Position numbers and translations under genes: made by a program. Positions 1-64,000 of a DNA stretch of 64,000 nt are shown in pieces. The notes under the pieces were generated by a model, which was not told the origin of the DNA, ran no database searches, and worked only from the letters and a program-made list of their open reading frames with translations. Each line of letters opens with the position of its first letter. The stretch's first letter is position 1. Origin of the DNA: Myxococcota bacterium (GTDB lineage Bacteria > Myxococcota > B64-G9); the NCBI GenBank assembly GCA_022710975.1, contig JAKLGA010000001.1:682001-746000 (forward strand), given 5' to 3'.

Positions 1-444
1 GCCTTCCAGGACACGCTCGAGGAGAAGGATCTGATCCCGCCGCCCATGCTGCCCGAGGAGAAGGACGAGGCCCCGGACGCTCCGGCGGGCGAGGCCGCCC
101 CGGGCGACGCGGCCGCCGGGCAACCGGCCGCCAAGGCCGAGGAGAAGCCCGGCGCGCCGGTCGGCGACAAGCCTGCCGACAAGCCCGCGCCGCCGGCCGA
201 GGGCGGGGACAAGGCCGCCGCCAAGCCGGAGCGGCGGCTGCCGCTCGGCGTCGGCCGCAAGCCGGCCGAGGAGGGCGGGGGCGCCGGGGCCACCGAGGGC
301 CGCACGGCCGCCTCCCTGCTGCAGCGGCAGCTGCAGCGCCAGCGGCAGGCCGCGGGTGAGGAGTCCGCCGAGAGCCCGGCGCGCCGGCCGCTCGGGCTGC
401 GGCCGCGGCCGAAGGCCGGGGATCCGGGCGAGGAGCAGGGCTGA
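1..444 (+). CDS. C-terminal part of an Ala/Pro/Glu/Lys-rich protein (5' end outside window)
   Basis: The frame is open from base 1 and ends at TGA 442-444, giving 147 residues of an incomplete protein. What is visible is low-complexity and probably disordered: runs of Ala, Pro, Glu and Lys, then two related short basic segments (RRLPLGVGRKP and RRPLGLRPRPK) around a Gln/Arg stretch. No fold can be assigned. The following gene starts 8 bp downstream with matching direction, so the two are likely co-transcribed. The visible part may be only a tail appended to a domain upstream of the window. Confidence 0.6.
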   Translation, partial: AFQDTLEEKDLIPPPMLPEEKDEAPDAPAGEAAPGDAAAGQPAAKAEEKPGAPVGDKPADKPAPPAEGGDKAAAKPERRLPLGVGRKPAEEGGGAGATEGRTAASLLQRQLQRQRQAAGEESAESPARRPLGLRPRPKAGDPGEEQG

Positions 445-452
445 GGGACGCC

Positions 453-929
453 ATGGGTGGCTTCTTCGAGATGGTGTGGTCGAAGATCCTGGACCTCCTG
501 GAGGGCGTCCGGGAGCTGTTCGGCAACCTGCTCCAGGACTTCAGGGACTCCAACCGCTACTTCAAGCTCAAGGCCGGGATGATCGTCGGATACGTGCTGG
601 TGGGCCTGGCCACCGTGCTGGTGTTCGTGCCGCCGGGCGAGCTCAACGAGATCGACGCGCGGCTGCGGGTGAGCAAGACCGAGATCATCGGCGGGCGCTA
701 CTTCCTGGTGGTGAACCAGGGCACCGCGGTGTGGAAGGACGTGCACCTGAAGCTCAACAACACCTTCGACGCGCGCTGGCCGGTGCTTCGGCCCGGGCGG
801 AAGAAGGCCTTCTTCTTCAGCCAGTTCCAAGATGCACGCGGCGTCCCGCCGGCCGAGGACATCGGCCTGCAGCGGCTGCGCATCGAGTGCAGCGCAGGGG
901 TGTTCGAGCGCGACTTCACCAGGCAATAG
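453..929 (+). CDS. Hypothetical protein with one transmembrane segment
   Basis: This 158-residue protein has an amphipathic N-terminal region (about 1-40), one hydrophobic helix at about 46-65 (GMIVGYVLVGLATVLVFVP), and a C-terminal domain of about 90 residues that would lie on the far side of the membrane. The C-terminal part has beta-type spacing (YFLVVNQGTAVWKDVHLKLNN) reminiscent of an Ig-like or FixG-like extracytoplasmic module; that is inference from pattern only. It starts 8 bp after the upstream gene and is followed 55 bp later by an exported protein, suggesting an envelope-related operon. Confidence 0.7.
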   Translation: MGGFFEMVWSKILDLLEGVRELFGNLLQDFRDSNRYFKLKAGMIVGYVLVGLATVLVFVPPGELNEIDARLRVSKTEIIGGRYFLVVNQGTAVWKDVHLKLNNTFDARWPVLRPGRKKAFFFSQFQDARGVPPAEDIGLQRLRIECSAGVFERDFTRQ

Positions 930-984
930 ACCGGTGGGGCCGCCCGTCCAAGCAGGCGGCGGGGCGGGAGACGGAGGACGGTTC

Positions 985-1665
985 ATGAACGCGAGGTGGC
1001 TGGCACTGGCGCTGGCGGTCTGCCTGGGCCTCGGTCCGGGTGGAGAGGCGCTGGCGGCAGGCAAGAAGAGCTCCAAGAAGAAGGACCGCTACAACAACGT
1101 CACCAAGACCATCCCCAAGAAGGAATTCACCGAGGCGCTGATCAAGCTGGCCAAGGATGACCGCATGCCCGTGGCCTCCTCGACCCTGGTGGAGAAGGGG
1201 CGCAGCGAGGACTACTACGGGGTGATCAAGCTGGTGGACGGGTTGCCGGAGACGTTCTGGGCCGAGGGCGCCAAGGGCTCGGGCAAGGACGAGTGGGTGG
1301 CCTTCTACGTCCCCGACGAGACCACGCACCTGGAGCTCACCCCGGGCGCGGGCAAGGACGACTTCGCCAACTTCAACCGGCCCAGGGATCTGCTGGTGGA
1401 CTACTACCAGGTCAAGCTGGAGCGGGACAAGGAGTCGGACGAGTACAAGCCCCGCTTCGTGTGGCTCGGCCGCTCCAAGTTCGCCTTCAAGGACGCACCC
1501 ACCCCGGTGCGGATGGAGGTGCCGGTCAAGCTGCCCGAGCTGGCCATCACCGACCGGACCATGTACGTGGGCGTGGTGATCCTGCAGCGCATCTACAAGG
1601 GGCAGTTCGACGACACCTGCATCGCGGAGCTCAAGGCCTCGGCCGTCTGGGGCGACGACCGCTAG
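985..1665 (+). CDS. Exported protein with discoidin-like (NADase-type glycan-binding) domain
   Basis: The protein has 226 residues. The ATG at 985 is chosen because it opens a clear signal peptide (hydrophobic core, then ALAAG at about residue 25); the frame is open further upstream but that extension is Arg/Ser-rich and overlaps the previous gene. After a Lys-rich stretch, residues 50-226 carry the pattern LVDGLPETFWAEG...DEWVAFYV, which resembles the DG-x-TAW-x-EG...GEWI hallmark of discoidin-like NADase-type glycan-binding domains. Such domains bind carbohydrate or serve as surface modules. Family assignment rests on that motif, so it is moderate. Confidence 0.65.
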   Translation: MNARWLALALAVCLGLGPGGEALAAGKKSSKKKDRYNNVTKTIPKKEFTEALIKLAKDDRMPVASSTLVEKGRSEDYYGVIKLVDGLPETFWAEGAKGSGKDEWVAFYVPDETTHLELTPGAGKDDFANFNRPRDLLVDYYQVKLERDKESDEYKPRFVWLGRSKFAFKDAPTPVRMEVPVKLPELAITDRTMYVGVVILQRIYKGQFDDTCIAELKASAVWGDDR

Positions 1666-1671
1666 CGGCCG

Positions 1672-2226
1672 TCACTCCTCGTCCTTGCGGTTGCGCCCGG
1701 AGCGCGAGCGGTTCGGGCCGCCGCCGGTGCCGATGCTGCGCACGTACTCGATGAACGCGGCGCGATCGTCCATGATGTTGTGGTAGTCGCCCCGGCCGCG
1801 CCCGCCCCGGTGGCCGCCGTCGTGGCGCCGGGCTCCGCCGCGGTCGTCCCGGCGCTCGCCGCCAGCCGGGCGGGGAGGCCGGCCAGCGCTGCGCGCGCCG
1901 AGCGCCATGGTCAAGAGCTCGCCGCACAGGGCGTCCAGCTCGATCCCCTCCTGGCGGGCCAGGAAGGCCAGCTCGCGGTGCAGCCCGGCGCTCACCTTGA
2001 GCTGGAGCTCTCCGCTCCACTCGGCCCGGTCGATGGGCGTCGGCATGTTCTTGCCGGCCTCGGCCGCCTGGCGGAAGGCGGCCTCGATGGCCTCCTCGAC
2101 CTTGCCCAGGGCCTCGGCGCGGGTGGCGCCCTCGGCCTGCACGCCGTCCAGCTCGGGCACGCGCACCAGGAAGTGGCTGCGCTCCGCGTCGTACTGGATC
2201 ACCACTCGGTACCCATCCGGAATCAT
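1672..2226 (-). CDS. HicB-family antitoxin-like protein with RHH domain and Arg/Gly-rich tail
   Basis: The protein has 184 residues and starts at ATG 2226, overlapping the stop of the upstream gene by 4 bp (ATGA), which argues for translational coupling. Residues 5-60 match the HicB partial RNase H fold (VVIQYDAERSHFLVRVPELDGVQ, then EGATRAEALGKVEEAI). Residues about 75-110 look like a ribbon-helix-helix DNA-binding domain (LQLKVSAGLHRELAFLARQEG). The last 60 residues form an Arg/Gly/Asp-rich tail unusual for the family. HicB normally pairs with the small toxin HicA; no HicA-like reading frame flanks it, so it may be a solo regulator. Confidence 0.75.
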   Translation of the reverse strand: MIPDGYRVVIQYDAERSHFLVRVPELDGVQAEGATRAEALGKVEEAIEAAFRQAAEAGKNMPTPIDRAEWSGELQLKVSAGLHRELAFLARQEGIELDALCGELLTMALGARSAGRPPRPAGGERRDDRGGARRHDGGHRGGRGRGDYHNIMDDRAAFIEYVRSIGTGGGPNRSRSGRNRKDEE

Positions 2227-2429
2227 GAGACTCTCCCTTGTCCGGCGCTCCCCTCTCCAGGGGGCCCGGCGGGCGGTGTGGAGGGCCGCCGTCGGTTCAG
2301 GCTCTCGCCCAGACGGCGGGTGGCCCGGTTGGCCACCATGATCACGATCAAGTACACGGCGAACAGCCCCAGCACGATCGCGGCCACCGTCAGGATCCGC
2401 AGCACCGAGGCGTCCGACCAGAAGTCCAC
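2223..2429 (-). CDS. Small single-pass membrane protein
   Basis: This 68-residue protein has a GTG start at 2429, about 90 nt downstream of a candidate promoter. Residues 10-32 form one hydrophobic helix (VLRILTVAAIVLGLFAVYLIVIM), followed by a basic, Pro-rich cytoplasmic tail. It overlaps the HicB-like gene by 4 bp and probably leads that operon. Function is unknown. Confidence 0.6.
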   Translation of the reverse strand: MDFWSDASVLRILTVAAIVLGLFAVYLIVIMVANRATRRLGESLNRRRPSTPPAGPPGEGSAGQGRVS

Positions 2430-2525
2430 GTGCGCTCCTCGCGCAGGCTGAACACTTTTCTTTCTCGCGCGTTGCGACCTCGGGGCGGCCAGGCGGGCCG
2501 TGCCCCGGAAGAGCGAGGTCGCCCC

Positions 2526-2555
2526 TTGCTACCACGCCCAACCCCGGGCTGTCAA
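2526..2555 (-). promoter_or_regulatory. Candidate sigma-70 promoter for the small membrane protein / HicB operon
   Basis: On the minus strand TTGACA (2555-2550) is followed after 18 bp by TAGCAA (2531-2526). The -35 box is a perfect consensus match; the -10 is weak. It points to the gene starting at 2429 and would give a leader of about 90 nt. Confidence 0.5.
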
Positions 2556-2579
2556 ACCCGCCCGCTTCCCGGCCAGAAA

Positions 2580-2610
2580 TTGGCCCCCCTCCGGGGCGGT
2601 GTGCTACCAT
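2580..2610 (+). promoter_or_regulatory. Weak candidate promoter for the giant TPR gene
   Basis: TTGGCC (2580-2585) and TACCAT (2605-2610) are separated by 19 bp, a slightly long spacer. It lies about 50 bp before the chosen start at 2661, in the divergent region shared with the promoter at 2526-2555. Confidence 0.3.
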
Positions 2611-2660
2611 GCCTCCGGCCCCAGGGGGACCTCCCCCCTCCACGAGGGCGAGGGCTCGGC

Positions 2661-5600
2661 ATGCACGGGCAGGACGCCCAGGACCCCGATCCCGAGCTGC
2701 GGAAATCCGCTGGGAATCCGCTCGGCTTCGGGCTCGAATTCAGGCGCGGAAGCACGCTCGTGACGCTCGGGGGGCGGACCCTCCCGGGCGGGCTCCGGGT
2801 GGAGCGCCTGGAGCTCGAGGTCCCCGAGGTCAGCTTCCCCTTCGACGTGAGCGGCGGGGCCGAGCAGTTCCGCCACCGCCGCTGCCGCCTGCGCCTGCTG
2901 GGAGTCTCGATCGGTCAGGCCGAGCTGGCTCCCTGGCTGGAGGCGGCGCTGGCCGAGGGCCAGCAGGGCGTCGCGGAGCTGCGCCTGGCGCTCGACGGCG
3001 GGGAGGGCTGGCTGGCCGGGAGCCTGTCCGCCGGGGCGCAGGCCGCGCCCTTCACCGCGCGCTTCGCCGCCGAGGGGATCGACGATCTCGGGCTGCGGGT
3101 CGGCTTCCACGACCTGCGCCTGTTCGGTCCGCTGCCGTTGCCGGCCTCCGCGTTGGTGGGACGCCTGGCCCGCGCGCTCGCCGGCTGGCGGGTGGAGCAG
3201 CCCTCGGCCGGCTGGCTGGTGTGCCACCCGGTGCGTGACCTGCTGCGCCGCCTGCTGCCGATGCACGGATGGAAGGTCCCCGATCTCAAGGGGTTGCGGC
3301 TGGACCGTGTGCGCCTGAGCCGCGGGCGGCTGGAGGTCTGGACCGCCCGCTACCCCGACGAGCTGCCCGGGGACGTGGAGCTGGAGGGAGAGCGCGCGGC
3401 CCGGCGGGCCTTCCTGCTCTTCCGCGAGGGGACGGAGCTGCACGCCACGGCCGAGGCTGCCCTGCGTGATGGGCGGCTGGCCGAGGCCCGCGCGGGCTAC
3501 CTCGGCCCGGGCCAGGTCGAGCCGGGCCACCCGCTGGCCGCCCGCCGGCTGCTCGAGATCGGCCAGGCCGAGGAGCAGCGGGCGGAGGCGGTCGAGGACC
3601 TGGTGCGCGATCGCCTGACCCGCCAGCCCGAGGACGTGCACACCTGGCTGGCCAGGGCCGCGCTGCTCGAGCGGCGCGGCGCCCTGGCCGAGGCCGGCCG
3701 GAGCCACGAGCGCGTGGCCGAGCTGTGCGAGGCGCTGGGGCAGAACCGCGATGCGGCCCTCGCCCGGGGCCGGGCCGGAGCGCTGCTCAGCGGCCCCGAT
3801 CGCCCGCGGGCGGTGGAGAATCTGGAGCGCCGCCTGGTGCTCGAGCCCGAGCACCGGCCGACCCTGCTCGGGCTGGCGGAGCTCTACGGGCTGGAGGGCC
3901 AGTGGTACCGGGCCCTGCGGGTGCTGCTGCGCCTGGCCCGAGGGGAGGAGAGCCCGCAGGCGGCCGCGGCCCACCACGCCCGCATGGGCGCCATCTACCT
4001 CGAGCGGCTCGAGGACCTCGAGCAGGCCCGGCGCCACCTGGACGTGGCCCTGGCCTCCGACCCGGGCAACCTGGACGCGCTGACCGCCATGGCCGAGGTC
4101 CAGCAGCGCCGCGGCCAGGCCGAGCGCGCCGCCCGGTTGCTGGGCGAGGTGCTCGAGCGGCTCGAGCCCGCCGACGATCAGGCCGCGCTCGAGCGGTCCC
4201 TGGACACGCGCCTGCGGTTGGCCCGCCTGTGGGAGGAGGCCCTCGACGACCGCGCCGCGGCGCTGGGCCACTACACCCACGTGCTGCGCCTGCGGCCCGA
4301 CCACCTCGAGTCGCTGTTCCGCGCCGGCCGGCTGGCCCTGGAGCTCGGCCAGCTCGACCAGGCCGACGACCTGTGGAGCCGGCTGCTGGAGGCCGAGGCG
4401 GCCGGGCAGGCCCTGACGCCCGACGTGCTGCGGGCCACCTGCCTGGGGCTGGGCCGCATCCACGCCAGCCGGCCCGACGGGGCACGCGAGGCCCGGCGCC
4501 ACCTGGCCCGGGCGGTGCGCCAGGACCCGCGCGATCTCGAGGCCTGGGAGGCGCTGGAGGCGATCGACCGGCAGCGGCAGGCCTGGGCCGAGCTGGTCGA
4601 GGATCTCGAGGCCCTGGCCGTGCTGCGCCAGGCCCCGCCCGCGGCCCAGGCCGCCCTGCGCGAGGCCGCCCTGGTGTGTGAGCACTCCCTCAAGGACCCG
4701 GGCCGCGCCGAGGGCTTCTACCGGCGCGCGCTCGAGGGAGTGCCCGGGGACCAGGTGGCCCTGGACGGCCTGACCGCGCTGCTGGAGAAGGGCCGCCGCT
4801 ACGCCGAGCTGGACGCGCTGTGGCAGTCCACGATCCGCGCCGACATGAGCTCGGCCGAGGCGGCCACCCGCTGGGCCCGCGTGGGTGAGCTGCGCATCGA
4901 GCACCTCGGCGACCTGGCGGGCGGGCTGCAGGCCCTCGAGCTGGCGTTCCGGCTGGACCGCGGCAACCGCAAGGTGGTGGAGCGGTTGCTGGAGCTCTAC
5001 CGGAAACACGGTCGCCGGGCGGAGCTCGTGGAATTGATCGGCCGCATCGACCCGAGCGCCTTCGAGGTGGCGGCCCGGGTGGATCTGTGGCTGGAGCAGG
5101 CGCGCCTGCTGGCCGAGCAGCCGGGGCAGGCCGAGCGCGCCATCGCGGCCTACCGCCGTGCGCTGGAGGACGATCCCGAGCTGCTGGAGGCGCACCGGGC
5201 GCTGGCGGACCTGTACGCCGAGACCGAGGACTGGGCCCAGGCGCGGGTGGCCATCCAGCGAGTGCTGGACCTGGCCGGGGAGGGCGGGCTGTCCGGGCCG
5301 GGGCTGACCGACCTGCACCGCCGCCTGGCCGCGGCCGAGCAGGCGCTCGGCGACCACGAGGCGGCCATCAACCACCTGAAGGTGGTGCTAGGGCGCTTCC
5401 CGGAGGACGAGGACGCCGCGGATCGCATGGCCCAGCTCCTGCGGGCAGAGGCCCGCTGGGAGGAGCTGGCCGAGCTGTACGCCGGCCGCGCGGCGCGGGC
5501 GAGCGGAGAGCAGGCCGCGGCGCTGCACACGGCGGCGGCCTCGATCTGGTGGGAGAAGCTGCGCCGCCTGGAGGCGGCCGGTGACGAGTTCGAGCGGGCG

Positions 5601-8600
5601 GTGCAGGCCTCGCCCGACAGCGAGGCCGCGCCGGCCAGGCTGGCCTCCCTGCAGCGCCTGGCGGCCGAGCAGGGCCAGTGGGATCGCGTGGCCGAGGTGC
5701 TGCGCCGGCGCATCGCGCGGGCACCGGCCTCCGAGGTGGCGCCGCTGTGCATGGCGCTCGCCTCGGTGCTCGAGGCGCAGCTCGCCGATCCGGCCGCGGC
5801 GGCGGCCTGCTGGCAGCAGGCCCTGGAGGCCGAGCCCTCGCACCTGCCGGCCCTGCTGCGGCTGGCCGAGCGCCGCGCCCAGGAGGAGCGCCACGCCGAG
5901 GCGATGGCCCTGGTCCGGCAGGCGCTGGCCGCTCCGGAGGGCGCGCTGACCGCCGAGCAGCGCGGCGCCGTGGCGCTGGTGGGCGCGCGCGCGGCCTGGG
6001 CGCTGCGGCGAAGCACGGAGGCCACCGAGCTCTACCAGGCCCACCTGCAGGCCTTCGCCGGGCGCTCCTGCGCCGACGTGGACCCCGAGGCCTTCGAGCG
6101 GCTGGAGCTGCTGCTGCGCGAGGCGCGGCGCTTCGAGGAGCTGGCGCGGCTGTACCAGCAGTGGCTGCAGGCCGGCCAGCTGCCCGAGCGGCACGCGGGC
6201 GTCAGGCGCGCGCTCGCCCTGCTGCTGTACGAGCACCTCGAGCAGCCCGGGGAGGGGTTGGCGGTGCTGTCCGAGCACGTGCAGGCCCAGCCCGAGGATC
6301 AGCTCGCGGTCGGCGATCTGGCCCGCCTGCTCAGGCAGGCCAGCCGCTGGGCCAACCTGGCCGCGCTGTGGCGGGGGCAGTGGGAGCGCGCACCGCAGGA
6401 GGCCGAGCGGCTGAAGCGGCTCGAGGAGCTGGCCGAGCTGCTGCACCTGCGGCTGGACGACCCGGACGGCGCCGCGGACTGCTACCGGCGCCTGATCGCG
6501 CTGGGCCACCCGCCCGCCTGGGACCGGCTGGCCGGCCTGCTCAGGCGCGAGGGCCGCCACGCCGAGCTGGCCGAGCTGCTGGCCGAGCGCGCGGCGCGCG
6601 AGAGCCCGGCCGAGGCGGCTCCGCTGTGGGCCGAGCTGGGTCACCTGGCCCGGGGACCGCTGCAGGACCGGGCCCGGGCGCTCGAGGCCTTCGGGCGCGC
6701 CCACGCCGCCCGCCCGGACCGCGAGGTGCGCCAGGCCATGCTGGCTGTCCTGGCGGAGCTGGGGCTGGACGCGCGCCGGCTGCAGTTCCTGGAGGCCGCC
6801 GCGACCGACGAGCCCGACCCGGAGGAGCGCAGGCGCCTGTGGCTGGAGCTGGCGGAGGGCTGCCTGGCGGGCGAACCCGGGCGCGAGGCCCGGGCGCGGG
6901 CCCTGGGCGCGCTCCGCCAGGCGCTGGAGCTCGAGCCCGAGGCCGAGACGGCCGCGCGGGCGCTGGCCCTGGCCGAGCGGGATGGCGACGAGCAGGCCGC
7001 CAGCGAGCTGCTGGGCGTGCTGGTCGATCTGGCCGGGGACGGAGAGGACTCGGCCCGGCAGCTCATGCGCCTGGGCCGGCTGTACGCGCGCCGCGAGGAG
7101 GGGCACACGCGCGCGGCGGCCGCCTTCGCCGAGGCCGCCCGGCGGGCCCCGGCCTGGCTGGAGCCGGCCGAGGCGCTGGTGGAGGCGCTGGAGCGCGGCG
7201 GGGATCCAGCCGGCGCCGCGGACGGCATGCAGGCGGTCCTGGAGCGTTGCCCGCCCGAGCAGCGCGCCGAGGGGCTGCGACGGCTGGCGACCCTGCGCGC
7301 GCAGGCTGGCCAGCCCGAGGCCGCCATCGCGGCCCTGGGCCAGCTGGTCGAGCTGGCGCCCGGCGACCTGGCTGGCCGCGTGGAGCTCGAGCGGCTGCTC
7401 GGGCTGGCGGGGCGACACGCCGAGCTGGCCGCCTCGATCGAATCCGGGCTGGCCCAGCCGGGCGGCGCACCCGAGCCCGGCCGCTGGTTGCAGGCGGCCG
7501 TGGGATGGTGGCGGGCGGATCGGCCGGAGCAGGCTCGCGCGGCCCTGGACAAGGCGCTGCTGCAGGCGCCCTCGGGCGGGGAGGCGATCGCCTGGCTGGA
7601 GAGGCTGGCCGCTGAGCACCCGGACTGGCCGGCGGTCTGGTCCCGCCTGGCGAGCCTGGCCGCGGAGATCCACCGGCCCGATCGTGAGGCCGAGGCCCTG
7701 CGGCGCCTGGCCGAGGTGGTGCAGGCGGGCGAGCGCCTGCAGGCGCTGCGGCGCGTGGCCCGCCTGTCCTGGGAGGGATTGAACTCGTCGCTGGGGCGCG
7801 CCGTGGGCGCCTGGGGTGGCGCGGTGCCCACCGCCGTGCGGCCCACGGTGCAGCGGCTGCGGACCGATCTGGAGCGCCTGCTGGCCTGCGCGCCGGACGA
7901 CCCGGAGGGGCTCGACCAGCTGATCGCCCTCGATCGCCTGGAGCACCGCCACGAGTCGCTGGCGGAGCTCCTGGCCAGGCGCGCGCTGTCCGCCGAGAAC
8001 ACGGTGCGCCTGGCCGCGCTGCTGCGCGAGCGGGCCGAGCTGCTCATGGTCCAGCTCGACCGGGAGCCCGAGGCCCTGCCCGTGCTCGAGCGGCTGGCGG
8101 GGCTGCTGCCGGCCGAGCGCGGCACCTGGCGGGCCCTGGTCCGCCTGTACCGGGGCGCGGAGCGCCCGTCGCAGGCCGCCGGGGCCCTGCAGCACCTGGT
8201 GGCCCTGGGAGGCACGGCGGAGGAGCAGGCCCGCCTGTGGTCGGAGCTGGGCGAGCTGCGGCTCGGCCAGCTCGGCGACGAGCGCGGGGCGGCGGACGCC
8301 TTCCGCGAGGCCGCGCGCCTGGCGCCCGCGGCCCCCGAGCCGCTGCATCGCCTGCGCGAGCTGGCGGTGAGGCTGGACGACCTGCCCCTGCTGGCCGAGG
8401 CGCTGGAGAGCCTGGCGAACCTGGGCTCCAGGCCGGCCGAGCAGGCCGAGTTCCACCGTTCGGCGGGCTTGCTCCACTGGCGCCTCGGACAGCCCCAGGA
8501 GGCGCGCCGGAACTTCGAGCGGCTGCTGGTCCTGGACGCCGAGGATCTGACCGCCCACCGCTTCCTGGCCCGGCTGCTGGTCGAGACCGAGCCGCTGCAG

Positions 8601-11600
8601 GCCCTGCACCACCTGGACTGGCTGGAGCGGCGGGCCGAGCTGCTCCTGCCCTCGGACGCCAGCCGGGTGAAGGCCGAGCTGGCCCACGCGCTGGAGATCC
8701 GCCTGGCGCAGGACCCGGCCGACCGCGCCGCCCTCGAGCGACTCGAGCCCCTGCTGATCGGGCGACCGCCGGCCGAGCGCGGGGCCTTCTACCTGCGCTG
8801 GGCCGAGGGGCCGGCCGCCGGCGCCGAGCGTCCGGCGCTGGTGGCCAAGGCAGCCGCAGCGCTCGAGGAGGGCGGTGATCGGGCCGGCGCCGAGGAAGCC
8901 TGGCGGCGCTTGTTCCTGGCCGCGCCCGAGCTGGACGAGGCCTTCCAGCGCCTGAGCGAGGGCCTGCGGGCCCGGCAGGCCTGGGAGGCGCTGCTCGAGG
9001 TCCTTGAGCGGCGACGGCGGGTCGTCACCCGGACCGAGGAGCGCGCCGAGCTGGCCTTCGAGGTCGCCTCCCTGCTGGAGCGCCTGGGCCGGCCGGACGA
9101 GGCCGACGAGCCTTACGAGGCCTGCCTGGAGCTGTGCCCCGATCACCTGCCGTGCCTGCGCGCCCTGGCGGACCTGCGCGAGCGCGAGGGGCGGGTGGAG
9201 GAGGCCGCGCGCTTGGTGGAGCGTATGCTGGAGCGCGCGCCGGTCGGGGAGCGGGCGGCCCTGGCGCTGAGAAGGGCGCACATGGGCGAGCGCCTGGGCG
9301 AGCTCGAGGCCCAGGTGCGCTTCTACCGCGAGGCCCTGCAGGCCGCGCCGGGGGACGTGAGCACGCGGGTCTCGCTGGTCCAGGCGCTCGAGGAGGCCGG
9401 CCAGCACGAGCAGGGCTGCGAGGCGCTCACCAGCCTGGCCGCGCTGGAGGGGCCCGTGGCTGCGCAGGCCCTGCAGGATCTGCGCGAGAGCCTGCGCGCC
9501 GACCGGCTGCGGGCGCACCTGCTGCTGCTGCTGGCCGAGCGCGGCAGCACCGCGGCCTCGCCGGAGCTGTGGCTCGAACGCGCGGATCTGCTCGAGCACG
9601 GCGGCCAGCTGCCCGAGGCGCTGGTCGCGCTGCAGCGGGCCCTGGCGGTGGAGGGCGCGCACCAGCCGGACTCGACGCTCCGGCTGGCGGGGCTGCAGCG
9701 GCGGCTGGGCCAGGCGCAGGAGGCGCGCCGCACGCTGGAAGACGCGCTCGGCGTGTGGCCGGACGCGCCCGCGATCCTGGAGGCGCTGTCCAGCTTGCTG
9801 GTAGAGCTGGGCCAGGAGGAGCGCGCCGTCGAGTTGCTGGAGCGGCTGGCGGCTGGCGCCCAGGGCTCCGAGGCGGTGGGCTGGTGGCTCAGGCTGGGCG
9901 AGCTGCGCCAGCGGCTCGGCACACCGGAGCTGGCCAGCGCAGCGCTGGAGCGCGCGCTGCAGCTCGATCCGGCCGCCGAGGCCGCCTACGCCGCCCTGGA
10001 GAGCCTGTGGCTGGCGCAGCCCGAGGACGGCGCCCGGGCGGCCGAGCGCGCCGCGCGCCTGGCGGCGCTGTACCAGGCCTGGGCCACTGGACCGGCCGGC
10101 GGTGAGGCCCGCGCGCACCGCCTGCGCCAGGCGGCCGAGCAGTTCTCAGCGGCGGGGCAGGCCGGGCAGGCCGCGGAGGCGCTGCGCCTGTCGCTGCGCT
10201 TCGACCCCAGCGGCACCGAGTCTCACCGGCTGCTGGCCCCCCTGTTGCGGGCGCAGGCGGCCTGGGAGGAGCTGGCCGGGTTGCTCGGGGAGTGGTTCGT
10301 CCGGGAGCCCGGCCAGGAGCGCCGGGCGGCGCTGGCCTACGAGCTCGGGCGGCTGTCGGCGGAGCGGCTGGGCGATCCCGGCGCCGCGGCGGCCCACCTG
10401 GAGCGCTGCCTGCAGCTCGCGCCCGAGCACGCCGAGGCGCTGCTGCTGCTGGGCGACCTGCGCTTCGCCGACGAGCGCTGGCAGGAGGCCGAGGCCTTCT
10501 ACGCGCAGCTCGGCGAGCGGGCACCCGAGGCGCGGCGCCGCGATCTGGACATCCGCCGGGGACGCATCGCCGAGCGGCTGGGCGAGCTCGGGCAGGCCGC
10601 CGAGCGCTTCGCCCGGGCCGCCGCGCTGGGGGATGCGGACGGCTCCGCCCACCGCAGCCTGGTGCGGGTGCTGGCGGCCTCCGGGCGCGCCCAGGAGGCG
10701 CGCGACACGATCGATCGTCTGCTCGCGGGAGTCGCGGACGGAGAGGCGGTCGAGGCCGCCCTGTCGCAGCTCGAGCAGCAGGTGGAGGCGCCCGAGGTGC
10801 GCGTCCACCTGCTCGAGCGTATGGCGGAGCGGGCCGCCCCTGGGGAGCAGGTCGGGTTGTGGATGCAGCAGGCCGAGATCCTGCTGCGCATCGAGCGCCA
10901 GGCGGAGGCCGCCGCGCGCATGCAGCGGGCGCTCGCCTTGCCCGGGGAGCACCGCTTCGAGCTCGCCCTGCGGCTGGCGGAGCTGCAGCAGGAGGTGCTC
11001 AGGGACGGCGCCGGGGCCGCCGACAGCCTCGCCTTCGCCCTGGCCCACAGGCCCGCGGACACGACCGACGCCGACTGGGTCGGGTTGCTGCTGCACCTGG
11101 CGGACCTCCAGGAGGGGGCCGGGCGCTGGGCCGGCCTGGCGGAGACCCTGGAGCGGCTGTTGCCCGGCGTCGAGGCGGCCCGCCGGGCCGGGCTGGCCGC
11201 GCGCCTGGCCGCGGTGAGGGCGCGGTTGGGGCTGACGGCCGAGGCCGTGGCGGCGGCCGAGCAGGCCCTGGCGGACGATCCGGGCCTGAGCGCTTGCTGG
11301 AGCCTGCTGGTGGAGCTGCAGCGCGAGCGGTTGGCCCCAGCCGAGCTGCGCGAGCTGCTGCTGCGCTGGGCCCGCAGCCCGGGTGCGGGCGAGCGGCGCG
11401 CCGACCTGTGGCTGGAGATCGCCGAGCTCGCGCGGGCCGCGGGTGAGCCGCGCGCGCACCTGGAGGCCCTGCGCGGCGCGGTCGAGGCCGCGCCCGAGCG
11501 GCTCGAGGCCTGGCGGCGGCTGGCGGCCGCGCTGGCCGAGCAAGGCCCGGTGGACGCCTGGGCCCAGGCCCTGCAGAGGTGCTTCGAGCTCGAGCCGCAG

Positions 11601-14600
11601 CCTGTCGAGCGGGCCGAGCTGGCCTTCCAGCTGGGGCGCCTGGTCGAGGAGCGCCGCGCGGACGCCGCCGGCGCTGCCGAGCACTACGCCCGTTGCCTCG
11701 ATCTCGACCCGGAGCATCCGGGAGCCTTGCTGGCCCTGGCCCGCCACCACCTGCGGCTGGGAGGTGACGAGGAGGCCGAGCGGTTGCTGGTGCGCCTGGC
11801 GTCGCAGGGCGAGCCGCGCGCGGAGGTGTTGCTGCTGCGCGCGGAGGTCGCCGAGCGGCTGCAGCGCCCGGCCGAGGCCCTCGAGCACCTGCGGCGCGCC
11901 GCCGCGCTCTCGCCCGACGACCGACGGACGGCGCAGCGTCTGGCGGCCAGCCTGGCAGCGGCCGGTCGCGAGGCGGAGGCCCTGGCAGCCCTGGAGCGCC
12001 TGGTCGCGCTGCACGCCGGTCCGGACGGGACGCAGGCCCTGGCCGCGGTGTGGGCGGAGCTTGAGGGCGTGGCCGGCCCCGTGGCGTGGCGGGCCCGGGT
12101 GGCGCGGGAGCTCGTGCGCCTGGGCCCCGCGGCCGGGGCGGAGCCCGCCGGGCGCTGGCTGGAGCGGGCTGACAGGCTGCAGGCGGGCGGTGAGCCCGCC
12201 GCCGCCGCCGAGGCGCTCGCCCGGGCGGTGGAGCAGGAGGGCGCCCACCGCTTCGCGGCGCTGCGGCGCCTGGCCTCGTTGCAGCGCGAGGCGCTGGGCG
12301 ACGCGGCCGCGGCGGCACGTTCCCTCGAGCAGGCCCTGGCGCTCGAACCCGAGTCCCAGGAGGTGCTCCTGGAGCTGGCCGAGCTGGCCCTGTCCACGGG
12401 GCAGGCGGCCCAGGCCGCCACCTGGCTGGAGAGGCTGCTGGCCCGCGCTCCGCGCGGCGAGCGGGCCGCGGCGGCCCTGCGGCTCGGGGACGCGCGCCTG
12501 GCCCAGGGACGGCCGGATCTGGCGCGTGAGGCCTGGGAGCGGGTGCTGGCCGAGGAGCCGGCCCGCGAGGACGTGTGGCGGCGGCTGGAGGCGCTCTGGG
12601 AGGAGGACGATCCACCCGAGGCGCGCGCGGCCTTCTACCGCCGCTGGGCCCAGGCGGCCACCGAGCCCGCGCGACAGGCCGAGCTGCTGAAGCTGAGCGC
12701 CCGCGACTACGCGCTGGCCGGCAGGCTGGAGGACGTGCTGCGCGACCTGGAGGCGGCCCGCCGGGCGGTGCCCGAGGACGCCACCACCTGGGCCGCCATG
12801 TTGCCCTGGCTGGAGAAGGCCGGCCGGCACGCCGAGCAGGCCGAGCTGCTCGACTGCCTGGCGGAGCGGCAGGCGGACGCGGAGGCCCGCGCGCAGCAGT
12901 TGACCGCCTCGGCGCGGGTCCACCTGGAGCGCCTGGGCGACTCGGAGGCCGGGGCCAAGCGGCTGGCCCTGGCCCTCGAGGCGGTGCCCGAGCTCGGCGA
13001 GGCCCTGGAGCTGCTGGCCGACCTGCGCTGGGCCGAGGAGCGCTACGAGGAGGCCGGCCGGCTGTACGCCCGGCTCGGCGAGCGCGTCCGGGCGGAGCGG
13101 CTGGCGGAGGTGACCTTGCGCCGTGGGTTGATCGCGGCGCGCCTGGGCGATGCCCAGGAGGCGGCCCTGCTCCTCGGACAGGCGGTGCGGCACGCACCGG
13201 AGGCCGGGCCGTGGGCGCAGCAGGCCGCGGTGGGCTGGATCCGGGCGCTGGATCGACTCGCGCGCGTGGAGGAGGCCATCGCCGCCCTGGACCAGACGCT
13301 CCTCCCGCGGCTGGAGGCCGGGCAGGCCCCGGCGTTGCTCCACGCGCTGGTCGAGCAGCTCTCGGCGCCCGCGCTGCGCGCCCACGTCCTGCTGCGGCTG
13401 GCCGAGGCGGATCCCGGTGCCGGCGCGCAGGTGTGGGTCGCGCGGGCCGAACTGCTGGATGGCCTGGAGCGGCCCGCCGAGGCGGCCGAGGCGTTGCAGC
13501 ACGCGCTGGCGCTGCCGGGCGCCCACCGCCACGAGGTCGCGCTGCGCCTGGCGTCCCTGCGGCGCGCGCTGGGAGACCAGGCGGGGGCCGCCGCCTCCCT
13601 GGAGGCCGCGCTGGCAGAGCGTCCCGAGGACCACGCGCTGCGCCTCGAGTGGGTCGGCCTGCTCGAGCAGCTGGGCAGGCACGCGCAGGTGGCCGAGATC
13701 CTGCCCGGGCTGCTGGAGCACTCCGAGGCGGGCGCCCGCGGCGGGCTCCTGCTGCGCCTGGCGGCGGCGCAGCGCTCGCTGGGCCAGGACGCGCAGGCCC
13801 GCGAGGCCCTGGAGCAGGCGCTGGCGCTGGTCCCGGACTCGGTCGAGGGCCACGAGCACCTGGCCGAGGCGCTGGAGCGGGCGGGAGACCGGCGGGCCCT
13901 GGTCGAGCTGCTGGAGCGCTGGGCCGCCGCCCCAGCGGGCCGCGGGCTCGAGGCCGACCTCCTGCGACGGGCCGCCGGGCAGCGCCTGGCCCTGGACGAG
14001 CTGGACGCGGCCGCCCGGCTGGCCGAGCGCGCCGCCGAGCTGGTGCCCGGGGCCCTGGAGACCTTTGCGCTGCTGGCGGACATCCGCCGCCGGGAACAGC
14101 GCTGGGAGGACCTGCTCACGGTGCTCGGCCAGTGGCGCGCGCGGGTGCAGGATGACTCCACCCGGGCCCGCCTGGCGTGCGAGATGGGCCAGCTGGCCCA
14201 GGAGCAGCTCGCCAACCCGGGTGCGGCCGCGGCGCACTTCACCGCCTGCCTGGGCTTCGAGCCGCAGAACCTGGCGGCCCTGGCCGGCCTGGCCGCCATC
14301 CGGTTGGACCAGCGCCGGGAGGTCGAGGCCGGGGAGCTGCTCGCGCGCCTGGCCGAGGCCGCCCAGGGCGCGCAGCGCGCCGGCGCCCTGCTCCAGCAGG
14401 CCGGGTTGCTGGCGCGCCAGGGCGAGCTGGCCGGGGCGGCCCCCCTGACCGAGGCGGCCGTGGCCGCGGCCCCGGGCCTGGCCGCGGCGCACCGCGAGCT
14501 GGTGCTGCTGCGCGCGCGCGCGGGTGAGCCCGAGGCCGCCCTGGCGGCCCTGCAGCAGCTCCTGGGCCAGGCCGAGCCCGAGGAGGCCGCGCTGGAGGCG

Positions 14601-17600
14601 CTCGAGTCGCTGGCCGGGTCCCTGCCGGCCGGGACGGTCCGCGACCGGAGCCTGGCGGAGCTGGCCGGGCGGGCACCCGAGCGGCTGGCGCCGGCGAGCT
14701 GGGCCCTGCACGCCGAGGGTCTGGAGCGAGCCGGCGCGCTGGCCGAGGCCGGCGCGGCCTGGCGGCGTGCCCTGGCCCAGGACGGCGCCGCCCGTCTGCA
14801 CGCGGCCCGCCGGCTGGCGGAGCTCGCCCGCGGCGCGCTGCGCGAGCCCGCCGCGGCCATCGAGGCCCTGGAGATCGTGCGGGCCGAGGCGCCCGGCGAT
14901 CTGGGAGCGCTGGAGGCGCTGGCCGAGCTGTACGAGCAGGCGGCCCAGTGGCGCCAGGCGGAGGAGGTGCTGGCGAGCTGGCTGGAGCGGGCGCCGGAGT
15001 CCGCCCGCGCCAGCGTGGCCCTGCGGCTCGGCGACGTGCGCGGCCGGCGCCAGTCCCGCGAGTCGAGCCTGGCGGCCTACGAGCGCGCCCTGGAGAGCGA
15101 TCCCGGCAACCTGGAGGCGTTCACCCGCATGGAGGTCCTGCTGCGGGACGGCAGCAGCGCCGCCGAGCTGGCGGACTTCTACCTGCGCTGGGCCCGTGGT
15201 CCCGCCGCCGGTCCGCGGCAGGCCGAGCTCTTCTGCCGCGCCGCGGAGCTGCTCCAGGACGCGTGGGACGAGCCCGGCGCGGTGGCGGCGCTGCAGGAGG
15301 CGCTGCGCCTCGAGCCGCAGCGCCGGGAGGCCCACGGCCGCCTGGCCGAGCTGCTGCGCAAGCAGCAACGCTACGAGGAGCTCGAGGCCGAGCTGGCCGC
15401 CTGGATGGCCGCGGAGACCGATCCGGCGCGCCAGGCGGAGCTGGCCTTCGACCGCGCCGTGCTGGCCGAGGCGCAGCCCGAGAAGCTCGGGGGGACCGCG
15501 CGCGCGGCGGAGCTGCTGCGCGCCTGCCTGGCGCGGACCCCCGAGCACCTGGGCGCGCTGGCGCGGCTGGCCGAGCTCGAGCTGGCGGAGGGCCGGCTGG
15601 CAGAGGCCGACGGCCTGCTGCGCCGGCTGGGCAACCGCACGCCCGCGGAGCGTGGGGGCGAGCTGGCGCTGGTGCGCGCCCGGGTGGCCGAGGGGCTCGG
15701 GCGACCCGAGGAGGCCCTGGAGGCCTACCGCGCGGCCCTGGCCGATCAGATCGAGGAGCCCGGGGCCCACCGCGGTCTGGTGCGCAGCCTGGCGCGCCTC
15801 GGCCGGCTGGAGCAAGCGCGCGCGGCGCTTGACGCCATGCTGTCCACGCTGGCCGATCACGTCGCCCTGGAGGACTGGCTGGAGGAGCTGCAGCGGGAGC
15901 TGGCCCCGCTCGACGCCCGGGTGGCCGCGCACCTGGCCTCGCTGCGGGGCGCGCGGGCCGAGGCTCGCGGCGAGCTGGAGGGGGCGCGGCGCTTGTACCT
16001 GGCCGCCCTGGAGCTGGATGCGTCCTGCGGCCAGGCGCTCGGCGCGCTCGAGGGGCTGGCCGACAAGGGCGTCGCGCCAGGGATGGACGCCCGGGCCCGC
16101 GCGGCGCTGCTCTGGCGTCAGGCCGAGCAGGAGCCCGTGATCCCGCGCCGCGTGGAGCGCCTGGTCCAGGCCGCCCGGGCCCTGGCCGCGGCGGGTGATG
16201 AGGCCGGCGCCGGCGGGGCCTGGTGGGCCGCGCTGAGGCTGGACGGCGCCCAGGCCGAGGCCCTGGCCGCGCTGCCGCCCTTGCTGCGGCGGCTGGGGCG
16301 CCAGGAGGAGCTGCTCGAGGCCCTCGGCCTGGCCCGCGAGGCCGCGGCCGACGACACCGCCCGCGCGGCGCTGAGCTTCGAGCTGGGTGTGGTCGCGCGG
16401 GGCGCGCCCGCCAAGCCCGGGGCGGAGCGGCTGGCCGCCGCCGCGGCCCTGGCCGCCGGCGGGCACGGGACCATCCCGGGTGGAGGTCGGGAGGCCGCCG
16501 CCGAGCACTTCGAGGAGTGCCTGCGCCTGGTGCCCGATCACCCCGGGGCGCTCGAGGCCCTGGCCGGCATCCGGCTGGAGCAGGAGCGCTGGCGCGACGC
16601 CGAGAAGCTGCTCGCGCGCCTGCTCGACCCCGCCCTGAGCGGTCGGCGCAGCGAGCCCTCGGCCCACGATCTCGCCCTGCGCCTGGCGAGCGTGCGTTTC
16701 GAGCACCTAGGCGACGAGGCCGGCGGCCTGCGCGCCTTGGAAGACGCGCTGAGGATCCGCCCCGACTCGCTCGAGGCCCTGCAGGCGCTGGGCGAGCGCT
16801 ACTGGGGCCAGGAGCGCTGGGAGGAGGCTGCGGAGGTGACCGCGCGGCTCCTGGAGCGCGCCCCGGCCGAGCAGCGCCCCGGGCTGGCCCTGCGGCTCGG
16901 CGACGTGCAGCTCAGGCTGGGGCAGGGCGAGGCCGCCCGGGCCTCGTTCGAGCGGGCCATCGAGCTGGACCCCGCCTACCGCCAGGCCTACGAGCGGCTC
17001 GAGCAGCTGCTGACGGCCTCTGGCAGCGCCCTCGAGCGCGGCCGCTTCTACCTGCGCTGGGCCCGCAGCCCGGCGGCCGGCACCAGCCGGGCACACCTGC
17101 TGCGGACCGCCTCCCGGCAGATGTCTCGCGGCGGAGAGGGCCCGGCGGCCATCGTCGCGCTGCAGGAGGCCCTCCAGCTCGAGCCCGGTGATCCTGCCTT
17201 GCTTGAGCCGCTGGCATTGCTCCTGGGCCAGGAACAACGCTGGCCCGAGCTGCTGGCGATCCTCGGCCTGTTGCGCTCCGTGACCCTGGAGCCCGAACGG
17301 CGCCGGGCCATGACGTTCGAGATGGGGCTGCTGTGCAAGGACCACATGGGCGACCTGGAGGGCGCTGCCAGCGCCTTCCGCGCCTGCCTGCAGGAGGACC
17401 CCGGGCACGCCGGGGCGCTGGAGGAGCTGGCGGAGATCCGTTACCAGCAGCGCGCCTGGGACGAGGCCGAGGAGCTGTACCAGCGGCTCCACGGCGGGGG
17501 CTCCGCCTCCAAGCGCTTCGTGGTGGCCTTCCGCCGTGGGGAGATGGCCGAGGCCCGGGGCGAGCTGGAGGTCGCGCTGGTCCACCTGCGCTCCTCGCTG

Positions 17601-19616
17601 GAGGCCAACCCCTCCTTCCTGAGCGCGCACCAGCGCCTGCTCGACCTGCTGGGGCGCCTGGGCCGGCACGCCGAGCTGCTGGAGTCCGCCCGCGCCCTGC
17701 TGGAGCGGGTCACCGAGGAGGGTTTCGAGGACCTGGTGGTGGAGGTCTGGCGGCGCATGGCGCGCGCCAACCGCTGCCTGCTGCACCTGGAGGCGTCCGC
17801 CGCGTGCTACCGCGAGGTGGTCGCCCGGGCGCCCGAGGACCTCGAGGCGATCTCGGCGCTGCGCGACTTCCACACCAACCGCATGCACTGGCGCAAGGCC
17901 GTGGAGTACGGCCAGCGCGTGCTGACGCTCCAGCCCGGAGCCGCCGACGCCGGCGCGCGCTGGCTGGAGCTGGGAGAGATCCTGAGGTCCAAGCTGGACG
18001 ATCTCGAGGGCGCGCAGCGCGCCTTCGAGGCGGCCCTGCGAGCCCAGCCGCCGCCCGAGGTGGCCCTGGACGCCGCCTGGAGGCTGTGGCAGGTGCTGCA
18101 CGGCCGGGGCGCGTGGGAGGCCATGTGCGGCCTGGGCCCCGCCCTGCTGCAGCACCCGCTCCCGGCCGAGCGGCGCCTGGAGGTGGGCCGCGGCCTGGGC
18201 GCCGCCTGGCTGGCCACCGGCCGCGATCCCCAGGTCGCGCTCGAGCACTACGGCGTCGCCCTGGCCACCGGCCTGGCCGGCCTGGATCTGGTGGACGAGG
18301 TCAGCAAGCTCGCCCGCGACCACGGCCGCTGGGCGCTGCACGCCTCCCTGGCGGGGCAAGCGCTGGAGGAGCGCCTGCGCCAGGGGCTGGATCCCGAGGT
18401 GGCCCTCGAGGGTTACCTGGAGCTGGCGCGTCTGTACCAGGAGCAGCTCCAGGACATCGGCCGCGCGGCCGCGGCCGTGCGGCGGGCCCTCGAGCTGCAC
18501 CCCCGGGATCCGGAGCTGCTGCGCCGCCTGGGCTACCTGTACGCCTCCGACTTCGAGACGCTCCAGGAGGCCGTGGACGTCTTCCGCGAGCTGCAGGGCC
18601 TGGACCCCACGGACGCCGACTGCTATCGCCTGCTGGCCCGCCTGGAGGCGGCCCGCGGCGACATGGATCGGGCCACCTGCTACTACGGCGGGCTGAAGTT
18701 CCTGCAGCCCATGGATCAGGAGGTGCGGCGCTACATGGGCTACGCCGGGGCGAGCGCGCGCCCGAGCCGGGCCCTCACCCGGGCCGAGTGGGACGAGATC
18801 CTGCACCCCTCGGCGGACTGCCTGCTCCAGCGGGTGTTCGCGGCCCTGGCGCCCTACCTCGAGCGGCTGTTCCCGCCCAACCTGGGCCGCTTCACCGCGG
18901 ATCCGCAGCGGCCGACGCCCGAGCTGCAGGAGGCGCTGGAGACGGCCCGCACCGTGCTCGCGGCGCGGCCCTTCAACCTGCTGGTGGTGCGGGAGGGCGC
19001 CAGCCAGGCCTGGCTCGAGTGCGGCACGCGTCCCACCCTGATCCTGTCGCGCGCGGTGCTCGATCGCAGCTCGGCCGCCGAGCTGCAGTTCTTCGTGGCC
19101 CGCGAGGTGGCGCAGATCGCCATGGGCTGCGTGCTGCCGCGGCGATTCAGCCGCGCCGATCTCGTGCAGCTGCTGGCCATCCTGTGCCGCATGGTCTACC
19201 CGGAGTCGCCGTCGCCCGTGGCGCTGCCGCCCACCGCGCCGCAGTACATGGACGCCATCCGCAAGTCCACGCCCCCGGACGTGATGAGCCTGGTGGAGCC
19301 GCTGCTGCGGCAGTTCGCCCTCGAGCCCCGGGCCCACGACCTGGATCGGTGGCTGGGCGGGGTGCGCTGCAGCGCGGATCGGCTGGCCCTGCTCGCCTGC
19401 GGGGACCTCGGCGCGGCCATGGCGGTCATGGCGCGCGGGAGCCCGGCCGCCGGTGGCCGCGAGCTGGCCTTCGTGCCCAGCCGGGCGAGCCTGCTGCGCG
19501 ACGATCAGGACATCCTGGGGCTGTTCCGCTACTCCTTCAGCGAGACCTTCATGCGCCTGCGGCGGGAGCTGGGCGTGGCCATCCAGGGGCCCAAGCCCGG
19601 CGTCACAGCTGGATGA
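2661..19616 (+). CDS. Giant TPR-repeat protein (5,651 residues) with degenerate M48-like C-terminal region
   Basis: One uninterrupted frame of 16,956 bp. ATG 2661 is chosen because upstream sequence in the same frame is intergenic and overlaps the divergent promoters. Residues 1-250 are a beta-rich, non-TPR module. From about 254 to 5,350 the protein is a near-continuous array of 34-residue TPR motifs (e.g. AAAHLERCLQLAPEHAEALL), in the middle arranged as a 426-residue higher-order repeat. The last 300 residues change character: the segment LILSRAVLDRSSAAELQFFV AREVAQ resembles the M48 metallopeptidase core, but HExxH is replaced by REVAQ (residues 5481-5485), so catalysis is unlikely. There is no signal peptide or TM segment, so a large cytoplasmic scaffold is most plausible. 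Its 3' end overlaps the convergent response-regulator gene by 14 bp. Confidence 0.85.
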   Translation: MHGQDAQDPDPELRKSAGNPLGFGLEFRRGSTLVTLGGRTLPGGLRVERLELEVPEVSFPFDVSGGAEQFRHRRCRLRLLGVSIGQAELAPWLEAALAEGQQGVAELRLALDGGEGWLAGSLSAGAQAAPFTARFAAEGIDDLGLRVGFHDLRLFGPLPLPASALVGRLARALAGWRVEQPSAGWLVCHPVRDLLRRLLPMHGWKVPDLKGLRLDRVRLSRGRLEVWTARYPDELPGDVELEGERAARRAFLLFREGTELHATAEAALRDGRLAEARAGYLGPGQVEPGHPLAARRLLEIGQAEEQRAEAVEDLVRDRLTRQPEDVHTWLARAALLERRGALAEAGRSHERVAELCEALGQNRDAALARGRAGALLSGPDRPRAVENLERRLVLEPEHRPTLLGLAELYGLEGQWYRALRVLLRLARGEESPQAAAAHHARMGAIYLERLEDLEQARRHLDVALASDPGNLDALTAMAEVQQRRGQAERAARLLGEVLERLEPADDQAALERSLDTRLRLARLWEEALDDRAAALGHYTHVLRLRPDHLESLFRAGRLALELGQLDQADDLWSRLLEAEAAGQALTPDVLRATCLGLGRIHASRPDGAREARRHLARAVRQDPRDLEAWEALEAIDRQRQAWAELVEDLEALAVLRQAPPAAQAALREAALVCEHSLKDPGRAEGFYRRALEGVPGDQVALDGLTALLEKGRRYAELDALWQSTIRADMSSAEAATRWARVGELRIEHLGDLAGGLQALELAFRLDRGNRKVVERLLELYRKHGRRAELVELIGRIDPSAFEVAARVDLWLEQARLLAEQPGQAERAIAAYRRALEDDPELLEAHRALADLYAETEDWAQARVAIQRVLDLAGEGGLSGPGLTDLHRRLAAAEQALGDHEAAINHLKVVLGRFPEDEDAADRMAQLLRAEARWEELAELYAGRAARASGEQAAALHTAAASIWWEKLRRLEAAGDEFERAVQASPDSEAAPARLASLQRLAAEQGQWDRVAEVLRRRIARAPASEVAPLCMALASVLEAQLADPAAAAACWQQALEAEPSHLPALLRLAERRAQEERHAEAMALVRQALAAPEGALTAEQRGAVALVGARAAWALRRSTEATELYQAHLQAFAGRSCADVDPEAFERLELLLREARRFEELARLYQQWLQAGQLPERHAGVRRALALLLYEHLEQPGEGLAVLSEHVQAQPEDQLAVGDLARLLRQASRWANLAALWRGQWERAPQEAERLKRLEELAELLHLRLDDPDGAADCYRRLIALGHPPAWDRLAGLLRREGRHAELAELLAERAARESPAEAAPLWAELGHLARGPLQDRARALEAFGRAHAARPDREVRQAMLAVLAELGLDARRLQFLEAAATDEPDPEERRRLWLELAEGCLAGEPGREARARALGALRQALELEPEAETAARALALAERDGDEQAASELLGVLVDLAGDGEDSARQLMRLGRLYARREEGHTRAAAAFAEAARRAPAWLEPAEALVEALERGGDPAGAADGMQAVLERCPPEQRAEGLRRLATLRAQAGQPEAAIAALGQLVELAPGDLAGRVELERLLGLAGRHAELAASIESGLAQPGGAPEPGRWLQAAVGWWRADRPEQARAALDKALLQAPSGGEAIAWLERLAAEHPDWPAVWSRLASLAAEIHRPDREAEALRRLAEVVQAGERLQALRRVARLSWEGLNSSLGRAVGAWGGAVPTAVRPTVQRLRTDLERLLACAPDDPEGLDQLIALDRLEHRHESLAELLARRALSAENTVRLAALLRERAELLMVQLDREPEALPVLERLAGLLPAERGTWRALVRLYRGAERPSQAAGALQHLVALGGTAEEQARLWSELGELRLGQLGDERGAADAFREAARLAPAAPEPLHRLRELAVRLDDLPLLAEALESLANLGSRPAEQAEFHRSAGLLHWRLGQPQEARRNFERLLVLDAEDLTAHRFLARLLVETEPLQALHHLDWLERRAELLLPSDASRVKAELAHALEIRLAQDPADRAALERLEPLLIGRPPAERGAFYLRWAEGPAAGAERPALVAKAAAALEEGGDRAGAEEAWRRLFLAAPELDEAFQRLSEGLRARQAWEALLEVLERRRRVVTRTEERAELAFEVASLLERLGRPDEADEPYEACLELCPDHLPCLRALADLREREGRVEEAARLVERMLERAPVGERAALALRRAHMGERLGELEAQVRFYREALQAAPGDVSTRVSLVQALEEAGQHEQGCEALTSLAALEGPVAAQALQDLRESLRADRLRAHLLLLLAERGSTAASPELWLERADLLEHGGQLPEALVALQRALAVEGAHQPDSTLRLAGLQRRLGQAQEARRTLEDALGVWPDAPAILEALSSLLVELGQEERAVELLERLAAGAQGSEAVGWWLRLGELRQRLGTPELASAALERALQLDPAAEAAYAALESLWLAQPEDGARAAERAARLAALYQAWATGPAGGEARAHRLRQAAEQFSAAGQAGQAAEALRLSLRFDPSGTESHRLLAPLLRAQAAWEELAGLLGEWFVREPGQERRAALAYELGRLSAERLGDPGAAAAHLERCLQLAPEHAEALLLLGDLRFADERWQEAEAFYAQLGERAPEARRRDLDIRRGRIAERLGELGQAAERFARAAALGDADGSAHRSLVRVLAASGRAQEARDTIDRLLAGVADGEAVEAALSQLEQQVEAPEVRVHLLERMAERAAPGEQVGLWMQQAEILLRIERQAEAAARMQRALALPGEHRFELALRLAELQQEVLRDGAGAADSLAFALAHRPADTTDADWVGLLLHLADLQEGAGRWAGLAETLERLLPGVEAARRAGLAARLAAVRARLGLTAEAVAAAEQALADDPGLSACWSLLVELQRERLAPAELRELLLRWARSPGAGERRADLWLEIAELARAAGEPRAHLEALRGAVEAAPERLEAWRRLAAALAEQGPVDAWAQALQRCFELEPQPVERAELAFQLGRLVEERRADAAGAAEHYARCLDLDPEHPGALLALARHHLRLGGDEEAERLLVRLASQGEPRAEVLLLRAEVAERLQRPAEALEHLRRAAALSPDDRRTAQRLAASLAAAGREAEALAALERLVALHAGPDGTQALAAVWAELEGVAGPVAWRARVARELVRLGPAAGAEPAGRWLERADRLQAGGEPAAAAEALARAVEQEGAHRFAALRRLASLQREALGDAAAAARSLEQALALEPESQEVLLELAELALSTGQAAQAATWLERLLARAPRGERAAAALRLGDARLAQGRPDLAREAWERVLAEEPAREDVWRRLEALWEEDDPPEARAAFYRRWAQAATEPARQAELLKLSARDYALAGRLEDVLRDLEAARRAVPEDATTWAAMLPWLEKAGRHAEQAELLDCLAERQADAEARAQQLTASARVHLERLGDSEAGAKRLALALEAVPELGEALELLADLRWAEERYEEAGRLYARLGERVRAERLAEVTLRRGLIAARLGDAQEAALLLGQAVRHAPEAGPWAQQAAVGWIRALDRLARVEEAIAALDQTLLPRLEAGQAPALLHALVEQLSAPALRAHVLLRLAEADPGAGAQVWVARAELLDGLERPAEAAEALQHALALPGAHRHEVALRLASLRRALGDQAGAAASLEAALAERPEDHALRLEWVGLLEQLGRHAQVAEILPGLLEHSEAGARGGLLLRLAAAQRSLGQDAQAREALEQALALVPDSVEGHEHLAEALERAGDRRALVELLERWAAAPAGRGLEADLLRRAAGQRLALDELDAAARLAERAAELVPGALETFALLADIRRREQRWEDLLTVLGQWRARVQDDSTRARLACEMGQLAQEQLANPGAAAAHFTACLGFEPQNLAALAGLAAIRLDQRREVEAGELLARLAEAAQGAQRAGALLQQAGLLARQGELAGAAPLTEAAVAAAPGLAAAHRELVLLRARAGEPEAALAALQQLLGQAEPEEAALEALESLAGSLPAGTVRDRSLAELAGRAPERLAPASWALHAEGLERAGALAEAGAAWRRALAQDGAARLHAARRLAELARGALREPAAAIEALEIVRAEAPGDLGALEALAELYEQAAQWRQAEEVLASWLERAPESARASVALRLGDVRGRRQSRESSLAAYERALESDPGNLEAFTRMEVLLRDGSSAAELADFYLRWARGPAAGPRQAELFCRAAELLQDAWDEPGAVAALQEALRLEPQRREAHGRLAELLRKQQRYEELEAELAAWMAAETDPARQAELAFDRAVLAEAQPEKLGGTARAAELLRACLARTPEHLGALARLAELELAEGRLAEADGLLRRLGNRTPAERGGELALVRARVAEGLGRPEEALEAYRAALADQIEEPGAHRGLVRSLARLGRLEQARAALDAMLSTLADHVALEDWLEELQRELAPLDARVAAHLASLRGARAEARGELEGARRLYLAALELDASCGQALGALEGLADKGVAPGMDARARAALLWRQAEQEPVIPRRVERLVQAARALAAAGDEAGAGGAWWAALRLDGAQAEALAALPPLLRRLGRQEELLEALGLAREAAADDTARAALSFELGVVARGAPAKPGAERLAAAAALAAGGHGTIPGGGREAAAEHFEECLRLVPDHPGALEALAGIRLEQERWRDAEKLLARLLDPALSGRRSEPSAHDLALRLASVRFEHLGDEAGGLRALEDALRIRPDSLEALQALGERYWGQERWEEAAEVTARLLERAPAEQRPGLALRLGDVQLRLGQGEAARASFERAIELDPAYRQAYERLEQLLTASGSALERGRFYLRWARSPAAGTSRAHLLRTASRQMSRGGEGPAAIVALQEALQLEPGDPALLEPLALLLGQEQRWPELLAILGLLRSVTLEPERRRAMTFEMGLLCKDHMGDLEGAASAFRACLQEDPGHAGALEELAEIRYQQRAWDEAEELYQRLHGGGSASKRFVVAFRRGEMAEARGELEVALVHLRSSLEANPSFLSAHQRLLDLLGRLGRHAELLESARALLERVTEEGFEDLVVEVWRRMARANRCLLHLEASAACYREVVARAPEDLEAISALRDFHTNRMHWRKAVEYGQRVLTLQPGAADAGARWLELGEILRSKLDDLEGAQRAFEAALRAQPPPEVALDAAWRLWQVLHGRGAWEAMCGLGPALLQHPLPAERRLEVGRGLGAAWLATGRDPQVALEHYGVALATGLAGLDLVDEVSKLARDHGRWALHASLAGQALEERLRQGLDPEVALEGYLELARLYQEQLQDIGRAAAAVRRALELHPRDPELLRRLGYLYASDFETLQEAVDVFRELQGLDPTDADCYRLLARLEAARGDMDRATCYYGGLKFLQPMDQEVRRYMGYAGASARPSRALTRAEWDEILHPSADCLLQRVFAALAPYLERLFPPNLGRFTADPQRPTPELQEALETARTVLAARPFNLLVVREGASQAWLECGTRPTLILSRAVLDRSSAAELQFFVAREVAQIAMGCVLPRRFSRADLVQLLAILCRMVYPESPSPVALPPTAPQYMDAIRKSTPPDVMSLVEPLLRQFALEPRAHDLDRWLGGVRCSADRLALLACGDLGAAMAVMARGSPAAGGRELAFVPSRASLLRDDQDILGLFRYSFSETFMRLRRELGVAIQGPKPGVTAG
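9051..17310 (+). repeat. Higher-order repeat inside the giant TPR gene: 426-residue unit
   Basis: A recurring block of the type [EA]LAFELGRL...GAAAHYxRCLxLxPEH...ALLxLAxxR begins at 9051, 10332, 11619, 12900, 14172, 15441, 16371 and 17310. The first six intervals average exactly 1,278 bp (426 residues, about 12.5 TPR motifs); the last two shrink to 930-939 bp. A second register mark, FYLRWARxPAAG, sits near 8799, 10080, 11367, 12645, 13920, 15189 and 17058. A third, W-x-x-RAELL...EGAHR, sits near 9567, 10855, 12156, 13434 and 14700. All three give the same period, so this is segmental duplication above the level of single TPRs. Confidence 0.8.
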
Positions 19617-20253
19617 GGCCCTTGCGGAGCGCGATCACCACGGCCTCGGCCCGGCTGGTGGTGCCCAGCTTCTGGTAGATGTGGCCCAGGTGCGTGCGCA
19701 CCGTGCGGCGCTCGAGCTGCAGCACCTTGCCGGCCTCCTGGTTGGTCAACCCGCGGGCGATCATGGTCAGGATGTCGCGCTCCAGCTCCTCCAGGAGCTG
19801 GAGCGCCCCCTGGGGCTTGCCCTGGACGCTCTGGAAGTAGTTCCAGAAGCGGCGGGCCAGGCGCGGCTCGATGACCGTGCCGCCGGCCAGCACGTCCAGG
19901 ATCGCCTGGCGCAGGCGGGGCGGCGCCAGGCTCTTGACCAGGTAACCGCTGGCCCCGGCCTGGATGGCCTTGTACACCTTCACCTCGTCCTCGAACGAGG
20001 TGAGGATCAGCACCTCGGTCTGCGGGCGGGCCGCCTTGACGCGCGCGGTGACCTCGATGCCGTCGATGTCCGGCAGCTCGAGGTCCAGCAGCGCCAGGTG
20101 GGGCTGGAGCGCCGTGATGGCCTCCACGCCCGCCTCGCCCGACAGGGCGTTGCCCACCACCCGGAACTCCTCGAAGGCGCTGAGCAGCCGCAGCAGGTTC
20201 TTCATCGTCTTGGGGTCGTCCTCGACGACCACCAGCTCGATGGGCTCGCTCAC
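19603..20253 (-). CDS. NarL/FixJ-type response regulator (REC + LuxR HTH)
   Basis: The protein has 216 residues. The receiver domain (1-125) keeps the acidic pair E11/D12, phosphoacceptor D57 (LALLDLELPD), T85 and K107, so it should be phosphorylatable. A short linker leads to a LuxR-type helix-turn-helix at about 150-216 (LTNQEAGKVLQLERRTVRTHLGHIY). It is predicted to be a DNA-binding transcriptional regulator in the cytoplasm. Its start overlaps the stop of the upstream pseudokinase gene by 4 bp (ATGA), which suggests the two products act together. No histidine kinase lies nearby. Its 3' end overlaps the convergent giant TPR gene by 14 bp. Confidence 0.9.
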   Translation of the reverse strand: MSEPIELVVVEDDPKTMKNLLRLLSAFEEFRVVGNALSGEAGVEAITALQPHLALLDLELPDIDGIEVTARVKAARPQTEVLILTSFEDEVKVYKAIQAGASGYLVKSLAPPRLRQAILDVLAGGTVIEPRLARRFWNYFQSVQGKPQGALQLLEELERDILTMIARGLTNQEAGKVLQLERRTVRTHLGHIYQKLGTTSRAEAVVIALRKGLIQL

Positions 20254-22052
20254 GGGGGCCTCTTGGTGACGCGCAGCTTCTGCGTCCTCTTGCGCGACGG
20301 CTTCTTCTTGGGCGGGGGCGGCTTCGGCGCGGGCGGCGCGGGGCGCGCCTCGAGGAGCCCGGCGTCGGCCGCCGGGGCCCCGGCGTGCAGCTCCCGGGTG
20401 CCTCCGATCGTCACCTCGACCTGCTCATCGAAGAGCTTCTGGCCGTTCGGAAGCGTCAGCACCACCCGGTGCATGCCGGCCCGCAGCAACTTCTTCACCA
20501 GCGGGGTCGTGCCCGGCAGCAGCTCTCCGTCCAGGGTGATCTGGGCGGGCACGTCCGAGTCGATGCTCAGGAAGCCGATGGGCGAGGAGGGCCCGCTGGG
20601 CGGGCCCAGGGCTGGCTCCTCGGGGACCGAACCGAACCCGAAGTAGAGCACCAGCGCCACCACCAGGGCCAGCAGCCCGCCCGCGAGCAGGACCGTGGGC
20701 TTGCTCCAGGCCGGCCTGGCCCCGGCGGCCTTCAGCTCCCGCGTGTCGTGCTTGGGAGGCGTGACCTCGGCCGGCGGCGCGGGCTCGTCCACCGACACCA
20801 CGGGCATGACCTGGGTGTCCCGGACGGGCGCGTCCTCCTCGTCGGTGCCCTCGCCCTGCGCGAAACCCCGATCGAGCGGCTGGGTCGAGGTGGCCGGCGG
20901 GGCCGGGCTCCCGGCGGCCGGCTGCGCGAGCGGGACCGGGGGGGCCTCGAACTCCGCGGACCAGGCCCGGGCCGGTGCGGCCTGGGTGGCCCTGGACGGC
21001 AGCGGCGGCGGGGCGGGTGGCGGCGCCGCGGGCTGCGCGGGCGAGGCGGGCTGGGTCGGCTCCTCCGGCAGGCTGGCCAGGGACGGCAGCCGCGCCCCGA
21101 CCGCAGGGCCGGCCAGCGGGATCGGCTCGCCCTTGGCCGGGCGCTCCAGCGTGCCCGGCATCCCGGCCACCACGGCCTCGTTGGGGAACAGGCTGCGGAC
21201 GAACTCGATCACCCCGGCCTGGCCCTCGTCCGGGCCCTCGCTCATGGCCCGGCGGAGCTGCGCCACGGCGCGCTGCAGGGCGGCGCCGTTCTCGTGGCGG
21301 CTGTGGGGCGCGGTCCCCAGCGCCTTGACGAACACGGCGTCGCACGAGAACGGCAGGCTGCGGTCCAGCTTGGAGGGCGGCTGGATGGCCTGGTGGCGGG
21401 TGGAGACGCTGCCGCCGTCCCCCGCGCCCAGCGGCGGTTGGCCGGTGAGCAACCTGTACAGGATGGCCGCGGCCGAGAACACGTCGGCCTGGGTGCTGCC
21501 ACCCCGACCGTTGATCACCTCGGGCGGCAGGGTCTCCCGCCGGCCGCGGCGCGCCTTCTGCTTGAGCTCCTTGATGCCCATCAGCACCGACTCGTAGCCC
21601 ACGCCGTCCAGGCGGCTCAGCCCGTCCGCGCCCACCAGCACGTGGCGCGGATCGAGCCCGCCGTGGACCTGGCCAGCCTCGTGCAGCGCGGCCAGGCCGG
21701 CCAGGAAGTCCTCCCCGATCTTCAGGGTGCGCAGCGGCGAGATGTGCACCTCGCGGGACGAGAGGCGGTTCAGGGCGGTGGCCAGGTCGAAGCCCTCGAC
21801 GCGCTGGCTGATCCAGTAGTGGTCGCCGCCCGCCTCGACGAAGGCGACGTGGGGCAGGATGCACGGGTGCGCCAGGCCGGACACCGCCGCGGAGGCCGCG
21901 CGCAGCCCTTCCAGCACGCCGGGGGCGGACGCCACCGCGCGCAGCAGGCGGCGCACGGTCACCAGGCTGCGCCCGGAGTCGTCGAGCAGCCTGCCGACCC
22001 ACAGCTCGGCCAGGTTCTCGTCGGCCAGTTTCTCGATCAGCTCGAGCTGCAC
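20250..22052 (-). CDS. Ser/Thr kinase-like protein (probable pseudokinase) with TM segment and PEGA domain
   Basis: The protein has 600 residues with a GTG start. Residues 1-260 follow the bacterial Ser/Thr kinase fold, including the late segment TQADVFSAAAILYRLLTGQPP. Catalytic motifs are lost: the VAIK lysine position is R34, HRDLKPxN reads HGGLDPRH (130-137), and DFG reads DGV. A Pro/Ala-rich linker (about 300-440) leads to a TM helix (PTVLLAGGLLALVVALVLYF) and a PEGA-type C-terminal domain (GFLSIDSDVPAQITLDGELL) that would be periplasmic, where such domains are thought to bind surface components. A Lys/Arg/Pro-rich tail ends the protein. It likely signals allosterically; the overlapping response regulator is the obvious partner. 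Confidence 0.85.
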   Translation of the reverse strand: MQLELIEKLADENLAELWVGRLLDDSGRSLVTVRRLLRAVASAPGVLEGLRAASAAVSGLAHPCILPHVAFVEAGGDHYWISQRVEGFDLATALNRLSSREVHISPLRTLKIGEDFLAGLAALHEAGQVHGGLDPRHVLVGADGLSRLDGVGYESVLMGIKELKQKARRGRRETLPPEVINGRGGSTQADVFSAAAILYRLLTGQPPLGAGDGGSVSTRHQAIQPPSKLDRSLPFSCDAVFVKALGTAPHSRHENGAALQRAVAQLRRAMSEGPDEGQAGVIEFVRSLFPNEAVVAGMPGTLERPAKGEPIPLAGPAVGARLPSLASLPEEPTQPASPAQPAAPPPAPPPLPSRATQAAPARAWSAEFEAPPVPLAQPAAGSPAPPATSTQPLDRGFAQGEGTDEEDAPVRDTQVMPVVSVDEPAPPAEVTPPKHDTRELKAAGARPAWSKPTVLLAGGLLALVVALVLYFGFGSVPEEPALGPPSGPSSPIGFLSIDSDVPAQITLDGELLPGTTPLVKKLLRAGMHRVVLTLPNGQKLFDEQVEVTIGGTRELHAGAPAADAGLLEARPAPPAPKPPPPKKKPSRKRTQKLRVTKRPP

Positions 22053-22073
22053 ACCGCCTCCAGCCCCCGGGGC

Positions 22074-22400
22074 TCAGGCCTTGCGCGGGCGGACCACCCC
22101 GAGCAAGAGCTTGCAGTGCGGGCAGCGGGGCAGGTCCGCCGAGGGCAGCGGGCCGTGGCAGGCCGGGCACTCCGGCCCCCGTGCCTCGCGCAGGCGTTCC
22201 GCGCGCTCGTGGCGAGCGATCCGGCGCTCCTCCAGGTAGGCCTTGATCACCCGGCGCTCGCTCGGCAACAGGTGGCCGCGCAGGCCGGCGGCCAGCAGCA
22301 GGTCGAGGAGCTGCTCCAGGCGCTCCAGGTGGGCCTCGCCGTCCCTCGCCTGCCTGGCCCTGCGCGGCGGCTGCCGCGGCTGTCTGGGGGTCGAGCCCAT
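22074..22400 (-). CDS. Small zinc-ribbon protein
   Basis: ATG 22400 (MGSTPRQPRQ) is preferred over the longer open frame, whose extra part overlaps the promoter of the divergent OmpA-like gene. The 108-residue product has a Pro/Arg-rich start, a helical Leu/Glu/Arg-rich middle, and a C-terminal zinc ribbon with two CxxC knuckles (CPACHGPLP...CPHC) at about 75-100. It lies 21 bp upstream of the pseudokinase gene and is probably co-transcribed with it, so it may belong to the same signalling unit. Confidence 0.7.
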   Translation of the reverse strand: MGSTPRQPRQPPRRARQARDGEAHLERLEQLLDLLLAAGLRGHLLPSERRVIKAYLEERRIARHERAERLREARGPECPACHGPLPSADLPRCPHCKLLLGVVRPRKA

Positions 22401-22499
22401 CTCGGTCGTTCCTCGGCCGCCAGAATCCCACAGATGGCGGGCCGACGCAAGCGTGCAGGCCGCCAGGGTATTTCTGGCGCGGCGGGCGTTTCGGGAATG

Positions 22500-22528
22500 T
22501 TGCACCTCGACCGGAGCTGCGCTAGGCT
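22500..22528 (+). promoter_or_regulatory. Candidate sigma-70 promoter for the OmpA-like gene
   Basis: TTGCAC (22500-22505), a 17-bp spacer and TAGGCT (22523-22528). The predicted start of transcription is about 42 nt before the ATG at 22577. Confidence 0.5.
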
Positions 22529-22576
22529 GAGGCCGCGGACGAAGGACCCTGTCCAGGGTGGAGCGGTGGGACTCGC

Positions 22577-23935
22577 ATGAGACGCGCAAGCGCATTCAGC
22601 CTCGTGGTGGCGATGACCGGGATCCTGGCCCTGGCCTCGCCTGCCTCGGCCGCCTCCCCCAAGATCCAGCTCTTCGAGGACGTCGAGAAGGGGCTGTTCC
22701 TGGGGGGCCGGGCGGGCTTCAGCTGGAACTTCCTGCCGCCCGTGGACGAACCGGGGCCCGGCCTGCACCTCGGCCTGGAGCTGGGCTACGACGTGCTGGA
22801 CGTCCTGCGGGTGAAGGTCGGCTTCAACGACAGCCTGTACTCCGCGGCCACGGACAACCACCGCGGGGAGCGTTTCAGGATGGACTACGAGCACCGGCTG
22901 CTGTACGCCGGGGTCGGCTTCGCGCCCTTCGCCACCGAGCGCCTGTTCTTCTACCTCAACGCCGGGCTCGGCTACCTGTTCACCACCCCCAAGAGCATGG
23001 ACGGGGTGCCGGTGGCCGGGGACGACGACCTCGCCATCCTGGCCGGGTGCAGCCTGGAGTACTACACCAAGCTGCGCCACTTCTCCTTCGGGCTCGAGGC
23101 CGAGGCGACCATCCTGCCCATCCGCGGCGACGTGTCCCTGGCGATCTACCCGATGGTGCGCTTCACCTGGGGCTTCAACGAGGTGCGCGAGGTCAAGCCG
23201 CCCGAGGACCGGGACTTCGACGGGGTGCCCGACGACAAGGACGCCTGCCCGGACAAGTGGGGCCCGGAGTGGAACAAGGGCTGCCCCGAGCCGGACACCG
23301 ACGGCGACGGGGTGGTGGATCGCGAGGATCGCTGCCCCGAGGTGCCGGGCCCCAAGGACAACGCCGGCTGCCCGCGCGAGGTCGATCGCGACAAGGACGG
23401 GCTGGCCGACAACCTGGACCGCTGCCCGGATCAGCCGGGTCCCCGCGAGAACGAGGGCTGCCCCGAGGCCGACCAGGACGAGGACGGCATCCCGGACAAG
23501 ATCGACCTGTGCCCGGAGAAGAAGGGCTTCAAGGAGTTCGAGGGCTGCCAGAAGAAGTCGGACATCAAGATCAAGCTGAGCCGCAAGGCCATCGAGCTGC
23601 GGGAGCAGATCCACTTCGAGACCAACAAGGACGTGATCAAGCCCGACTCGTTCGCCCTGCTCGACCAGGTGGCCGCCACCCTAACCAACTACGCGGAGAT
23701 CCGCAAGCTGGAGATCCAGGGCCACACCGACGACGTGGGCCCGAGCGCCTACAACCAGAACCTGAGCCAGCGCCGCGCCCAGGCCGTGGTGAACTACCTG
23801 ACCAGGAAGGGCGTGGACCCGAACCGGCTGCAGGCCAACGGCTACGGCGAGGACAAGCCCCTGGCCACCAACAAGACGGCCGAGGGCCGGGCCATCAACC
23901 GCCGGGTCGAGATGATCATCATGGAGCGCGACTAG
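22577..23935 (+). CDS. OmpA-family outer-membrane protein with thrombospondin type-3 repeats
   Basis: The protein has 452 residues. A signal peptide (1-26, ending PASAASP) is followed by a beta-barrel-like N-terminal half (about 30-205; alternating aromatic strands such as HLGLELGYDV, RLLYAGVGFAP). Residues about 210-330 hold four TSP type-3 calcium-binding repeats (DRDFDGVPDDKDACPDKWG, DTDGDGVVDREDRCPE and relatives). The C-terminal 115 residues are an OmpA domain (FETNKDVIKP...LEIQGHTDDVG...NQNLSQRRAQAV...NRRVEM) that binds peptidoglycan non-covalently. The order barrel, TSP3, OmpA is a known outer-membrane anchor architecture. It has its own promoter and is divergent from the kinase cluster. 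Confidence 0.93.
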   Translation: MRRASAFSLVVAMTGILALASPASAASPKIQLFEDVEKGLFLGGRAGFSWNFLPPVDEPGPGLHLGLELGYDVLDVLRVKVGFNDSLYSAATDNHRGERFRMDYEHRLLYAGVGFAPFATERLFFYLNAGLGYLFTTPKSMDGVPVAGDDDLAILAGCSLEYYTKLRHFSFGLEAEATILPIRGDVSLAIYPMVRFTWGFNEVREVKPPEDRDFDGVPDDKDACPDKWGPEWNKGCPEPDTDGDGVVDREDRCPEVPGPKDNAGCPREVDRDKDGLADNLDRCPDQPGPRENEGCPEADQDEDGIPDKIDLCPEKKGFKEFEGCQKKSDIKIKLSRKAIELREQIHFETNKDVIKPDSFALLDQVAATLTNYAEIRKLEIQGHTDDVGPSAYNQNLSQRRAQAVVNYLTRKGVDPNRLQANGYGEDKPLATNKTAEGRAINRRVEMIIMERD

Positions 23936-24029
23936 TAACTCGAGCGCGCCTCCCAGCGCGAGGAGTTTCCTGTCCGTGGCGCCCCACGCCATGGACCAGC
24001 GGCGCGCGCCCTCCGTCCCCCCATCCTTC

Positions 24030-24062
24030 GCTCGTGCTTCGTGCGGCGTGCGGCGCACGAGC
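24030..24062. other. Stem-loop in the intergenic region between two convergent genes
   Basis: GCTCGTGC (24030-24037) and GCACGAGC (24055-24062) form an 8-bp perfect inverted repeat with a 17-nt loop. It lies between the 3' ends of the OmpA-like gene and the metallopeptidase gene (gap 23936-24217, otherwise without a supported gene). No T-tract follows on either strand, so a terminator role is uncertain. Confidence 0.35.
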
Positions 24063-24217
24063 CCGAGCTCTTGGTCCCAGGTCCCGAGTCCCTGGTTCCT
24101 CGGCCCGCTGCCTCCACCCTCGAGGAGAATCCTCCGACCCCGGCCTCCGACGAAGGTAGGTGATCAGGGACGGCTCGAGGGGGCCCGAAGAGGGAGCTCG
24201 GAGAGGTGGTGCGGGGG

Positions 24218-26545
24218 CTAGCGAGAGGAAGACCGGCGGCGGAGCGCGCCCAGGCAGACCAGGCCGAGCAGCCCGAGCAGGCCGAGGCCCAGGCCCGTGG
24301 CGCCCGCGCCGGCGCCGGCGCAGCCGCTGCTGCCGCCCACGCACAGCCAGGAGCCGTCCCGGTACTCGGAGGTGAAGCCCGCGCGGCAGTCGGGCGCGCA
24401 CACGCTCTGCCCGTCCAGGACCTCGGGGTGCTGGCCCTCCGGGCACTCCCCGTCCTGGCCGCCATCCGCGCCCCCGTCCGCGCCGGAGTCGTCGCCGGCG
24501 TCCTCGCCGTCCGCGCCGCCGTCCTCGCCGTCGGGGCCGCCGTCGGGCTGGGGCACCGCGACCTCGCCCGAGATGGTGTACTCGGTGGAGGGCTGGGCGC
24601 GGTTGACCGGGTGGAAGAAGTAGGTGTGGCCGGGCTCGAACTGCCCGCCGGCCTGGGTGAGGTCGAAGGTGCCGCCCTGCTCCAGGATGAAGTCGTAGGT
24701 CGAGGTGAGCCCAGCCATGCCCAGGCTGTGCTGCACGGGCTGATCGGCGCGCACCAGCAGCTCCACGTCGCTGGTGCCCACGCTGACCGTCCACTCCACG
24801 GTGAGCGCGGTCGCCTCGGCCGGGAGCTCGGCCTTGTAGTGCAGCTCCGCGGGCACGAAGGCGACCATGTTGCCGTACTGGCCCAGCATCTCCTTGCCGA
24901 TCACCAGGCCGGTGTGGCCCTCGGGGGTGAGGGTGATGAAGCGCTCGCAGCCCGGCAGCCCGCGGCGGGTGGCGATGTCCTGGACCTGGCCCTGCTGGGT
25001 CGCGTCCAGCACCAGCGCGCTGCGGGTGAGGAAGGTCTGCGTGGCGGTGGGGATGTCGATGTCCTGGGGGAAGGCGGCGATCACGTCCAGGTAGAGCGGG
25101 TCCACGATGGCCTCGCCCAGCAGGGTGCGCACCTCCCACAAGAACCCGCTCCACACCATGCCGTCGTCGTGCCCCTCGCCGTACAGCCCGTCCGGGCAGG
25201 TGTAGTCGTTGTCCACGATGCGCAGGTAGCCCTTGGGCAGGGCCTGCGGCAGCCGGGAGGCGAAGTACTCGCCCAGGATGGGGTCCTCCAGCGCGGCGCA
25301 GGAGAAGTAGTCCGCGGTGGCCTCGTTCAGCGCCAGGCCCCAGAACACCGGGCCGTAGGGGTCCATGTCGAACATGCCGGCCTGCGAGAACTCGCCGAAC
25401 ACGTGGTGGCCGTACTCGTGGAAGATGACGTCGTTGTCCACCGCCAGGTCGATGGTGGTCCACTGGCCCATCATGATGGCCGGGCCGTTCTGGAAGCTGG
25501 CCTCCTGGGGGCTGTAGAAGGCGTTGGGCCCGTCGGTGTAGCGCATGGGGTAGTTCACCCCGACCTTGAGCGGGCTCGGGTCGGCCCCCAGGCCGACGAA
25601 GTAATCCCGGACGGTGTTGATGGCGTAGTAGCCCTGCACCTCGACGAACAGGTCGCTGTTGAGGTTGGGGTCGTTCTCGTTCTCTGGGACGATCAGGTAG
25701 TCGCCGTTCGCGTCCGGCGCGGCGAGCTGCACCGGGGTGCAGGAGCCGGCGGCGGAGCCGGTGCAGTTGTACACCTCGACGTGCTCGCCGCTGAGGTGCT
25801 CGAGGGAGGTGAGGTACAGCAGCTCCACCTCCTCCCAGGAGCCGCGGGTCGGGTTCTGCGGGTAGGCGTAGCCGCGGGCCATGGGCGAGCGCTGGTAGGC
25901 CCACAGCACCCGCGCGTCGGGGCCGGCCACGATGAAGGTGTGGTCGCCGAGCGGCCTCGAGGCCGGCAGGGTCACCAGGTGCGCCTTGAGGAACGCCTCC
26001 GGGCCGGGCAGCCACACGGTCTCGATCCGGGCGGGGCCGCGCAGCAGCCCGCCGCCGCCCAGGAAGGCCGCCTCGGCCTGGTCGCGGGCCGCCTCGGGCG
26101 AGGCCAGGGCCGCGTCCAGGCGCTGGGCGCCCGCCGGGCGCGCGCCCAGGATCAGGCTGGTGAGCCGCCCGGCCGGATCGAAGGCCAGGCTGGCCGAGCC
26201 GCCCACGACCGGCAGTCCCTGGATGCGCTGCTCGAGCTGCACCACGCGGCCGAGCGGGGTGGCCACGCTGCGCGTGACCACGAGCTCGCTGCGCTCGTCG
26301 CCTGGCAGCAGGAGCTCGCGGTGCCCGGCCACGAAGGCCTGGGCCCGCTCGATGGCGTTCCGGCCGGGGAGCCACAGCCCGAGCCCGCCCACCACGCGGG
26401 GCGCCTGGCCGGGCGCCGCCCGCCAGACCGTGGGCGCGGAGCCGTTCTCCTCGGTGAGCTGCTGCAGGGCCGGCTCGGCCGCCAGCGACGGGCCAGCCAG
26501 CAGGAGCAGGGCCAGGATCGCCGCCAGGGTTGCGCTTCTGGGCAT
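24218..26545 (-). CDS. Secreted zinc metallopeptidase (M4/M36 thermolysin-fungalysin type) with MYXO-CTERM-like tail
   Basis: The protein has 775 residues. ATG 26545 is chosen over a GTG 6 bp upstream because GGAGG sits 5 nt before it. A signal peptide (1-22) precedes a fungalysin/thermolysin-type propeptide (QRIQGLPVVGGSASLAFDPAG, about 105-130). The catalytic zinc motif HEYGHH begins at H376, and the second-helix motif NEATADYFSCA supplies the downstream Glu of gluzincins. After a beta domain comes an acidic Asp/Gly linker (GGPDGEDGGADGEDAGDD), a Cys-containing segment, and a C-terminus of Cys, Gly/Leu-rich helix and RRR, typical of MYXO-CTERM surface-anchoring tails. It is predicted to degrade extracellular protein while anchored at the cell surface. 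Confidence 0.88.
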   Translation of the reverse strand: MPRSATLAAILALLLLAGPSLAAEPALQQLTEENGSAPTVWRAAPGQAPRVVGGLGLWLPGRNAIERAQAFVAGHRELLLPGDERSELVVTRSVATPLGRVVQLEQRIQGLPVVGGSASLAFDPAGRLTSLILGARPAGAQRLDAALASPEAARDQAEAAFLGGGGLLRGPARIETVWLPGPEAFLKAHLVTLPASRPLGDHTFIVAGPDARVLWAYQRSPMARGYAYPQNPTRGSWEEVELLYLTSLEHLSGEHVEVYNCTGSAAGSCTPVQLAAPDANGDYLIVPENENDPNLNSDLFVEVQGYYAINTVRDYFVGLGADPSPLKVGVNYPMRYTDGPNAFYSPQEASFQNGPAIMMGQWTTIDLAVDNDVIFHEYGHHVFGEFSQAGMFDMDPYGPVFWGLALNEATADYFSCAALEDPILGEYFASRLPQALPKGYLRIVDNDYTCPDGLYGEGHDDGMVWSGFLWEVRTLLGEAIVDPLYLDVIAAFPQDIDIPTATQTFLTRSALVLDATQQGQVQDIATRRGLPGCERFITLTPEGHTGLVIGKEMLGQYGNMVAFVPAELHYKAELPAEATALTVEWTVSVGTSDVELLVRADQPVQHSLGMAGLTSTYDFILEQGGTFDLTQAGGQFEPGHTYFFHPVNRAQPSTEYTISGEVAVPQPDGGPDGEDGGADGEDAGDDSGADGGADGGQDGECPEGQHPEVLDGQSVCAPDCRAGFTSEYRDGSWLCVGGSSGCAGAGAGATGLGLGLLGLLGLVCLGALRRRSSSR

Positions 26546-26637
26546 GGGCACCTCCAGGGATCGTGCGGGGATACGGCCAGGGACCCTGCCTGGGATATTG
26601 GCAACTTCGGGGCCGGGGCGTCAAGCGGGCCGGGGGC

Positions 26638-26955
26638 TCAGGCCTCGGGTTCCTGGGCGTCGAGGTCCGGGGTGAGCACCAGGCGGATGGCGGCCAGGCG
26701 GCCCAGCTCGCGCTGCACGGCCAGCCAGTGGTTCAGCCGCTGCTGGAGCTCGTTCGTGCTGGCCACCTGCTCCTGGCTCTCGCCCTGCCCGAAGGGGCTG
26801 GCGAGCTTCACCCTCAGCCGGTAGCGGGTGGCGTCCACGGCCACGAACGACTCGTCGCGCTGGTGCTGGCTGGAGGCCAGCTCGAAACGCCCGAGCAGCC
26901 CGAGCAGGTGCTCCGCCAGCTCGCGCGCGTCCTGATCCACGAGGGGGTCGGTCAT
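26638..26955 (-). CDS. Hypothetical 105-residue protein
   Basis: A small, charged, mostly helical protein with ATG 26955 and no signal peptide or membrane segment. The central part (FVAVDATRYRLRVKLASPFGQ) suggests a short beta sheet flanked by helices. I do not recognise the family. It lies upstream of, and on the same strand as, the metallopeptidase gene, 92 bp before it, and is divergent from the small lipoprotein gene. Confidence 0.55.
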   Translation of the reverse strand: MTDPLVDQDARELAEHLLGLLGRFELASSQHQRDESFVAVDATRYRLRVKLASPFGQGESQEQVASTNELQQRLNHWLAVQRELGRLAAIRLVLTPDLDAQEPEA

Positions 26956-27005
26956 GCAGGTGTGGTTAGCACGGCCGCCCGGCTCCGCGTAAATCGAGCG
27001 TTTCG

Positions 27006-27034
27006 TTGACCCGGGCGGCTCGGCTTGATACCTT
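27006..27034 (+). promoter_or_regulatory. Candidate sigma-70 promoter for the 48-residue lipoprotein gene
   Basis: TTGACC (27006-27011), 17 bp, TACCTT (27029-27034). The start of transcription would be near 27041, about 50 nt before the ATG at 27092. Confidence 0.55.
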
Positions 27035-27091
27035 GGGTCCTGTCCGCGGTGGAACCTCTCTTACTTGCCTGCGAGGCTGGAGGAGCACACC

Positions 27092-27238
27092 ATGCGCCGC
27101 TTGATTTCGTGGCTGGTCGTCGTCGTTCTCGGCCTGGGCATGCTGACCCTGACCGGGTGCCCGAAGAAGGTGGTCAAGGAGGAGGCCCCGGACGGCGACA
27201 CCGTCGAGAACCCCGATCCCCGGCCCAAGCCCGGGTGA
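27092..27238 (+). CDS. 48-residue lipoprotein
   Basis: A short gene from ATG 27092 to TGA 27238 with a strong ribosome site (GGAGG, 7 nt before the ATG) and a good promoter upstream. The product starts with Arg-Arg, a hydrophobic core (LISWLVVVVLGLGMLTL) and the lipobox LTGC, then a charged tail of about 26 residues ending in Pro/Lys-rich sequence. It is therefore a lipid-anchored micro-protein, comparable in layout to small entericidin-like or unnamed envelope lipopeptides. Function is unknown. A barrel-like protein gene follows 64 bp later. Confidence 0.7.
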   Translation: MRRLISWLVVVVLGLGMLTLTGCPKKVVKEEAPDGDTVENPDPRPKPG

Positions 27239-27302
27239 ACCGGCGAGCGTCCGCGCCTCCGATCCGCTTCAGTCAGCCGTGGGGGGAGAGGGGACAGGAC
27301 TC

Positions 27303-28199
27303 ATGTGGGGACGGAAGCGGCCGGTGGTGGTGGGGTGCGCCCTGCTGGGGCTGATCCTCTCGGTGGGCGTGGCCGCTGAAGAAGAAGAGGAGGATCAGAG
27401 GAAGAAACACCGCCGGGCGTCCATGCTCAACGAGACCGGCGACCTGGAGGCCGGGTTCTCCCTGGGTGTCCCGATCGTCGACGGCCAGGAGGGGCTCACG
27501 TTCAGCCTGGGCGGCAGCTTCAACTTCCGGGATCCCTTCGCGCTGTCCCTGGGCTGGAGCCTGTTCCAGGATCCCGAGGGCCGGGTCCTGCCCGGCAACC
27601 TCAAGCTGGACAGCGGACTCCTCATCCACACCAACTTCGACAAGGGGCCGCCCTACGCGGGCATCGGCGCTGGCTGTGGACTGGGGCTCGGGCTGTGGCC
27701 GGTGGACGAACAGGTGCGCACGCGGACCGTGCCCCTGGCCCTGGTGGCCGATCGTCGTTGGGTCCGCTCCTTGCCCGAGAGCGTCGTGCTGAGCCCCCAC
27801 GTCACCGGCTTCCTCTCGCTGGACTGGCTGGTGGGGGCGGTGCGCATCGGCTCGGACATCGCCTTGCCTGTCTACCGGCGGGAGGCCAGGGACGTCCAGG
27901 CGTCGCTCGTATACTCCTTCTCCTTCGGCGGGGCCTTCGGGGAGCCCAAGTACTGGACAAACACCTACGCCATCGGCGGAGCGGGCCTGGTGAGCTTCGG
28001 GGAGGGAGGAGAACATGGGTTCTCCCTCACCGCGTACTCGTCGTTCTGGTGGTGGAAGCCCTGGCTGGAGTTCTTCGTGTCGGGCAGCGTGCCGCTGGTG
28101 GGGGAGACCTTCAAGCTCGAGGGCATCGTGCACCTCGGCGTGGACATCGGCTTCGAGGAGCTCCTGGGCAAGGACCCGGATCACCTGCCGCACCGCTGA
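27303..28199 (+). CDS. Exported barrel-like hypothetical protein
   Basis: The protein has 298 residues. ATG 27303 is preferred to a GTG 24 bp upstream because a purine-rich ribosome site (GGGGAGAGGGG) precedes it and it opens directly into a signal peptide (RKRPVVVGCALLGLILSVGVAA). The mature part starts with a Glu/Asp/Lys-rich segment and continues with alternating Gly/aromatic strands (FSLGGSFNF, FSLTAYSSFWWWKPWLEFFVSG) as in outer-membrane beta-barrels. No family is recognised. It may be co-transcribed with the upstream small lipoprotein. Confidence 0.65.
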   Translation: MWGRKRPVVVGCALLGLILSVGVAAEEEEEDQRKKHRRASMLNETGDLEAGFSLGVPIVDGQEGLTFSLGGSFNFRDPFALSLGWSLFQDPEGRVLPGNLKLDSGLLIHTNFDKGPPYAGIGAGCGLGLGLWPVDEQVRTRTVPLALVADRRWVRSLPESVVLSPHVTGFLSLDWLVGAVRIGSDIALPVYRREARDVQASLVYSFSFGGAFGEPKYWTNTYAIGGAGLVSFGEGGEHGFSLTAYSSFWWWKPWLEFFVSGSVPLVGETFKLEGIVHLGVDIGFEELLGKDPDHLPHR

Positions 28200-28279
28200 C
28201 CTCCGGTCGCGGGGAGCTGCTGGAGCCCCCGGCGGCCTCGATCATCCCCCCCGGGCCGGGCCCTGCCCGGGCCGCTGGA

Positions 28280-31138
28280 TCACTGGCAGGTCGCGCTGAC
28301 CAGGCTGCCGCCCCAGCTGATGTAGGTGCGGGCCGGGCTGCGGTCGGGCACCTGCATCAACGGCATGCTGAAGGTGGCGAGGTCCGCGCTGAAGGTGAGG
28401 GTGTTCAGGGCCTGCTCCCAGGTCTCGTCCTGGGGGTTGTCGCCCTGGTCGAGGCCGCCCGAGCCGCAGAACGCCCCCGAGCAGCTCACGTTGCCCACGC
28501 TGCGGTAGGGGAACACGCAGCCGTCGCCCGTGCCCACCACGTCCGGGGTGAAGGAGTTCACCGTGTCGTTCCAGCCGGCCGGGTAGCTGCAGGCGTTCCA
28601 GGTGATGGTCGGGGTGCCGGTGAGCGACAGGGCGCCGAGCGCCATCTCGACGGTGTTGTCGGTCTGGTCGAGCACCGGGCTGAAGGCGTCCACGTCGGTG
28701 ACGATGTCGGTGCCGAAGATGCTCTGCGAGAACTCGAGCGGCAGGTGGAAGTACAGCACCTCGGCCAGGCCCGCGGCCGGGTTCGTCCCGCCGTCGCTGG
28801 GCACCCGCAGGATGAGGGTGCCTGGGCCGGCCGCGAAGGTCCCGTCGCCGAACCCCCCGGTGGTGTCGCGGATGCGCAGGTTGGAGCCGGTGTAACCGGC
28901 GCCGTTGTTCCCGTTCCCGCGCACCAGGGTGTAGGTCAGCACGCACTCGCTGGTGGCCACGATCTCGCAGTTCGTGCCGCTGGTGCCCGGCAGGCAGTCG
29001 CAGATGTAGCCGCCGAGCTGGTCGTCGCAGGTGCCGCCGTTCAGGCACGGGTCCGGGTCGCAGTCGTCGTGGTCCACGTCACACAGCGGCCCCTCCCAGC
29101 CCGGGTCGCAGGTGCAGGTGAACTCGCCCGTGCCGGGCGCGCCCTCGGTGCAGGCGCCGTGGACGCACGGGGCCGCGGCGCAGTCGGGGATGTCCAGGTC
29201 GCACAGCGCGCCCTGCCAGCCCGGGTCGCAGGTGCAGGTGAACTCGCCCGTGCCGGGCGCGCCCTCGGTGCAGGCGCCGTGGACGCACGGGGCCGCGGCG
29301 CAGTCGGGGATGTCCAGGTCGCACAGCGCGCCCTGCCAGCCCGGGTCGCAGGTGCAGGTGAACTCGCCCGTGCCGGGCGCGCCCTCGGTGCAGGCGCCGT
29401 GCAGGCATGGGGCCGCGTCGCAGTCGGGGATGTCCTGATCGCACAGCGCGCCCTGCCAGCCAGGGGCCGTGGCGCAGTCGCAGGAGAAGCCGCCCACCAG
29501 GTCGAAGCAGGTGCCGCCGTTCTGGCAGGGATCCGGATTGCAGTCGTCGATGTTGGTGTCGCAGTTGACCCCGCTCCAGCCGTCCTCGCAGGTGCAGGTG
29601 TAGGCGCCCGGACCGGTGTCCTGGCAGGTGCCGTGCACGCAGGGGTCGTCCGCGCAGCCCTGGACCGCGCTCTCGCAGGTCGGGCCGGTCCAGCCGGCCG
29701 GGCAGGCGCAGGTGAACTCGTCCAGCCCGTCCTGGCAGGTGCCTCCGTTCTGGCAGGGATCGGGATCGCAGTCGTCGATGTTCTGGTCGCAGAGCGCGCC
29801 CTCCCAGCCCGGGTCGCAGGTGCAGGTGAACTCGCCCGTGCCGGCCGCGCCCTCCTCGCAGGCGCCGAAGGCGCAGGGGTCCTGGGCGCAGTCAGGGATG
29901 TCGTCGGCGCAGGTCGCGCCCTGCCAGCCCGGGGCCGTGGCGCAGTCGCAGGCGAAGGCCCCGACCAGGTCGCTGCAGGTGCCGCCGTGCTGGCAGGGCC
30001 CGGGGGCGCAGTCGTCGATGTCCTGGTCGCAGTTCGCGCCCGTCCAGCCGGTCTCGCAGGTGCAGGTGTAGGCGCCCGGGCCGGTGTCCTGGCAAGCGCC
30101 ATGCACGCAGGGGTTGTCCACGCAGCCCTGGACCGCGCTCTCGCAGGTCGGGCCGGTCCAGCCGGTCAGGCAGGTGCAGGTGAACTCGGCCAGGCCGTCC
30201 TGGCAGGCGCCGCCGTTCTGGCAGGGGTTCGGGTCGCAGTCGTCGGCGTTCGTGTCGCAGTTGGCGCCGGACCAGCCGGCCTCGCAGGTGCACGCGTAGC
30301 TGCCCGGGCCGGTGTCCTGGCAGGTGCCGTGCACGCAGGGGGCGTCCGCGCAGCCCTGGACCTCGCTCTCGCAGGTCGGGCCGGTCCAGCCGGCCGGGCA
30401 GGTGCAGGTGAACGCGTCCACCCCGTCCTGGCAGGTGCCGCCGTTCTGGCACGGGTTCGGGTCGCAGTCGTCGATGTTCTGGTCGCAGGCCGCGCCCTCC
30501 CAGCCCGCCTGGCATTCGCAGGCCGGCGGAGAGGCCAGGGTGTCGCAGGTGCCGTGCGCGCAGGCCGGGTCGCAGCTCGGGACCACGCCGATGCAGTAGG
30601 TGCTCCGGTCCGCGCCCTCGACCAGGGCCAGGAAGTCGTCGATCGGGGTGGCGCACACGTAGCCGGTCCGGGCGCAGTCGGCGTCCGTGCGGCAGGCGTC
30701 CAGGCACTGGCCGTAGGTCAAGAAGCCCTCGAGCACCTCCGCGTCCGCCGGCTGCAGGCCGAGCGCCGCGACCAGGGTGGCGAAGTAGGTGGGGTCCACG
30801 TCGCGCAGCGGGAAGAAGCAGCTCCCGCCCTGGCCGCAGTCCGCGTTCGTGGCGCAGGGCGTGACCGTGGAGCAGTAGCCCCCGGGCAGGGGCACGCCGA
30901 TGCCGGCCAGCCCCTGCGCGGCCGGATCCTGGGAGGAGGCCAGCCCGGAGAGCGGGTACAGGCCGTCGGTCAGGCAGTCGGGCGTGCCCGGCCCGGCGCA
31001 CTCGGCGTCCAGGGTGCAGGGCGAGCCCACGGGCAGCCCGGCCTCGCCCCCCCCGCCGTCCGAGCAGCCGCCCAGGACCAGCCCCGCCATGACCACCGCC
31101 GCCAGCACACCGACCGACCACGACCTCGAGCGAGACAT
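28280..31138 (-). CDS. Lipoprotein with 14 EGF-like domains
   Basis: The protein has 952 residues. ATG 31138 is chosen because GGGAGG precedes it by 6 nt and it opens a lipoprotein signal (lipobox LGGC, then a Gly-rich tether). Residues about 30-200 are a Cys-containing head. About 200-740 hold 14 tandem EGF-like domains with the six-Cys pattern; many start IDDC and fit the calcium-binding consensus, and several contain CxDxxxxFxCxC (e.g. CQDGVDAFTCTC). Two domain types alternate (IDDC... and VQGC...). Residues 745-952 form a non-repetitive beta-rich domain with few cysteines. It is predicted to be exposed on the surface for adhesion or cell-cell contact. Three neighbouring domains are exact or near-exact duplicates. 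Confidence 0.88.
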   Translation of the reverse strand: MSRSRSWSVGVLAAVVMAGLVLGGCSDGGGGEAGLPVGSPCTLDAECAGPGTPDCLTDGLYPLSGLASSQDPAAQGLAGIGVPLPGGYCSTVTPCATNADCGQGGSCFFPLRDVDPTYFATLVAALGLQPADAEVLEGFLTYGQCLDACRTDADCARTGYVCATPIDDFLALVEGADRSTYCIGVVPSCDPACAHGTCDTLASPPACECQAGWEGAACDQNIDDCDPNPCQNGGTCQDGVDAFTCTCPAGWTGPTCESEVQGCADAPCVHGTCQDTGPGSYACTCEAGWSGANCDTNADDCDPNPCQNGGACQDGLAEFTCTCLTGWTGPTCESAVQGCVDNPCVHGACQDTGPGAYTCTCETGWTGANCDQDIDDCAPGPCQHGGTCSDLVGAFACDCATAPGWQGATCADDIPDCAQDPCAFGACEEGAAGTGEFTCTCDPGWEGALCDQNIDDCDPDPCQNGGTCQDGLDEFTCACPAGWTGPTCESAVQGCADDPCVHGTCQDTGPGAYTCTCEDGWSGVNCDTNIDDCNPDPCQNGGTCFDLVGGFSCDCATAPGWQGALCDQDIPDCDAAPCLHGACTEGAPGTGEFTCTCDPGWQGALCDLDIPDCAAAPCVHGACTEGAPGTGEFTCTCDPGWQGALCDLDIPDCAAAPCVHGACTEGAPGTGEFTCTCDPGWEGPLCDVDHDDCDPDPCLNGGTCDDQLGGYICDCLPGTSGTNCEIVATSECVLTYTLVRGNGNNGAGYTGSNLRIRDTTGGFGDGTFAAGPGTLILRVPSDGGTNPAAGLAEVLYFHLPLEFSQSIFGTDIVTDVDAFSPVLDQTDNTVEMALGALSLTGTPTITWNACSYPAGWNDTVNSFTPDVVGTGDGCVFPYRSVGNVSCSGAFCGSGGLDQGDNPQDETWEQALNTLTFSADLATFSMPLMQVPDRSPARTYISWGGSLVSATCQ
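29096..29400 (-). repeat. Exact 120-bp tandem repeat within EGF-like domains
   Basis: Bases 29161-29280 are identical to 29281-29400, and the half unit 29101-29160 equals 29221-29280 and 29341-29400. This gives about 2.5 copies of an exact 120-bp period, encoding the 40-residue EGF unit that begins IPDCAAAPCVHGAC. Identity at silent positions means a recent duplication or ongoing homogenisation. Confidence 0.9.
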
Positions 31139-31362
31139 CTGGAACCTCCCAGAAAGAGTTGGAGGAGGAATGAGGCTGAGGCCAAGCCTTGCAAGCCCCC
31201 TGCCATCCAATCCGCGGCCCAGGCTTACGCCAAGTCCCTCTTACTCTTTAAGAAACTTCTTCTTTGAGGGTGGGACAGGCAGGCAGGTGTGCGGCGGTGC
31301 ACGGATCGCGTGCGCCTTCGAACGTCGGTTCCATTCGCAGGAGGAGGAGCGGGGGGGTGGGA

Positions 31363-32064
31363 TCAGGACCCAGGGCGTTGTAGGCGGCGGATGGGCTTCA
31401 GGTACACGGTGTCCTGGCCCTGCAGGCTCGCCTCGTCCACCCCGCTCACCCCGAACACCCGGTCCCACAGCCGCTCGAAGCAGTGGGCGGCGTCCGGGAA
31501 GCCCAGGCTGAGCTCCAGGGCGCGGGCGTAGAACCCGGCCGGCCGGGTGCGCGCGCGCCCGGCCGTGACCGCGAACTGGGCCCCGGGGTAGAAGCGCACC
31601 CGCGGTGGGGCCGGCGCGCCGAAGAGCGCCGGGTGGAAGAGATCCAGGCGCAGCTCGCGGCGCCCGGGGTTCTTGCTCCAGGGCACGAACAGCCGCCGAC
31701 CGTGATCGTCGTCGGTGTCGATGATGAAGCCCAGCCAGCGGAAGTCGGCCACCCGCTCCGCGCCCGCGGCCAGCGCGCCGAGCGTGCGGTGGAAGTCGGA
31801 GGCGTGGTCGAAGGGGTGGCCCTGGCAGAAGACGGTCAGCGGCGCGAGCTCGTCCCGCCGGGTGAGCAGGTGGTGCAGGTAGGTGTGGGCCTCGCGGCCC
31901 TGGTTCGGGAGCCGCTCGAGCACCGCCCGGGGCGCGTCCGCGGGGGCGAGGTCGCCGCCCTTGTCGTACAGCCGGACGCGGACGCCCCGCGGCACGCGCC
32001 GCAGCCAGGCCACCGGCTCCCGGTAGCGGGCCACCACCAGCTCGATGTCCGCGCCCGCGCTCAA
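31363..32064 (-). CDS. DUF3431-like protein
   Basis: The protein has 233 residues and a TTG start at 32064, supported by GGAGGA 5 nt upstream. The sequence fits DUF3431: ELVVARYREPVAWL at the start, the block GREAHTYLHHLLTRRDELAPLTVFCQGHPFDH in the middle, and PGAQFAVTAGRARTRPAGFYARAL near the end. The family is best known from fungi and plants and often lies near glycosyltransferase-type functions; its reaction is not established. The upstream 111-residue gene ends 27 bp before it, on the same strand and under the same promoter. Confidence 0.72.
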   Translation of the reverse strand: MSAGADIELVVARYREPVAWLRRVPRGVRVRLYDKGGDLAPADAPRAVLERLPNQGREAHTYLHHLLTRRDELAPLTVFCQGHPFDHASDFHRTLGALAAGAERVADFRWLGFIIDTDDDHGRRLFVPWSKNPGRRELRLDLFHPALFGAPAPPRVRFYPGAQFAVTAGRARTRPAGFYARALELSLGFPDAAHCFERLWDRVFGVSGVDEASLQGQDTVYLKPIRRLQRPGS

Positions 32065-32091
32065 CCGTCCTCCAGGCGCCCGCCAGGCGGC

Positions 32092-32427
32092 CTACACGGG
32101 GCAGTCGTTCGGCTCCGGGGCCCAGGCGTCGAAGCGGCCGTGGGTGACCAGGCGGGTGCGCTCCGCCCAGGTCCTGCAGCGCTCGGCCTCGTCCGGGTCG
32201 GGCGGCTCCCAGGCCGGGTGGTAGGTGTCCGCGGTCCAGCCGATCTCGACCACCTCGAAGCGCTTGGCGGCCAGCGCCGCGCGGATCTGCTGCTGCGCCG
32301 AGGCCTCGTCCTCCGCGAGCGCGTAGCAGCGCACGAAGGCCCCGGCCACCTGGCGCGGATCGAGCTCGCAGCCGGGCTGTGGCCGCACCTCGACCAGGCA
32401 GCAGTAGACCGTGTCGCGCGCCGGCAT
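32092..32427 (-). CDS. Hypothetical 111-residue protein
   Basis: ATG 32427 follows a strong candidate promoter by only a few bases. The protein is cytoplasmic (no signal or membrane segment), with a conserved-looking beta start (TVYCCLVEVRP), a helical middle rich in Ala/Glu/Gln, and an acidic Trp/Pro-containing end. I do not recognise it. It shares a transcript with the DUF3431-like gene downstream. Confidence 0.6.
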   Translation of the reverse strand: MPARDTVYCCLVEVRPQPGCELDPRQVAGAFVRCYALAEDEASAQQQIRAALAAKRFEVVEIGWTADTYHPAWEPPDPDEAERCRTWAERTRLVTHGRFDAWAPEPNDCPV

Positions 32428-32433
32428 GCGCGG

Positions 32434-32462
32434 AACCTACCCAGCGCGGGCGGGGAAGTCAA
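32434..32462 (-). promoter_or_regulatory. Candidate sigma-70 promoter for the DUF3431-like gene pair
   Basis: Minus strand: TTGACT (32462-32457), 17 bp, TAGGTT (32439-32434). The -10 box ends only 6 bp from the ATG at 32427, so the transcript would be leaderless or nearly so. Confidence 0.55.
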
Positions 32463-32476
32463 CCGGCCGTCCATAG

Positions 32477-32505
32477 AAAAGCCCCCTCCCGCGGGGGAGG
32501 GGGCT
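32477..32505 (-). terminator. Rho-independent terminator of the 743-residue lipoprotein gene
   Basis: A perfect 11-bp inverted repeat (AGCCCCCTCCC at 32480-32490 and its complement at 32495-32505, 4-nt loop) lies 29 bp past the stop codon at 32535. On the minus strand the stem is followed by TTTT. This is the clearest terminator in the window. Confidence 0.85.
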
Positions 32506-32534
32506 CCAGAGGCCAGGGTCAGATCAGGACGCGA

Positions 32535-34766
32535 TTAGCCGTCGATGGGGAAGCAGGCCCAGAACGGGGAGCCTTCCTCGCCGATGTCCTCGCAGTTCCA
32601 CTGCGTCGTGTTCGGGCAATCGGCGTTGGTCTGGCTCGGGCAGGGCAGGCCGCACCAGCAGGTGGGGGTCGCCGCGCCGTCGGACCACATGCACTCCCAG
32701 TTGGCCACGGTGCAGCCCGTCCCGGCCTCGCAGTCGCACTGCTCGGTGCAGAACGACAGGCTGGTCTGGGTGCCGATGCAGTCCAGGCCCTCCGCGCAGG
32801 GGTTCTGCTGGTCGCAGATGTCGCCGACCTGGCCGTCGCCGGGGCCCGTGCTCGAGGGCAGGCAGAAGCAGGTGCCGTTGACGGTCTGGGGCACGTAGCC
32901 CGCGCCGCAGGCGCCGGCCACGCACTCGTCCGAGCAGAAGGACGCGCCGCAGCCGCCGCCGACGCAGTCCGGGTTCCACAGGGGGTCCAGGCCGGTGCAC
33001 TCGCCCACGGCGGCGCAGGGGGCGCCGTCGGGGTCCGCGGACATGCCCAGGCAGGTCAGGCCCGCGGCGCAGTCGCCGCTGCCCTCGTTGACGATCGGGT
33101 CGCCCTCGGCGAGGGCGAAGTCGCAGGGCTCGCCGACCTGCTGGTCGCCGGGCTGCTGGCTGGACGGGATGCAGAGGCACACGCCCTCGATGGTCTGGGG
33201 CGCGAAGCCCGTGTCGCAGGCGCCGGCCACGCACTCGGCCGAGCAGAAGGAGGCGCCGCAGCCGCCGCTGACGCAGTCCGGGTTCCACAGGGCGTCCAGG
33301 CCGGTGCAGTCGCCCACGGCGGCGCATGGGGAGCCCGTGGGGTCCGCGCCCACACCCAGGCACTGCAGGCCGGTGGCGCAGTTGCCGCTGCCCTCGTTGA
33401 CGATCGGGTCGCCTTCGTTGATGGCGAAGTCGCAGGGCTCGCCGGCCTGCTGATCGCCGACCACCGTGCTGGAGGGGATGCAGAAGCAGGTGCCCTCGAT
33501 GGTCTGGGCCGCGAAGCCCGCGCCGCAGACGCCGCCCACGCACTCGTCCACGCAGAAGGAGGCGCCGCAGCCGCCGGCGATGCAGTCCGCGTTCCACAGG
33601 GCGTCCATGAACTGGGCGCAGTCGCCGTCCGCGCTGCAGGGCATGCTCGTGGCGTTGGGCTCCATGCCCAGGCAGGTCAGCCCGGTGATGCACGCGCCGG
33701 CGCCCACGTTCACCGTGCCGAAGTCACAGGGCTCGCCGACCTGCTGGCCGGTGCCCTGCGGCTCGCACTGGCCCGCGGCGTTGCACACGTCGGTGCCGGT
33801 GCAGGTGCCGCAGTTCTGGGTGCCGCACACGGGATCCAGGCCGCACACGCGGCCGGTGCAGGACGGCTGGCAGACGGGTTCGCACATGCCGACGGCGTTG
33901 CACACGTCGGTGCCGGTGCAGGTGCCGCAGCTCAGCGTGCCGCACGGGGGATCCATGCCGCACTCGCGGTTGCCGCAATCCTCCACGCAAGGGCCGTCCT
34001 GGCAGGCGCCATCCAGGTCGCACCACTCGGGCGCGGTGCAGGTGCCGCAGTTCTGGGTGCCACACACGGGGTCCAGGCCGCACTCACGGCCGGTGCAGTT
34101 CGGGATGCAGACCTCGGGCTCGCACATGCCGGTCGCGACGTTGCAGGTGTCGGTCCCGGTGCAGGTGCCGCAGGAGGTGCCGCAGCCCTGGGGGTCCACG
34201 CCGCACTCGCGCGCGCCGCAGTTCGGGGTGCAGACGCCCTCGCACATGCCGGTGGCGGCGTTGCAGGTCTCGGGCGCGGTGCAGGTGCCGCAGCTCAGGG
34301 TGCCGCACGGGGGATCCATGCCGCACTCGCGGCTGCCGCAGTCCGGCACGCAGGCGCCGGTCTGGCACGCGCCGTCCATGTCGCACCACTCGTCGGCGCC
34401 GCAGGTGCCGCAGCTCTGGCCGCAGGTGGGATCCGGGCCGCACTCGCGCGTGCCACAGGTCGGCACGCAGGTCGTGTTCTCGCACACGAAGGAGGTCGCG
34501 TTGCAGGTCAGCGGGGCGACGCAGGTGTTGGCGCAGGTCCCGCCGCAGTTGTCCGAGCCGCCGCACTTGCCGACGCAGGCCGCTGCCGAGTTGCACTCGC
34601 AGGTGAAGGTCAGCGGGTTGCAGAACCAGTTCGCGCCGTGGGCGGTGATGCACTCCGCGTGGGAGAGGCAGTCATCCCCGCCGCCGCCGCCGTCGCACGC
34701 GCCCGCGAGCACGCCGAGGGTCAGGGCGAACACGGCCAGCATCGTACAGCTCAGCAACTTCCTCAT
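32535..34766 (-). CDS. Large Cys-rich repeat lipoprotein
   Basis: The protein has 743 residues. ATG 34766 opens a lipoprotein signal (lipobox LAGAC, Gly-rich tether). Two repeat families follow. The first (about 75-325) has six good copies and one degenerate copy of a 38-40-residue unit with the core CxxxCxxRECGxDPxCGxxxCGTC. The second (about 335-640) has three copies of a ~100-residue unit starting GEPCDF and containing LWNxDCxxGGCGASFC and a CxCxPSS end. A partial, diverged fourth copy and a Trp/Cys-rich end close the protein. Such disulfide-rich proteins are typical surface or extracellular components in Myxococcota; ligand unknown. It is monocistronic, with its own promoter and terminator. 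Confidence 0.85.
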   Translation of the reverse strand: MRKLLSCTMLAVFALTLGVLAGACDGGGGGDDCLSHAECITAHGANWFCNPLTFTCECNSAAACVGKCGGSDNCGGTCANTCVAPLTCNATSFVCENTTCVPTCGTRECGPDPTCGQSCGTCGADEWCDMDGACQTGACVPDCGSRECGMDPPCGTLSCGTCTAPETCNAATGMCEGVCTPNCGARECGVDPQGCGTSCGTCTGTDTCNVATGMCEPEVCIPNCTGRECGLDPVCGTQNCGTCTAPEWCDLDGACQDGPCVEDCGNRECGMDPPCGTLSCGTCTGTDVCNAVGMCEPVCQPSCTGRVCGLDPVCGTQNCGTCTGTDVCNAAGQCEPQGTGQQVGEPCDFGTVNVGAGACITGLTCLGMEPNATSMPCSADGDCAQFMDALWNADCIAGGCGASFCVDECVGGVCGAGFAAQTIEGTCFCIPSSTVVGDQQAGEPCDFAINEGDPIVNEGSGNCATGLQCLGVGADPTGSPCAAVGDCTGLDALWNPDCVSGGCGASFCSAECVAGACDTGFAPQTIEGVCLCIPSSQQPGDQQVGEPCDFALAEGDPIVNEGSGDCAAGLTCLGMSADPDGAPCAAVGECTGLDPLWNPDCVGGGCGASFCSDECVAGACGAGYVPQTVNGTCFCLPSSTGPGDGQVGDICDQQNPCAEGLDCIGTQTSLSFCTEQCDCEAGTGCTVANWECMWSDGAATPTCWCGLPCPSQTNADCPNTTQWNCEDIGEEGSPFWACFPIDG

Positions 34767-35069
34767 GTCTTCCTTCCTCCTTGGGGGTTCCTACGGAACG
34801 TTGGGGACCTTGGGACTGGGAACGGAATCCAGAAACTCGCTTCCGTCTATTCCTTTTTTTCCTGAAAACCGCCACATACTAGGCGCGGGCCAGCGAGCCT
34901 GTCAATCGGTTTTTTCCCTTTTGGACGCGGGGTGTTGGCCCATTTTTTGGCCCGCTCGCGCAGCCCACCTGTCAAGCGGATCAACCCGTGGCCCCTCGGT
35001 TCGGGCAAGGGGATTCCTGCTGGAAGGGGCGAGGTCCGGGTCAGGGAGGGAGGAGGTCCGGGCGGAGGC
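34767..35069. other. 303-bp intergenic region
   Basis: The region separates the start of the Cys-rich lipoprotein gene from the 3' end of the next lipoprotein gene, both on the minus strand. It holds the promoter at 34876-34905, an AT-rich leader of about 100 nt, and short T-runs near 34853-34860, 34910-34920 and 34944-34949. A second TTGACA-like hexamer lies at 34972-34977 (minus) without a matching -10. I see no gene and no hairpin with T-tract for the upstream gene. Confidence 0.5.
34876..34905 (-). promoter_or_regulatory. Strong candidate sigma-70 promoter for the Cys-rich lipoprotein gene
   Basis: Minus strand: consensus TTGACA (34905-34900), 18 bp, TAGTAT (34881-34876). The leader would be about 100 nt, unusually long and AT-rich for this window. 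Confidence 0.6.
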
Positions 35070-37118
35070 TCAGCGCTCGGCGAACCAGCCGCCGGCGATG
35101 TCGCCCTGGACCAGGATGGTGAAGTTGCCGGACCAGAAGCCGTCGCGCGGCTCGTTCTCGTAGTTGCGGGTGCCGAGCGTGGTGCCGTAGGGCGGATCGT
35201 CTCCCTCCACCCCGATGGTGGCCCAGCCGCTGAAGTTCAGGAACTTCCAGCCGATGCCGATCTGGTCGAGCAGCCCGCGCAGCAGCTCGCCCGCGCTCGG
35301 CTTGAAGTTCTCGCAGGCCTGGACGATGTCCGGGGCCGAGCCGCCGAACGGCCAGATGTCGTCCACGAAGCCCTGGATGGCGTAGCAGTCGATGATGTCG
35401 ATGAGCGCCTCGTCCAGGCTGTCGTAGCCCAGGAAGATCTGGCACATGAGGTCCACCAGGAAGGCCACGAACTTGCTCACCTCGATCTTCACCTGGCGCG
35501 GATCGACCGCCAGCGTGTAGGTGTTGATCACCCCCTCGGTCACGTTGATCTTGGCGGTGAAGGGCAGCACCTGGATGCCGACATCGGCGAACTCGAGGTC
35601 GTCGCGGTAGATGTCGATGGCGGCGCAGTCCGGGAAGCCGGGCTGGTTGTAGGGGTTGCAGCCGGCCGGCTGGCCCTCGCAGCAGGCGTCCAGGTAGCGG
35701 ATGATGATCTTGTCCCACAGCTCGCTGCCCGACAGGAGCTCGGGCGGGTTGATGTGGGTCAGCTCCATCTCGCCCTCGGCCCGCAGCTCCGAGAGCATGT
35801 TGCCCAGGTTGTCCAGGATGCTGATGAGGGTGCCCACCCAGTCGGGCACGTACTCGTCGATGAGATCGCACAGCAGGTCGTCCACGAAGTCGATGCCGGT
35901 GATCTCGCAGTAGTTCAGCGCCTGGTTGAGGAAGGAGATCACGTCCGTGATGGTCTGGGCGAAGCCCGGCAGGGAGTTGTGGATGTCGAAGTAGTGCTTG
36001 GTGTACCAGGTGCCGCCCAGATCCGGGAGGGTCACACCCTCGGGGTTGTCCGGGATGCAGATCCCGTTCTGGCAGATGAAGCCCGGCGGGCAGTCGGCGT
36101 CCGTGGTGCAGCCCGTGCCGGTGTTGGTGCACTCGGGCAGGGTGTTGCCCTCGTCGCACGGGTAGCAGGTCAGGTTCTCGCAGAAGTAGCCGGCCGGGCA
36201 GTCCGCGCTGGTCTCGCAGGACTCGGGCAGCACGCCGTCGGGCCGGCAGTAGCCGCTGACGCAGCTGTAGCCCGCGGGGCACTCGTCGGTGGTGTCGCAG
36301 TCGATGTCGCCGCCCGGCTGGCACTGGCCGCCCTCGCACACCATGCCGGCCGGGCAGTCGGCCGGGGTGACGCAGGTGGTCTTCTGCTTGACCAGCACGG
36401 TGAAGGTGACGGTGCCGATCTGCAGCGAGGCGCCCTCCACCCGCACCCGGTACTGCAGCGCCTGGCTGCCGCCGCGGAAGGTGGTGGTGCACAGGCCCGA
36501 CAGGTTGCTGGCCACCTGGGCGGCGGACAGGCTGGCGTCGCCGTTGGTGGCCTCGATGGCGAAGGCCACGTCCACGCCGCGCACCGGCTGCTGCGTGCCG
36601 GCGTCGATGACCTTGACGATGAGATCGAGGTTCTCGCCCACGTAGATCTCGCGGTTGAGCTCGCTGACGTTCACCAGCTGGCGCACGACCTGCTTGAGCA
36701 CGATGGAGAAGTACACGCCCGTGGAGTCGTCCGGGTGGTGGGCCCAGACCTGGAAGCTGCCGACCTGCTGCCCGGCCGTGAGGGTCACCTTGGCCAGGCC
36801 GCTGGCCTCGGTCACCGGGGTGCCGAGGTCCAGGCTGGAGTCGCCCGGGTTGCCCACGATCTCGAAGGTGATGGTCTCGCCCTGGACCGCGCCCAGGCAC
36901 TTCTCCAGGAACACCACCTTGAGCTCGGCCTGGTCGCCCGGGTACATGGTGTGGGTCGGGTCGCCGACCACGCTGAGCAGGCGCACGCCTGCCCCGGCGC
37001 ACCCGTCGCCGCTGCCACCGTCCGGCGAGGCCGTGTCGCCGCAGCCGGCGCCGAGGGCGACGACCAGGCTCAGGGCCAGGGACAGGCAGGCGAACCGCGT
37101 GGTCCTCGGAATGTGCAT
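35070..37118 (-). CDS. Lipoprotein with Ig-like domains and Cys-motif repeats
   Basis: The protein has 682 residues. ATG 37118 is chosen because AAGGAGG precedes it and it opens a lipoprotein signal (lipobox LGAGC). Residues about 30-240 form two Ig-like (bacterial Big/invasin-type) domains; each includes the typical phrase for a structured beta sandwich such as SGLAKVTLTAGQQVG. Residues about 240-350 hold four short Cys repeats of the kind CTTDADCPPGFICQNGICIP, common in myxobacterial lipoproteins. The last 330 residues are a distinct domain rich in Ile/Leu/Asp (e.g. DLLCDLIDEYVPDWVGTL) without known relatives to me. It is predicted to be anchored to the outer membrane. Divergent from threonine synthase. 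Confidence 0.8.
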   Translation of the reverse strand: MHIPRTTRFACLSLALSLVVALGAGCGDTASPDGGSGDGCAGAGVRLLSVVGDPTHTMYPGDQAELKVVFLEKCLGAVQGETITFEIVGNPGDSSLDLGTPVTEASGLAKVTLTAGQQVGSFQVWAHHPDDSTGVYFSIVLKQVVRQLVNVSELNREIYVGENLDLIVKVIDAGTQQPVRGVDVAFAIEATNGDASLSAAQVASNLSGLCTTTFRGGSQALQYRVRVEGASLQIGTVTFTVLVKQKTTCVTPADCPAGMVCEGGQCQPGGDIDCDTTDECPAGYSCVSGYCRPDGVLPESCETSADCPAGYFCENLTCYPCDEGNTLPECTNTGTGCTTDADCPPGFICQNGICIPDNPEGVTLPDLGGTWYTKHYFDIHNSLPGFAQTITDVISFLNQALNYCEITGIDFVDDLLCDLIDEYVPDWVGTLISILDNLGNMLSELRAEGEMELTHINPPELLSGSELWDKIIIRYLDACCEGQPAGCNPYNQPGFPDCAAIDIYRDDLEFADVGIQVLPFTAKINVTEGVINTYTLAVDPRQVKIEVSKFVAFLVDLMCQIFLGYDSLDEALIDIIDCYAIQGFVDDIWPFGGSAPDIVQACENFKPSAGELLRGLLDQIGIGWKFLNFSGWATIGVEGDDPPYGTTLGTRNYENEPRDGFWSGNFTILVQGDIAGGWFAER

Positions 37119-37163
37119 GGGATCCTCCTTGCGGAAGCTCAAGGCCTCGATTCTCGTGCGGGA

Positions 37164-37192
37164 ATACTAACCCGAAGCCACCGCGAGGGCAA
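37164..37192 (-). promoter_or_regulatory. Candidate sigma-70 promoter for the Ig-like lipoprotein gene
   Basis: Minus strand: TTGCCC (37192-37187), 17 bp, TAGTAT (37169-37164), about 45 nt before the ATG at 37118. Confidence 0.6.
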
Positions 37193-37219
37193 TAGGACAA
37201 CCCGACGATGGGCGCGGAG

Positions 37220-37248
37220 TTGCCCGCCCAGGAGGCGCGGGTTATGCT
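37220..37248 (+). promoter_or_regulatory. Candidate sigma-70 promoter for the threonine synthase gene
   Basis: TTGCCC (37220-37225), 17 bp, TATGCT (37243-37248), about 26 nt before the ATG at 37275. It lies back to back with the promoter at 37164-37192; the two -35 boxes are 27 bp apart. Confidence 0.6.
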
Positions 37249-37274
37249 GGGCCGACCAGCAAGGGAGGCACGCC

Positions 37275-38528
37275 ATGGGCCGCGAGGAGTTCCTGACCTG
37301 CGATAGCTGCGGAAAGCGCTTTCCTTCCGGAGAGGTGGAGCTGACCTGCCCAGCCTGCGGACCCTGGCTGGGCACCCTCACGGTGCACTTCGACTGCGCC
37401 CGGGTGGGCCGGGAGCTGTCCCCGGCGACCCTGGCCGGGCGGAGCGAGCCGTCCCACTGGCGCTACCTCGAGATCCTCCCGGTCGCGGAGCGGCCGGCGT
37501 GCCTGCACCCGCGGGTGGGCATGACCCCGCTGTACGAGCTGCCGGCGCTCGCGCGCGCGCTCGGCCTCGGGCGGCTGTGGGTCAAGGACGACGGGCTGAA
37601 CCCCTCGGCCTCCTTCAAGGACCGGGCCTCCAGCGTGGGGGTCGCCCGCGCGCTGCTCGGCGGGCGCGAGGTGATCACCGCCGCCTCGACCGGCAACGCG
37701 GCCTCCTCGCTGTCGCTGTTCGCCGCCTGCGCGGGCCTGCGGGCGGTCATCTTCGTGCCCGAGACCGCGCCCCAGGCCAAGGTGGCCCAGCTGCTGATGT
37801 TCGGGGCCGAGGTGCTGATGGTGCGCGGCAGCTACGACCAGGCCTTCGACCTGTGCCTGGAGACGGCTGTCGCGCAGGGCTGGTACTGCCGCAACACCGC
37901 GGTCAACCCCTACCTGGGCGAGGGCAAGAAGACCGCCGCCCTGGAGATCGTCGAGCAGCTCGGCTTCGAGCCGCCCGACGCGGTGGTGGTCAGCGTGGGC
38001 GACGGCTGCATCCTGTCCGGCACCTGGAAGGGGTTCTCGGACGCGCAGGCCATGGGCTGGTGCGGCCGGAGGCCGCGCCTGCTCGGCGTGCAGGCCCGGG
38101 GCGCGAGCCCGCTGGTCGCGGCCTTCGAGCGGGGCGAGCGCGCGGCCACGCCCGGGCCGGCCCAGACGCTGGCCGACTCGATCTGCGTGGGCGCCCCGCG
38201 CGATCACCTGAAGGCGCTGCGCGCGGTGCGCGACAGCGGCGGCGCCATGCTGGCGGTCGAGGACGAGGAGATCCTGGGGGCCATGCGCCGGCTCGCCCGC
38301 GAGGCCGGGGTGTTCGCCGAGCCGGCCGGGGCGACCGCCTTCGCCGGCCTGCTGCGGCTCCGGGCCGAGGGGCGCCTGGGGCGCGGCGAGCGCGTGGTGG
38401 TCCTGGTGACCGGCAACGGGCTGAAGGACGTGGCCTCCGCCATCCGCGCGGTGGAGCGGAAACCCACGCGCATCGAGCCGACCTCGGCCGCGGTGGCGGC
38501 CTGGCTGGCCGGGGGGCAGGGGCGGTGA
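37275..38528 (+). CDS. thrC: Threonine synthase
   Basis: The protein has 417 residues, standard for bacterial threonine synthase, which converts O-phosphohomoserine to threonine and phosphate with pyridoxal phosphate. The PLP lysine is K115 in NPSASFKDRAS, and the phosphate loop STGNAASS follows. An N-terminal zinc ribbon (C9, C12, C25, C28) is as in many members of the thrC group. GDG-containing strands (SVGDGCILSGTWKGF) and the C-terminal VTGNGLKD complete the fold-type II signature. Other PLP lyases of fold type II are possible but the motif set fits thrC best. The next gene overlaps its stop by 4 bp (GTGA). The rest of the threonine pathway is not in the window. Confidence 0.9.
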   Translation: MGREEFLTCDSCGKRFPSGEVELTCPACGPWLGTLTVHFDCARVGRELSPATLAGRSEPSHWRYLEILPVAERPACLHPRVGMTPLYELPALARALGLGRLWVKDDGLNPSASFKDRASSVGVARALLGGREVITAASTGNAASSLSLFAACAGLRAVIFVPETAPQAKVAQLLMFGAEVLMVRGSYDQAFDLCLETAVAQGWYCRNTAVNPYLGEGKKTAALEIVEQLGFEPPDAVVVSVGDGCILSGTWKGFSDAQAMGWCGRRPRLLGVQARGASPLVAAFERGERAATPGPAQTLADSICVGAPRDHLKALRAVRDSGGAMLAVEDEEILGAMRRLAREAGVFAEPAGATAFAGLLRLRAEGRLGRGERVVVLVTGNGLKDVASAIRAVERKPTRIEPTSAAVAAWLAGGQGR

Positions 38529-39388
38529 TCGGGCTGGGCGCGCTCCTGGCGGCCGCGGCCGGGCTGGGGCTCACGGTGTCGCCGTCCGAGCCCGTCCAGG
38601 GCGCGGCCTTCGTGGTGGAGGTGCGCGGGGCCGAGCCCGAGGACGAGGTGCAGGGCACCTTCCTGGGGCGGGACCTGCGCTTCTTCGTGGACGGGCGGGG
38701 GCGGGTGCGGGCGCTGGCCGCGGTGCCGCTGGGCCGCAGGCCCGGTCCGGCCGGGCTGAAGGTCCGCGTCCGCCCGGCCGGAGAGGGCTGGACGCGGCTC
38801 TCGGCCCCGGTCCAGGTGGGCGCCGGGAAGTTCGAGCGCCAGACCATCCGGGTGAACCCGAAGTACGTCAGCCCGCCGGCCCGCGAGCGCAAGCGCATCC
38901 GGCGCGAGGCCGCCGAGATGGCGCGCCTGTGGGCCGCGCCGCCGGGCCCGCGCCTGTGGCGGGGGGGCTTCCTGTGGCCGCGCAAGGACGTGCTGGGGTC
39001 CGGCTTCGGGACCCGGCGGCTGTTCAACGGCAGGCTGGCCTCCCGCCACTACGGGGTGGACATCGACGGGCGCCTGGGCGACCCGGTGGCCGCCATCGGC
39101 GCGGGCACGGTGGTGATGGCCGCCCCCGACCGCTACTACAGCGGCGGCACGCTGGTGGTCGACCACGGCCTGCGGCTCTTCTCCATGTACTTCCACCTGT
39201 CGGAGCTGCTGGTCGAGGCGGGCGCGCGCGTGGAGCGCGGCCAGATCCTGGGGAAGGTGGGCTCGAGCGGGCGCTCGACGGGCCCGCACCTGCACCTGTC
39301 GGTGAAGCTCGAGGGCGTGACCTTCGATCCGCACTCGCTGCTCGCGCTGGAGCTGGAGGAGGACGGGCCCGGCGGGGCGGCCCGGTAG
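38525..39388 (+). CDS. M23-family (LytM-type) peptidase
   Basis: The protein has 287 residues with a GTG start that overlaps the thrC stop by 4 bp, so it is likely translationally coupled. A short hydrophobic N-terminus (IGLGALLAAAAGLGLTV) looks like a signal peptide. Residues about 20-110 form an Ig-like beta domain; the C-terminal half is the M23 domain with zinc ligands in HYGVDID and HLHL (GPHLHLSVK), plus the GVG/KVGSSGRST loop. Active-site residues are intact, so it is predicted to be a peptidoglycan endopeptidase acting in the periplasm. Its coupling to an amino-acid biosynthesis gene is unexpected. Confidence 0.88.
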   Translation: MIGLGALLAAAAGLGLTVSPSEPVQGAAFVVEVRGAEPEDEVQGTFLGRDLRFFVDGRGRVRALAAVPLGRRPGPAGLKVRVRPAGEGWTRLSAPVQVGAGKFERQTIRVNPKYVSPPARERKRIRREAAEMARLWAAPPGPRLWRGGFLWPRKDVLGSGFGTRRLFNGRLASRHYGVDIDGRLGDPVAAIGAGTVVMAAPDRYYSGGTLVVDHGLRLFSMYFHLSELLVEAGARVERGQILGKVGSSGRSTGPHLHLSVKLEGVTFDPHSLLALELEEDGPGGAAR

Positions 39389-39419
39389 GTCCTCGGGCGC
39401 CGCAGGCGCGCCAAGGACA

Positions 39420-39456
39420 GGCGATTGTTCGCCCGGGGAGGCGGGCTCCAATCGCT
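39420..39456 (+). repeat. 37-bp inverted repeat, left copy
   Basis: This sequence is the exact reverse complement of 40034-40070. It begins GGCGATTGTTCGCCCGGGG. Each copy has its own imperfect dyad (GCGATTG...CAATCGC arms), so a stem-loop could form. The left copy lies between the 3' ends of the M23 peptidase gene and the lipoprotein gene. Confidence 0.9.
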
Positions 39457-39467
39457 CGGCGGGCGGC

Positions 39468-39971
39468 TCACATGCCGCGGGTGATCTTCCAGTCCTGGCC
39501 GACCTTCTCGAGCTCCATGCGGGCCAGCTCGTCGGTGACCTGCCAGCGCTCGCCGCTGGGCAGCTTCATGAGGTACCGGCAGACGTACTGGTAGTCGACC
39601 GTGGCGCGCTGCTCCTCGACCTTGAGGCTCTTGAGGGTGAGGCTCACCGTGGGCTTGTCGATGGTCTTGAAGTACTCGGTCATCTTGGCGCGCAGCCCGT
39701 CCCGGTTGTAGTCGTCCACGGGATCGGGCGTCCCGGCGGTCTCGAAGTAGCTCTCGGAGGCGAGCCCCACCAGGCGCTCCAGATCCTTGGCCTCGAAGGC
39801 CTCGGCGTAGTCCTTGAGCACCTGGACGATGGCCCGGTTGTCCGGCGTGTCGTCCACGCTGATGCCCAGGCCGGGGATGCGCTTGGGGCTGCAGCCGGCC
39901 AGCAGGCCGGGCCCGGCCAGGAGGGCCAGGCAGAGCCCGAGCAGCCTGGGACCGGAAGAGAAGAGCTGCAT
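39468..39971 (-). CDS. Lipoprotein with NTF2/SnoaL-like domain
   Basis: The protein has 167 residues. ATG 39971 is chosen because GAGGAGG lies just upstream and it opens a lipoprotein signal (GLCLALLAGPGLLAGC); the frame continues upstream but that part is basic and overlaps the inverted repeat. The mature region (30-167) looks like an NTF2-like cone fold: an early helix (AIVQVLKDYAEAFEAKDLERLVGL), a loop with acidic residues, and antiparallel strands (ATVDYQYVCRYL). No catalytic residues can be assigned. It sits inside the 37-bp inverted repeats at 39420 and 40034, with a hairpin right before its ribosome site. Confidence 0.75.
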   Translation of the reverse strand: MQLFSSGPRLLGLCLALLAGPGLLAGCSPKRIPGLGISVDDTPDNRAIVQVLKDYAEAFEAKDLERLVGLASESYFETAGTPDPVDDYNRDGLRAKMTEYFKTIDKPTVSLTLKSLKVEEQRATVDYQYVCRYLMKLPSGERWQVTDELARMELEKVGQDWKITRGM

Positions 39972-39981
39972 GCGACCTCCT

Positions 39982-39999
39982 CGCCGCCTGAGGGCGGCG
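39982..39999 (-). promoter_or_regulatory. Leader hairpin adjoining the ribosome-binding site of the NTF2-like lipoprotein
   Basis: CGCCGCC and GGCGGCG (7 bp, 4-nt loop) end 1 nt before the purine-rich ribosome site on the minus strand. A small palindrome TTGG-T-CCAA follows upstream at 40008-40016. The hairpin could modulate translation, but the stem does not include the Shine-Dalgarno bases. Confidence 0.45.
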
Positions 40000-40033
40000 G
40001 ACCCAAGTTGGTCCAAAAGGCGAGCGGCTGTCA

Positions 40034-40070
40034 AGCGATTGGAGCCCGCCTCCCCGGGCGAACAATCGCC
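40034..40070 (-). repeat. 37-bp inverted repeat, right copy
   Basis: Exact reverse complement of 39420-39456, beginning AGCGATTGGAGCCCGCC on the plus strand. It lies in the upstream region of the lipoprotein gene, next to a minus-strand TTGACA hexamer at 40034-40029. No further copy was seen in the window. Confidence 0.9.
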
Positions 40071-40151
40071 GGTCCAGCGGAGCTGGGCCAAGCGTTCGAC
40101 CTGGCGCTGCAACCGGCTCACGCCGCAAGGCTATTCCCCGGGCGCGGCGGC

Positions 40152-40180
40152 TTGACCGCCCGGCGCACGGGGCTTAGTCT
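40152..40180 (+). promoter_or_regulatory. Candidate sigma-70 promoter for the LETM1/TerB-like gene
   Basis: TTGACC (40152-40157), 17 bp, TAGTCT (40175-40180), giving a leader of about 20 nt to the TTG start at 40207. Confidence 0.6.
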
Positions 40181-40206
40181 GCCCGCTGGTATTCTGGAGA
40201 CGCCGC

Positions 40207-41613
40207 TTGCAGAACCTCCCGCGTGACTGGCTGCTGGATCTGCTCGGCGCCTGCTCGGCCCGTTTCGACGGGGCCGCCGCGGGCGCGCGCCTGGACGCCT
40301 TCCGCGCGGCTCGCCCCGAGCTCTCGGGCGGCGAGCTGATCCGCCGGTTCGTGGAGCAGCGCCTGCGCGAGACCGGGCTGGTGTACGGCACGCCGCTCGG
40401 CGACGCCTCCGCGCTCCGGGCCGTGGCGGGCGAGGGGCAGGGGGCGGCGCTGCGCCGGGCGGTGTTCCAGGCGCTGCTCAAGGTGCAGGCCGAGCTGGCC
40501 ATGGAGGTCGGCTGCGCGATCGGCCACTGCAGCCTGGGGAACGTGCGCACGCTCGAGCTGGGCGTGTGCCTGGCGCTGCTGTGCGGGCGCTTCTGCCTGG
40601 CCGAGCGCATCCACCTGGCCCACCGCACCATCCCCGAGGATGGCCCGCTGCCGGGCGTGCTCAGGCGCCGCCTGCGGCGGCTGGGCCGGGCGCTGGTCGG
40701 GCGGGCCTACCTGGCCGGCAACCCGCTGCTCGGGTTGCCCATCCAGAACAGCCTGGCCTACGTGGACGCCAAGACGCTCGGCCGTCTGGCGGTGATGTAC
40801 TTCGAGCGCGGGCGGGTGGATCGCCCGGCCGCCCGGCGCGTGCTGGACTTCCACGTCCAGGAGCGCGAGCTGCTGCTGCTCGCCCAGGTGGGCCTGGCGC
40901 TGGCCGACCGGCCGGTGGAGCACGAGTCGCGCCTGGTGGTGCGCGAGCAGCTCCTGGCCGCGCGCCTGCCCCGGCGCACGCGGCGCGAGCTCGACCGGCT
41001 GCTGGAGCGGCCCATCCGCCCGCTGGAGATCGCCGCGGCCGCGCGCGACGACCGGGCCCGCGACTTCGTCCTCGAGCAGCTCGTCCTGGCCGCCATCCTG
41101 GACGGGGAGTTCAGCCAGCGCGAGCGGGACTACCTGGCCAGGCTGGCCGGCTGGCTGGGGCTGGGGGGCGAGGAGCTGGTGCGGCGGGAGGCCGAGGTGG
41201 TGGCCTTCTACGAGTCTCACCGCGAGCTGCTGGACGTGTTCACCGTGGCCGGCGCGGTGCGCTCCCACCGCGGGCGCATGCTCGGGCGGTTGCAGCGCGC
41301 CCTCGGCGAGAACGCCGGGCTGATCGTGCAGGAGATCCGGCGCACCGGGGACCTGGCCGAGCTGCTGATGCGCGCGGCCTCGGGCGAGCGCCTGCCGCCC
41401 GAGGACTGGCGGCGGGTGCGCGCGCGGCTGCTGGACGTGGTGCGCAGCATCCCCGCGCTGGCCATCTTCTCGCTGCCGGGCGGCGCGGTGCTGCTGCCGC
41501 TCGTCTTCCGCATGCTGCCCGACGGGCTGAAGCCGCGCGCCTTCGCCGAGCGCGACCGGCGGCTGCGGCAGGGCGGCGGGCGCGAGGGCAGCAGCTCGGG
41601 CGCCCAGCCCTGA
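40207..41613 (+). CDS. LETM1-related protein with TerB-like region
   Basis: The protein has 468 residues with a TTG start at 40207, supported by the promoter 27 bp upstream and by GGAG before it; the next in-frame ATG would remove about 98 residues. Residues about 295-345 resemble the TerB/DjlA-type metal-binding helical domain (AAILDGEFSQRERDYLARLAGWLGL). The C-terminus carries the LETM1 hallmark (SLPGGAVLLPLVFRMLPDGLKP, about 420-442). LETM1 proteins act in ion homeostasis in mitochondria; related bacterial proteins occur next to envelope or biofilm genes with unclear function. No strong N-terminal signal is visible; the two hydrophobic helices near 100-120 and 415-435 may associate with the membrane. 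Confidence 0.7.
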   Translation: MQNLPRDWLLDLLGACSARFDGAAAGARLDAFRAARPELSGGELIRRFVEQRLRETGLVYGTPLGDASALRAVAGEGQGAALRRAVFQALLKVQAELAMEVGCAIGHCSLGNVRTLELGVCLALLCGRFCLAERIHLAHRTIPEDGPLPGVLRRRLRRLGRALVGRAYLAGNPLLGLPIQNSLAYVDAKTLGRLAVMYFERGRVDRPAARRVLDFHVQERELLLLAQVGLALADRPVEHESRLVVREQLLAARLPRRTRRELDRLLERPIRPLEIAAAARDDRARDFVLEQLVLAAILDGEFSQRERDYLARLAGWLGLGGEELVRREAEVVAFYESHRELLDVFTVAGAVRSHRGRMLGRLQRALGENAGLIVQEIRRTGDLAELLMRAASGERLPPEDWRRVRARLLDVVRSIPALAIFSLPGGAVLLPLVFRMLPDGLKPRAFAERDRRLRQGGGREGSSSGAQP

Positions 41614-41616
41614 GGG

Positions 41617-42195
41617 CTACTCCTGCTCCTGCCGCTCGCCGAACACCTGGGCCTCGAACAGCTCGATGCGCGTGCCGCCCTCGCGCCAGGCCTCGGGCGG
41701 CAGGCCGGCCTTCATGCAGGTGTGGGCCAGGAACTCCTCCCGGTCCCAGCCGAACTCGGTGGCCACCTGGGGCAGCAGCACGCCCGCCCGCAGGCCGCGG
41801 GTGATGTACAGCCCGTGCCGGCCCACCTCGATCTCGCTCACGTCGGAGATCTGCCGCAGCGGGCTCAGCACCGAGATCTCCAGCTCGAGCCCGGCCAGCT
41901 CGTCGGCCGCGAGCGGGGGGAAGCGCGGATCGCGGAAGGCGGCGGAGACGGCCATCTCCTGCACCGTCTGCACCAGCGGCCGCCGGCCGACGAAGGTGCC
42001 GATGCAGCCGCGCAGATCGCCGGCGGCGTGCAGGCTGACGAAGGCCCCGGCCAGGGCCGCCAGCCGCGCGCCCGTCGGCTCGGCCGGCGTCACCCGGCAG
42101 CCCTGCAGCTGGTCGGAGATGGCCTGGCGGGCGGTGCGCAAGAGCAGCGCGCGCTCCTCCGGGGTCAGCTCGTCCTCGCGCGGCGTGCCGGTCAT
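41617..42195 (-). CDS. AMMECR1-domain protein (AmmeMemoRadiSam protein A-like)
   Basis: The protein has 192 residues and covers one AMMECR1 domain. The invariant motif LRGCIG is present (DLRGCIGTF, about residue 61), together with FRDPRFPPL and the later GLYI-type strand. The family is conserved from bacteria to humans; in bacteria it is often next to a Memo-like protein and a radical SAM enzyme, which are absent here. The gene starts inside the stop of the Nudix gene (ATGA overlap at 42192-42195) and is therefore coupled to it. Its 3' end faces the LETM1-like gene 3 bp away. Confidence 0.85.
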
Positions 42196-42656
42196 GGCTC
42201 TCCCTCCCCTCGGGGCCGGCCGGGCAGGGTGAAGCGGCCGCGGGGGCCCCCTCGCCGGCGGGCCAGGTAGTCGGCCAGGATGCGGGCGTGATCGAAGGCC
42301 AGCGGCGAGGGCAGGGACTCCAGCGGGAAGGCGCGCGCCTCGGCCGCGTCGTCCGCGCCCCGCGGCTCGCCCCGCGCCCGGCCCAGGTAGACCACGCTCA
42401 CGGTGTGGTGGCGCGGATCGCGGGCCGGATCGCCGTAGGCGTGGAGCTGCTCGGTGAGCTCGACCTCCAGGCCGGTCTCCTCGCGCGCCTCGCGCACGGC
42501 CGCCGCCTCCAGGCTCTCGCCGTACTCCACGAAGCCGCCCGGCAGCGCCCAGCCCTCGGGCGGGTTCTTGCGGCGGACGAGCACCACCTGCCCAGGCGCG
42601 CCCTCGGGCTCGATGATCACGTCCACGGTGGGGTAGGGGTTGCGCGGGCTGGCCAT
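42192..42656 (-). CDS. Nudix hydrolase
   Basis: The protein has 154 residues. ATG 42656 ([15 protein letters not shown]) is preferred over an upstream in-frame ATG whose extension is Arg-rich and overlaps the next gene. The Nudix box is complete: [26 protein letters not shown] at about 42-67, with all Glu metal ligands. Size and the N-terminal phrase VDVIIE...[19 protein letters not shown] resemble ADP-ribose or nucleoside-diphosphate hydrolases that clean up metabolites. Substrate cannot be set from sequence. It leads the pair with the AMMECR1 gene. Confidence 0.88.
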
Positions 42657-42745
42657 GGGTCCTTGGGTACCACCGCCCCCGCGGGCGGTCAACCTGTGTA
42701 CCGATTGGCCATTTCGTTTGCTGAAGCGGAAGGCGGTGTCTACCC

Positions 42746-43411
42746 TCAATTGTCGGCGCGGCACTCCTCATTGTAGCCGGTGAAAGTGAGGGTTGTTGTC
42801 ACGAGGCGGAATTGGTCCTCGTCGTCCTGGAACTCCACGGCGAAGGTCATGGTGAAAGGGTCTTCGGAAGCCACGGTCGCGGTGCCGCTCGCCACGGTGG
42901 AATGGTACTCAGGAAAATCGCAGAAGTCCCTATAGGTGGGCGCTTCTTCCCATCTCACGTAGATTGCGGGCTCACCGGGAACGTACAGGTCGGCGTCCAT
43001 ATGCAAGACGTTGTAGATCTCTCCCTCGCGTTTTGGGCCCACGAAAAGACGGTCCATGAAAACACTGGCACAGAAATCATCAGCCGATCCGATGGAATCC
43101 TCGCACCAGGGAGGAACCAGATCGGCGCCCATTCCCAGGTACACCTCTCCTGCGAATTCGGAAGGTCCGCTAAAAAACCGATGGTAGTCCTCCCAGCCAG
43201 GGCCATTGCTGTCAATGGACCTGCTGCCAGGATCGTCCAGCAACTCTGGGTAATGGGATTGCCCCTGGACGCGGCTACCACTGTTCTCGACATGCAAGTA
43301 CCTGACCAGGTGTTCGTAGGGACCACATTCACAAGCGGTTACGCAGAGGCCAGAAAGAGCACCTAGCGCGTAGAGCGCTGCCGTGCGCCAGAGCCCAGGC
43401 TTGACAGCCAT
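42746..43411 (-). CDS. Low-GC lipoprotein of unknown function
   Basis: The protein has 221 residues with a signal peptide and lipobox (LCVTACEC), ATG 43411 and a GGGAGG ribosome site. The mature protein is rich in Asp, Glu, Tyr and Phe and reads as a beta-rich domain ([27 protein letters not shown]). I do not recognise it. Base and codon use differ clearly from all neighbours: GC is near 55 % by eye, and A/T-ending codons are common, so recent transfer is plausible. Its promoter is divergent from that of the MBL-fold gene. Confidence 0.7.
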
Positions 43412-43473
43412 GGCCCGACCTCCCGGAAGGGTTGCGAACCGATTTCCCGCTGCGAGAGGACAGGGACGATTCC

Positions 43474-43503
43474 AGTGTAGTCAATCGTGTCCCGAGGCGT
43501 CAA
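43474..43503 (-). promoter_or_regulatory. Candidate sigma-70 promoter for the low-GC lipoprotein
   Basis: Minus strand: TTGACG (43503-43498), 18 bp, TACACT (43479-43474), about 60 nt before the ATG at 43411. Confidence 0.55.
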
Positions 43504-43523
43504 TTGCACACCGGGATCATCGG

Positions 43524-43552
43524 TGGACAAGCGGTGACATCGTGGCTACTGT
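43524..43552 (+). promoter_or_regulatory. Candidate sigma-70 promoter for the MBL-fold hydrolase
   Basis: TGGACA (43524-43529), 17 bp, TACTGT (43547-43552), about 19 bp before the ATG at 43571. Confidence 0.5.
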
Positions 43553-43570
43553 GTTGGGCCGGAGGTGCGC

Positions 43571-44215
43571 ATGCTGGTGTTCGACTCCCTGGAGACCGGG
43601 CCGCTGGCCACCAACTGCTACATCGTGGGCGACTCCGAGACCAAGGAGACGGCGGTGGTGGATCCGGGCGGGCACGTGGGCGCCATCCGCTCCGCGCTCG
43701 ACCGGCACGGGCTCACCTGCAAGTACATCATCAACACCCACGCGCACTTCGATCACGTGGGCGGCAACGCCGAGCTGAAGCGGGCCACCGGCGCCGAGCT
43801 GCTCATCCACCCCGAGGAGGCCGGCTGGCTGCTGCAGCTCAAGGCCCAGGCGCGCATGTTCGGGCTCGCGGCCAGCGACTCGCCGGCCGCCGATCGCACC
43901 CTGGCCGAGGGGGACGTGGTCGAGCTCGGGCAGGTCCGGCTCGAGGTGCGCCACACCCCGGGCCACTCGCCGGGCAGCATCTCGCTGGTGATCGCCGGGG
44001 CCAAGAAGATCCTGGTGGGCGATCTGGTGTTCGCCGGCTCGATCGGCCGCACCGATCTGCCGGGTGGCTCCCTCGAGGCCCTGCGGCAGAGCGTGTTCGA
44101 GAAGATCTTCTGTCACCCGGACGACACCCAGCTCTTCCCGGGCCACGGCCCCAGGACCAGCGTGGGGGTGGAGAAGCGCACCAACCCCTTCCTGGGCGAG
44201 GACGCTCCGTACTGA
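43571..44215 (+). CDS. MBL-fold hydrolase (glyoxalase II-like)
   Basis: The protein has 214 residues. ATG 43571 is chosen over a GTG 6 bp upstream because GGAGG lies 5 nt before it. The metallo-beta-lactamase motif NTHAHFDHVGG gives ligands H57, H59, D61 and H62; further ligands lie in HTPGHSPGS, VGDLVF and FPGHGP. The short length and the phrase GPLATNCYIVGD place it with the glyoxalase II / YcbL-type hydrolases that cleave thioesters. It lacks the extra C-terminal domain of full-length hydroxyacylglutathione hydrolase, so the substrate is uncertain. Cytoplasmic. Confidence 0.88.
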   Translation: MLVFDSLETGPLATNCYIVGDSETKETAVVDPGGHVGAIRSALDRHGLTCKYIINTHAHFDHVGGNAELKRATGAELLIHPEEAGWLLQLKAQARMFGLAASDSPAADRTLAEGDVVELGQVRLEVRHTPGHSPGSISLVIAGAKKILVGDLVFAGSIGRTDLPGGSLEALRQSVFEKIFCHPDDTQLFPGHGPRTSVGVEKRTNPFLGEDAPY

Positions 44216-44267
44216 CTGAATGTCCCCACCGGGGGCCCCGTCCCACGGGGGGAGCAACGGAGGCGGC

Positions 44268-44696
44268 ATGCGGACGTGGCTTGGAGTCGTGGCGCTGGGC
44301 GCGTTGACGGCGTGGGCCGGCCCGGCCCGGGCCGAGGGCCAGGTGCTGAAGGACGGCGACAACTTCGTGTGGACCGCCGAGCTCCTGGCCGGCGCGGCCA
44401 GGGGCGAGGGCAAGCTGGCGCTCACCCTGGTGCCGCGCGGCAAGTGGAAGATCACCCTCGAGGCGCCCCTCAAGGTGGGCCTGGCGCCGCCGGCCGGCCT
44501 GAGCGTGGCCAAGACGCTGCTGAAGAAGGACGACCTGCTGGTCAAGACCAAGGAGCGCGCCCGCTTCGAGGTCGGCTACCAGGTGACCTCCCCGGGCAAG
44601 CACCCGCTCAAGCTGAGCTTCGACTTCGTGCTGTGCGACGACAAGATCTGCCAGAAGAAGAAGTTCGACGTCGAGTACCCCATCCCCGGGCCGTGA
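44268..44696 (+). CDS. Exported 142-residue hypothetical protein
   Basis: ATG 44268 is chosen because GGAGG precedes it and it opens a signal peptide (TWLGVVALGALTAWAGPARAEG). The mature 120 residues are Lys-rich with beta strands (KLALTLVPRGKWKITLEAPL) and a C-terminal segment with two cysteines (FVLCDDKICQKKKFDVEYPI). The latter is faintly reminiscent of the N-terminal domain of thiol-disulfide interchange proteins (DsbD type), but that is weak. It starts 52 bp after the MBL-fold gene and may share its transcript. Confidence 0.65.
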   Translation: MRTWLGVVALGALTAWAGPARAEGQVLKDGDNFVWTAELLAGAARGEGKLALTLVPRGKWKITLEAPLKVGLAPPAGLSVAKTLLKKDDLLVKTKERARFEVGYQVTSPGKHPLKLSFDFVLCDDKICQKKKFDVEYPIPGP

Positions 44697-44714
44697 CCCC
44701 CGCCGCGACCGGCG

Positions 44715-44744
44715 TTGACAGCCCTCCGCTCCCTGGGGTTCAAT
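44715..44744 (+). promoter_or_regulatory. Candidate sigma-70 promoter for the 522-residue exported protein
   Basis: Consensus TTGACA (44715-44720), 18 bp, TTCAAT (44739-44744), about 30 nt before the ATG at 44777. Confidence 0.5.
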
Positions 44745-44776
44745 GGCCCCGCCCCCGCGAGCCCAAGGAGGAGCGC

Positions 44777-46345
44777 ATGCCTCGTCGTGGATGCCTGCTG
44801 GCCGTCCTCGCGCTGCTGGTCCCGGCCACCGCCTGGGCCGGGCTGGCGCCGCTCGAGCGGGTCGGCCGCGCCGTGGCGCCGGCCTCCAAGCCCGCCCTCG
44901 AGCTCCTCGAGGACAGCCTGGAGCTCGCGCTGCAGCCGGAGCGCGGGCTCTACGTCGAGCAGGTCCGCCTGCGCAACGCGGGCCCGGCGGGCGTGGTGCT
45001 GCTGGGCGTGCCGCGCCCGGTGGCCGCGGGCCTCGGCGCGCAGGATCTGGCCGTGCGCTTCCTGGGGGAGGACGCGGCCCGCCCGGCGCCCAGGGTCACC
45101 CCGTGGGTCGGCCAGGACCCCGCCCGGCCGCGCGCCTGGCTCGCCTTCGAGGTCGAGCTGGCGGCCGGCCAGACGCTCGGCCTGGAGCTGAGCTGGTGGC
45201 AGCCGCACGGGGCCGAGGAGCGCTACGGCGTGTGGCGGCTGCTGCAGGCGGAGGACCTGTGGACCACCGGCCTGTGGGCCGGCAAGCCCGCGCGCGTGAG
45301 CCGCAGGGTGCGCCTGGAGCCGGGCGCGTTCTACGTGGCCAGCGAGCCCGAGGCGCGGGCCCTGGAGGACAGCCAGGGCGGGGACTGGGAGCGCATGGAC
45401 CGGCTGCTGGAGCGCGTCGGGAGCCTGCCCGCCCCGGACGAGCGCTGGGCGGTCTTCTTCTGGCTGCGCGACGGGGCCCAGAGCGCCTGCGCGGGGCGCC
45501 CCTGGGACGCGCTGGACGGGGAGGCGGACAGCCGCTGGGCCCCCACGGGCTGTCCGGGCGAGGTGCCCGAGCTGCGCCTGCTGGCGAGCTGCCGCGGCGT
45601 CGGCCTGCTGGAGCCGGACTGTACCCAGGGGCAGGGCGCGAGCCAGGTGGCGGCCGCCCTGCTGCAGGCGCCTGGCGCGCCGGCCGGCGCCCGCCTCGAG
45701 GTCGAGGGCTGGTTCGGCCCCCACCGCGTGTGGAGCGCGCAGGGCGCGGCCAACACCCCGCTGTGGCTCCTGCGGGCCGAGCCCGTGACCTCGCTGCGCT
45801 TCGCCTTCCCGGGCGGGTTCCCCGCCGGCGGTGCGGAGCTGCAGCTCATGCGGGTGGATCTGGAGCGCTCCAGCCCCGGGGCCGAGGCCCACCTGGCCCG
45901 GGGCAAGGCCCGCCCGCGCATGGAGCGCAACTGCACCTACAAGCTGCGCCTGGTCAACCCGATCTGGTTCCAGCACATCACGGTGAAGCTCAAGCCCAGC
46001 CTGCAGGCGCGCGACTGGCTGGTGGAGCTCGACTGCGGCGAGGGCCGGGGCCGGGCGCTGTTCTACGAGCCGACCGCCCACGACGAGGTCCCCAAGGAGG
46101 TCTTCCGGGACGGGCTGTCGGACGAGCTGTACGCCAAGTTCAAGGACGAGCTCGAGCAGCACGAGAAGGAGCACGGCGGGCACGCCGGCGAGCCGCCCGC
46201 CTTCCGCCGCAAGCACCCCGATCGCATCGAGCTGGACGTGGACCCGACCTGCAAGACGCGCCTCATCGGCGTCACCACGGCCCACCCCTACTGCCAGGCG
46301 GGCCCCCGCACGCCCGAGGCGCCGGAGATCGAGCTGCGGTTCTGA
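44777..46345 (+). CDS. Exported hypothetical protein (522 residues)
   Basis: ATG 44777 with AAGGAGG 6 nt upstream opens a signal peptide ([18 protein letters not shown]). The mature protein shows alternating beta strands and acidic loops ([23 protein letters not shown]), a Cys-containing middle, and a charged Glu/His/Lys helix near 440-470 ([21 protein letters not shown]) before a Cys-containing end. I do not recognise the family. The sigma-54 activator gene follows 16 bp later on the same strand, so the two are probably co-transcribed; this protein could be an envelope partner of that regulator. Confidence 0.65.
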
Positions 46346-46361
46346 GCGCGGGAGGGCGCGC

Positions 46362-47990
<1,629 letters not shown>

Positions 47991-48005
47991 GGCCCGGCCG
48001 GAGGG

Positions 48006-48203
48006 TCAGGGGATGGGCGCGTTGATGCAGAAGTAGATGTTGGCCGAGTAGCTGTCGAGCGCCTTGAATACCTGCGGCACGATGAGCGCGGTGGAGCCCA
48101 CCAGCCCGCCCAGGAGGATCATGGTGATGAGCGCGTACGACATCATGGCCTGGCCGCGCCGCGCCTTGAGCGCCCGCCGCAGGGTCTTCTTCGTCTGGGT
48201 CAT
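48006..48203 (-). CDS. Flp-like pilin (small membrane protein)
   Basis: The 65-residue protein starts at ATG 48203 and is the last gene of the Tad-like operon. A basic N-terminus ([16 protein letters not shown]) precedes a hydrophobic helix starting [20 protein letters not shown]. This matches the Flp/Fap pilin pattern (Gly, four residues, then Glu-Tyr) except that the conserved Glu is Ser (GQAMMSYAL). Length and position fit a Flp subunit that is normally cleaved at the Gly by a prepilin peptidase and polymerised through the helix. No prepilin peptidase is in the window. Confidence 0.7.
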
Positions 48204-48229
48204 GGCCGTGCCCTCCTTCCGCCAGGGGT

Positions 48230-48478
48230 CTAGCGCCGGTGCTGCTCCTTGCAGTCGTCCAGGCACTCGTCGAGCATGACCTGGTCGCAGGACTCCTTGC
48301 ACTTCTGCTTGCCCATCGGGTTCTTCACCTTGTCCTCGCACACCTTGTGGCACATGGCCTGGTCTTCCTTGCAGCCCTTGGCGCACTCGGCGTAGGTCTC
48401 GGCGCGGACCGCGAGCGGGGTGAGCAGCATCCCGCCCGCCAGGGCGAGGCCGAGCAGGTCCTTCCAGCGGATCGTCAT
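48230..48478 (-). CDS. Small exported Cys-rich protein
   Basis: The 82-residue protein has a signal peptide (LLGLALAGGMLLTPLAVRAE) and a mature part of about 55 residues with eight Cys in four CxxxC pairs (CAKGC, CHKVC, CKESC, CLDDC). Helical hairpins with paired disulfides (CHCH-like arrangement) are likely. ATG 48478 overlaps the stop of the upstream gene by 4 bp. Function unknown; its place in a pilus-type operon suggests a periplasmic role, for example binding metal or aiding assembly. Confidence 0.65.
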   Translation of the reverse strand: MTIRWKDLLGLALAGGMLLTPLAVRAETYAECAKGCKEDQAMCHKVCEDKVKNPMGKQKCKESCDQVMLDECLDDCKEQHRR

Positions 48479-49242
48479 GGCTTCTTCTCCTCCGCGGGGG
48501 ACGTGACCCCCGTCTCCAGCACCACCATGGTCACCGAGGCCGCCGGGCCGCCCGTCTCGGCGTCGGCCCCGGCCTGCACCTGGATCATGCACGTGGCCGA
48601 GCCCCGGCTCAAGCTGAAATCCTGCCCGGGCAGGGCCTCCTGCTCCCCCTGCAGCCTCCAGCCGTCGGCCTTGGCCTGCGCGGCCAGCGCGCGCCGCGCT
48701 CCGTCCGGCGTCATGCCCGGGACCACGTAGTGCAGCGTGCGGTGACGCGTGCCGCCGTAGGTGCCGTCGGTGCTGGTCACCTCGGTCGCCCGGGGCAGGG
48801 CGGGCAGGTCGTCCGGCAGCGCGGTCGGCAGGCCCACCAGCGGCCTGGGATCCATGCTGGAGAAGACCAGCATGGTCCGGCCGTCGGGCTGGCCCATGGC
48901 GCTGACCAGGTGGGTTTGCGCGCTGGCCCGGTCGAGGTAGCCGATGTAGGCGGAGTTCAGGCTGTAGGCGTGCTCGAGGACGCTCACGCCCCGGGTGGCC
49001 AGCGCCTCGCGGTAGAAGCGCAGCACGGTGCGGATCGGATCGTCGGTGAAGGCGATCAGCGTGCGCTGCGGCACGCCGTTGGTCCGCAGATCGGCCGGGA
49101 TGGGGGTCGAGAGCTGCGGGTAGGCCGGCAGGCCGAGCACGTCCGCGCTGGCCAGCGGCGCGGCCAGGGACAGCGCCAGGGCCAGCGCCCAGCCCCGGGC
49201 GATCCGGCGCGCGCTCCTCTGGCTGTGGACGGCTCCGGCCAT
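48475..49242 (-). CDS. Exported hypothetical protein in the Tad-like operon
   Basis: The 255-residue protein starts at ATG 49242 with a signal peptide (ARRIARGWALALALSLAAPLASAD). The mature region has alternating helices and strands (TLIAFTDDPIRTVLRFYREALATRG; RTMLVFSSMD), with few cysteines and a beta-rich C-terminus. The first part resembles small periplasmic proteins that track helix-strand pairs, but no family is assigned. It lies 8 bp after the TadE-like gene and overlaps the Cys-rich gene. Confidence 0.65.
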   Translation of the reverse strand: MAGAVHSQRSARRIARGWALALALSLAAPLASADVLGLPAYPQLSTPIPADLRTNGVPQRTLIAFTDDPIRTVLRFYREALATRGVSVLEHAYSLNSAYIGYLDRASAQTHLVSAMGQPDGRTMLVFSSMDPRPLVGLPTALPDDLPALPRATEVTSTDGTYGGTRHRTLHYVVPGMTPDGARRALAAQAKADGWRLQGEQEALPGQDFSLSRGSATCMIQVQAGADAETGGPAASVTMVVLETGVTSPAEEKKP

Positions 49243-49250
49243 GGCACCCC

Positions 49251-50291
49251 TCAGCAGTTGGGCTTGACCCCGCAGCCCATGTAGGTGCTCTTGCGGTTGT
49301 CGAGCATCTTCTTGGGCATGTCCTCGTCGCCGTCCTCGTAGGGCAGGGAGTAGAAGTCGCTCGGGCCGTAGGCCGCGTCCACGTCGATGACGAACTTGTC
49401 CCCGTTGTCGTGGTTGACGCCCATCTTGAGGGTGAGCGGGTTGTCCAGGCCCAGGATGCCCTTCTTGATGAAGGCCGCCACCAGCACCAGGGGGCTGGCG
49501 ATCTCGTCGCTGACCGCCTGGCCGATGAACTTGAGGTACATGGCGTAGAAGATGTAGTAGGTGAAGGGCTTCTTCCACATCAGCTCGGTGCGCTCGTAGA
49601 AGGCGTCCCCGCCGTTGCCGCCGGTCTCGAGCCCCTCGGTGATGTTGAACTGCTCGGTGTCGCCCGTGTCGCGCGGGCACTGGCTGCCGGTGTCGTTGCA
49701 GCCGTTGACCGACCAGGAGTCCACCATCAACCCGGCCGCGTACACGGGGTAGGTCAGCTTGTCCTTGCGGGGCTTGAAGAAGTCGACGTCGTCGTGGGAG
49801 AACTCCTGGAGGAAGGTCGAGGGCAGGAAGGTGTTGGTGACCGAGATCTGGCCCGAGCAGGTCACCAGCCCGCCCTTGGTGTACTTCTTGTGGTACTCCT
49901 TCGAGAGCAGCATGTAGCCCTTGTCGCCGAAGTCCTTGTCCACCGCGCAGTCGATCTTCTTCTCCCAGTCGAACTCGGCCCACGGCCCGGACTTGCTGCG
50001 CATGGGCGGATCGTCGCCGGACCACAGGCTCTCGTTGATTTTCTGGTTGAAGTCCTCCGTCACCTTCTTGACGACGTCCTGGGCGGTCTGGTGCTCGTAG
50101 TTCTGGTAGGCGAAGTCCCAGGTGGTCTGGGTGATCGCCTCCTGGGCGTCCAGGCGGTAGCGCAGCGCGTCCTGGAAGTAGAGCGGCAGCAGGGTCAGCG
50201 GCACGAACACCATCATCAGCACGGCCAGCTCCACCACGGCCGCGCCGCGGCTGGAGCGGAGCGCCTTCCTCAGGGCGATGGCGTGTCTCAT
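49251..50291 (-). CDS. TadE-like pilus assembly protein
   Basis: The protein has 346 residues. The N-terminus is a TadE-type prepilin-like segment: basic residues, then SSRGAAVVELAVLMMVFVPLTLLPLYFQDALRYR at 14-47, with the GxxxxE cleavage-type pattern. The C-terminal domain (about 60-346) is large, rich in aromatic and acidic residues, and contains a Cys near its C-terminus (GCGVKPNC). TadE-family pseudopilins are minor subunits of Tad/Flp machines at the cell envelope. Long variants like this are common in Myxococcota. It is 14 bp after the TadG-like gene. Confidence 0.75.
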   Translation of the reverse strand: MRHAIALRKALRSSRGAAVVELAVLMMVFVPLTLLPLYFQDALRYRLDAQEAITQTTWDFAYQNYEHQTAQDVVKKVTEDFNQKINESLWSGDDPPMRSKSGPWAEFDWEKKIDCAVDKDFGDKGYMLLSKEYHKKYTKGGLVTCSGQISVTNTFLPSTFLQEFSHDDVDFFKPRKDKLTYPVYAAGLMVDSWSVNGCNDTGSQCPRDTGDTEQFNITEGLETGGNGGDAFYERTELMWKKPFTYYIFYAMYLKFIGQAVSDEIASPLVLVAAFIKKGILGLDNPLTLKMGVNHDNGDKFVIDVDAAYGPSDFYSLPYEDGDEDMPKKMLDNRKSTYMGCGVKPNC

Positions 50292-50305
50292 GGCATCCTC
50301 CTCGC

Positions 50306-51967
50306 TCACGGGCGCGGGCCGATGATGGCCATGGGCAGGTAGGTGGTCTTGCCACCGGCCCCCAGGACGATGACGGCCTCCGCGATGCGCATGGGCTGCA
50401 GCTTGGCCTTCCAGTGCGGGGCGAACAGGTTGGGCTCTTCCTTCCAGTCGGGCGGGAAGTGGTAGTAGGCGATGGCCTTGGACATGGCCAGGCCGCCGTC
50501 GCGATCCACGGTGGCCTTGGCGCCCGTGTAGGGGGAATTCATGTTCACGCCGGTCTTGATCTCCTGGCCGCCGAGCTCCTCGCCCGGGCTGTCGGCCAGG
50601 TGGACCGTCATCACGCCCGCGTCGCCGCCCAGGTCGACGCTGACCTTGCCGCTGTCGGTGATCTTCCAGGGGCCCTGCTCGTCGGTGTTGTTGAGCAGGC
50701 GCAGATCCTGGCCCACCAGCGAGTAGGCGTGGGGCTGGCCCTGATCGCCGTCCTCCTCGCCCTTGTAGATGGTGAAGCAGGCCGGCACGCTGGAGTTGAG
50801 GCAGCTCATGTTCTTGTGGGCGTCCTGGTCGTCGCAGGACTTCTTCGGCTTGTGCGTGGCCTTGTCGTCGCCCGACCCCAGCTCGACATCGCTGATGGGG
50901 AACAGCATGAAGGCGGAGAAGATGCACATGGAGATGGCGGTCGAGCCGACCAGGCCCTCCTCGGCCGCGCCCACGCCCTGGGCGTCGGTCGGGCCGTGCT
51001 GGTTCTTCTTGATCTGCGACTTGGTGCTGTTCGGGCTGGCGATCACCCGGCTCTCGCCCTTGTAGCTCAGCGGGAAGGTCATGCCGTCCGAGGGCTGGGG
51101 GCACTCGTCCAGGAGCTGGGACAGGAGCTGCTCGGGGTGCACGAAGAAGATGAACGGCCGGAACAGGTTGCGGTCGGAGACCATCCGGCTCCAGCGGCTG
51201 GCGTTGGCGATCTCGGCCCCCAGGAAGCGGCGCTGATCCTCGCCCTGCGTCGGCAGGTAGACGGCGCTGGCGAACTTGTAGGCGTTGACCAGCTTGATCT
51301 GGCCCAGGTTGTTGGTGGCCTTGGGCGCGAACTGGCCGCCGTCGCGCTCGGCCCCCTTCAGATCCTTGATGAGCTTGTCCTGCATCAGCTGCATGGACAC
51401 CTTGGCGTAGGTGATGGTCTGGGAGCCGGCGATGTAGAGCATGTGGCGGTCCAGCCAGGTGATGACGTCGACGAAGTCGCCGTCGAGGTCCTTGACGTCG
51501 TCCTGGACCGCGCGGCCCTGCTTGCCGTGCTTCATGGCCGAGCGCAGGTTCTTGATGGCGTGGATGCAGTGCTTGCACATGGAGAAGCAGTAGGGCCAGC
51601 AGCAGGTCAGGCAGGCCACGAACTCGATGCCGGCCAGGATCAGGAAGTTCATCCGGCCGGCGAAGAACAGCTCGGGCACGGCCGTGGCCATGGCCATGTA
51701 GGCGTGCACCGAGGAGGCCGCCACCAGGGCGCCGACGTTGGCCCGGTTGGTGTACGCGAAGAAGTTGAAGGCGCGCGCCATCTGGTTGGCGTTGGTGAAG
51801 GCGGCGGCGTCGGCGAGCTGCTGCACGCGGATCTTCTCGTGCAGCGCCTGGCCGACGTTGAGGGTCATGATCATGGTGACGGCCACCATGAGGATGCCCA
51901 GGACCCCGAGCACCATGGTCTGACCGCGCCGCGCGCGGGCCAGGCTGCGAAGCTTGAGCGCCAGCAT
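50306..51967 (-). CDS. TadG-like pilus assembly protein
   Basis: The protein has 553 residues. The N-terminus matches the TadG N-terminal domain: RRGQTMVLGVLGILMVAVTMIMTLNVGQALHEKIRVQQLADAAAFTNAN (13-60), followed by typical helices in the first 100 residues. A second hydrophobic Cys-rich segment (FVACLTCCWPYCFSMCKHC, about 115-135) is unusual. The rest is soluble, beta-rich and probably periplasmic. TadG-type proteins are membrane-anchored minor components of Tad pili. Spacing to its neighbours is 14 bp on both sides. Confidence 0.75.
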   Translation of the reverse strand: MLALKLRSLARARRGQTMVLGVLGILMVAVTMIMTLNVGQALHEKIRVQQLADAAAFTNANQMARAFNFFAYTNRANVGALVAASSVHAYMAMATAVPELFFAGRMNFLILAGIEFVACLTCCWPYCFSMCKHCIHAIKNLRSAMKHGKQGRAVQDDVKDLDGDFVDVITWLDRHMLYIAGSQTITYAKVSMQLMQDKLIKDLKGAERDGGQFAPKATNNLGQIKLVNAYKFASAVYLPTQGEDQRRFLGAEIANASRWSRMVSDRNLFRPFIFFVHPEQLLSQLLDECPQPSDGMTFPLSYKGESRVIASPNSTKSQIKKNQHGPTDAQGVGAAEEGLVGSTAISMCIFSAFMLFPISDVELGSGDDKATHKPKKSCDDQDAHKNMSCLNSSVPACFTIYKGEEDGDQGQPHAYSLVGQDLRLLNNTDEQGPWKITDSGKVSVDLGGDAGVMTVHLADSPGEELGGQEIKTGVNMNSPYTGAKATVDRDGGLAMSKAIAYYHFPPDWKEEPNLFAPHWKAKLQPMRIAEAVIVLGAGGKTTYLPMAIIGPRP

Positions 51968-51981
51968 GGGGTCCTCCTCCC

Positions 51982-52746
51982 TCAATGGACCACGCAGTCG
52001 TTCGACTGCGGGAACTTGTCGATCTTGGCGTCGGACATGAGCTTCGCCGAGTAGTGCGCGCGGATGGGCACGATGTAGACGCCGAACATGTCCGCGGCCA
52101 TCGAGTACTTGTCGAACTTCGGCATGCCGCTGCGGTTCTGATCGACGCGCAGCACGTCGGTGATGTCCTTGTTCAGCCACATGCGGTGGATGACGTAGTC
52201 GGCGAAGGGGATCACCAGGCGGTAGTTCAGCGTCAGCTCGAGGCGGATGTGGGTGCCCTTGCCCGTCCCCCCGGCCACCTCCGGGTTGTCGAAGGGCACG
52301 ACGTTGCCGTCCCCCTCGGCCGAGTAGGTGCCCGGCACGTCATTGCGCAGCGGGCCGCACAGGACGACCTCGGCGTACTTCATGCCCAGCGCGTCGAACA
52401 TCATGTTGGACATCAGGTAGGCGTACTTCTTGACCCACTTGCTGGGCGTGCTGGTGATGGACAGCACCTCGCCGCCGCTCTTGCCGTAGCTCAGGACCGG
52501 CAGCGCGGCGGCCACCGCGGCGCGCTCCATGTCGCCCATCTCGAGGTTGTACAGCGTCCCGGTGCGCACGGCCTTGTAGGCCGCGTACTCGGCGAACAGG
52601 CGGGCCTGCTGCAGCAGCCCCATCTGCAGCAGGCCGAGCAGCAGGAACACCACCATGGGGAGCACGATGGCCGTCTCCACCTCGACCTGGCCGGCCGTCG
52701 AGCCCGTCCTCGGAAGCCTGTCCTGCCCGACTCTCGGATCGTTCAT
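51982..52746 (-). CDS. TadE-like protein, first gene of the Tad-like operon
   Basis: The protein has 254 residues, with ATG 52746. A short polar start is followed by the TadE signature GQVEVETAIVLPMVVFLLLGLLQMGLLQQARLFAEYAAYKAVRTG (19-63), including the GxxxxE motif. The remaining 190 residues form a soluble domain ending near CVVH. It heads the operon TadE-TadG-TadE-exported-Cys-rich-Flp, transcribed from the promoter at 52790-52819. The machinery genes of a complete Tad locus are absent in the window. Confidence 0.8.
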   Translation of the reverse strand: MNDPRVGQDRLPRTGSTAGQVEVETAIVLPMVVFLLLGLLQMGLLQQARLFAEYAAYKAVRTGTLYNLEMGDMERAAVAAALPVLSYGKSGGEVLSITSTPSKWVKKYAYLMSNMMFDALGMKYAEVVLCGPLRNDVPGTYSAEGDGNVVPFDNPEVAGGTGKGTHIRLELTLNYRLVIPFADYVIHRMWLNKDITDVLRVDQNRSGMPKFDKYSMAADMFGVYIVPIRAHYSAKLMSDAKIDKFPQSNDCVVH

Positions 52747-52789
52747 GGCCGCTCCTCGCGTCGCGGAGGGGGGTCCCCCTCACGCCTCC

Positions 52790-52819
52790 AGGCTAGGCCC
52801 GGGCTGAGAGCCCTCACAA
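52790..52819 (-). promoter_or_regulatory. Candidate sigma-70 promoter for the Tad-like operon
   Basis: Minus strand: TTGTGA (52819-52814), 18 bp, TAGCCT (52795-52790). The spacer holds a dyad GGGCT-gag-AGCCC (52801-52813). I found no convincing sigma-54 (-24/-12) element here. Confidence 0.45.
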
Positions 52820-52936
52820 TCCGTAAGGTGGACCAGCCATTGTCTCTTTGTTCCCGGGTGGTTGCGTTGGAATCGGACGGGCATCGGTCAAGTGGCCGCC
52901 ACCCGGCGGGCCTTCGGCGCGGCGCGTCAGGAGAGC

Positions 52937-53341
52937 TCACCAGTGTTGCAGGCGCCAGCCCTCGTGCGTGCGCACCATGACCCCGCGCAGCTCCTCGCCG
53001 GCGGCGGTCTGGAACCGGAAGGTGACCTCGACCCGGCTGGTCGGCTGGTGGCCGAGCCAGCGGGCGCCCGCGAGCAGCGCGCGGGCCTCGGGGCCGAGAT
53101 CCCGCGCGGCGTAGGCCTCCCGCTCCTCCCGGGCCAGGCCCGGCCAGTAGCACCCGACCAGCGCCTCCCGGTCGCCGCGCTGGACGGCCTGCTGCCAGCT
53201 CTGGAAGGCCAGGGCCGGGGAGCGGAAGCCCTCGGGCAGGCGCGGATCCGGATCGAAGGGCCCGGGTAGGCGGAGGCAGCCCGCCCCCGCGGTGAGCAGC
53301 GCGAGCAGGAGGGCGGCCCGCGCCCGTCCCCCGAAGGCCAT
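52937..53341 (-). CDS. Small lipoprotein
   Basis: The likely start is ATG 53341 (MAFGGRARAALLLALLTAGAGC), giving a 134-residue lipoprotein (lipobox AGAGC). An in-frame ATG 14 codons upstream lies in a second copy of the same 20-bp repeat, so the true start is not certain. The mature domain (about 30-134) has helices and a C-terminal strand pair (GVMVRTHEGWRLQHW) like NTF2/SnoaL-type folds. It is divergent from the TPR lipoprotein gene. Confidence 0.65.
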   Translation of the reverse strand: MAFGGRARAALLLALLTAGAGCLRLPGPFDPDPRLPEGFRSPALAFQSWQQAVQRGDREALVGCYWPGLAREEREAYAARDLGPEARALLAGARWLGHQPTSRVEVTFRFQTAAGEELRGVMVRTHEGWRLQHW

Positions 53342-53397
53342 CGGCCGAGGTTGACGGGTCAACCTGTTCGGCCTCGAGGCCATCGGCCGAGGTTGAC
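53336..53397. repeat. 20-bp direct repeats carrying two alternative starts
   Basis: GGCCATCGGCCGAGGTTGAC occurs at 53336-53355 and 53378-53397 (period 42 bp, a multiple of 3). On the minus strand each copy contains an in-frame ATG for the lipoprotein gene. The second copy also supplies the TTGAC of the plus-strand promoter at 53393. Between them are the palindromes GGTTGAC-GG-GTCAACC (53349-53364) and GGCCTCGAGGCC (53370-53381), possible operator sites. Confidence 0.75.
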
Positions 53398-53421
53398 CCG
53401 TCCGATGGGAGGTGCTAGAAA
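53393..53421 (+). promoter_or_regulatory. Candidate sigma-70 promoter for the TPR lipoprotein
   Basis: TTGACC (53393-53398), 17 bp, TAGAAA (53416-53421), about 90 bp before the ATG at 53512. Its -35 box lies in the right-hand 20-bp repeat. Confidence 0.55.
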
Positions 53422-53511
53422 AACCGATCACCTGCGACACGTGTCCTCCTCCGCCCGCTCGAGCCTAGCGCGGGCAGGCCGCGGGGGACAAGCCGGAGCC
53501 GGAGGCAAGCG

Positions 53512-54942
53512 ATGATGAAGCGTTGCGTGGTGGCTGCGTGTTCGGTGTGGTTGCTGTCGGGCTGCAGCTTGTTCACGCCCGAGAAGTCCAACCAGGAGAA
53601 GGCCGCCGACCTGTTCGCCCAGGGCATGGCCGCCATGAAGCGGGACGACGCGGCCACGGCCGCCGGCCTGTTCGGGCAGGCGACCCGCCTGGACCCGCGC
53701 CAGGCCAAGTACGTCATGCAGCAGGGGCTGGCGCTGGCCAAGAGCGGCGAGACCGGGCAGGCCATCATGACGCTGTCGCGGGCCGTGGAGATGCAGCCCG
53801 AGCAGATCGAGCCGGTGGTCACCCTGGGCGAGCTGTACCTCGAGCTGAACAAGCCCGACCAGGCGCTGGTCCACTTCCGCAAGGCCCTGGCGGTGGACGG
53901 GGACAACCCCGAGCTGCTCAAGAAGGTGGCCGCCATCAACATCCAGCAGGAGCAGTTCGAGGACGCCGAGCGCATGCTGCGGCGGCTGCGCCAGGTGGTG
54001 CCCGACGACGTCGAGATCGTCGTCCTGCAGTCCGACGTGCTCGGCCGCCAGGGCAAGGACGATCAGGCCCTGCGGAAGCTGCAGGAGGCCGCCGGCATGG
54101 CCCCCGACAACTTCAAGGTGCACGCCAGCCTCGGACGCCACCTGATGCGGGCCAACAAGTTCGAGCTGGCCTCCAAGGAGCTGGAGGTCGCGCTCGGCAT
54201 CCAGGCCGACGACGCCGGCTGCCGCGTGGATCTCGGCGAGGTGTACCTCAAGCTGAACAAGCCGGAGGAGGCCCAGCGCGAGTTCCAGGCGGTGCTGAAG
54301 GCCGACGAGGGCAACCTGCGGGCCCACGTGGGCGTCGGCATGGTGCAGCTCGCGCTGGGCGAGCTGGAGAAGGCCCAGGTGTCGGTGGAGAACGCCATCA
54401 CCCTCAAGCCGACCTTCCTCGAGGCGCACCTGGCGCTGGGCGAGATCATGCTCAAGCAGAAGGACGAGGCGGGCGCGCTCAAGAGCTTCCAGCGCGCCGT
54501 GGAGATCGACCCGGGCAGCCCCCAGGCCCGCCTGCGCCTGGCGCGCATGTACCAGCTCCAGGGCCAGCCGGCCGAGGCCGCCAACGAGCTGGACACGCTG
54601 CTGTCCTTCCAGCCCGGGAACAACGCCGCCAAGCGCATGCTGGCCTCCCTGCTGGCCGAGGGCACCGATCAGCTCGATCGGGCGCTGGAGCTGGTCCAGG
54701 AGCAGCTCAAACAGTCGGAGCAGGATCTGGAGATGCTGAAGATCAAGGCCCAGGTGCTGTTCGCCCGCAAGGAATTCGGCCCGGCCCTGGAGGCGGCCGA
54801 CGCGGCCCTGGGCATCTCCCCGGAGGAGCCCGAGCTGGTCGAGCTGCGGGCCAAGATCGCCGACGCCAAGCGCGCGCAGGAGCGCAAGGGCAAGGTCGGC
54901 AAGCGCCCGCCGCCCGGCCTGCAGATCATCCGGCCCGACTGA
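53512..54942 (+). CDS. TPR lipoprotein (476 residues)
   Basis: The product starts with a lipoprotein signal (lipobox LLSGC), with GGAGG 6 nt before ATG 53512. The mature protein is about 12 TPR motifs over residues 30-450 (e.g. EPVVTLGELYLELNKPDQAL; AHLALGEIMLKQKDEAGALK), ending in a Lys/Arg-rich tail. It resembles PilF/NrfG-like assembly lipoproteins and other myxobacterial TPR lipoproteins that chaperone outer-membrane or pilus subunits. The alpha/beta hydrolase gene follows 7 bp later, so both form an operon. Confidence 0.88.
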   Translation: MMKRCVVAACSVWLLSGCSLFTPEKSNQEKAADLFAQGMAAMKRDDAATAAGLFGQATRLDPRQAKYVMQQGLALAKSGETGQAIMTLSRAVEMQPEQIEPVVTLGELYLELNKPDQALVHFRKALAVDGDNPELLKKVAAINIQQEQFEDAERMLRRLRQVVPDDVEIVVLQSDVLGRQGKDDQALRKLQEAAGMAPDNFKVHASLGRHLMRANKFELASKELEVALGIQADDAGCRVDLGEVYLKLNKPEEAQREFQAVLKADEGNLRAHVGVGMVQLALGELEKAQVSVENAITLKPTFLEAHLALGEIMLKQKDEAGALKSFQRAVEIDPGSPQARLRLARMYQLQGQPAEAANELDTLLSFQPGNNAAKRMLASLLAEGTDQLDRALELVQEQLKQSEQDLEMLKIKAQVLFARKEFGPALEAADAALGISPEEPELVELRAKIADAKRAQERKGKVGKRPPPGLQIIRPD

Positions 54943-54949
54943 GGCGCGC

Positions 54950-55828
54950 ATGGACGGCTACCTCGAGACCACCCTCGGCGCGCCCGACGGCACGCCGCTG
55001 TGGTACCAGCGCTTCGAGGGCGAGGAGCCCACGCTGGTGCTGTGCGACGGCATCGGCTGCGACGGCTACGTGTGGCGCCACCTCATCCCGCACCTGCAGG
55101 GCCGGGTGCGCATGATCCACTGGCACTACCGGGGCCACGGCCGCAGCGGCACGCCCGCGGACCTCGGCCACCTCGGCGTCGAGGAGTGCGCCCAGGACCT
55201 GTGGAGCATCGTGGAGCACGCGGGCGTGCGCGCTCCGGCCGTGCTGGCCGGGCACAGCATGGGCGTGCAGGTCATCCTGGAGGCCTGGCACCAGCAGCCC
55301 CAGCGGACGCGGGCGCTCATCCCGGTGACCGGCTCCTACGGCAAGGCCGTCGATCACGTGCACGACTCCTCGCTCGTGCGCCACCTGTTCCCGCTGCTCG
55401 GCTCCCTGGCCCCGAGCGTGATGCCCGTGCTGCGCCCGCTGTGGCGGGAGCTGCTGCGCTCGGAGCTGGCCTTCTGGTACGCCACCACCTTCGAGATCAA
55501 CGCGAGCCTGGTGCGGCGCGAGGACTTCTTCCCCTACCTCGACCACCTGTCGCGCATGGATCCCGACGTGTTCCTGCGCACGCTGCAGAGCGCCGCGCGC
55601 CACACGGCCGAGCCCTACCTGGCCGACATCCGCGTGCCCACCCTGGTGGTGGCCAGCGAGCGGGATCGCTTCACCCCGTACTGGATCTCCCAGCGCATGC
55701 ACGCGCTCATCCCGGGCGCGGAGCTGCTCACCCTGCCCATGGGCAGCCACACCGGGCCGATCGAGCTGCCCGAGCTGTTCAACCTGCGGGTGGAGAAGTT
55801 CCTGCGCGGCCTGCCGCCGGCGGCCTGA
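54950..55828 (+). CDS. Alpha/beta hydrolase
   Basis: The 292-residue protein has the nucleophile elbow GHSMG (S103), the oxyanion region LVLCDGIGCDG, the acid in ERDRFTP and the His in GSHTGPIE. All catalytic positions are present, so it should be an active cytoplasmic hydrolase (esterase or lipase type). The long helical insert between 130 and 200 forms a lid with aromatic residues. Substrate is unknown. It is co-transcribed with the TPR lipoprotein. Confidence 0.9.
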   Translation: MDGYLETTLGAPDGTPLWYQRFEGEEPTLVLCDGIGCDGYVWRHLIPHLQGRVRMIHWHYRGHGRSGTPADLGHLGVEECAQDLWSIVEHAGVRAPAVLAGHSMGVQVILEAWHQQPQRTRALIPVTGSYGKAVDHVHDSSLVRHLFPLLGSLAPSVMPVLRPLWRELLRSELAFWYATTFEINASLVRREDFFPYLDHLSRMDPDVFLRTLQSAARHTAEPYLADIRVPTLVVASERDRFTPYWISQRMHALIPGAELLTLPMGSHTGPIELPELFNLRVEKFLRGLPPAA

Positions 55829-55843
55829 CCCGCCGGCGCGGCG

Positions 55844-56770
55844 CTAGAACGGCTCCTTGGAGCGCAGCTCGTAGCCGGCGAAGAGCTGGAAGCTGAAGAT
55901 CGACTCGGCCGCCCCGAACATGTCCAGGAACGGCACCCGGCCCATGACCCCCAGGGTGAACTGGCCGAAGTACAGGCGGCAGCCGAAGGCCGTCCAGACC
56001 TGATCCACCTTGTCGCCCAGGGCCACGTCGTGCTCGCGGTCCGGGGTCACCCAGTGCACCCCGCCGAGCTCGACCGAGATGGACACCATCTCGTGCGGGT
56101 TCGAGCCCAGGGCGAAGCCCCAGGACGGGGAGAGCATGTAGGCCCCCCCGAAGTCGGCCAGGTTGACCAGCGAGAAGTCGAACTGGGTGTAGAAGATCGG
56201 CTTGCCGATGGCCAGCATGGCCCGCGGGCGGAAGCCGAAGGCCTCCGGCACCCAGCCGATGGGGTCGTGCACGTACATGGGGTAGTTGAGGTGGTAGGCC
56301 GCGTTGCCGCCCCAGATCCCGGCGGTGGGCAGGCCGACCTCGCCGCCCACGCTCCAGGCGGCCGGAAGCTTGATGTTGTCGCCGAAGGGCATGGTGAAGT
56401 GCCAGGAGCCATACATCCCGACGCGGATGTTCCCGCCGTAGAAGCTCGCGTCCCCTTCGTCCGGCACGCCGATGGCCAGCGGGAAGCCGAGATCCACGAC
56501 GAATGTCTGGGCCTCGTTGGTGATGATGCTCCACAGGGGGAAGGCCAGGCCGACGCCGCCGTCGGCGAAGGTCATGCTGTACAGGATGCCCCCGAAGCGG
56601 TGGGGCGTGGTGGGGCTGTTCAGGGTGAAGGGCAGGGGGAAGTACCAGCCGCTCATGCTCACCTCGGCGCGGGCCGCGCCCGGCGCGAGCCCGAGCAGCG
56701 CGAGCGCGAGCACGGCGGCGGCCAGGGCCCGCCGCGGGCGCGGGGGAACGGATCGATCGAACCAGCGCAT
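55844..56770 (-). CDS. Exported barrel-like hypothetical protein
   Basis: The protein has 308 residues: a long signal peptide (RRALAAAVLALALLGLAPGAARAE), then beta-rich sequence with Gly/aromatic alternation and a C-terminal aromatic residue (FQLFAGYELRSKEPF), as in outer-membrane barrels. No family is recognised. ATG 56770 lies about 19 bp downstream of a candidate promoter. It is convergent with the alpha/beta hydrolase gene (15 bp apart). Confidence 0.7.
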   Translation of the reverse strand: MRWFDRSVPPRPRRALAAAVLALALLGLAPGAARAEVSMSGWYFPLPFTLNSPTTPHRFGGILYSMTFADGGVGLAFPLWSIITNEAQTFVVDLGFPLAIGVPDEGDASFYGGNIRVGMYGSWHFTMPFGDNIKLPAAWSVGGEVGLPTAGIWGGNAAYHLNYPMYVHDPIGWVPEAFGFRPRAMLAIGKPIFYTQFDFSLVNLADFGGAYMLSPSWGFALGSNPHEMVSISVELGGVHWVTPDREHDVALGDKVDQVWTAFGCRLYFGQFTLGVMGRVPFLDMFGAAESIFSFQLFAGYELRSKEPF

Positions 56771-56794
56771 GTCGCCTCCCTCCTCGGTGCGGCG

Positions 56795-56823
56795 AGTATC
56801 GCGCAGCGCGGCCCCGCCCGCAA
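56795..56823 (-). promoter_or_regulatory. Candidate sigma-70 promoter for the barrel-like protein
   Basis: Minus strand: TTGCGG (56823-56818), 17 bp, GATACT (56800-56795). A GGAGGGAGG ribosome site precedes the ATG at 56770. Confidence 0.4.
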
Positions 56824-56849
56824 CCCCGCCGGCCCGCCCGACAGGGCCC

Positions 56850-56879
56850 TTGTCGCGCGCCGGGCAAGGGGGCTACGCT
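56850..56879 (+). promoter_or_regulatory. Candidate sigma-70 promoter for the TPP-fold enzyme gene
   Basis: TTGTCG (56850-56855), 18 bp, TACGCT (56874-56879), about 18 bp before the ATG at 56897. Confidence 0.45.
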
Positions 56880-56896
56880 CGGCTCGCGGAGGCGGC

Positions 56897-58624
56897 ATGC
56901 CAGCCAGGACCGGCTCGACCGAGTGGGGCTACATGACGGGCGCCGAGGGCGTGGTGCGCTGCCTGCGGCGGGCCGGGGTGGGCCAGGTCTTCGCCATCCC
57001 GGCGGTCGAGGCCACCCCGCTGTTCGAGGCCTTCGCCCAGGGCGAGCTGCCCACGGTGATGGTGACCCACGAGCAGAGCGCGGTGCACATGGCCGACGCC
57101 CACGCCCGGGCCACCGGCGAGCTGTCGGCCTGCCTGCTCGGGCCGGGCCCGGGCCTGACCAAGGCCCTGACCGGCCTGGCCGAGGCCCGCCTGGACTCCT
57201 CGCCCGTGCTGGGGCTGGTGGCCTCGCCCGGGCCGGCCGGCGGGTTCGACCTGCTGGAGTTCGCCCGCCCGGTGTGCAAGCGCGTCTTCCGCCTCGAGGA
57301 GCCGGAGGAGGTGCCGGCCGCCATGGCGCGCGCGGTGCGCCTGGCGCTGGAGGGCGAGCCCGGCCCGGTGCTGGTGGAGATACCCATCGACGTGCAGCGC
57401 CGCAGCGGCCGGCAGGAGGGCACCGGCTTCCGCCCCGAGCCGCGCGAGCTGTCCGAGGAGGCCCGGGCCGGGCTGGAGCAGGCCGCGGCGCTGCTGGGCG
57501 CGGCCCGCCAGGTCGGGCTGTACGCGGGCGCCGGCTGCCTGTCGGCCCTCGAGGAGCTGCAGCGGCTGGCCGAGACCCTGGACGCGCCGGTGGCCACCAG
57601 CCTGTCCGGCCTCGGGCTGCTGCCCCACATCCACCCGCTGAGCGTCGGCTTCGGCCCCGGGCCGGCCGGCGCGCCGCTGGCCCAGGACGCCCTGGCGCGC
57701 TGCGATCTCCTGCTGGCCATCGGCTGCCGCTTCTCGGAGTCGGCCACCGGGGGGCTGAAGCTCGGGCAGGGCGTCGAGCTGGTGCACGTGGACATCGAGC
57801 CCGCGGCCCTGGGGCGCTACGTGCCCTGCAAGATCGGGGTGCCGGCCCCGGCCAAGGCGGCCCTGCGCCACCTGCTCGACCGGGTCCAGCCCCGCAAGCA
57901 CCCCGAGATGCGCGAGCTCGTCCGGGAGCGCAAGCGCGCGGCCCGCCGCGCGCTGGCCGAGCGGCCGGCCTGGCTGGACTCGGTGGATCCGCTCAAGGTG
58001 TTCGTCGTGCTCCGCGAGCTGATGGCCAGCGAGGACGTGCTCGTCCTGGACGCGGGCCCCCCGGCCGCCTACGGGGTGGCGGCCTACCCGGTGCAGGCCC
58101 CGCGCACGCTGCTGCTGCCGGTGGACTTCCGCGCCAGCGGCTTCGCCGTGCCGGCGGCGGTGGCCGTCAAGCTGGCCCGGCCCGACCTGCGGGTGGTGGC
58201 CTGCGCCGGCGAGGACGGTTTCCTGCAGTCGGCGGCCGAGCTGCTGACCGCCCGGCGCTGCGGCGTCGACCCGGTGGTGCTGGTCTTCTGCGAGGGCCCG
58301 CGCGCGGAGCTGGCCGCCTTCCAGGGGCGGGCGCTGGGCCGGGAGACGCTCTCGGGCCTCACCCCGGTGGGCTACGGGCCGCTGGCCGAGGCGCTGGGGG
58401 TGGCCCACCAGGTGATCCGCACCGACGCCGAGCTCCCGGCCGGGCTCAAGCGGGCGCTGACCACCGAGGCGCCGGTGGTGGTGGAGGTGCGCGTCTCCCC
58501 GCGCGAGCTGAGTGCGCCCGTCCAGGTGGGCGCCCGCCTCGAGGCGCGCCGCCTGCCGCGGGCCGCGGCCCTGCGCCTGGCCGTGCGCGCGCTGCTCCAC
58601 CGGCTGCGCGGCCGGCCTGGCTGA
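56897..58624 (+). CDS. Thiamine-diphosphate-type (acetolactate synthase-like) enzyme with altered cofactor motif
   Basis: The protein has 575 residues, start ATG 56897 with GGAGG upstream. It has the three-domain architecture of the acetolactate synthase family: an N-terminal pyrimidine domain (VFAIPAVEATPLFEAF; conserved Glu in THEQSAVHMADAHARATG), a central domain and a C-terminal pyrophosphate domain (about 380-540). The cofactor motif GDG...NN is modified: GEDGFLQSAAELLTARRCG is followed by VLVFCEGPR, so the Asn metal ligand is lost. It may bind TPP poorly or carry out another role. It lies 53 bp upstream of two ABC transporter pairs and could be functionally linked to them. Confidence 0.8.
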   Translation: MPARTGSTEWGYMTGAEGVVRCLRRAGVGQVFAIPAVEATPLFEAFAQGELPTVMVTHEQSAVHMADAHARATGELSACLLGPGPGLTKALTGLAEARLDSSPVLGLVASPGPAGGFDLLEFARPVCKRVFRLEEPEEVPAAMARAVRLALEGEPGPVLVEIPIDVQRRSGRQEGTGFRPEPRELSEEARAGLEQAAALLGAARQVGLYAGAGCLSALEELQRLAETLDAPVATSLSGLGLLPHIHPLSVGFGPGPAGAPLAQDALARCDLLLAIGCRFSESATGGLKLGQGVELVHVDIEPAALGRYVPCKIGVPAPAKAALRHLLDRVQPRKHPEMRELVRERKRAARRALAERPAWLDSVDPLKVFVVLRELMASEDVLVLDAGPPAAYGVAAYPVQAPRTLLLPVDFRASGFAVPAAVAVKLARPDLRVVACAGEDGFLQSAAELLTARRCGVDPVVLVFCEGPRAELAAFQGRALGRETLSGLTPVGYGPLAEALGVAHQVIRTDAELPAGLKRALTTEAPVVVEVRVSPRELSAPVQVGARLEARRLPRAAALRLAVRALLHRLRGRPG

Positions 58625-58639
58625 GGTGTCGGGTTGAGG

Positions 58640-58669
58640 TTGTGCGCCCCCTGCGGCGCGGGGTAGACT
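58640..58669 (+). promoter_or_regulatory. Candidate promoter, leaderless start of the ABC transporter operon
   Basis: TTGTGC (58640-58645), 18 bp, TAGACT (58664-58669). Transcription would begin within a few bases of the GTG at 58678, and no Shine-Dalgarno sequence is visible, which fits a leaderless mRNA. Confidence 0.4.
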
Positions 58670-58677
58670 CGCCGCCC

Positions 58678-59610
58678 GTGAGCCTCGTCGATTGCCAGCA
58701 GCTCGACCAAGCCTACGGCGCCCTGCAGGTGCTGCACGGCGTGAGCCTGGGCGTGGAGCCGGGCTGCACCGGCCTGCTCGGCCCCAACGGGGCCGGGAAG
58801 TCCACCCTGGTGCGCAGCCTGCTGGGCCAGCTGGTGGTGCCGCCCGGGAGGGTGCGGGTGCTGGGGCGCGATCCGGCCCTGGAGCCGCTGGCCGTGCGCC
58901 AGCGGGTGGGCTACATGCCCGAGTCCGACGTGTACCTGCCGGGCATGAGCGGCCTGGAGCTGGTGGCCTACTGCGGCCAGCTCAGCGGACTGCGGCGCGT
59001 GGACGCGCTCGGGCGCGCGCACGAGGTGCTGCACTACGTGGGGCTGGGCGAGGCCCGCTACCGGGAGGTGGACGGCTACTCCACCGGCATGCGCCAGCGG
59101 GTCAAGCTGGCCGCGGCGCTGGTGCACGGGCCGGAGCTGCTGCTGCTCGACGAGCCCACCACCGGCCTCGATCCGGGCGGGCGCGACGCCATGCTGGAGC
59201 TGGTCGACGACGTGGCCCACCGGCGGGGCCTGAGCACGCTGCTCTCATCCCACATCCTGCAGGACATCGAGCGCACCTGCGATCGGGTGGTGGTGCTGGC
59301 CGGCGGCCGGGTGGTCTTCAGCGGCCCGCGCCTGGACTTCCAGCGCCGCGAGGCGCGCCGCGTGCGCCTGCGGGTCAAGGCGGACCGCGCGCGGCTGGCC
59401 GAGGTGCTGCGGGCGGCCGGCTGCCAGGTGGAGGCGCGGCCGGGCGCGGCCGACCTCGAGGCGGACCTGCCCGAGGGCCTGGGCGCCGAGCAGCTCTGGC
59501 GGCTGGCGCGCGAGCACGGCCTGCAACTTAGGCGGGTCGAGCCGGCCTCGGCCAGCCTGGACGCCGCCTACCAGCAGGCGGTGACCGGCGCGCGAGGGGG
59601 TGGCGCGTGA
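58678..59610 (+). CDS. ABC transporter ATP-binding protein (first pair)
   Basis: The 310-residue ATPase has Walker A GPNGAGKST, the signature YSTGMRQRVKLA, Walker B LLLLDEP with TTGLDP, and H-loop SSHILQD. The C-terminal 90 residues are a separate small domain (about 220-310) as in ABC-2-type exporters. It starts with GTG and is followed by an overlapping permease gene (GTGA at 59607-59610). The pair forms an ABC-2 exporter, comparable to efflux or Gld-type transporters. Substrate unknown. Confidence 0.92.
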   Translation: MSLVDCQQLDQAYGALQVLHGVSLGVEPGCTGLLGPNGAGKSTLVRSLLGQLVVPPGRVRVLGRDPALEPLAVRQRVGYMPESDVYLPGMSGLELVAYCGQLSGLRRVDALGRAHEVLHYVGLGEARYREVDGYSTGMRQRVKLAAALVHGPELLLLDEPTTGLDPGGRDAMLELVDDVAHRRGLSTLLSSHILQDIERTCDRVVVLAGGRVVFSGPRLDFQRREARRVRLRVKADRARLAEVLRAAGCQVEARPGAADLEADLPEGLGAEQLWRLAREHGLQLRRVEPASASLDAAYQQAVTGARGGGA

Positions 59611-60461
59611 GCCAGGCCAGCCCCGTCAGCGAGGCGCGCATCTACGATCAGGGCTACCACTCCTGGAGCGGCCCGCGCGGCGCGGTGGGCACCCGCTTCT
59701 GGATCGTGGCCTGGCACGAGATCGCCCAGGCCTGGAAGAACAAGTGGTTCCGGCGGGTGGTGTGGATCGCCTTCTTCCCGCTGGGAGTCTTCAGCGTGAT
59801 GCTGATCGTCTACAGCCGGCTGGGAGGCTTCGTCCAGGCCGGGCCCGCCGACATCTGGATCCAGTTCTGGGGCGTGCAGCAGTTCTTCGCCATGCTGGTG
59901 GTCTACCACCTGGGGCGCAACGCCATCGCGGAGGATCTGCGCACCGGGGCGCTGGGAGTGTACTTCTCCCGCCCGGTGAGCTTCGCCCAGTACCTGGGCG
60001 GCAAGTGGCTGGCGGTGGCGCTGGGGGTCGGGGGCGTGACCCTGGCGCCCGGCCTGGTGCTGGCCGCGGTGCAGGCCCTGGTGGGCCAGGAGACCGGGCC
60101 GCTGGTGTTCCTGCGCTCCACCGCTGCGGTGGTGGTGCTGTCCGCGCTGCTGGCCGCGGTGGAGGGGGCGGTGGTGCTGGCCATCTCCAGCCTGGCCCCG
60201 CGGGGCCGGGTGGCCGGGATCGCCTGGGTGCTGGTCTTCTTCCTGAGCGCCGGCCTGAGCGCCGCCCTGGCCGAGGGCACCGGGTTGCCCGTCCTGCGCA
60301 TGGTGGGCTTCCCGGACGCCCACGCCCGCCTGGCCGAGTGGCTGTTCGGCCAGGACGGTTTCGACGCCACCGCCCTGGCCGCGCTGGCCAGCCACGCCCT
60401 GTGGGCGCTCGGCGGCCTGGCCATCGTGCTGGCGCGGCTGCGGCGCTGGCGGGGGTACTGA
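59607..60461 (+). CDS. ABC-2-type transporter permease (first pair)
   Basis: The 284-residue protein has a GTG start overlapping the ATPase stop by 4 bp. About six hydrophobic helices are visible (for example VVWIAFFPLGVFSVMLIVYS, FFAMLVVYHLGR, WLAVALGVGGVTLAPGLVLAAV, VVVLSALLAAVEGAVVLAI). The phrase RNAIAEDLRTGALGVYFSRPVS between helices 2 and 3 is the typical ABC-2 feature that contacts the ATPase. It should form a homodimer or pair with the second permease in the inner membrane. Confidence 0.88.
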   Translation: MSQASPVSEARIYDQGYHSWSGPRGAVGTRFWIVAWHEIAQAWKNKWFRRVVWIAFFPLGVFSVMLIVYSRLGGFVQAGPADIWIQFWGVQQFFAMLVVYHLGRNAIAEDLRTGALGVYFSRPVSFAQYLGGKWLAVALGVGGVTLAPGLVLAAVQALVGQETGPLVFLRSTAAVVVLSALLAAVEGAVVLAISSLAPRGRVAGIAWVLVFFLSAGLSAALAEGTGLPVLRMVGFPDAHARLAEWLFGQDGFDATALAALASHALWALGGLAIVLARLRRWRGY

Positions 60462-60462
60462 G

Positions 60463-61395
60463 GTGGGCAGCGCGCGCGTGCAGGCCGCGGGCCTGTGCAA
60501 GTGGTACGGCCAGGTCGTGGCGCTCAACGACCTGGGCTTCGCGGTGGACGCGCCCGTGCTGGGCCTGCTGGGGCCCAACGGGGCGGGCAAGTCCACCCTG
60601 CTGAAGCTGCTGACCGGCCAGCTCCGGCCCTCCAAGGGGGAGGTCCGGCTGCTGGGCGAGGTGCCCTGGGACAACCGCCGGCTCATGGCCCGCCTGGGTT
60701 ACTGCCCCGAGAGCGATCGCTTCTACGAGGACATGCCCGCGCTGGAGTTCGCGGCGCTGCTGACACGCCTGCACGGCTTCCGCGCGCCCGACGCGCACAG
60801 GCTGGCGCGGGCGGCGCTGGAGCAGGTGGAGCTCGGCGAGGTGGCCGGCCGGCCGATCCGCAGTCTGTCGCACGGCATGCGGCAGCGGCTGAAGCTCGCC
60901 CAGGCCCTGGCCCACGCCCCCGAGGTGCTCGTCCTGGACGAGCCGCTCTCGGGCCTGGACCCGCTGCAGCGCGCGCGCTCCATCGAGCTGCTGCGCGATC
61001 TGGGCGACCGGGGCGTGTGCGTGCTGATCTCCAGCCACGTGCTGCACGAGCTGGAGGCCATGACCGATCACATCCTGCTGCTGCACCGCGGGCGGCTGCT
61101 GGCCCAGGGCGCGGTGGGCCGCGTGCGCGAGCTGATCGACGCCCACCCCCACCGCATCGCGCTCGAGGCCGGGCGGGCCCGGGAGCTGGCCCGGGCGTTG
61201 CTCGCGTTCGAGGACGTGGTGAGGGTGGAGGTCGACGGCGCGCGCGTGGTGGTCGAGACGCGCAGCCCGGACGCGTGCTACGAGCGCATCGGCGAGCTGG
61301 CCGCCTCGGGCGCGTTCGAGCTGCGCTCCATGCTGTCGCTGGACGACAACATGCAGGCGGTCTTCCGCTACCTGGTCCAGCCGGAGGAGCGCTGA
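60463..61395 (+). CDS. ABC transporter ATP-binding protein (second pair)
   Basis: The 310-residue protein has a GTG start 1 bp after the permease stop. It has Walker A GPNGAGKST, signature LSHGMRQRLKLA, Walker B VLVLDEP with LSGLDP, and H-loop SSHVLHE. It has the same length and C-terminal extension as the first ATPase but only moderate identity, so the two are old paralogs. It pairs with the permease at 61397. Confidence 0.92.
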   Translation: MGSARVQAAGLCKWYGQVVALNDLGFAVDAPVLGLLGPNGAGKSTLLKLLTGQLRPSKGEVRLLGEVPWDNRRLMARLGYCPESDRFYEDMPALEFAALLTRLHGFRAPDAHRLARAALEQVELGEVAGRPIRSLSHGMRQRLKLAQALAHAPEVLVLDEPLSGLDPLQRARSIELLRDLGDRGVCVLISSHVLHELEAMTDHILLLHRGRLLAQGAVGRVRELIDAHPHRIALEAGRARELARALLAFEDVVRVEVDGARVVVETRSPDACYERIGELAASGAFELRSMLSLDDNMQAVFRYLVQPEER

Positions 61396-61396
61396 G

Positions 61397-62239
61397 TTGG
61401 ACGCCGAGCGCCACACCAGCCCGCTGCAGTCCCCGGAGCTCGCCCAGGTGCTGGCCCGCCGCCGCCTGCCCGGGGCCTGGGAGGCGGCCGCGCTGCTGGC
61501 CCGGCTGTTCTTCCGCCAGACGCTGGGCCGCCGGCGGGTGCTGTGGGCCGCGCTGGGCATGCTCGTCCCCCTGGGGATGGCGGCCTACTGGCGGCTACGC
61601 CAGGGCGGCTCGGGCCAGGGCTTCTTCCTGGAGATGTCGGTGAACGTCTTCCTGCAGTTCATCTCGCTCGGCCTGCCGCTCTACCTGGGCGTGTCGGCGG
61701 TGCGGGACGAGCTCGAGGATCGCACCCTCGTCTTCCTGCTGGTCCGGCCGGTGGAGCGCTGGGTGATCCTGGCCGGCAAGCTGGGGGCCGTGGCGGTGGT
61801 GGTGGCGCTCGGTCAGGCCCTGCTGGTGGCGGGCGTGTACGCGATCGTCGTCAGCGCGGACGGCGCGGCCGCCCTGCTGACCGGCCTGGCGCGCCTGGCC
61901 CAGGTGGTGGGCGCGCTGGCGCTGGCGTCGCTGGTGTACACGGGCCTGTTCGGCCTGTGCGGGGTGCTCTTCCGCCACCCGATGATCCCGGCCCTGGTGG
62001 TGGCCATCGGCTGGGAGGGGGCGGTCGCCAACCTGCCCGGGGCCTTCCCGCGCCTGAGCGCGATGTTCTACCTGAAGTCGCTGCTCGGCCTGGGGCCCGA
62101 GGCGCAGGGGCTGCTGACGCTGCTCTTGCCGGCCACCGAGCCCGCCTCGGCGCTCACCAGCCTGGCGGTGCTGTGCGTGCTGGCCTGCCTGCTGCTCGGC
62201 CTGGCCGTGTCGCTGGGCGCCCGCAAGGAGGCCGCGTGA
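61397..62239 (+). CDS. ABC-2-type transporter permease (second pair)
   Basis: The 280-residue protein has a TTG start at 61397 right after the ATPase stop, supported by GGAGG upstream. Six hydrophobic helices are visible (WAALGMLVPLGMAAYW, VFLQFISLGLPLYLGVSAV, VAVVVALGQALLVAGVYAIVV, VVGALALASLVYTGLFGLCGV and others), with RDELEDRTLVFLLVRPVERW after helix 2. It completes the second ABC-2 exporter. All four genes are contiguous from 58678 to 62239. Confidence 0.86.
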   Translation: MDAERHTSPLQSPELAQVLARRRLPGAWEAAALLARLFFRQTLGRRRVLWAALGMLVPLGMAAYWRLRQGGSGQGFFLEMSVNVFLQFISLGLPLYLGVSAVRDELEDRTLVFLLVRPVERWVILAGKLGAVAVVVALGQALLVAGVYAIVVSADGAAALLTGLARLAQVVGALALASLVYTGLFGLCGVLFRHPMIPALVVAIGWEGAVANLPGAFPRLSAMFYLKSLLGLGPEAQGLLTLLLPATEPASALTSLAVLCVLACLLLGLAVSLGARKEAA

Positions 62240-62256
62240 GCCCGGGCACGCATGGC

Positions 62257-62285
62257 TTGTCAGCCGGGGAGGACTCGTCCACAAT
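62257..62285 (+). promoter_or_regulatory. Candidate sigma-70 promoter for the 364-residue exported protein
   Basis: TTGTCA (62257-62262), 17 bp, CACAAT (62280-62285). The -10 covers an in-frame ATG at 62284, so the next ATG at 62317 is the probable start. Confidence 0.45.
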
Positions 62286-62316
62286 GGAGCCCGTGCATCC
62301 CATCGCGAGGCGAGCC

Positions 62317-63411
62317 ATGCGTGAGAGGATCGCGGCCTGGGCCTGCTTGCTGCTCCTGCTGCTCGGCGGGCTGCTGCCCGGGGCGGCCTCCGCGCAGGGC
62401 GCGCGGGCCAGGGTGGCGGTGTTCCAGATCCTGCCCGGGGGGCTCGAGCTCAGCGAGGAGAAGCTGGCCGCCCTGAGCTACCTGGCGGGCACCCGCTTCG
62501 CCGAGGCGGCCAGGGTGGACATCATCGCCTGGGACGAGGTGTACACCTACCTGCGCAGCCAGGACCAGATCATGTGCCTCGACCGCACCTGCCAGCAGGA
62601 CGTGGAGCGCAAGCTGGGCGCGGACTTCGGGCTGGCCGTGCAGATCCTGCCCATGGGCAAGAGCTGCCACCTGACCGCCACCCTGTATCCCCGGGGCCGC
62701 GCGGCCAGCCTGCGCAGCGCGCTGGTCAAGGGCGGCTGCAGCGAGGACGCGCTGGTGGCCGGGCTGGAGCAGCTCATGGACAGGGTGGCCGCGCAGGGCG
62801 CCCTGCGGCCACGGCGCGACGCGATCGGGACCGCGCCCGCGGAGCGCCAGACCGGCCCGGCCGGCGACGGCGGGGACGCGCCGCGCTTCCTGCTGATGGG
62901 CTCGATGCTCTACTCCCCGGCGCCGCTCCTGGTCTACGACGCGGGTGGGCTCGAGCACGCCAAGTCCCCGGATCAATACGGGCCCTGGGTGGCGGCCGAG
63001 CTCCGCGTGGGCGAGTACGGCAGCCTGGGTCTCCAGCTCTCGGCCCTGTTCGGCACCGACAGGGTGGTCGTCATCCCGGCCCTGCGGCTGGGGGTGGTGC
63101 TGGAGCTGTTCGAACACTTCAGCATCTACGGGCGTCTCATGGCCGGGATGAGCTACTACTACCTCGACTCGGAGCCGGCCTGCGACCGCCCGCCCTGCCG
63201 GGACCACGTGGCCGCCGACTACCTGGGCTTCACCCTGGGGCTGGGCGGCGGCGCGCGCTACATGTTCCTCGAGCACCTGGGGGCCCAGCTCGAGCTGTCG
63301 GGCGGCAGCGACACGCTGTGGCTGGTGGACACCCGCGGCGCGGGCGAGCCCCGGGACAGCTTCAGTTTCCTCAAGCTCGAGTTCGCGGTCGGTGTGATCG
63401 CAGCCTGGTGA
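62317..63411 (+). CDS. Exported protein with barrel-like C-terminus (paralog of next gene)
   Basis: The 364-residue protein starts at ATG 62317 (not the ATG at 62284, which lies in the -10 box) with a signal peptide (ACLLLLLLGGLLPGAASAQG). Residues about 25-155 form an N-terminal domain (RVAVFQILPGGLELSEEKLAALSYL...CLDRTCQQDVERKLGADFGLAVQI) with an ordered set of cysteines. The C-terminal half has Gly/aromatic strands (LMGSMLYSPAPLLVYDAGG; YGRLMAGMSYYYLDSEPAC) typical of outer-membrane barrels. The next gene is a tandem paralog. No function is assigned. Confidence 0.75.
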   Translation: MRERIAAWACLLLLLLGGLLPGAASAQGARARVAVFQILPGGLELSEEKLAALSYLAGTRFAEAARVDIIAWDEVYTYLRSQDQIMCLDRTCQQDVERKLGADFGLAVQILPMGKSCHLTATLYPRGRAASLRSALVKGGCSEDALVAGLEQLMDRVAAQGALRPRRDAIGTAPAERQTGPAGDGGDAPRFLLMGSMLYSPAPLLVYDAGGLEHAKSPDQYGPWVAAELRVGEYGSLGLQLSALFGTDRVVVIPALRLGVVLELFEHFSIYGRLMAGMSYYYLDSEPACDRPPCRDHVAADYLGFTLGLGGGARYMFLEHLGAQLELSGGSDTLWLVDTRGAGEPRDSFSFLKLEFAVGVIAAW

Positions 63412-63435
63412 TCGTCGAGAGGAGGGTTCCAGAGA

Positions 63436-64000
63436 TGCACAACGCTCATCGCGTGGCCTGGGTCTTGGTGCTCGGGGTGTTGCTCGTCGGCTCGAGCGCG
63501 CTCGCCCAGGTGGCCGTGGCGCCGTCCAGGGTGGCCGTATTCCGCGTGGAGCCCCGCGGGCTGGAGCTCAGCGAGGACCAGGTGGTGGCGCTGAGCGTCT
63601 ACCTGGCCGACGTGTTCCACGAGAAGTCGCGCTCCCAGACGGTGAACTGGCTGGAGATGGTGCCGCTGTTCGCCGCGGACGCGGACCCGAAGGCCTGCGT
63701 GGACCGCGACTGCCAGATGCCGCTGGAGGCGAAGCTGGGGGTGGACTACGGGCTGCACGTGCTGATCGTGCCGCTGGGCAAGGCCTGCGTGACGACCGGC
63801 ATCGTCTACCCGGCCGGCGGCGGCCAGAGCGCACGCACCGCCTCGGTGCGCGGGGGCTGCACGGGCGACGAGCTGGTCGCGGGCCTGGATTCGCTGGCCG
63901 AGCGCCTGGTGGCCTCGGGGCCGCTGCTGCCGCGGGACACCCGCGGCCGGGCCCGCTCGGCCTTCGGCGAGCTCGCCGCGGAGGAGGCCGGGCAGGGGAG
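63436..64000 (+). CDS. Exported protein, tandem paralog of the upstream gene (3' end outside window)
   Basis: The frame from ATG 63436 runs off the window end after 188 residues, with GGAGG before the start. The signal peptide (VAWVLVLGVLLVGSSALAQ) leads to a domain that aligns along its length with the upstream protein: RVAVFRVEPRGLELSEDQVVALSVYL against RVAVFQILPGGLELSEEKLAALSYL, then CVDRDCQMPLEAKLGVDYGL against CLDRTCQQDVERKLGADFGL, and GGCTGDELVAGLDSL against GGCSEDALVAGLEQL. The Cys positions are conserved between the two. The gap between the genes is 24 bp, so one transcript is likely. Confidence 0.75.

Follow-up and report, generated by a model that had tools for sequence, protein, structure and literature searches.

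The gliding-motility protein GltI (AgmK, MXAN_4863) of M. xanthus is a giant TPR protein of 4,132 aa (PMC3169522). It has been described as a large scaffold inside the cell that joins the motor and the MreB track (PMC13104615). The corresponding glt genes of M. xanthus lie in two clusters (PMC3169522). Repeat regions are known to grow in their middle by several domains at a time, and the seven-domain units of nebulin are an example (PMC1553488).

The window analyzed here, a stretch of 64,000 nucleotides from a Myxococcota genome (GCA_022710975.1, contig JAKLGA010000001.1, positions 682,001 to 746,000 of the forward strand), contains the gene for a TPR protein of 5,651 aa. Its C-terminal domain occurs in four copies in this genome, one of which ends a 4,135-aa protein (G000:C9) flanked by GltC, GltE, CglF, GltG, CglE and GltJ and placed between CglE/GltG and GltJ; by this position and its length we identify the 4,135-aa protein as GltI. 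The 5,651-aa gene is not in the glt cluster beside GltG, GltH and GltJ, the place that the 4,135-aa gene occupies. Both are giant TPR proteins of the same genome, with homologous C-terminal M48-like domains that lack HExxH. They differ in N-terminal domain, in neighbors and in block length, which is 427 aa in the present protein and about 304-312 aa in the GltI of this family; GltI is about 4.1 kaa in most of the relatives examined and is encoded in the glt cluster. The sequence link between the two is through the C-terminal domain only, at 18-22% identity (single-sequence match to a GltI-type protein, E 1.5e-8), and the functional likeness may be loose.

The block period of the GltI-type protein (L039, also L044 and L045; further offsets at 615 and 925 aa) is shared across genera, whereas the 427-aa blocks are lineage-specific. 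GltC and probable partners (L061 6070-18419, with L062 254-2059) adjoin GltE, CglF, GltG, CglE, GltI and GltJ in one run.

The giant gene, its end domains and its neighbors

The gene (2661..19616, + strand) is a single open reading frame without internal stop. GC by codon position is of the coding type, and orthologue alignments begin near the same start. Pfam TPR models score above cut-off (TPR_19 with 166 bits over 18 stretches, also TPR_14, TPR_8 and others), the composition is 20% Ala and 17% Leu, and no TM-like stretch was found in the protein. An antisense open frame of 2,186 aa opposite the gene (10146-16706, - strand) is most likely a by-product of the very high GC.

The N-terminal alpha/beta domain (2697..3362, + strand), with the motif FPFDV[TSA]G, is conserved in Myxococcota (137 of 195 genomes), and its AlphaFold model has a pLDDT of 90. 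Pfam gave no match to it, nor did the PDB folds give a confident match to the model; lipid-binding-like folds (fibrillin, START, YceI, BPIFA1) appeared as low-probability matches only and were set aside. PDB sequence searches with the N- or the C-terminal domain gave no credible relative. Frames bearing the N-terminal domain are mostly about 3.2-3.5 kaa long, and the present one is the longest among those listed. Other long members took other routes, by 68-aa steps in G034 and by 73-aa (two-TPR) steps in G189, whose 4,893-aa member (L096) represents an independent path to length.

The last TPR helices and the C-terminal M48-like domain occupy 18621..19613 (+ strand). The domain was modeled at pLDDT 93, and its nearest solved folds by Foldseek are 3c37, BepA, Ste24, ZMPSTE24 and HtpX (M48/zincin; E 0.055, which does not pass 0.001, and probability 0.94). 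None of the 16 aligned members has the HExxH zinc site, and the domain is probably not a peptidase; its fold may be an inactive M48-like one. A profile built with GltI-like rows included detects it in 178 of 195 Myxococcota genomes; a genome usually has 2-4 copies, most of them in large TPR frames. A first scan of the genome contigs with the domain gave no match, unlike the profile search. The domain, which GltI shares, is apparently uncatalogued.

Upstream of the gene are the 3′ end of a TadA/CpaF-type (T2SSE) ATPase gene (1..444, +), a small protein with no Pfam match (453..929, +), an NADase_transloc (F5/8 type C)-like protein (985..1665, +) and a HicB-like protein (1672..2205, -). Downstream are a LuxR-type response regulator (19603..20253, -), a Ser/Thr kinase-domain protein (20250..22052, -) and an OmpA-family protein (22604..23935, +). 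This seven-neighbor synteny is kept within the family of this genome (f1); the other families examined did not show it. The conserved neighbors hint at a tie of the giant gene to an envelope or motor process. The downstream genes are inverted here: these three and a small frame (19603-23935) have orientation and order opposite to those in G005, G008 and G006, as if this 4.3-kb segment had been inverted as a whole beside the giant gene. Elsewhere in the window, a run of short genes at 48006-52746 (-) whose N-termini resemble Flp pilin and TadE-type proteins is possibly a Tad pilus cluster.

Blocks of about twelve TPRs

Whole-protein BLASTP of the protein against itself was unusable, and windows, diagonals and HMMs were used in its place. 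Self-comparison diagonals are enriched at 70-72, 142, 213 and 426 residues, which gives a base period of about 35.5 aa, and a block of 426-427 aa is therefore about 12 TPRs. A preliminary description of this DNA had proposed a period near 426 residues, with block marks at 9051, 10332, 11619, 12900, 14172, 15441, 16371 and 17310. These marks are exact. Each lies in the reading frame, and they correspond to residues 2131, 2558, 2987, 3414, 3838, 4261, 4571 and 4884; the distances between them are 427, 429, 427, 424, 423, 310 and 313 aa. Dominant self-comparison offsets are about 426, 855, 1280, 1706 and 2113 residues; others, at 623, 1471 and 2326, involve the two shortened blocks. Within residues 2131-4260, 80% of the strong 60-aa self-matches (1,210 of 1,513) fall near diagonals at multiples of 426. 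In 100 shufflings of the 71-aa (two-TPR) units the on-diagonal fraction fell from the observed 0.80 to 0.15 on average and never exceeded 0.47, and the pattern is not one of 34-residue diagonals alone.

A block profile (HMM) was built from blocks 1-4, with block 5 held out. Full-length matches to the profile are block 1 (9051..10331, 427 aa; matched at residues 2131-2557), block 2 (10332..11618, 429 aa; 2558-2986), block 3 (11619..12899, 427 aa; 2987-3412) and block 4 (12900..14171, 424 aa; 3414-3837), all in the model, and the held-out block 5 (14172..15440, 423 aa; 3838-4260), which scores 316 bits (E 5e-97). All blocks are on the + strand. The profile reaches at most 82 bits on the remaining TPR region of the same protein. 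Partial matches lie within residues 4261-4570, 4571-4883 and 4884-5013, and a tail is found at residues 2006-2130. This tail is partial block 0 (8676..9050), which covers profile positions 296-421 only and carries the motif WAEGPAAG. Block 6 (15441..16370, 310 aa) lacks its middle after profile position ~172, while block 7 (16371..17309, 313 aa) lacks profile positions ~72-206 and has an insert of ~22 G/A-rich residues near its start. The last two intervals are indeed shortened, and the data support the proposal that two blocks lost about 114 residues net, with differing parts missing in each. A terminal block head (17310..17720) follows, and was found in every family orthologue examined. Overall the protein has eight tails and eight heads, several of them trimmed.

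Copy number in relatives and origin of the blocks

The comparison set was eight other genera of family f1. Family orthologues with uncut genes are about 3.35-3.79 kaa long (3,345-3,385 aa for the two among them with one unit). The 3,385-aa orthologue of G005 runs collinear with the first 1,400 and the last 950 residues of the present protein, and nearly all windows of the latter from residue 2001 to about 4600 map onto one stretch of about 430 aa in it; the net insert is about 2,560 aa. One unit is present in each of G005, G002, G003, G008 and G001 and two in each of G007 and G006 (for G001 and G006, pieces on two contigs were joined). No other family orthologue has more than two (five genera with one, two with two), and the block was not found as a repeat outside family f1. 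Relatives that carry this unit once or twice independently show what had been proposed from this DNA alone, that blocks of about 12 TPRs were duplicated as units.

In the trees the last tail (BIG7) groups with the final unit of both G007 and G006, the terminal head (BIG8) joins every other terminal head (clade support 88/98), and the interior copies fall with the upstream unit in G007 and G006. Identities agree with the trees: the block 7 tail, which is the positional orthologue of the relatives' last full unit, is 54% identical to that of G007 (G007_1), and BIG8 is 49-50% identical to the terminal heads. Support in the copy trees is moderate throughout and full on one branch only, that of G007_1 with G006_0. 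Blocks 2 and 4 (BIG2, BIG4) are weakly paired, a hint of a two-block duplication step. By these comparisons both protein ends appear as positional orthologues and the interior as a lineage-specific, fast-diverging expansion, in which a stretch of about 12 TPRs was apparently copied whole some six or seven times.

Our preferred reading, to which we give a probability of about two in three, is that interior duplication of one ~12-TPR unit lengthened the arm of a soluble scaffold related to GltI. The family ancestor would have had a single unit of ~427 aa (~12 TPRs) close to the C-terminal end. Repeated duplication of this unit in the solenoid interior would, in this lineage, have added ~2,500 residues to the arm while both ends stayed conserved. 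The product would be a giant TPR scaffold, soluble and probably cytoplasmic, consisting of a small N-terminal domain, a superhelix and an inactive M48-like C-terminal domain. Scaffolding seems a reasonable role in view of the lack of a TM segment, the TPR superhelix and the relationship to GltI. Partners may bind at the conserved solenoid ends, with the dead protease fold serving as a binding cap, and the added blocks would set length or give weak extra contacts.

Protein identity between block copies is 31-42% (30% for the lowest pair, which includes a shortened block). DNA identity is 50-58% (~52%), and codon third positions show no greater likeness than other positions. These low identities indicate that the duplications are old, without sign of homogenization. 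A block phylogeny had been called for to separate serial duplication from conversion; recent gene conversion among the blocks is rejected, the copies being about equally divergent. Interior-copy branches are 0.9-1.4 changes/site against ~0.4-0.5 for BIG7, G007, G005 and G002, which suggests relaxed constraint; branches of G008, G006_0 and G001 are likewise long.

This divergence bears on the proposal in the preliminary description that the blocks are repeated docking sites, which would multiply the binding of one partner. We consider that reading unlikely. The overall fold of each block should recur, and WA..PAAG, the most distinctive once-per-block motif, is kept in orthologues and in five of the eight copies here. 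However, the interior copies are unlike strongly conserved identical sites, their branches being about twice those of the end copies or of several single-unit orthologues. Because the interior blocks are less conserved and WA..PAAG is clear in five of eight tails only, a length or spacer role appears to fit better than identical docking sites.

Much less probable again is that many blocks are ancestral and were lost by the relatives. Loss does happen, as two trimmed blocks and a partial one attest, but parsimony over the copy numbers in the seven other genera counted above makes an ancestor with many blocks improbable, as do the absence of a block repeat outside the family and the usual length of N-domain proteins, among which this one is the longest listed. 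Finally, mere TPR consensus with biased composition, or an assembly artefact, might be suspected as the source of the periodicity in a sequence of such high GC and low complexity, and is refuted by the held-out profile match (316 bits, with no score above 82 in the rest of the TPR region), the shuffling, the one-to-many mapping to orthologues and the DNA divergence, copies so different in DNA not being open to misassembly from one another.

Implications and known systems

Duplication of one unit within a GltI-related scaffold, if correct, gives a clean natural series for the growth of very long solenoids, in orthologues with 1, 2 and 8 copies of one 12-TPR unit. It also ties a giant TPR protein to GltI via a common pseudopeptidase domain, and makes the GltI C-terminal domain a concrete target for learning what such scaffolds hold. 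More tentatively, GltI and its relatives might form a phylum-wide class of giant scaffolds in Myxococcota, each a TPR superhelix with a dead M48-fold cap; at least some would tune their reach by 12-TPR block duplication, and the solenoid would be an evolvable spacer or ruler with a conserved domain at each end.

Among solved folds, the M48 peptidases (BepA, HtpX, Ste24, Q74D82) come closest to the C-terminal domain, and BepA likewise combines M48 and TPR; the difference is the HExxH motif, missing from every member aligned here. As in other domain repeats expanded block by block, self-similarity is enriched at a multiple of the single repeat and the copies come from one unit. Compared with expansion of the nebulin type, the present case is bacterial, its unit is about 12 TPRs, and copy numbers of 1, 2 and 8 are found among the orthologues of one family.
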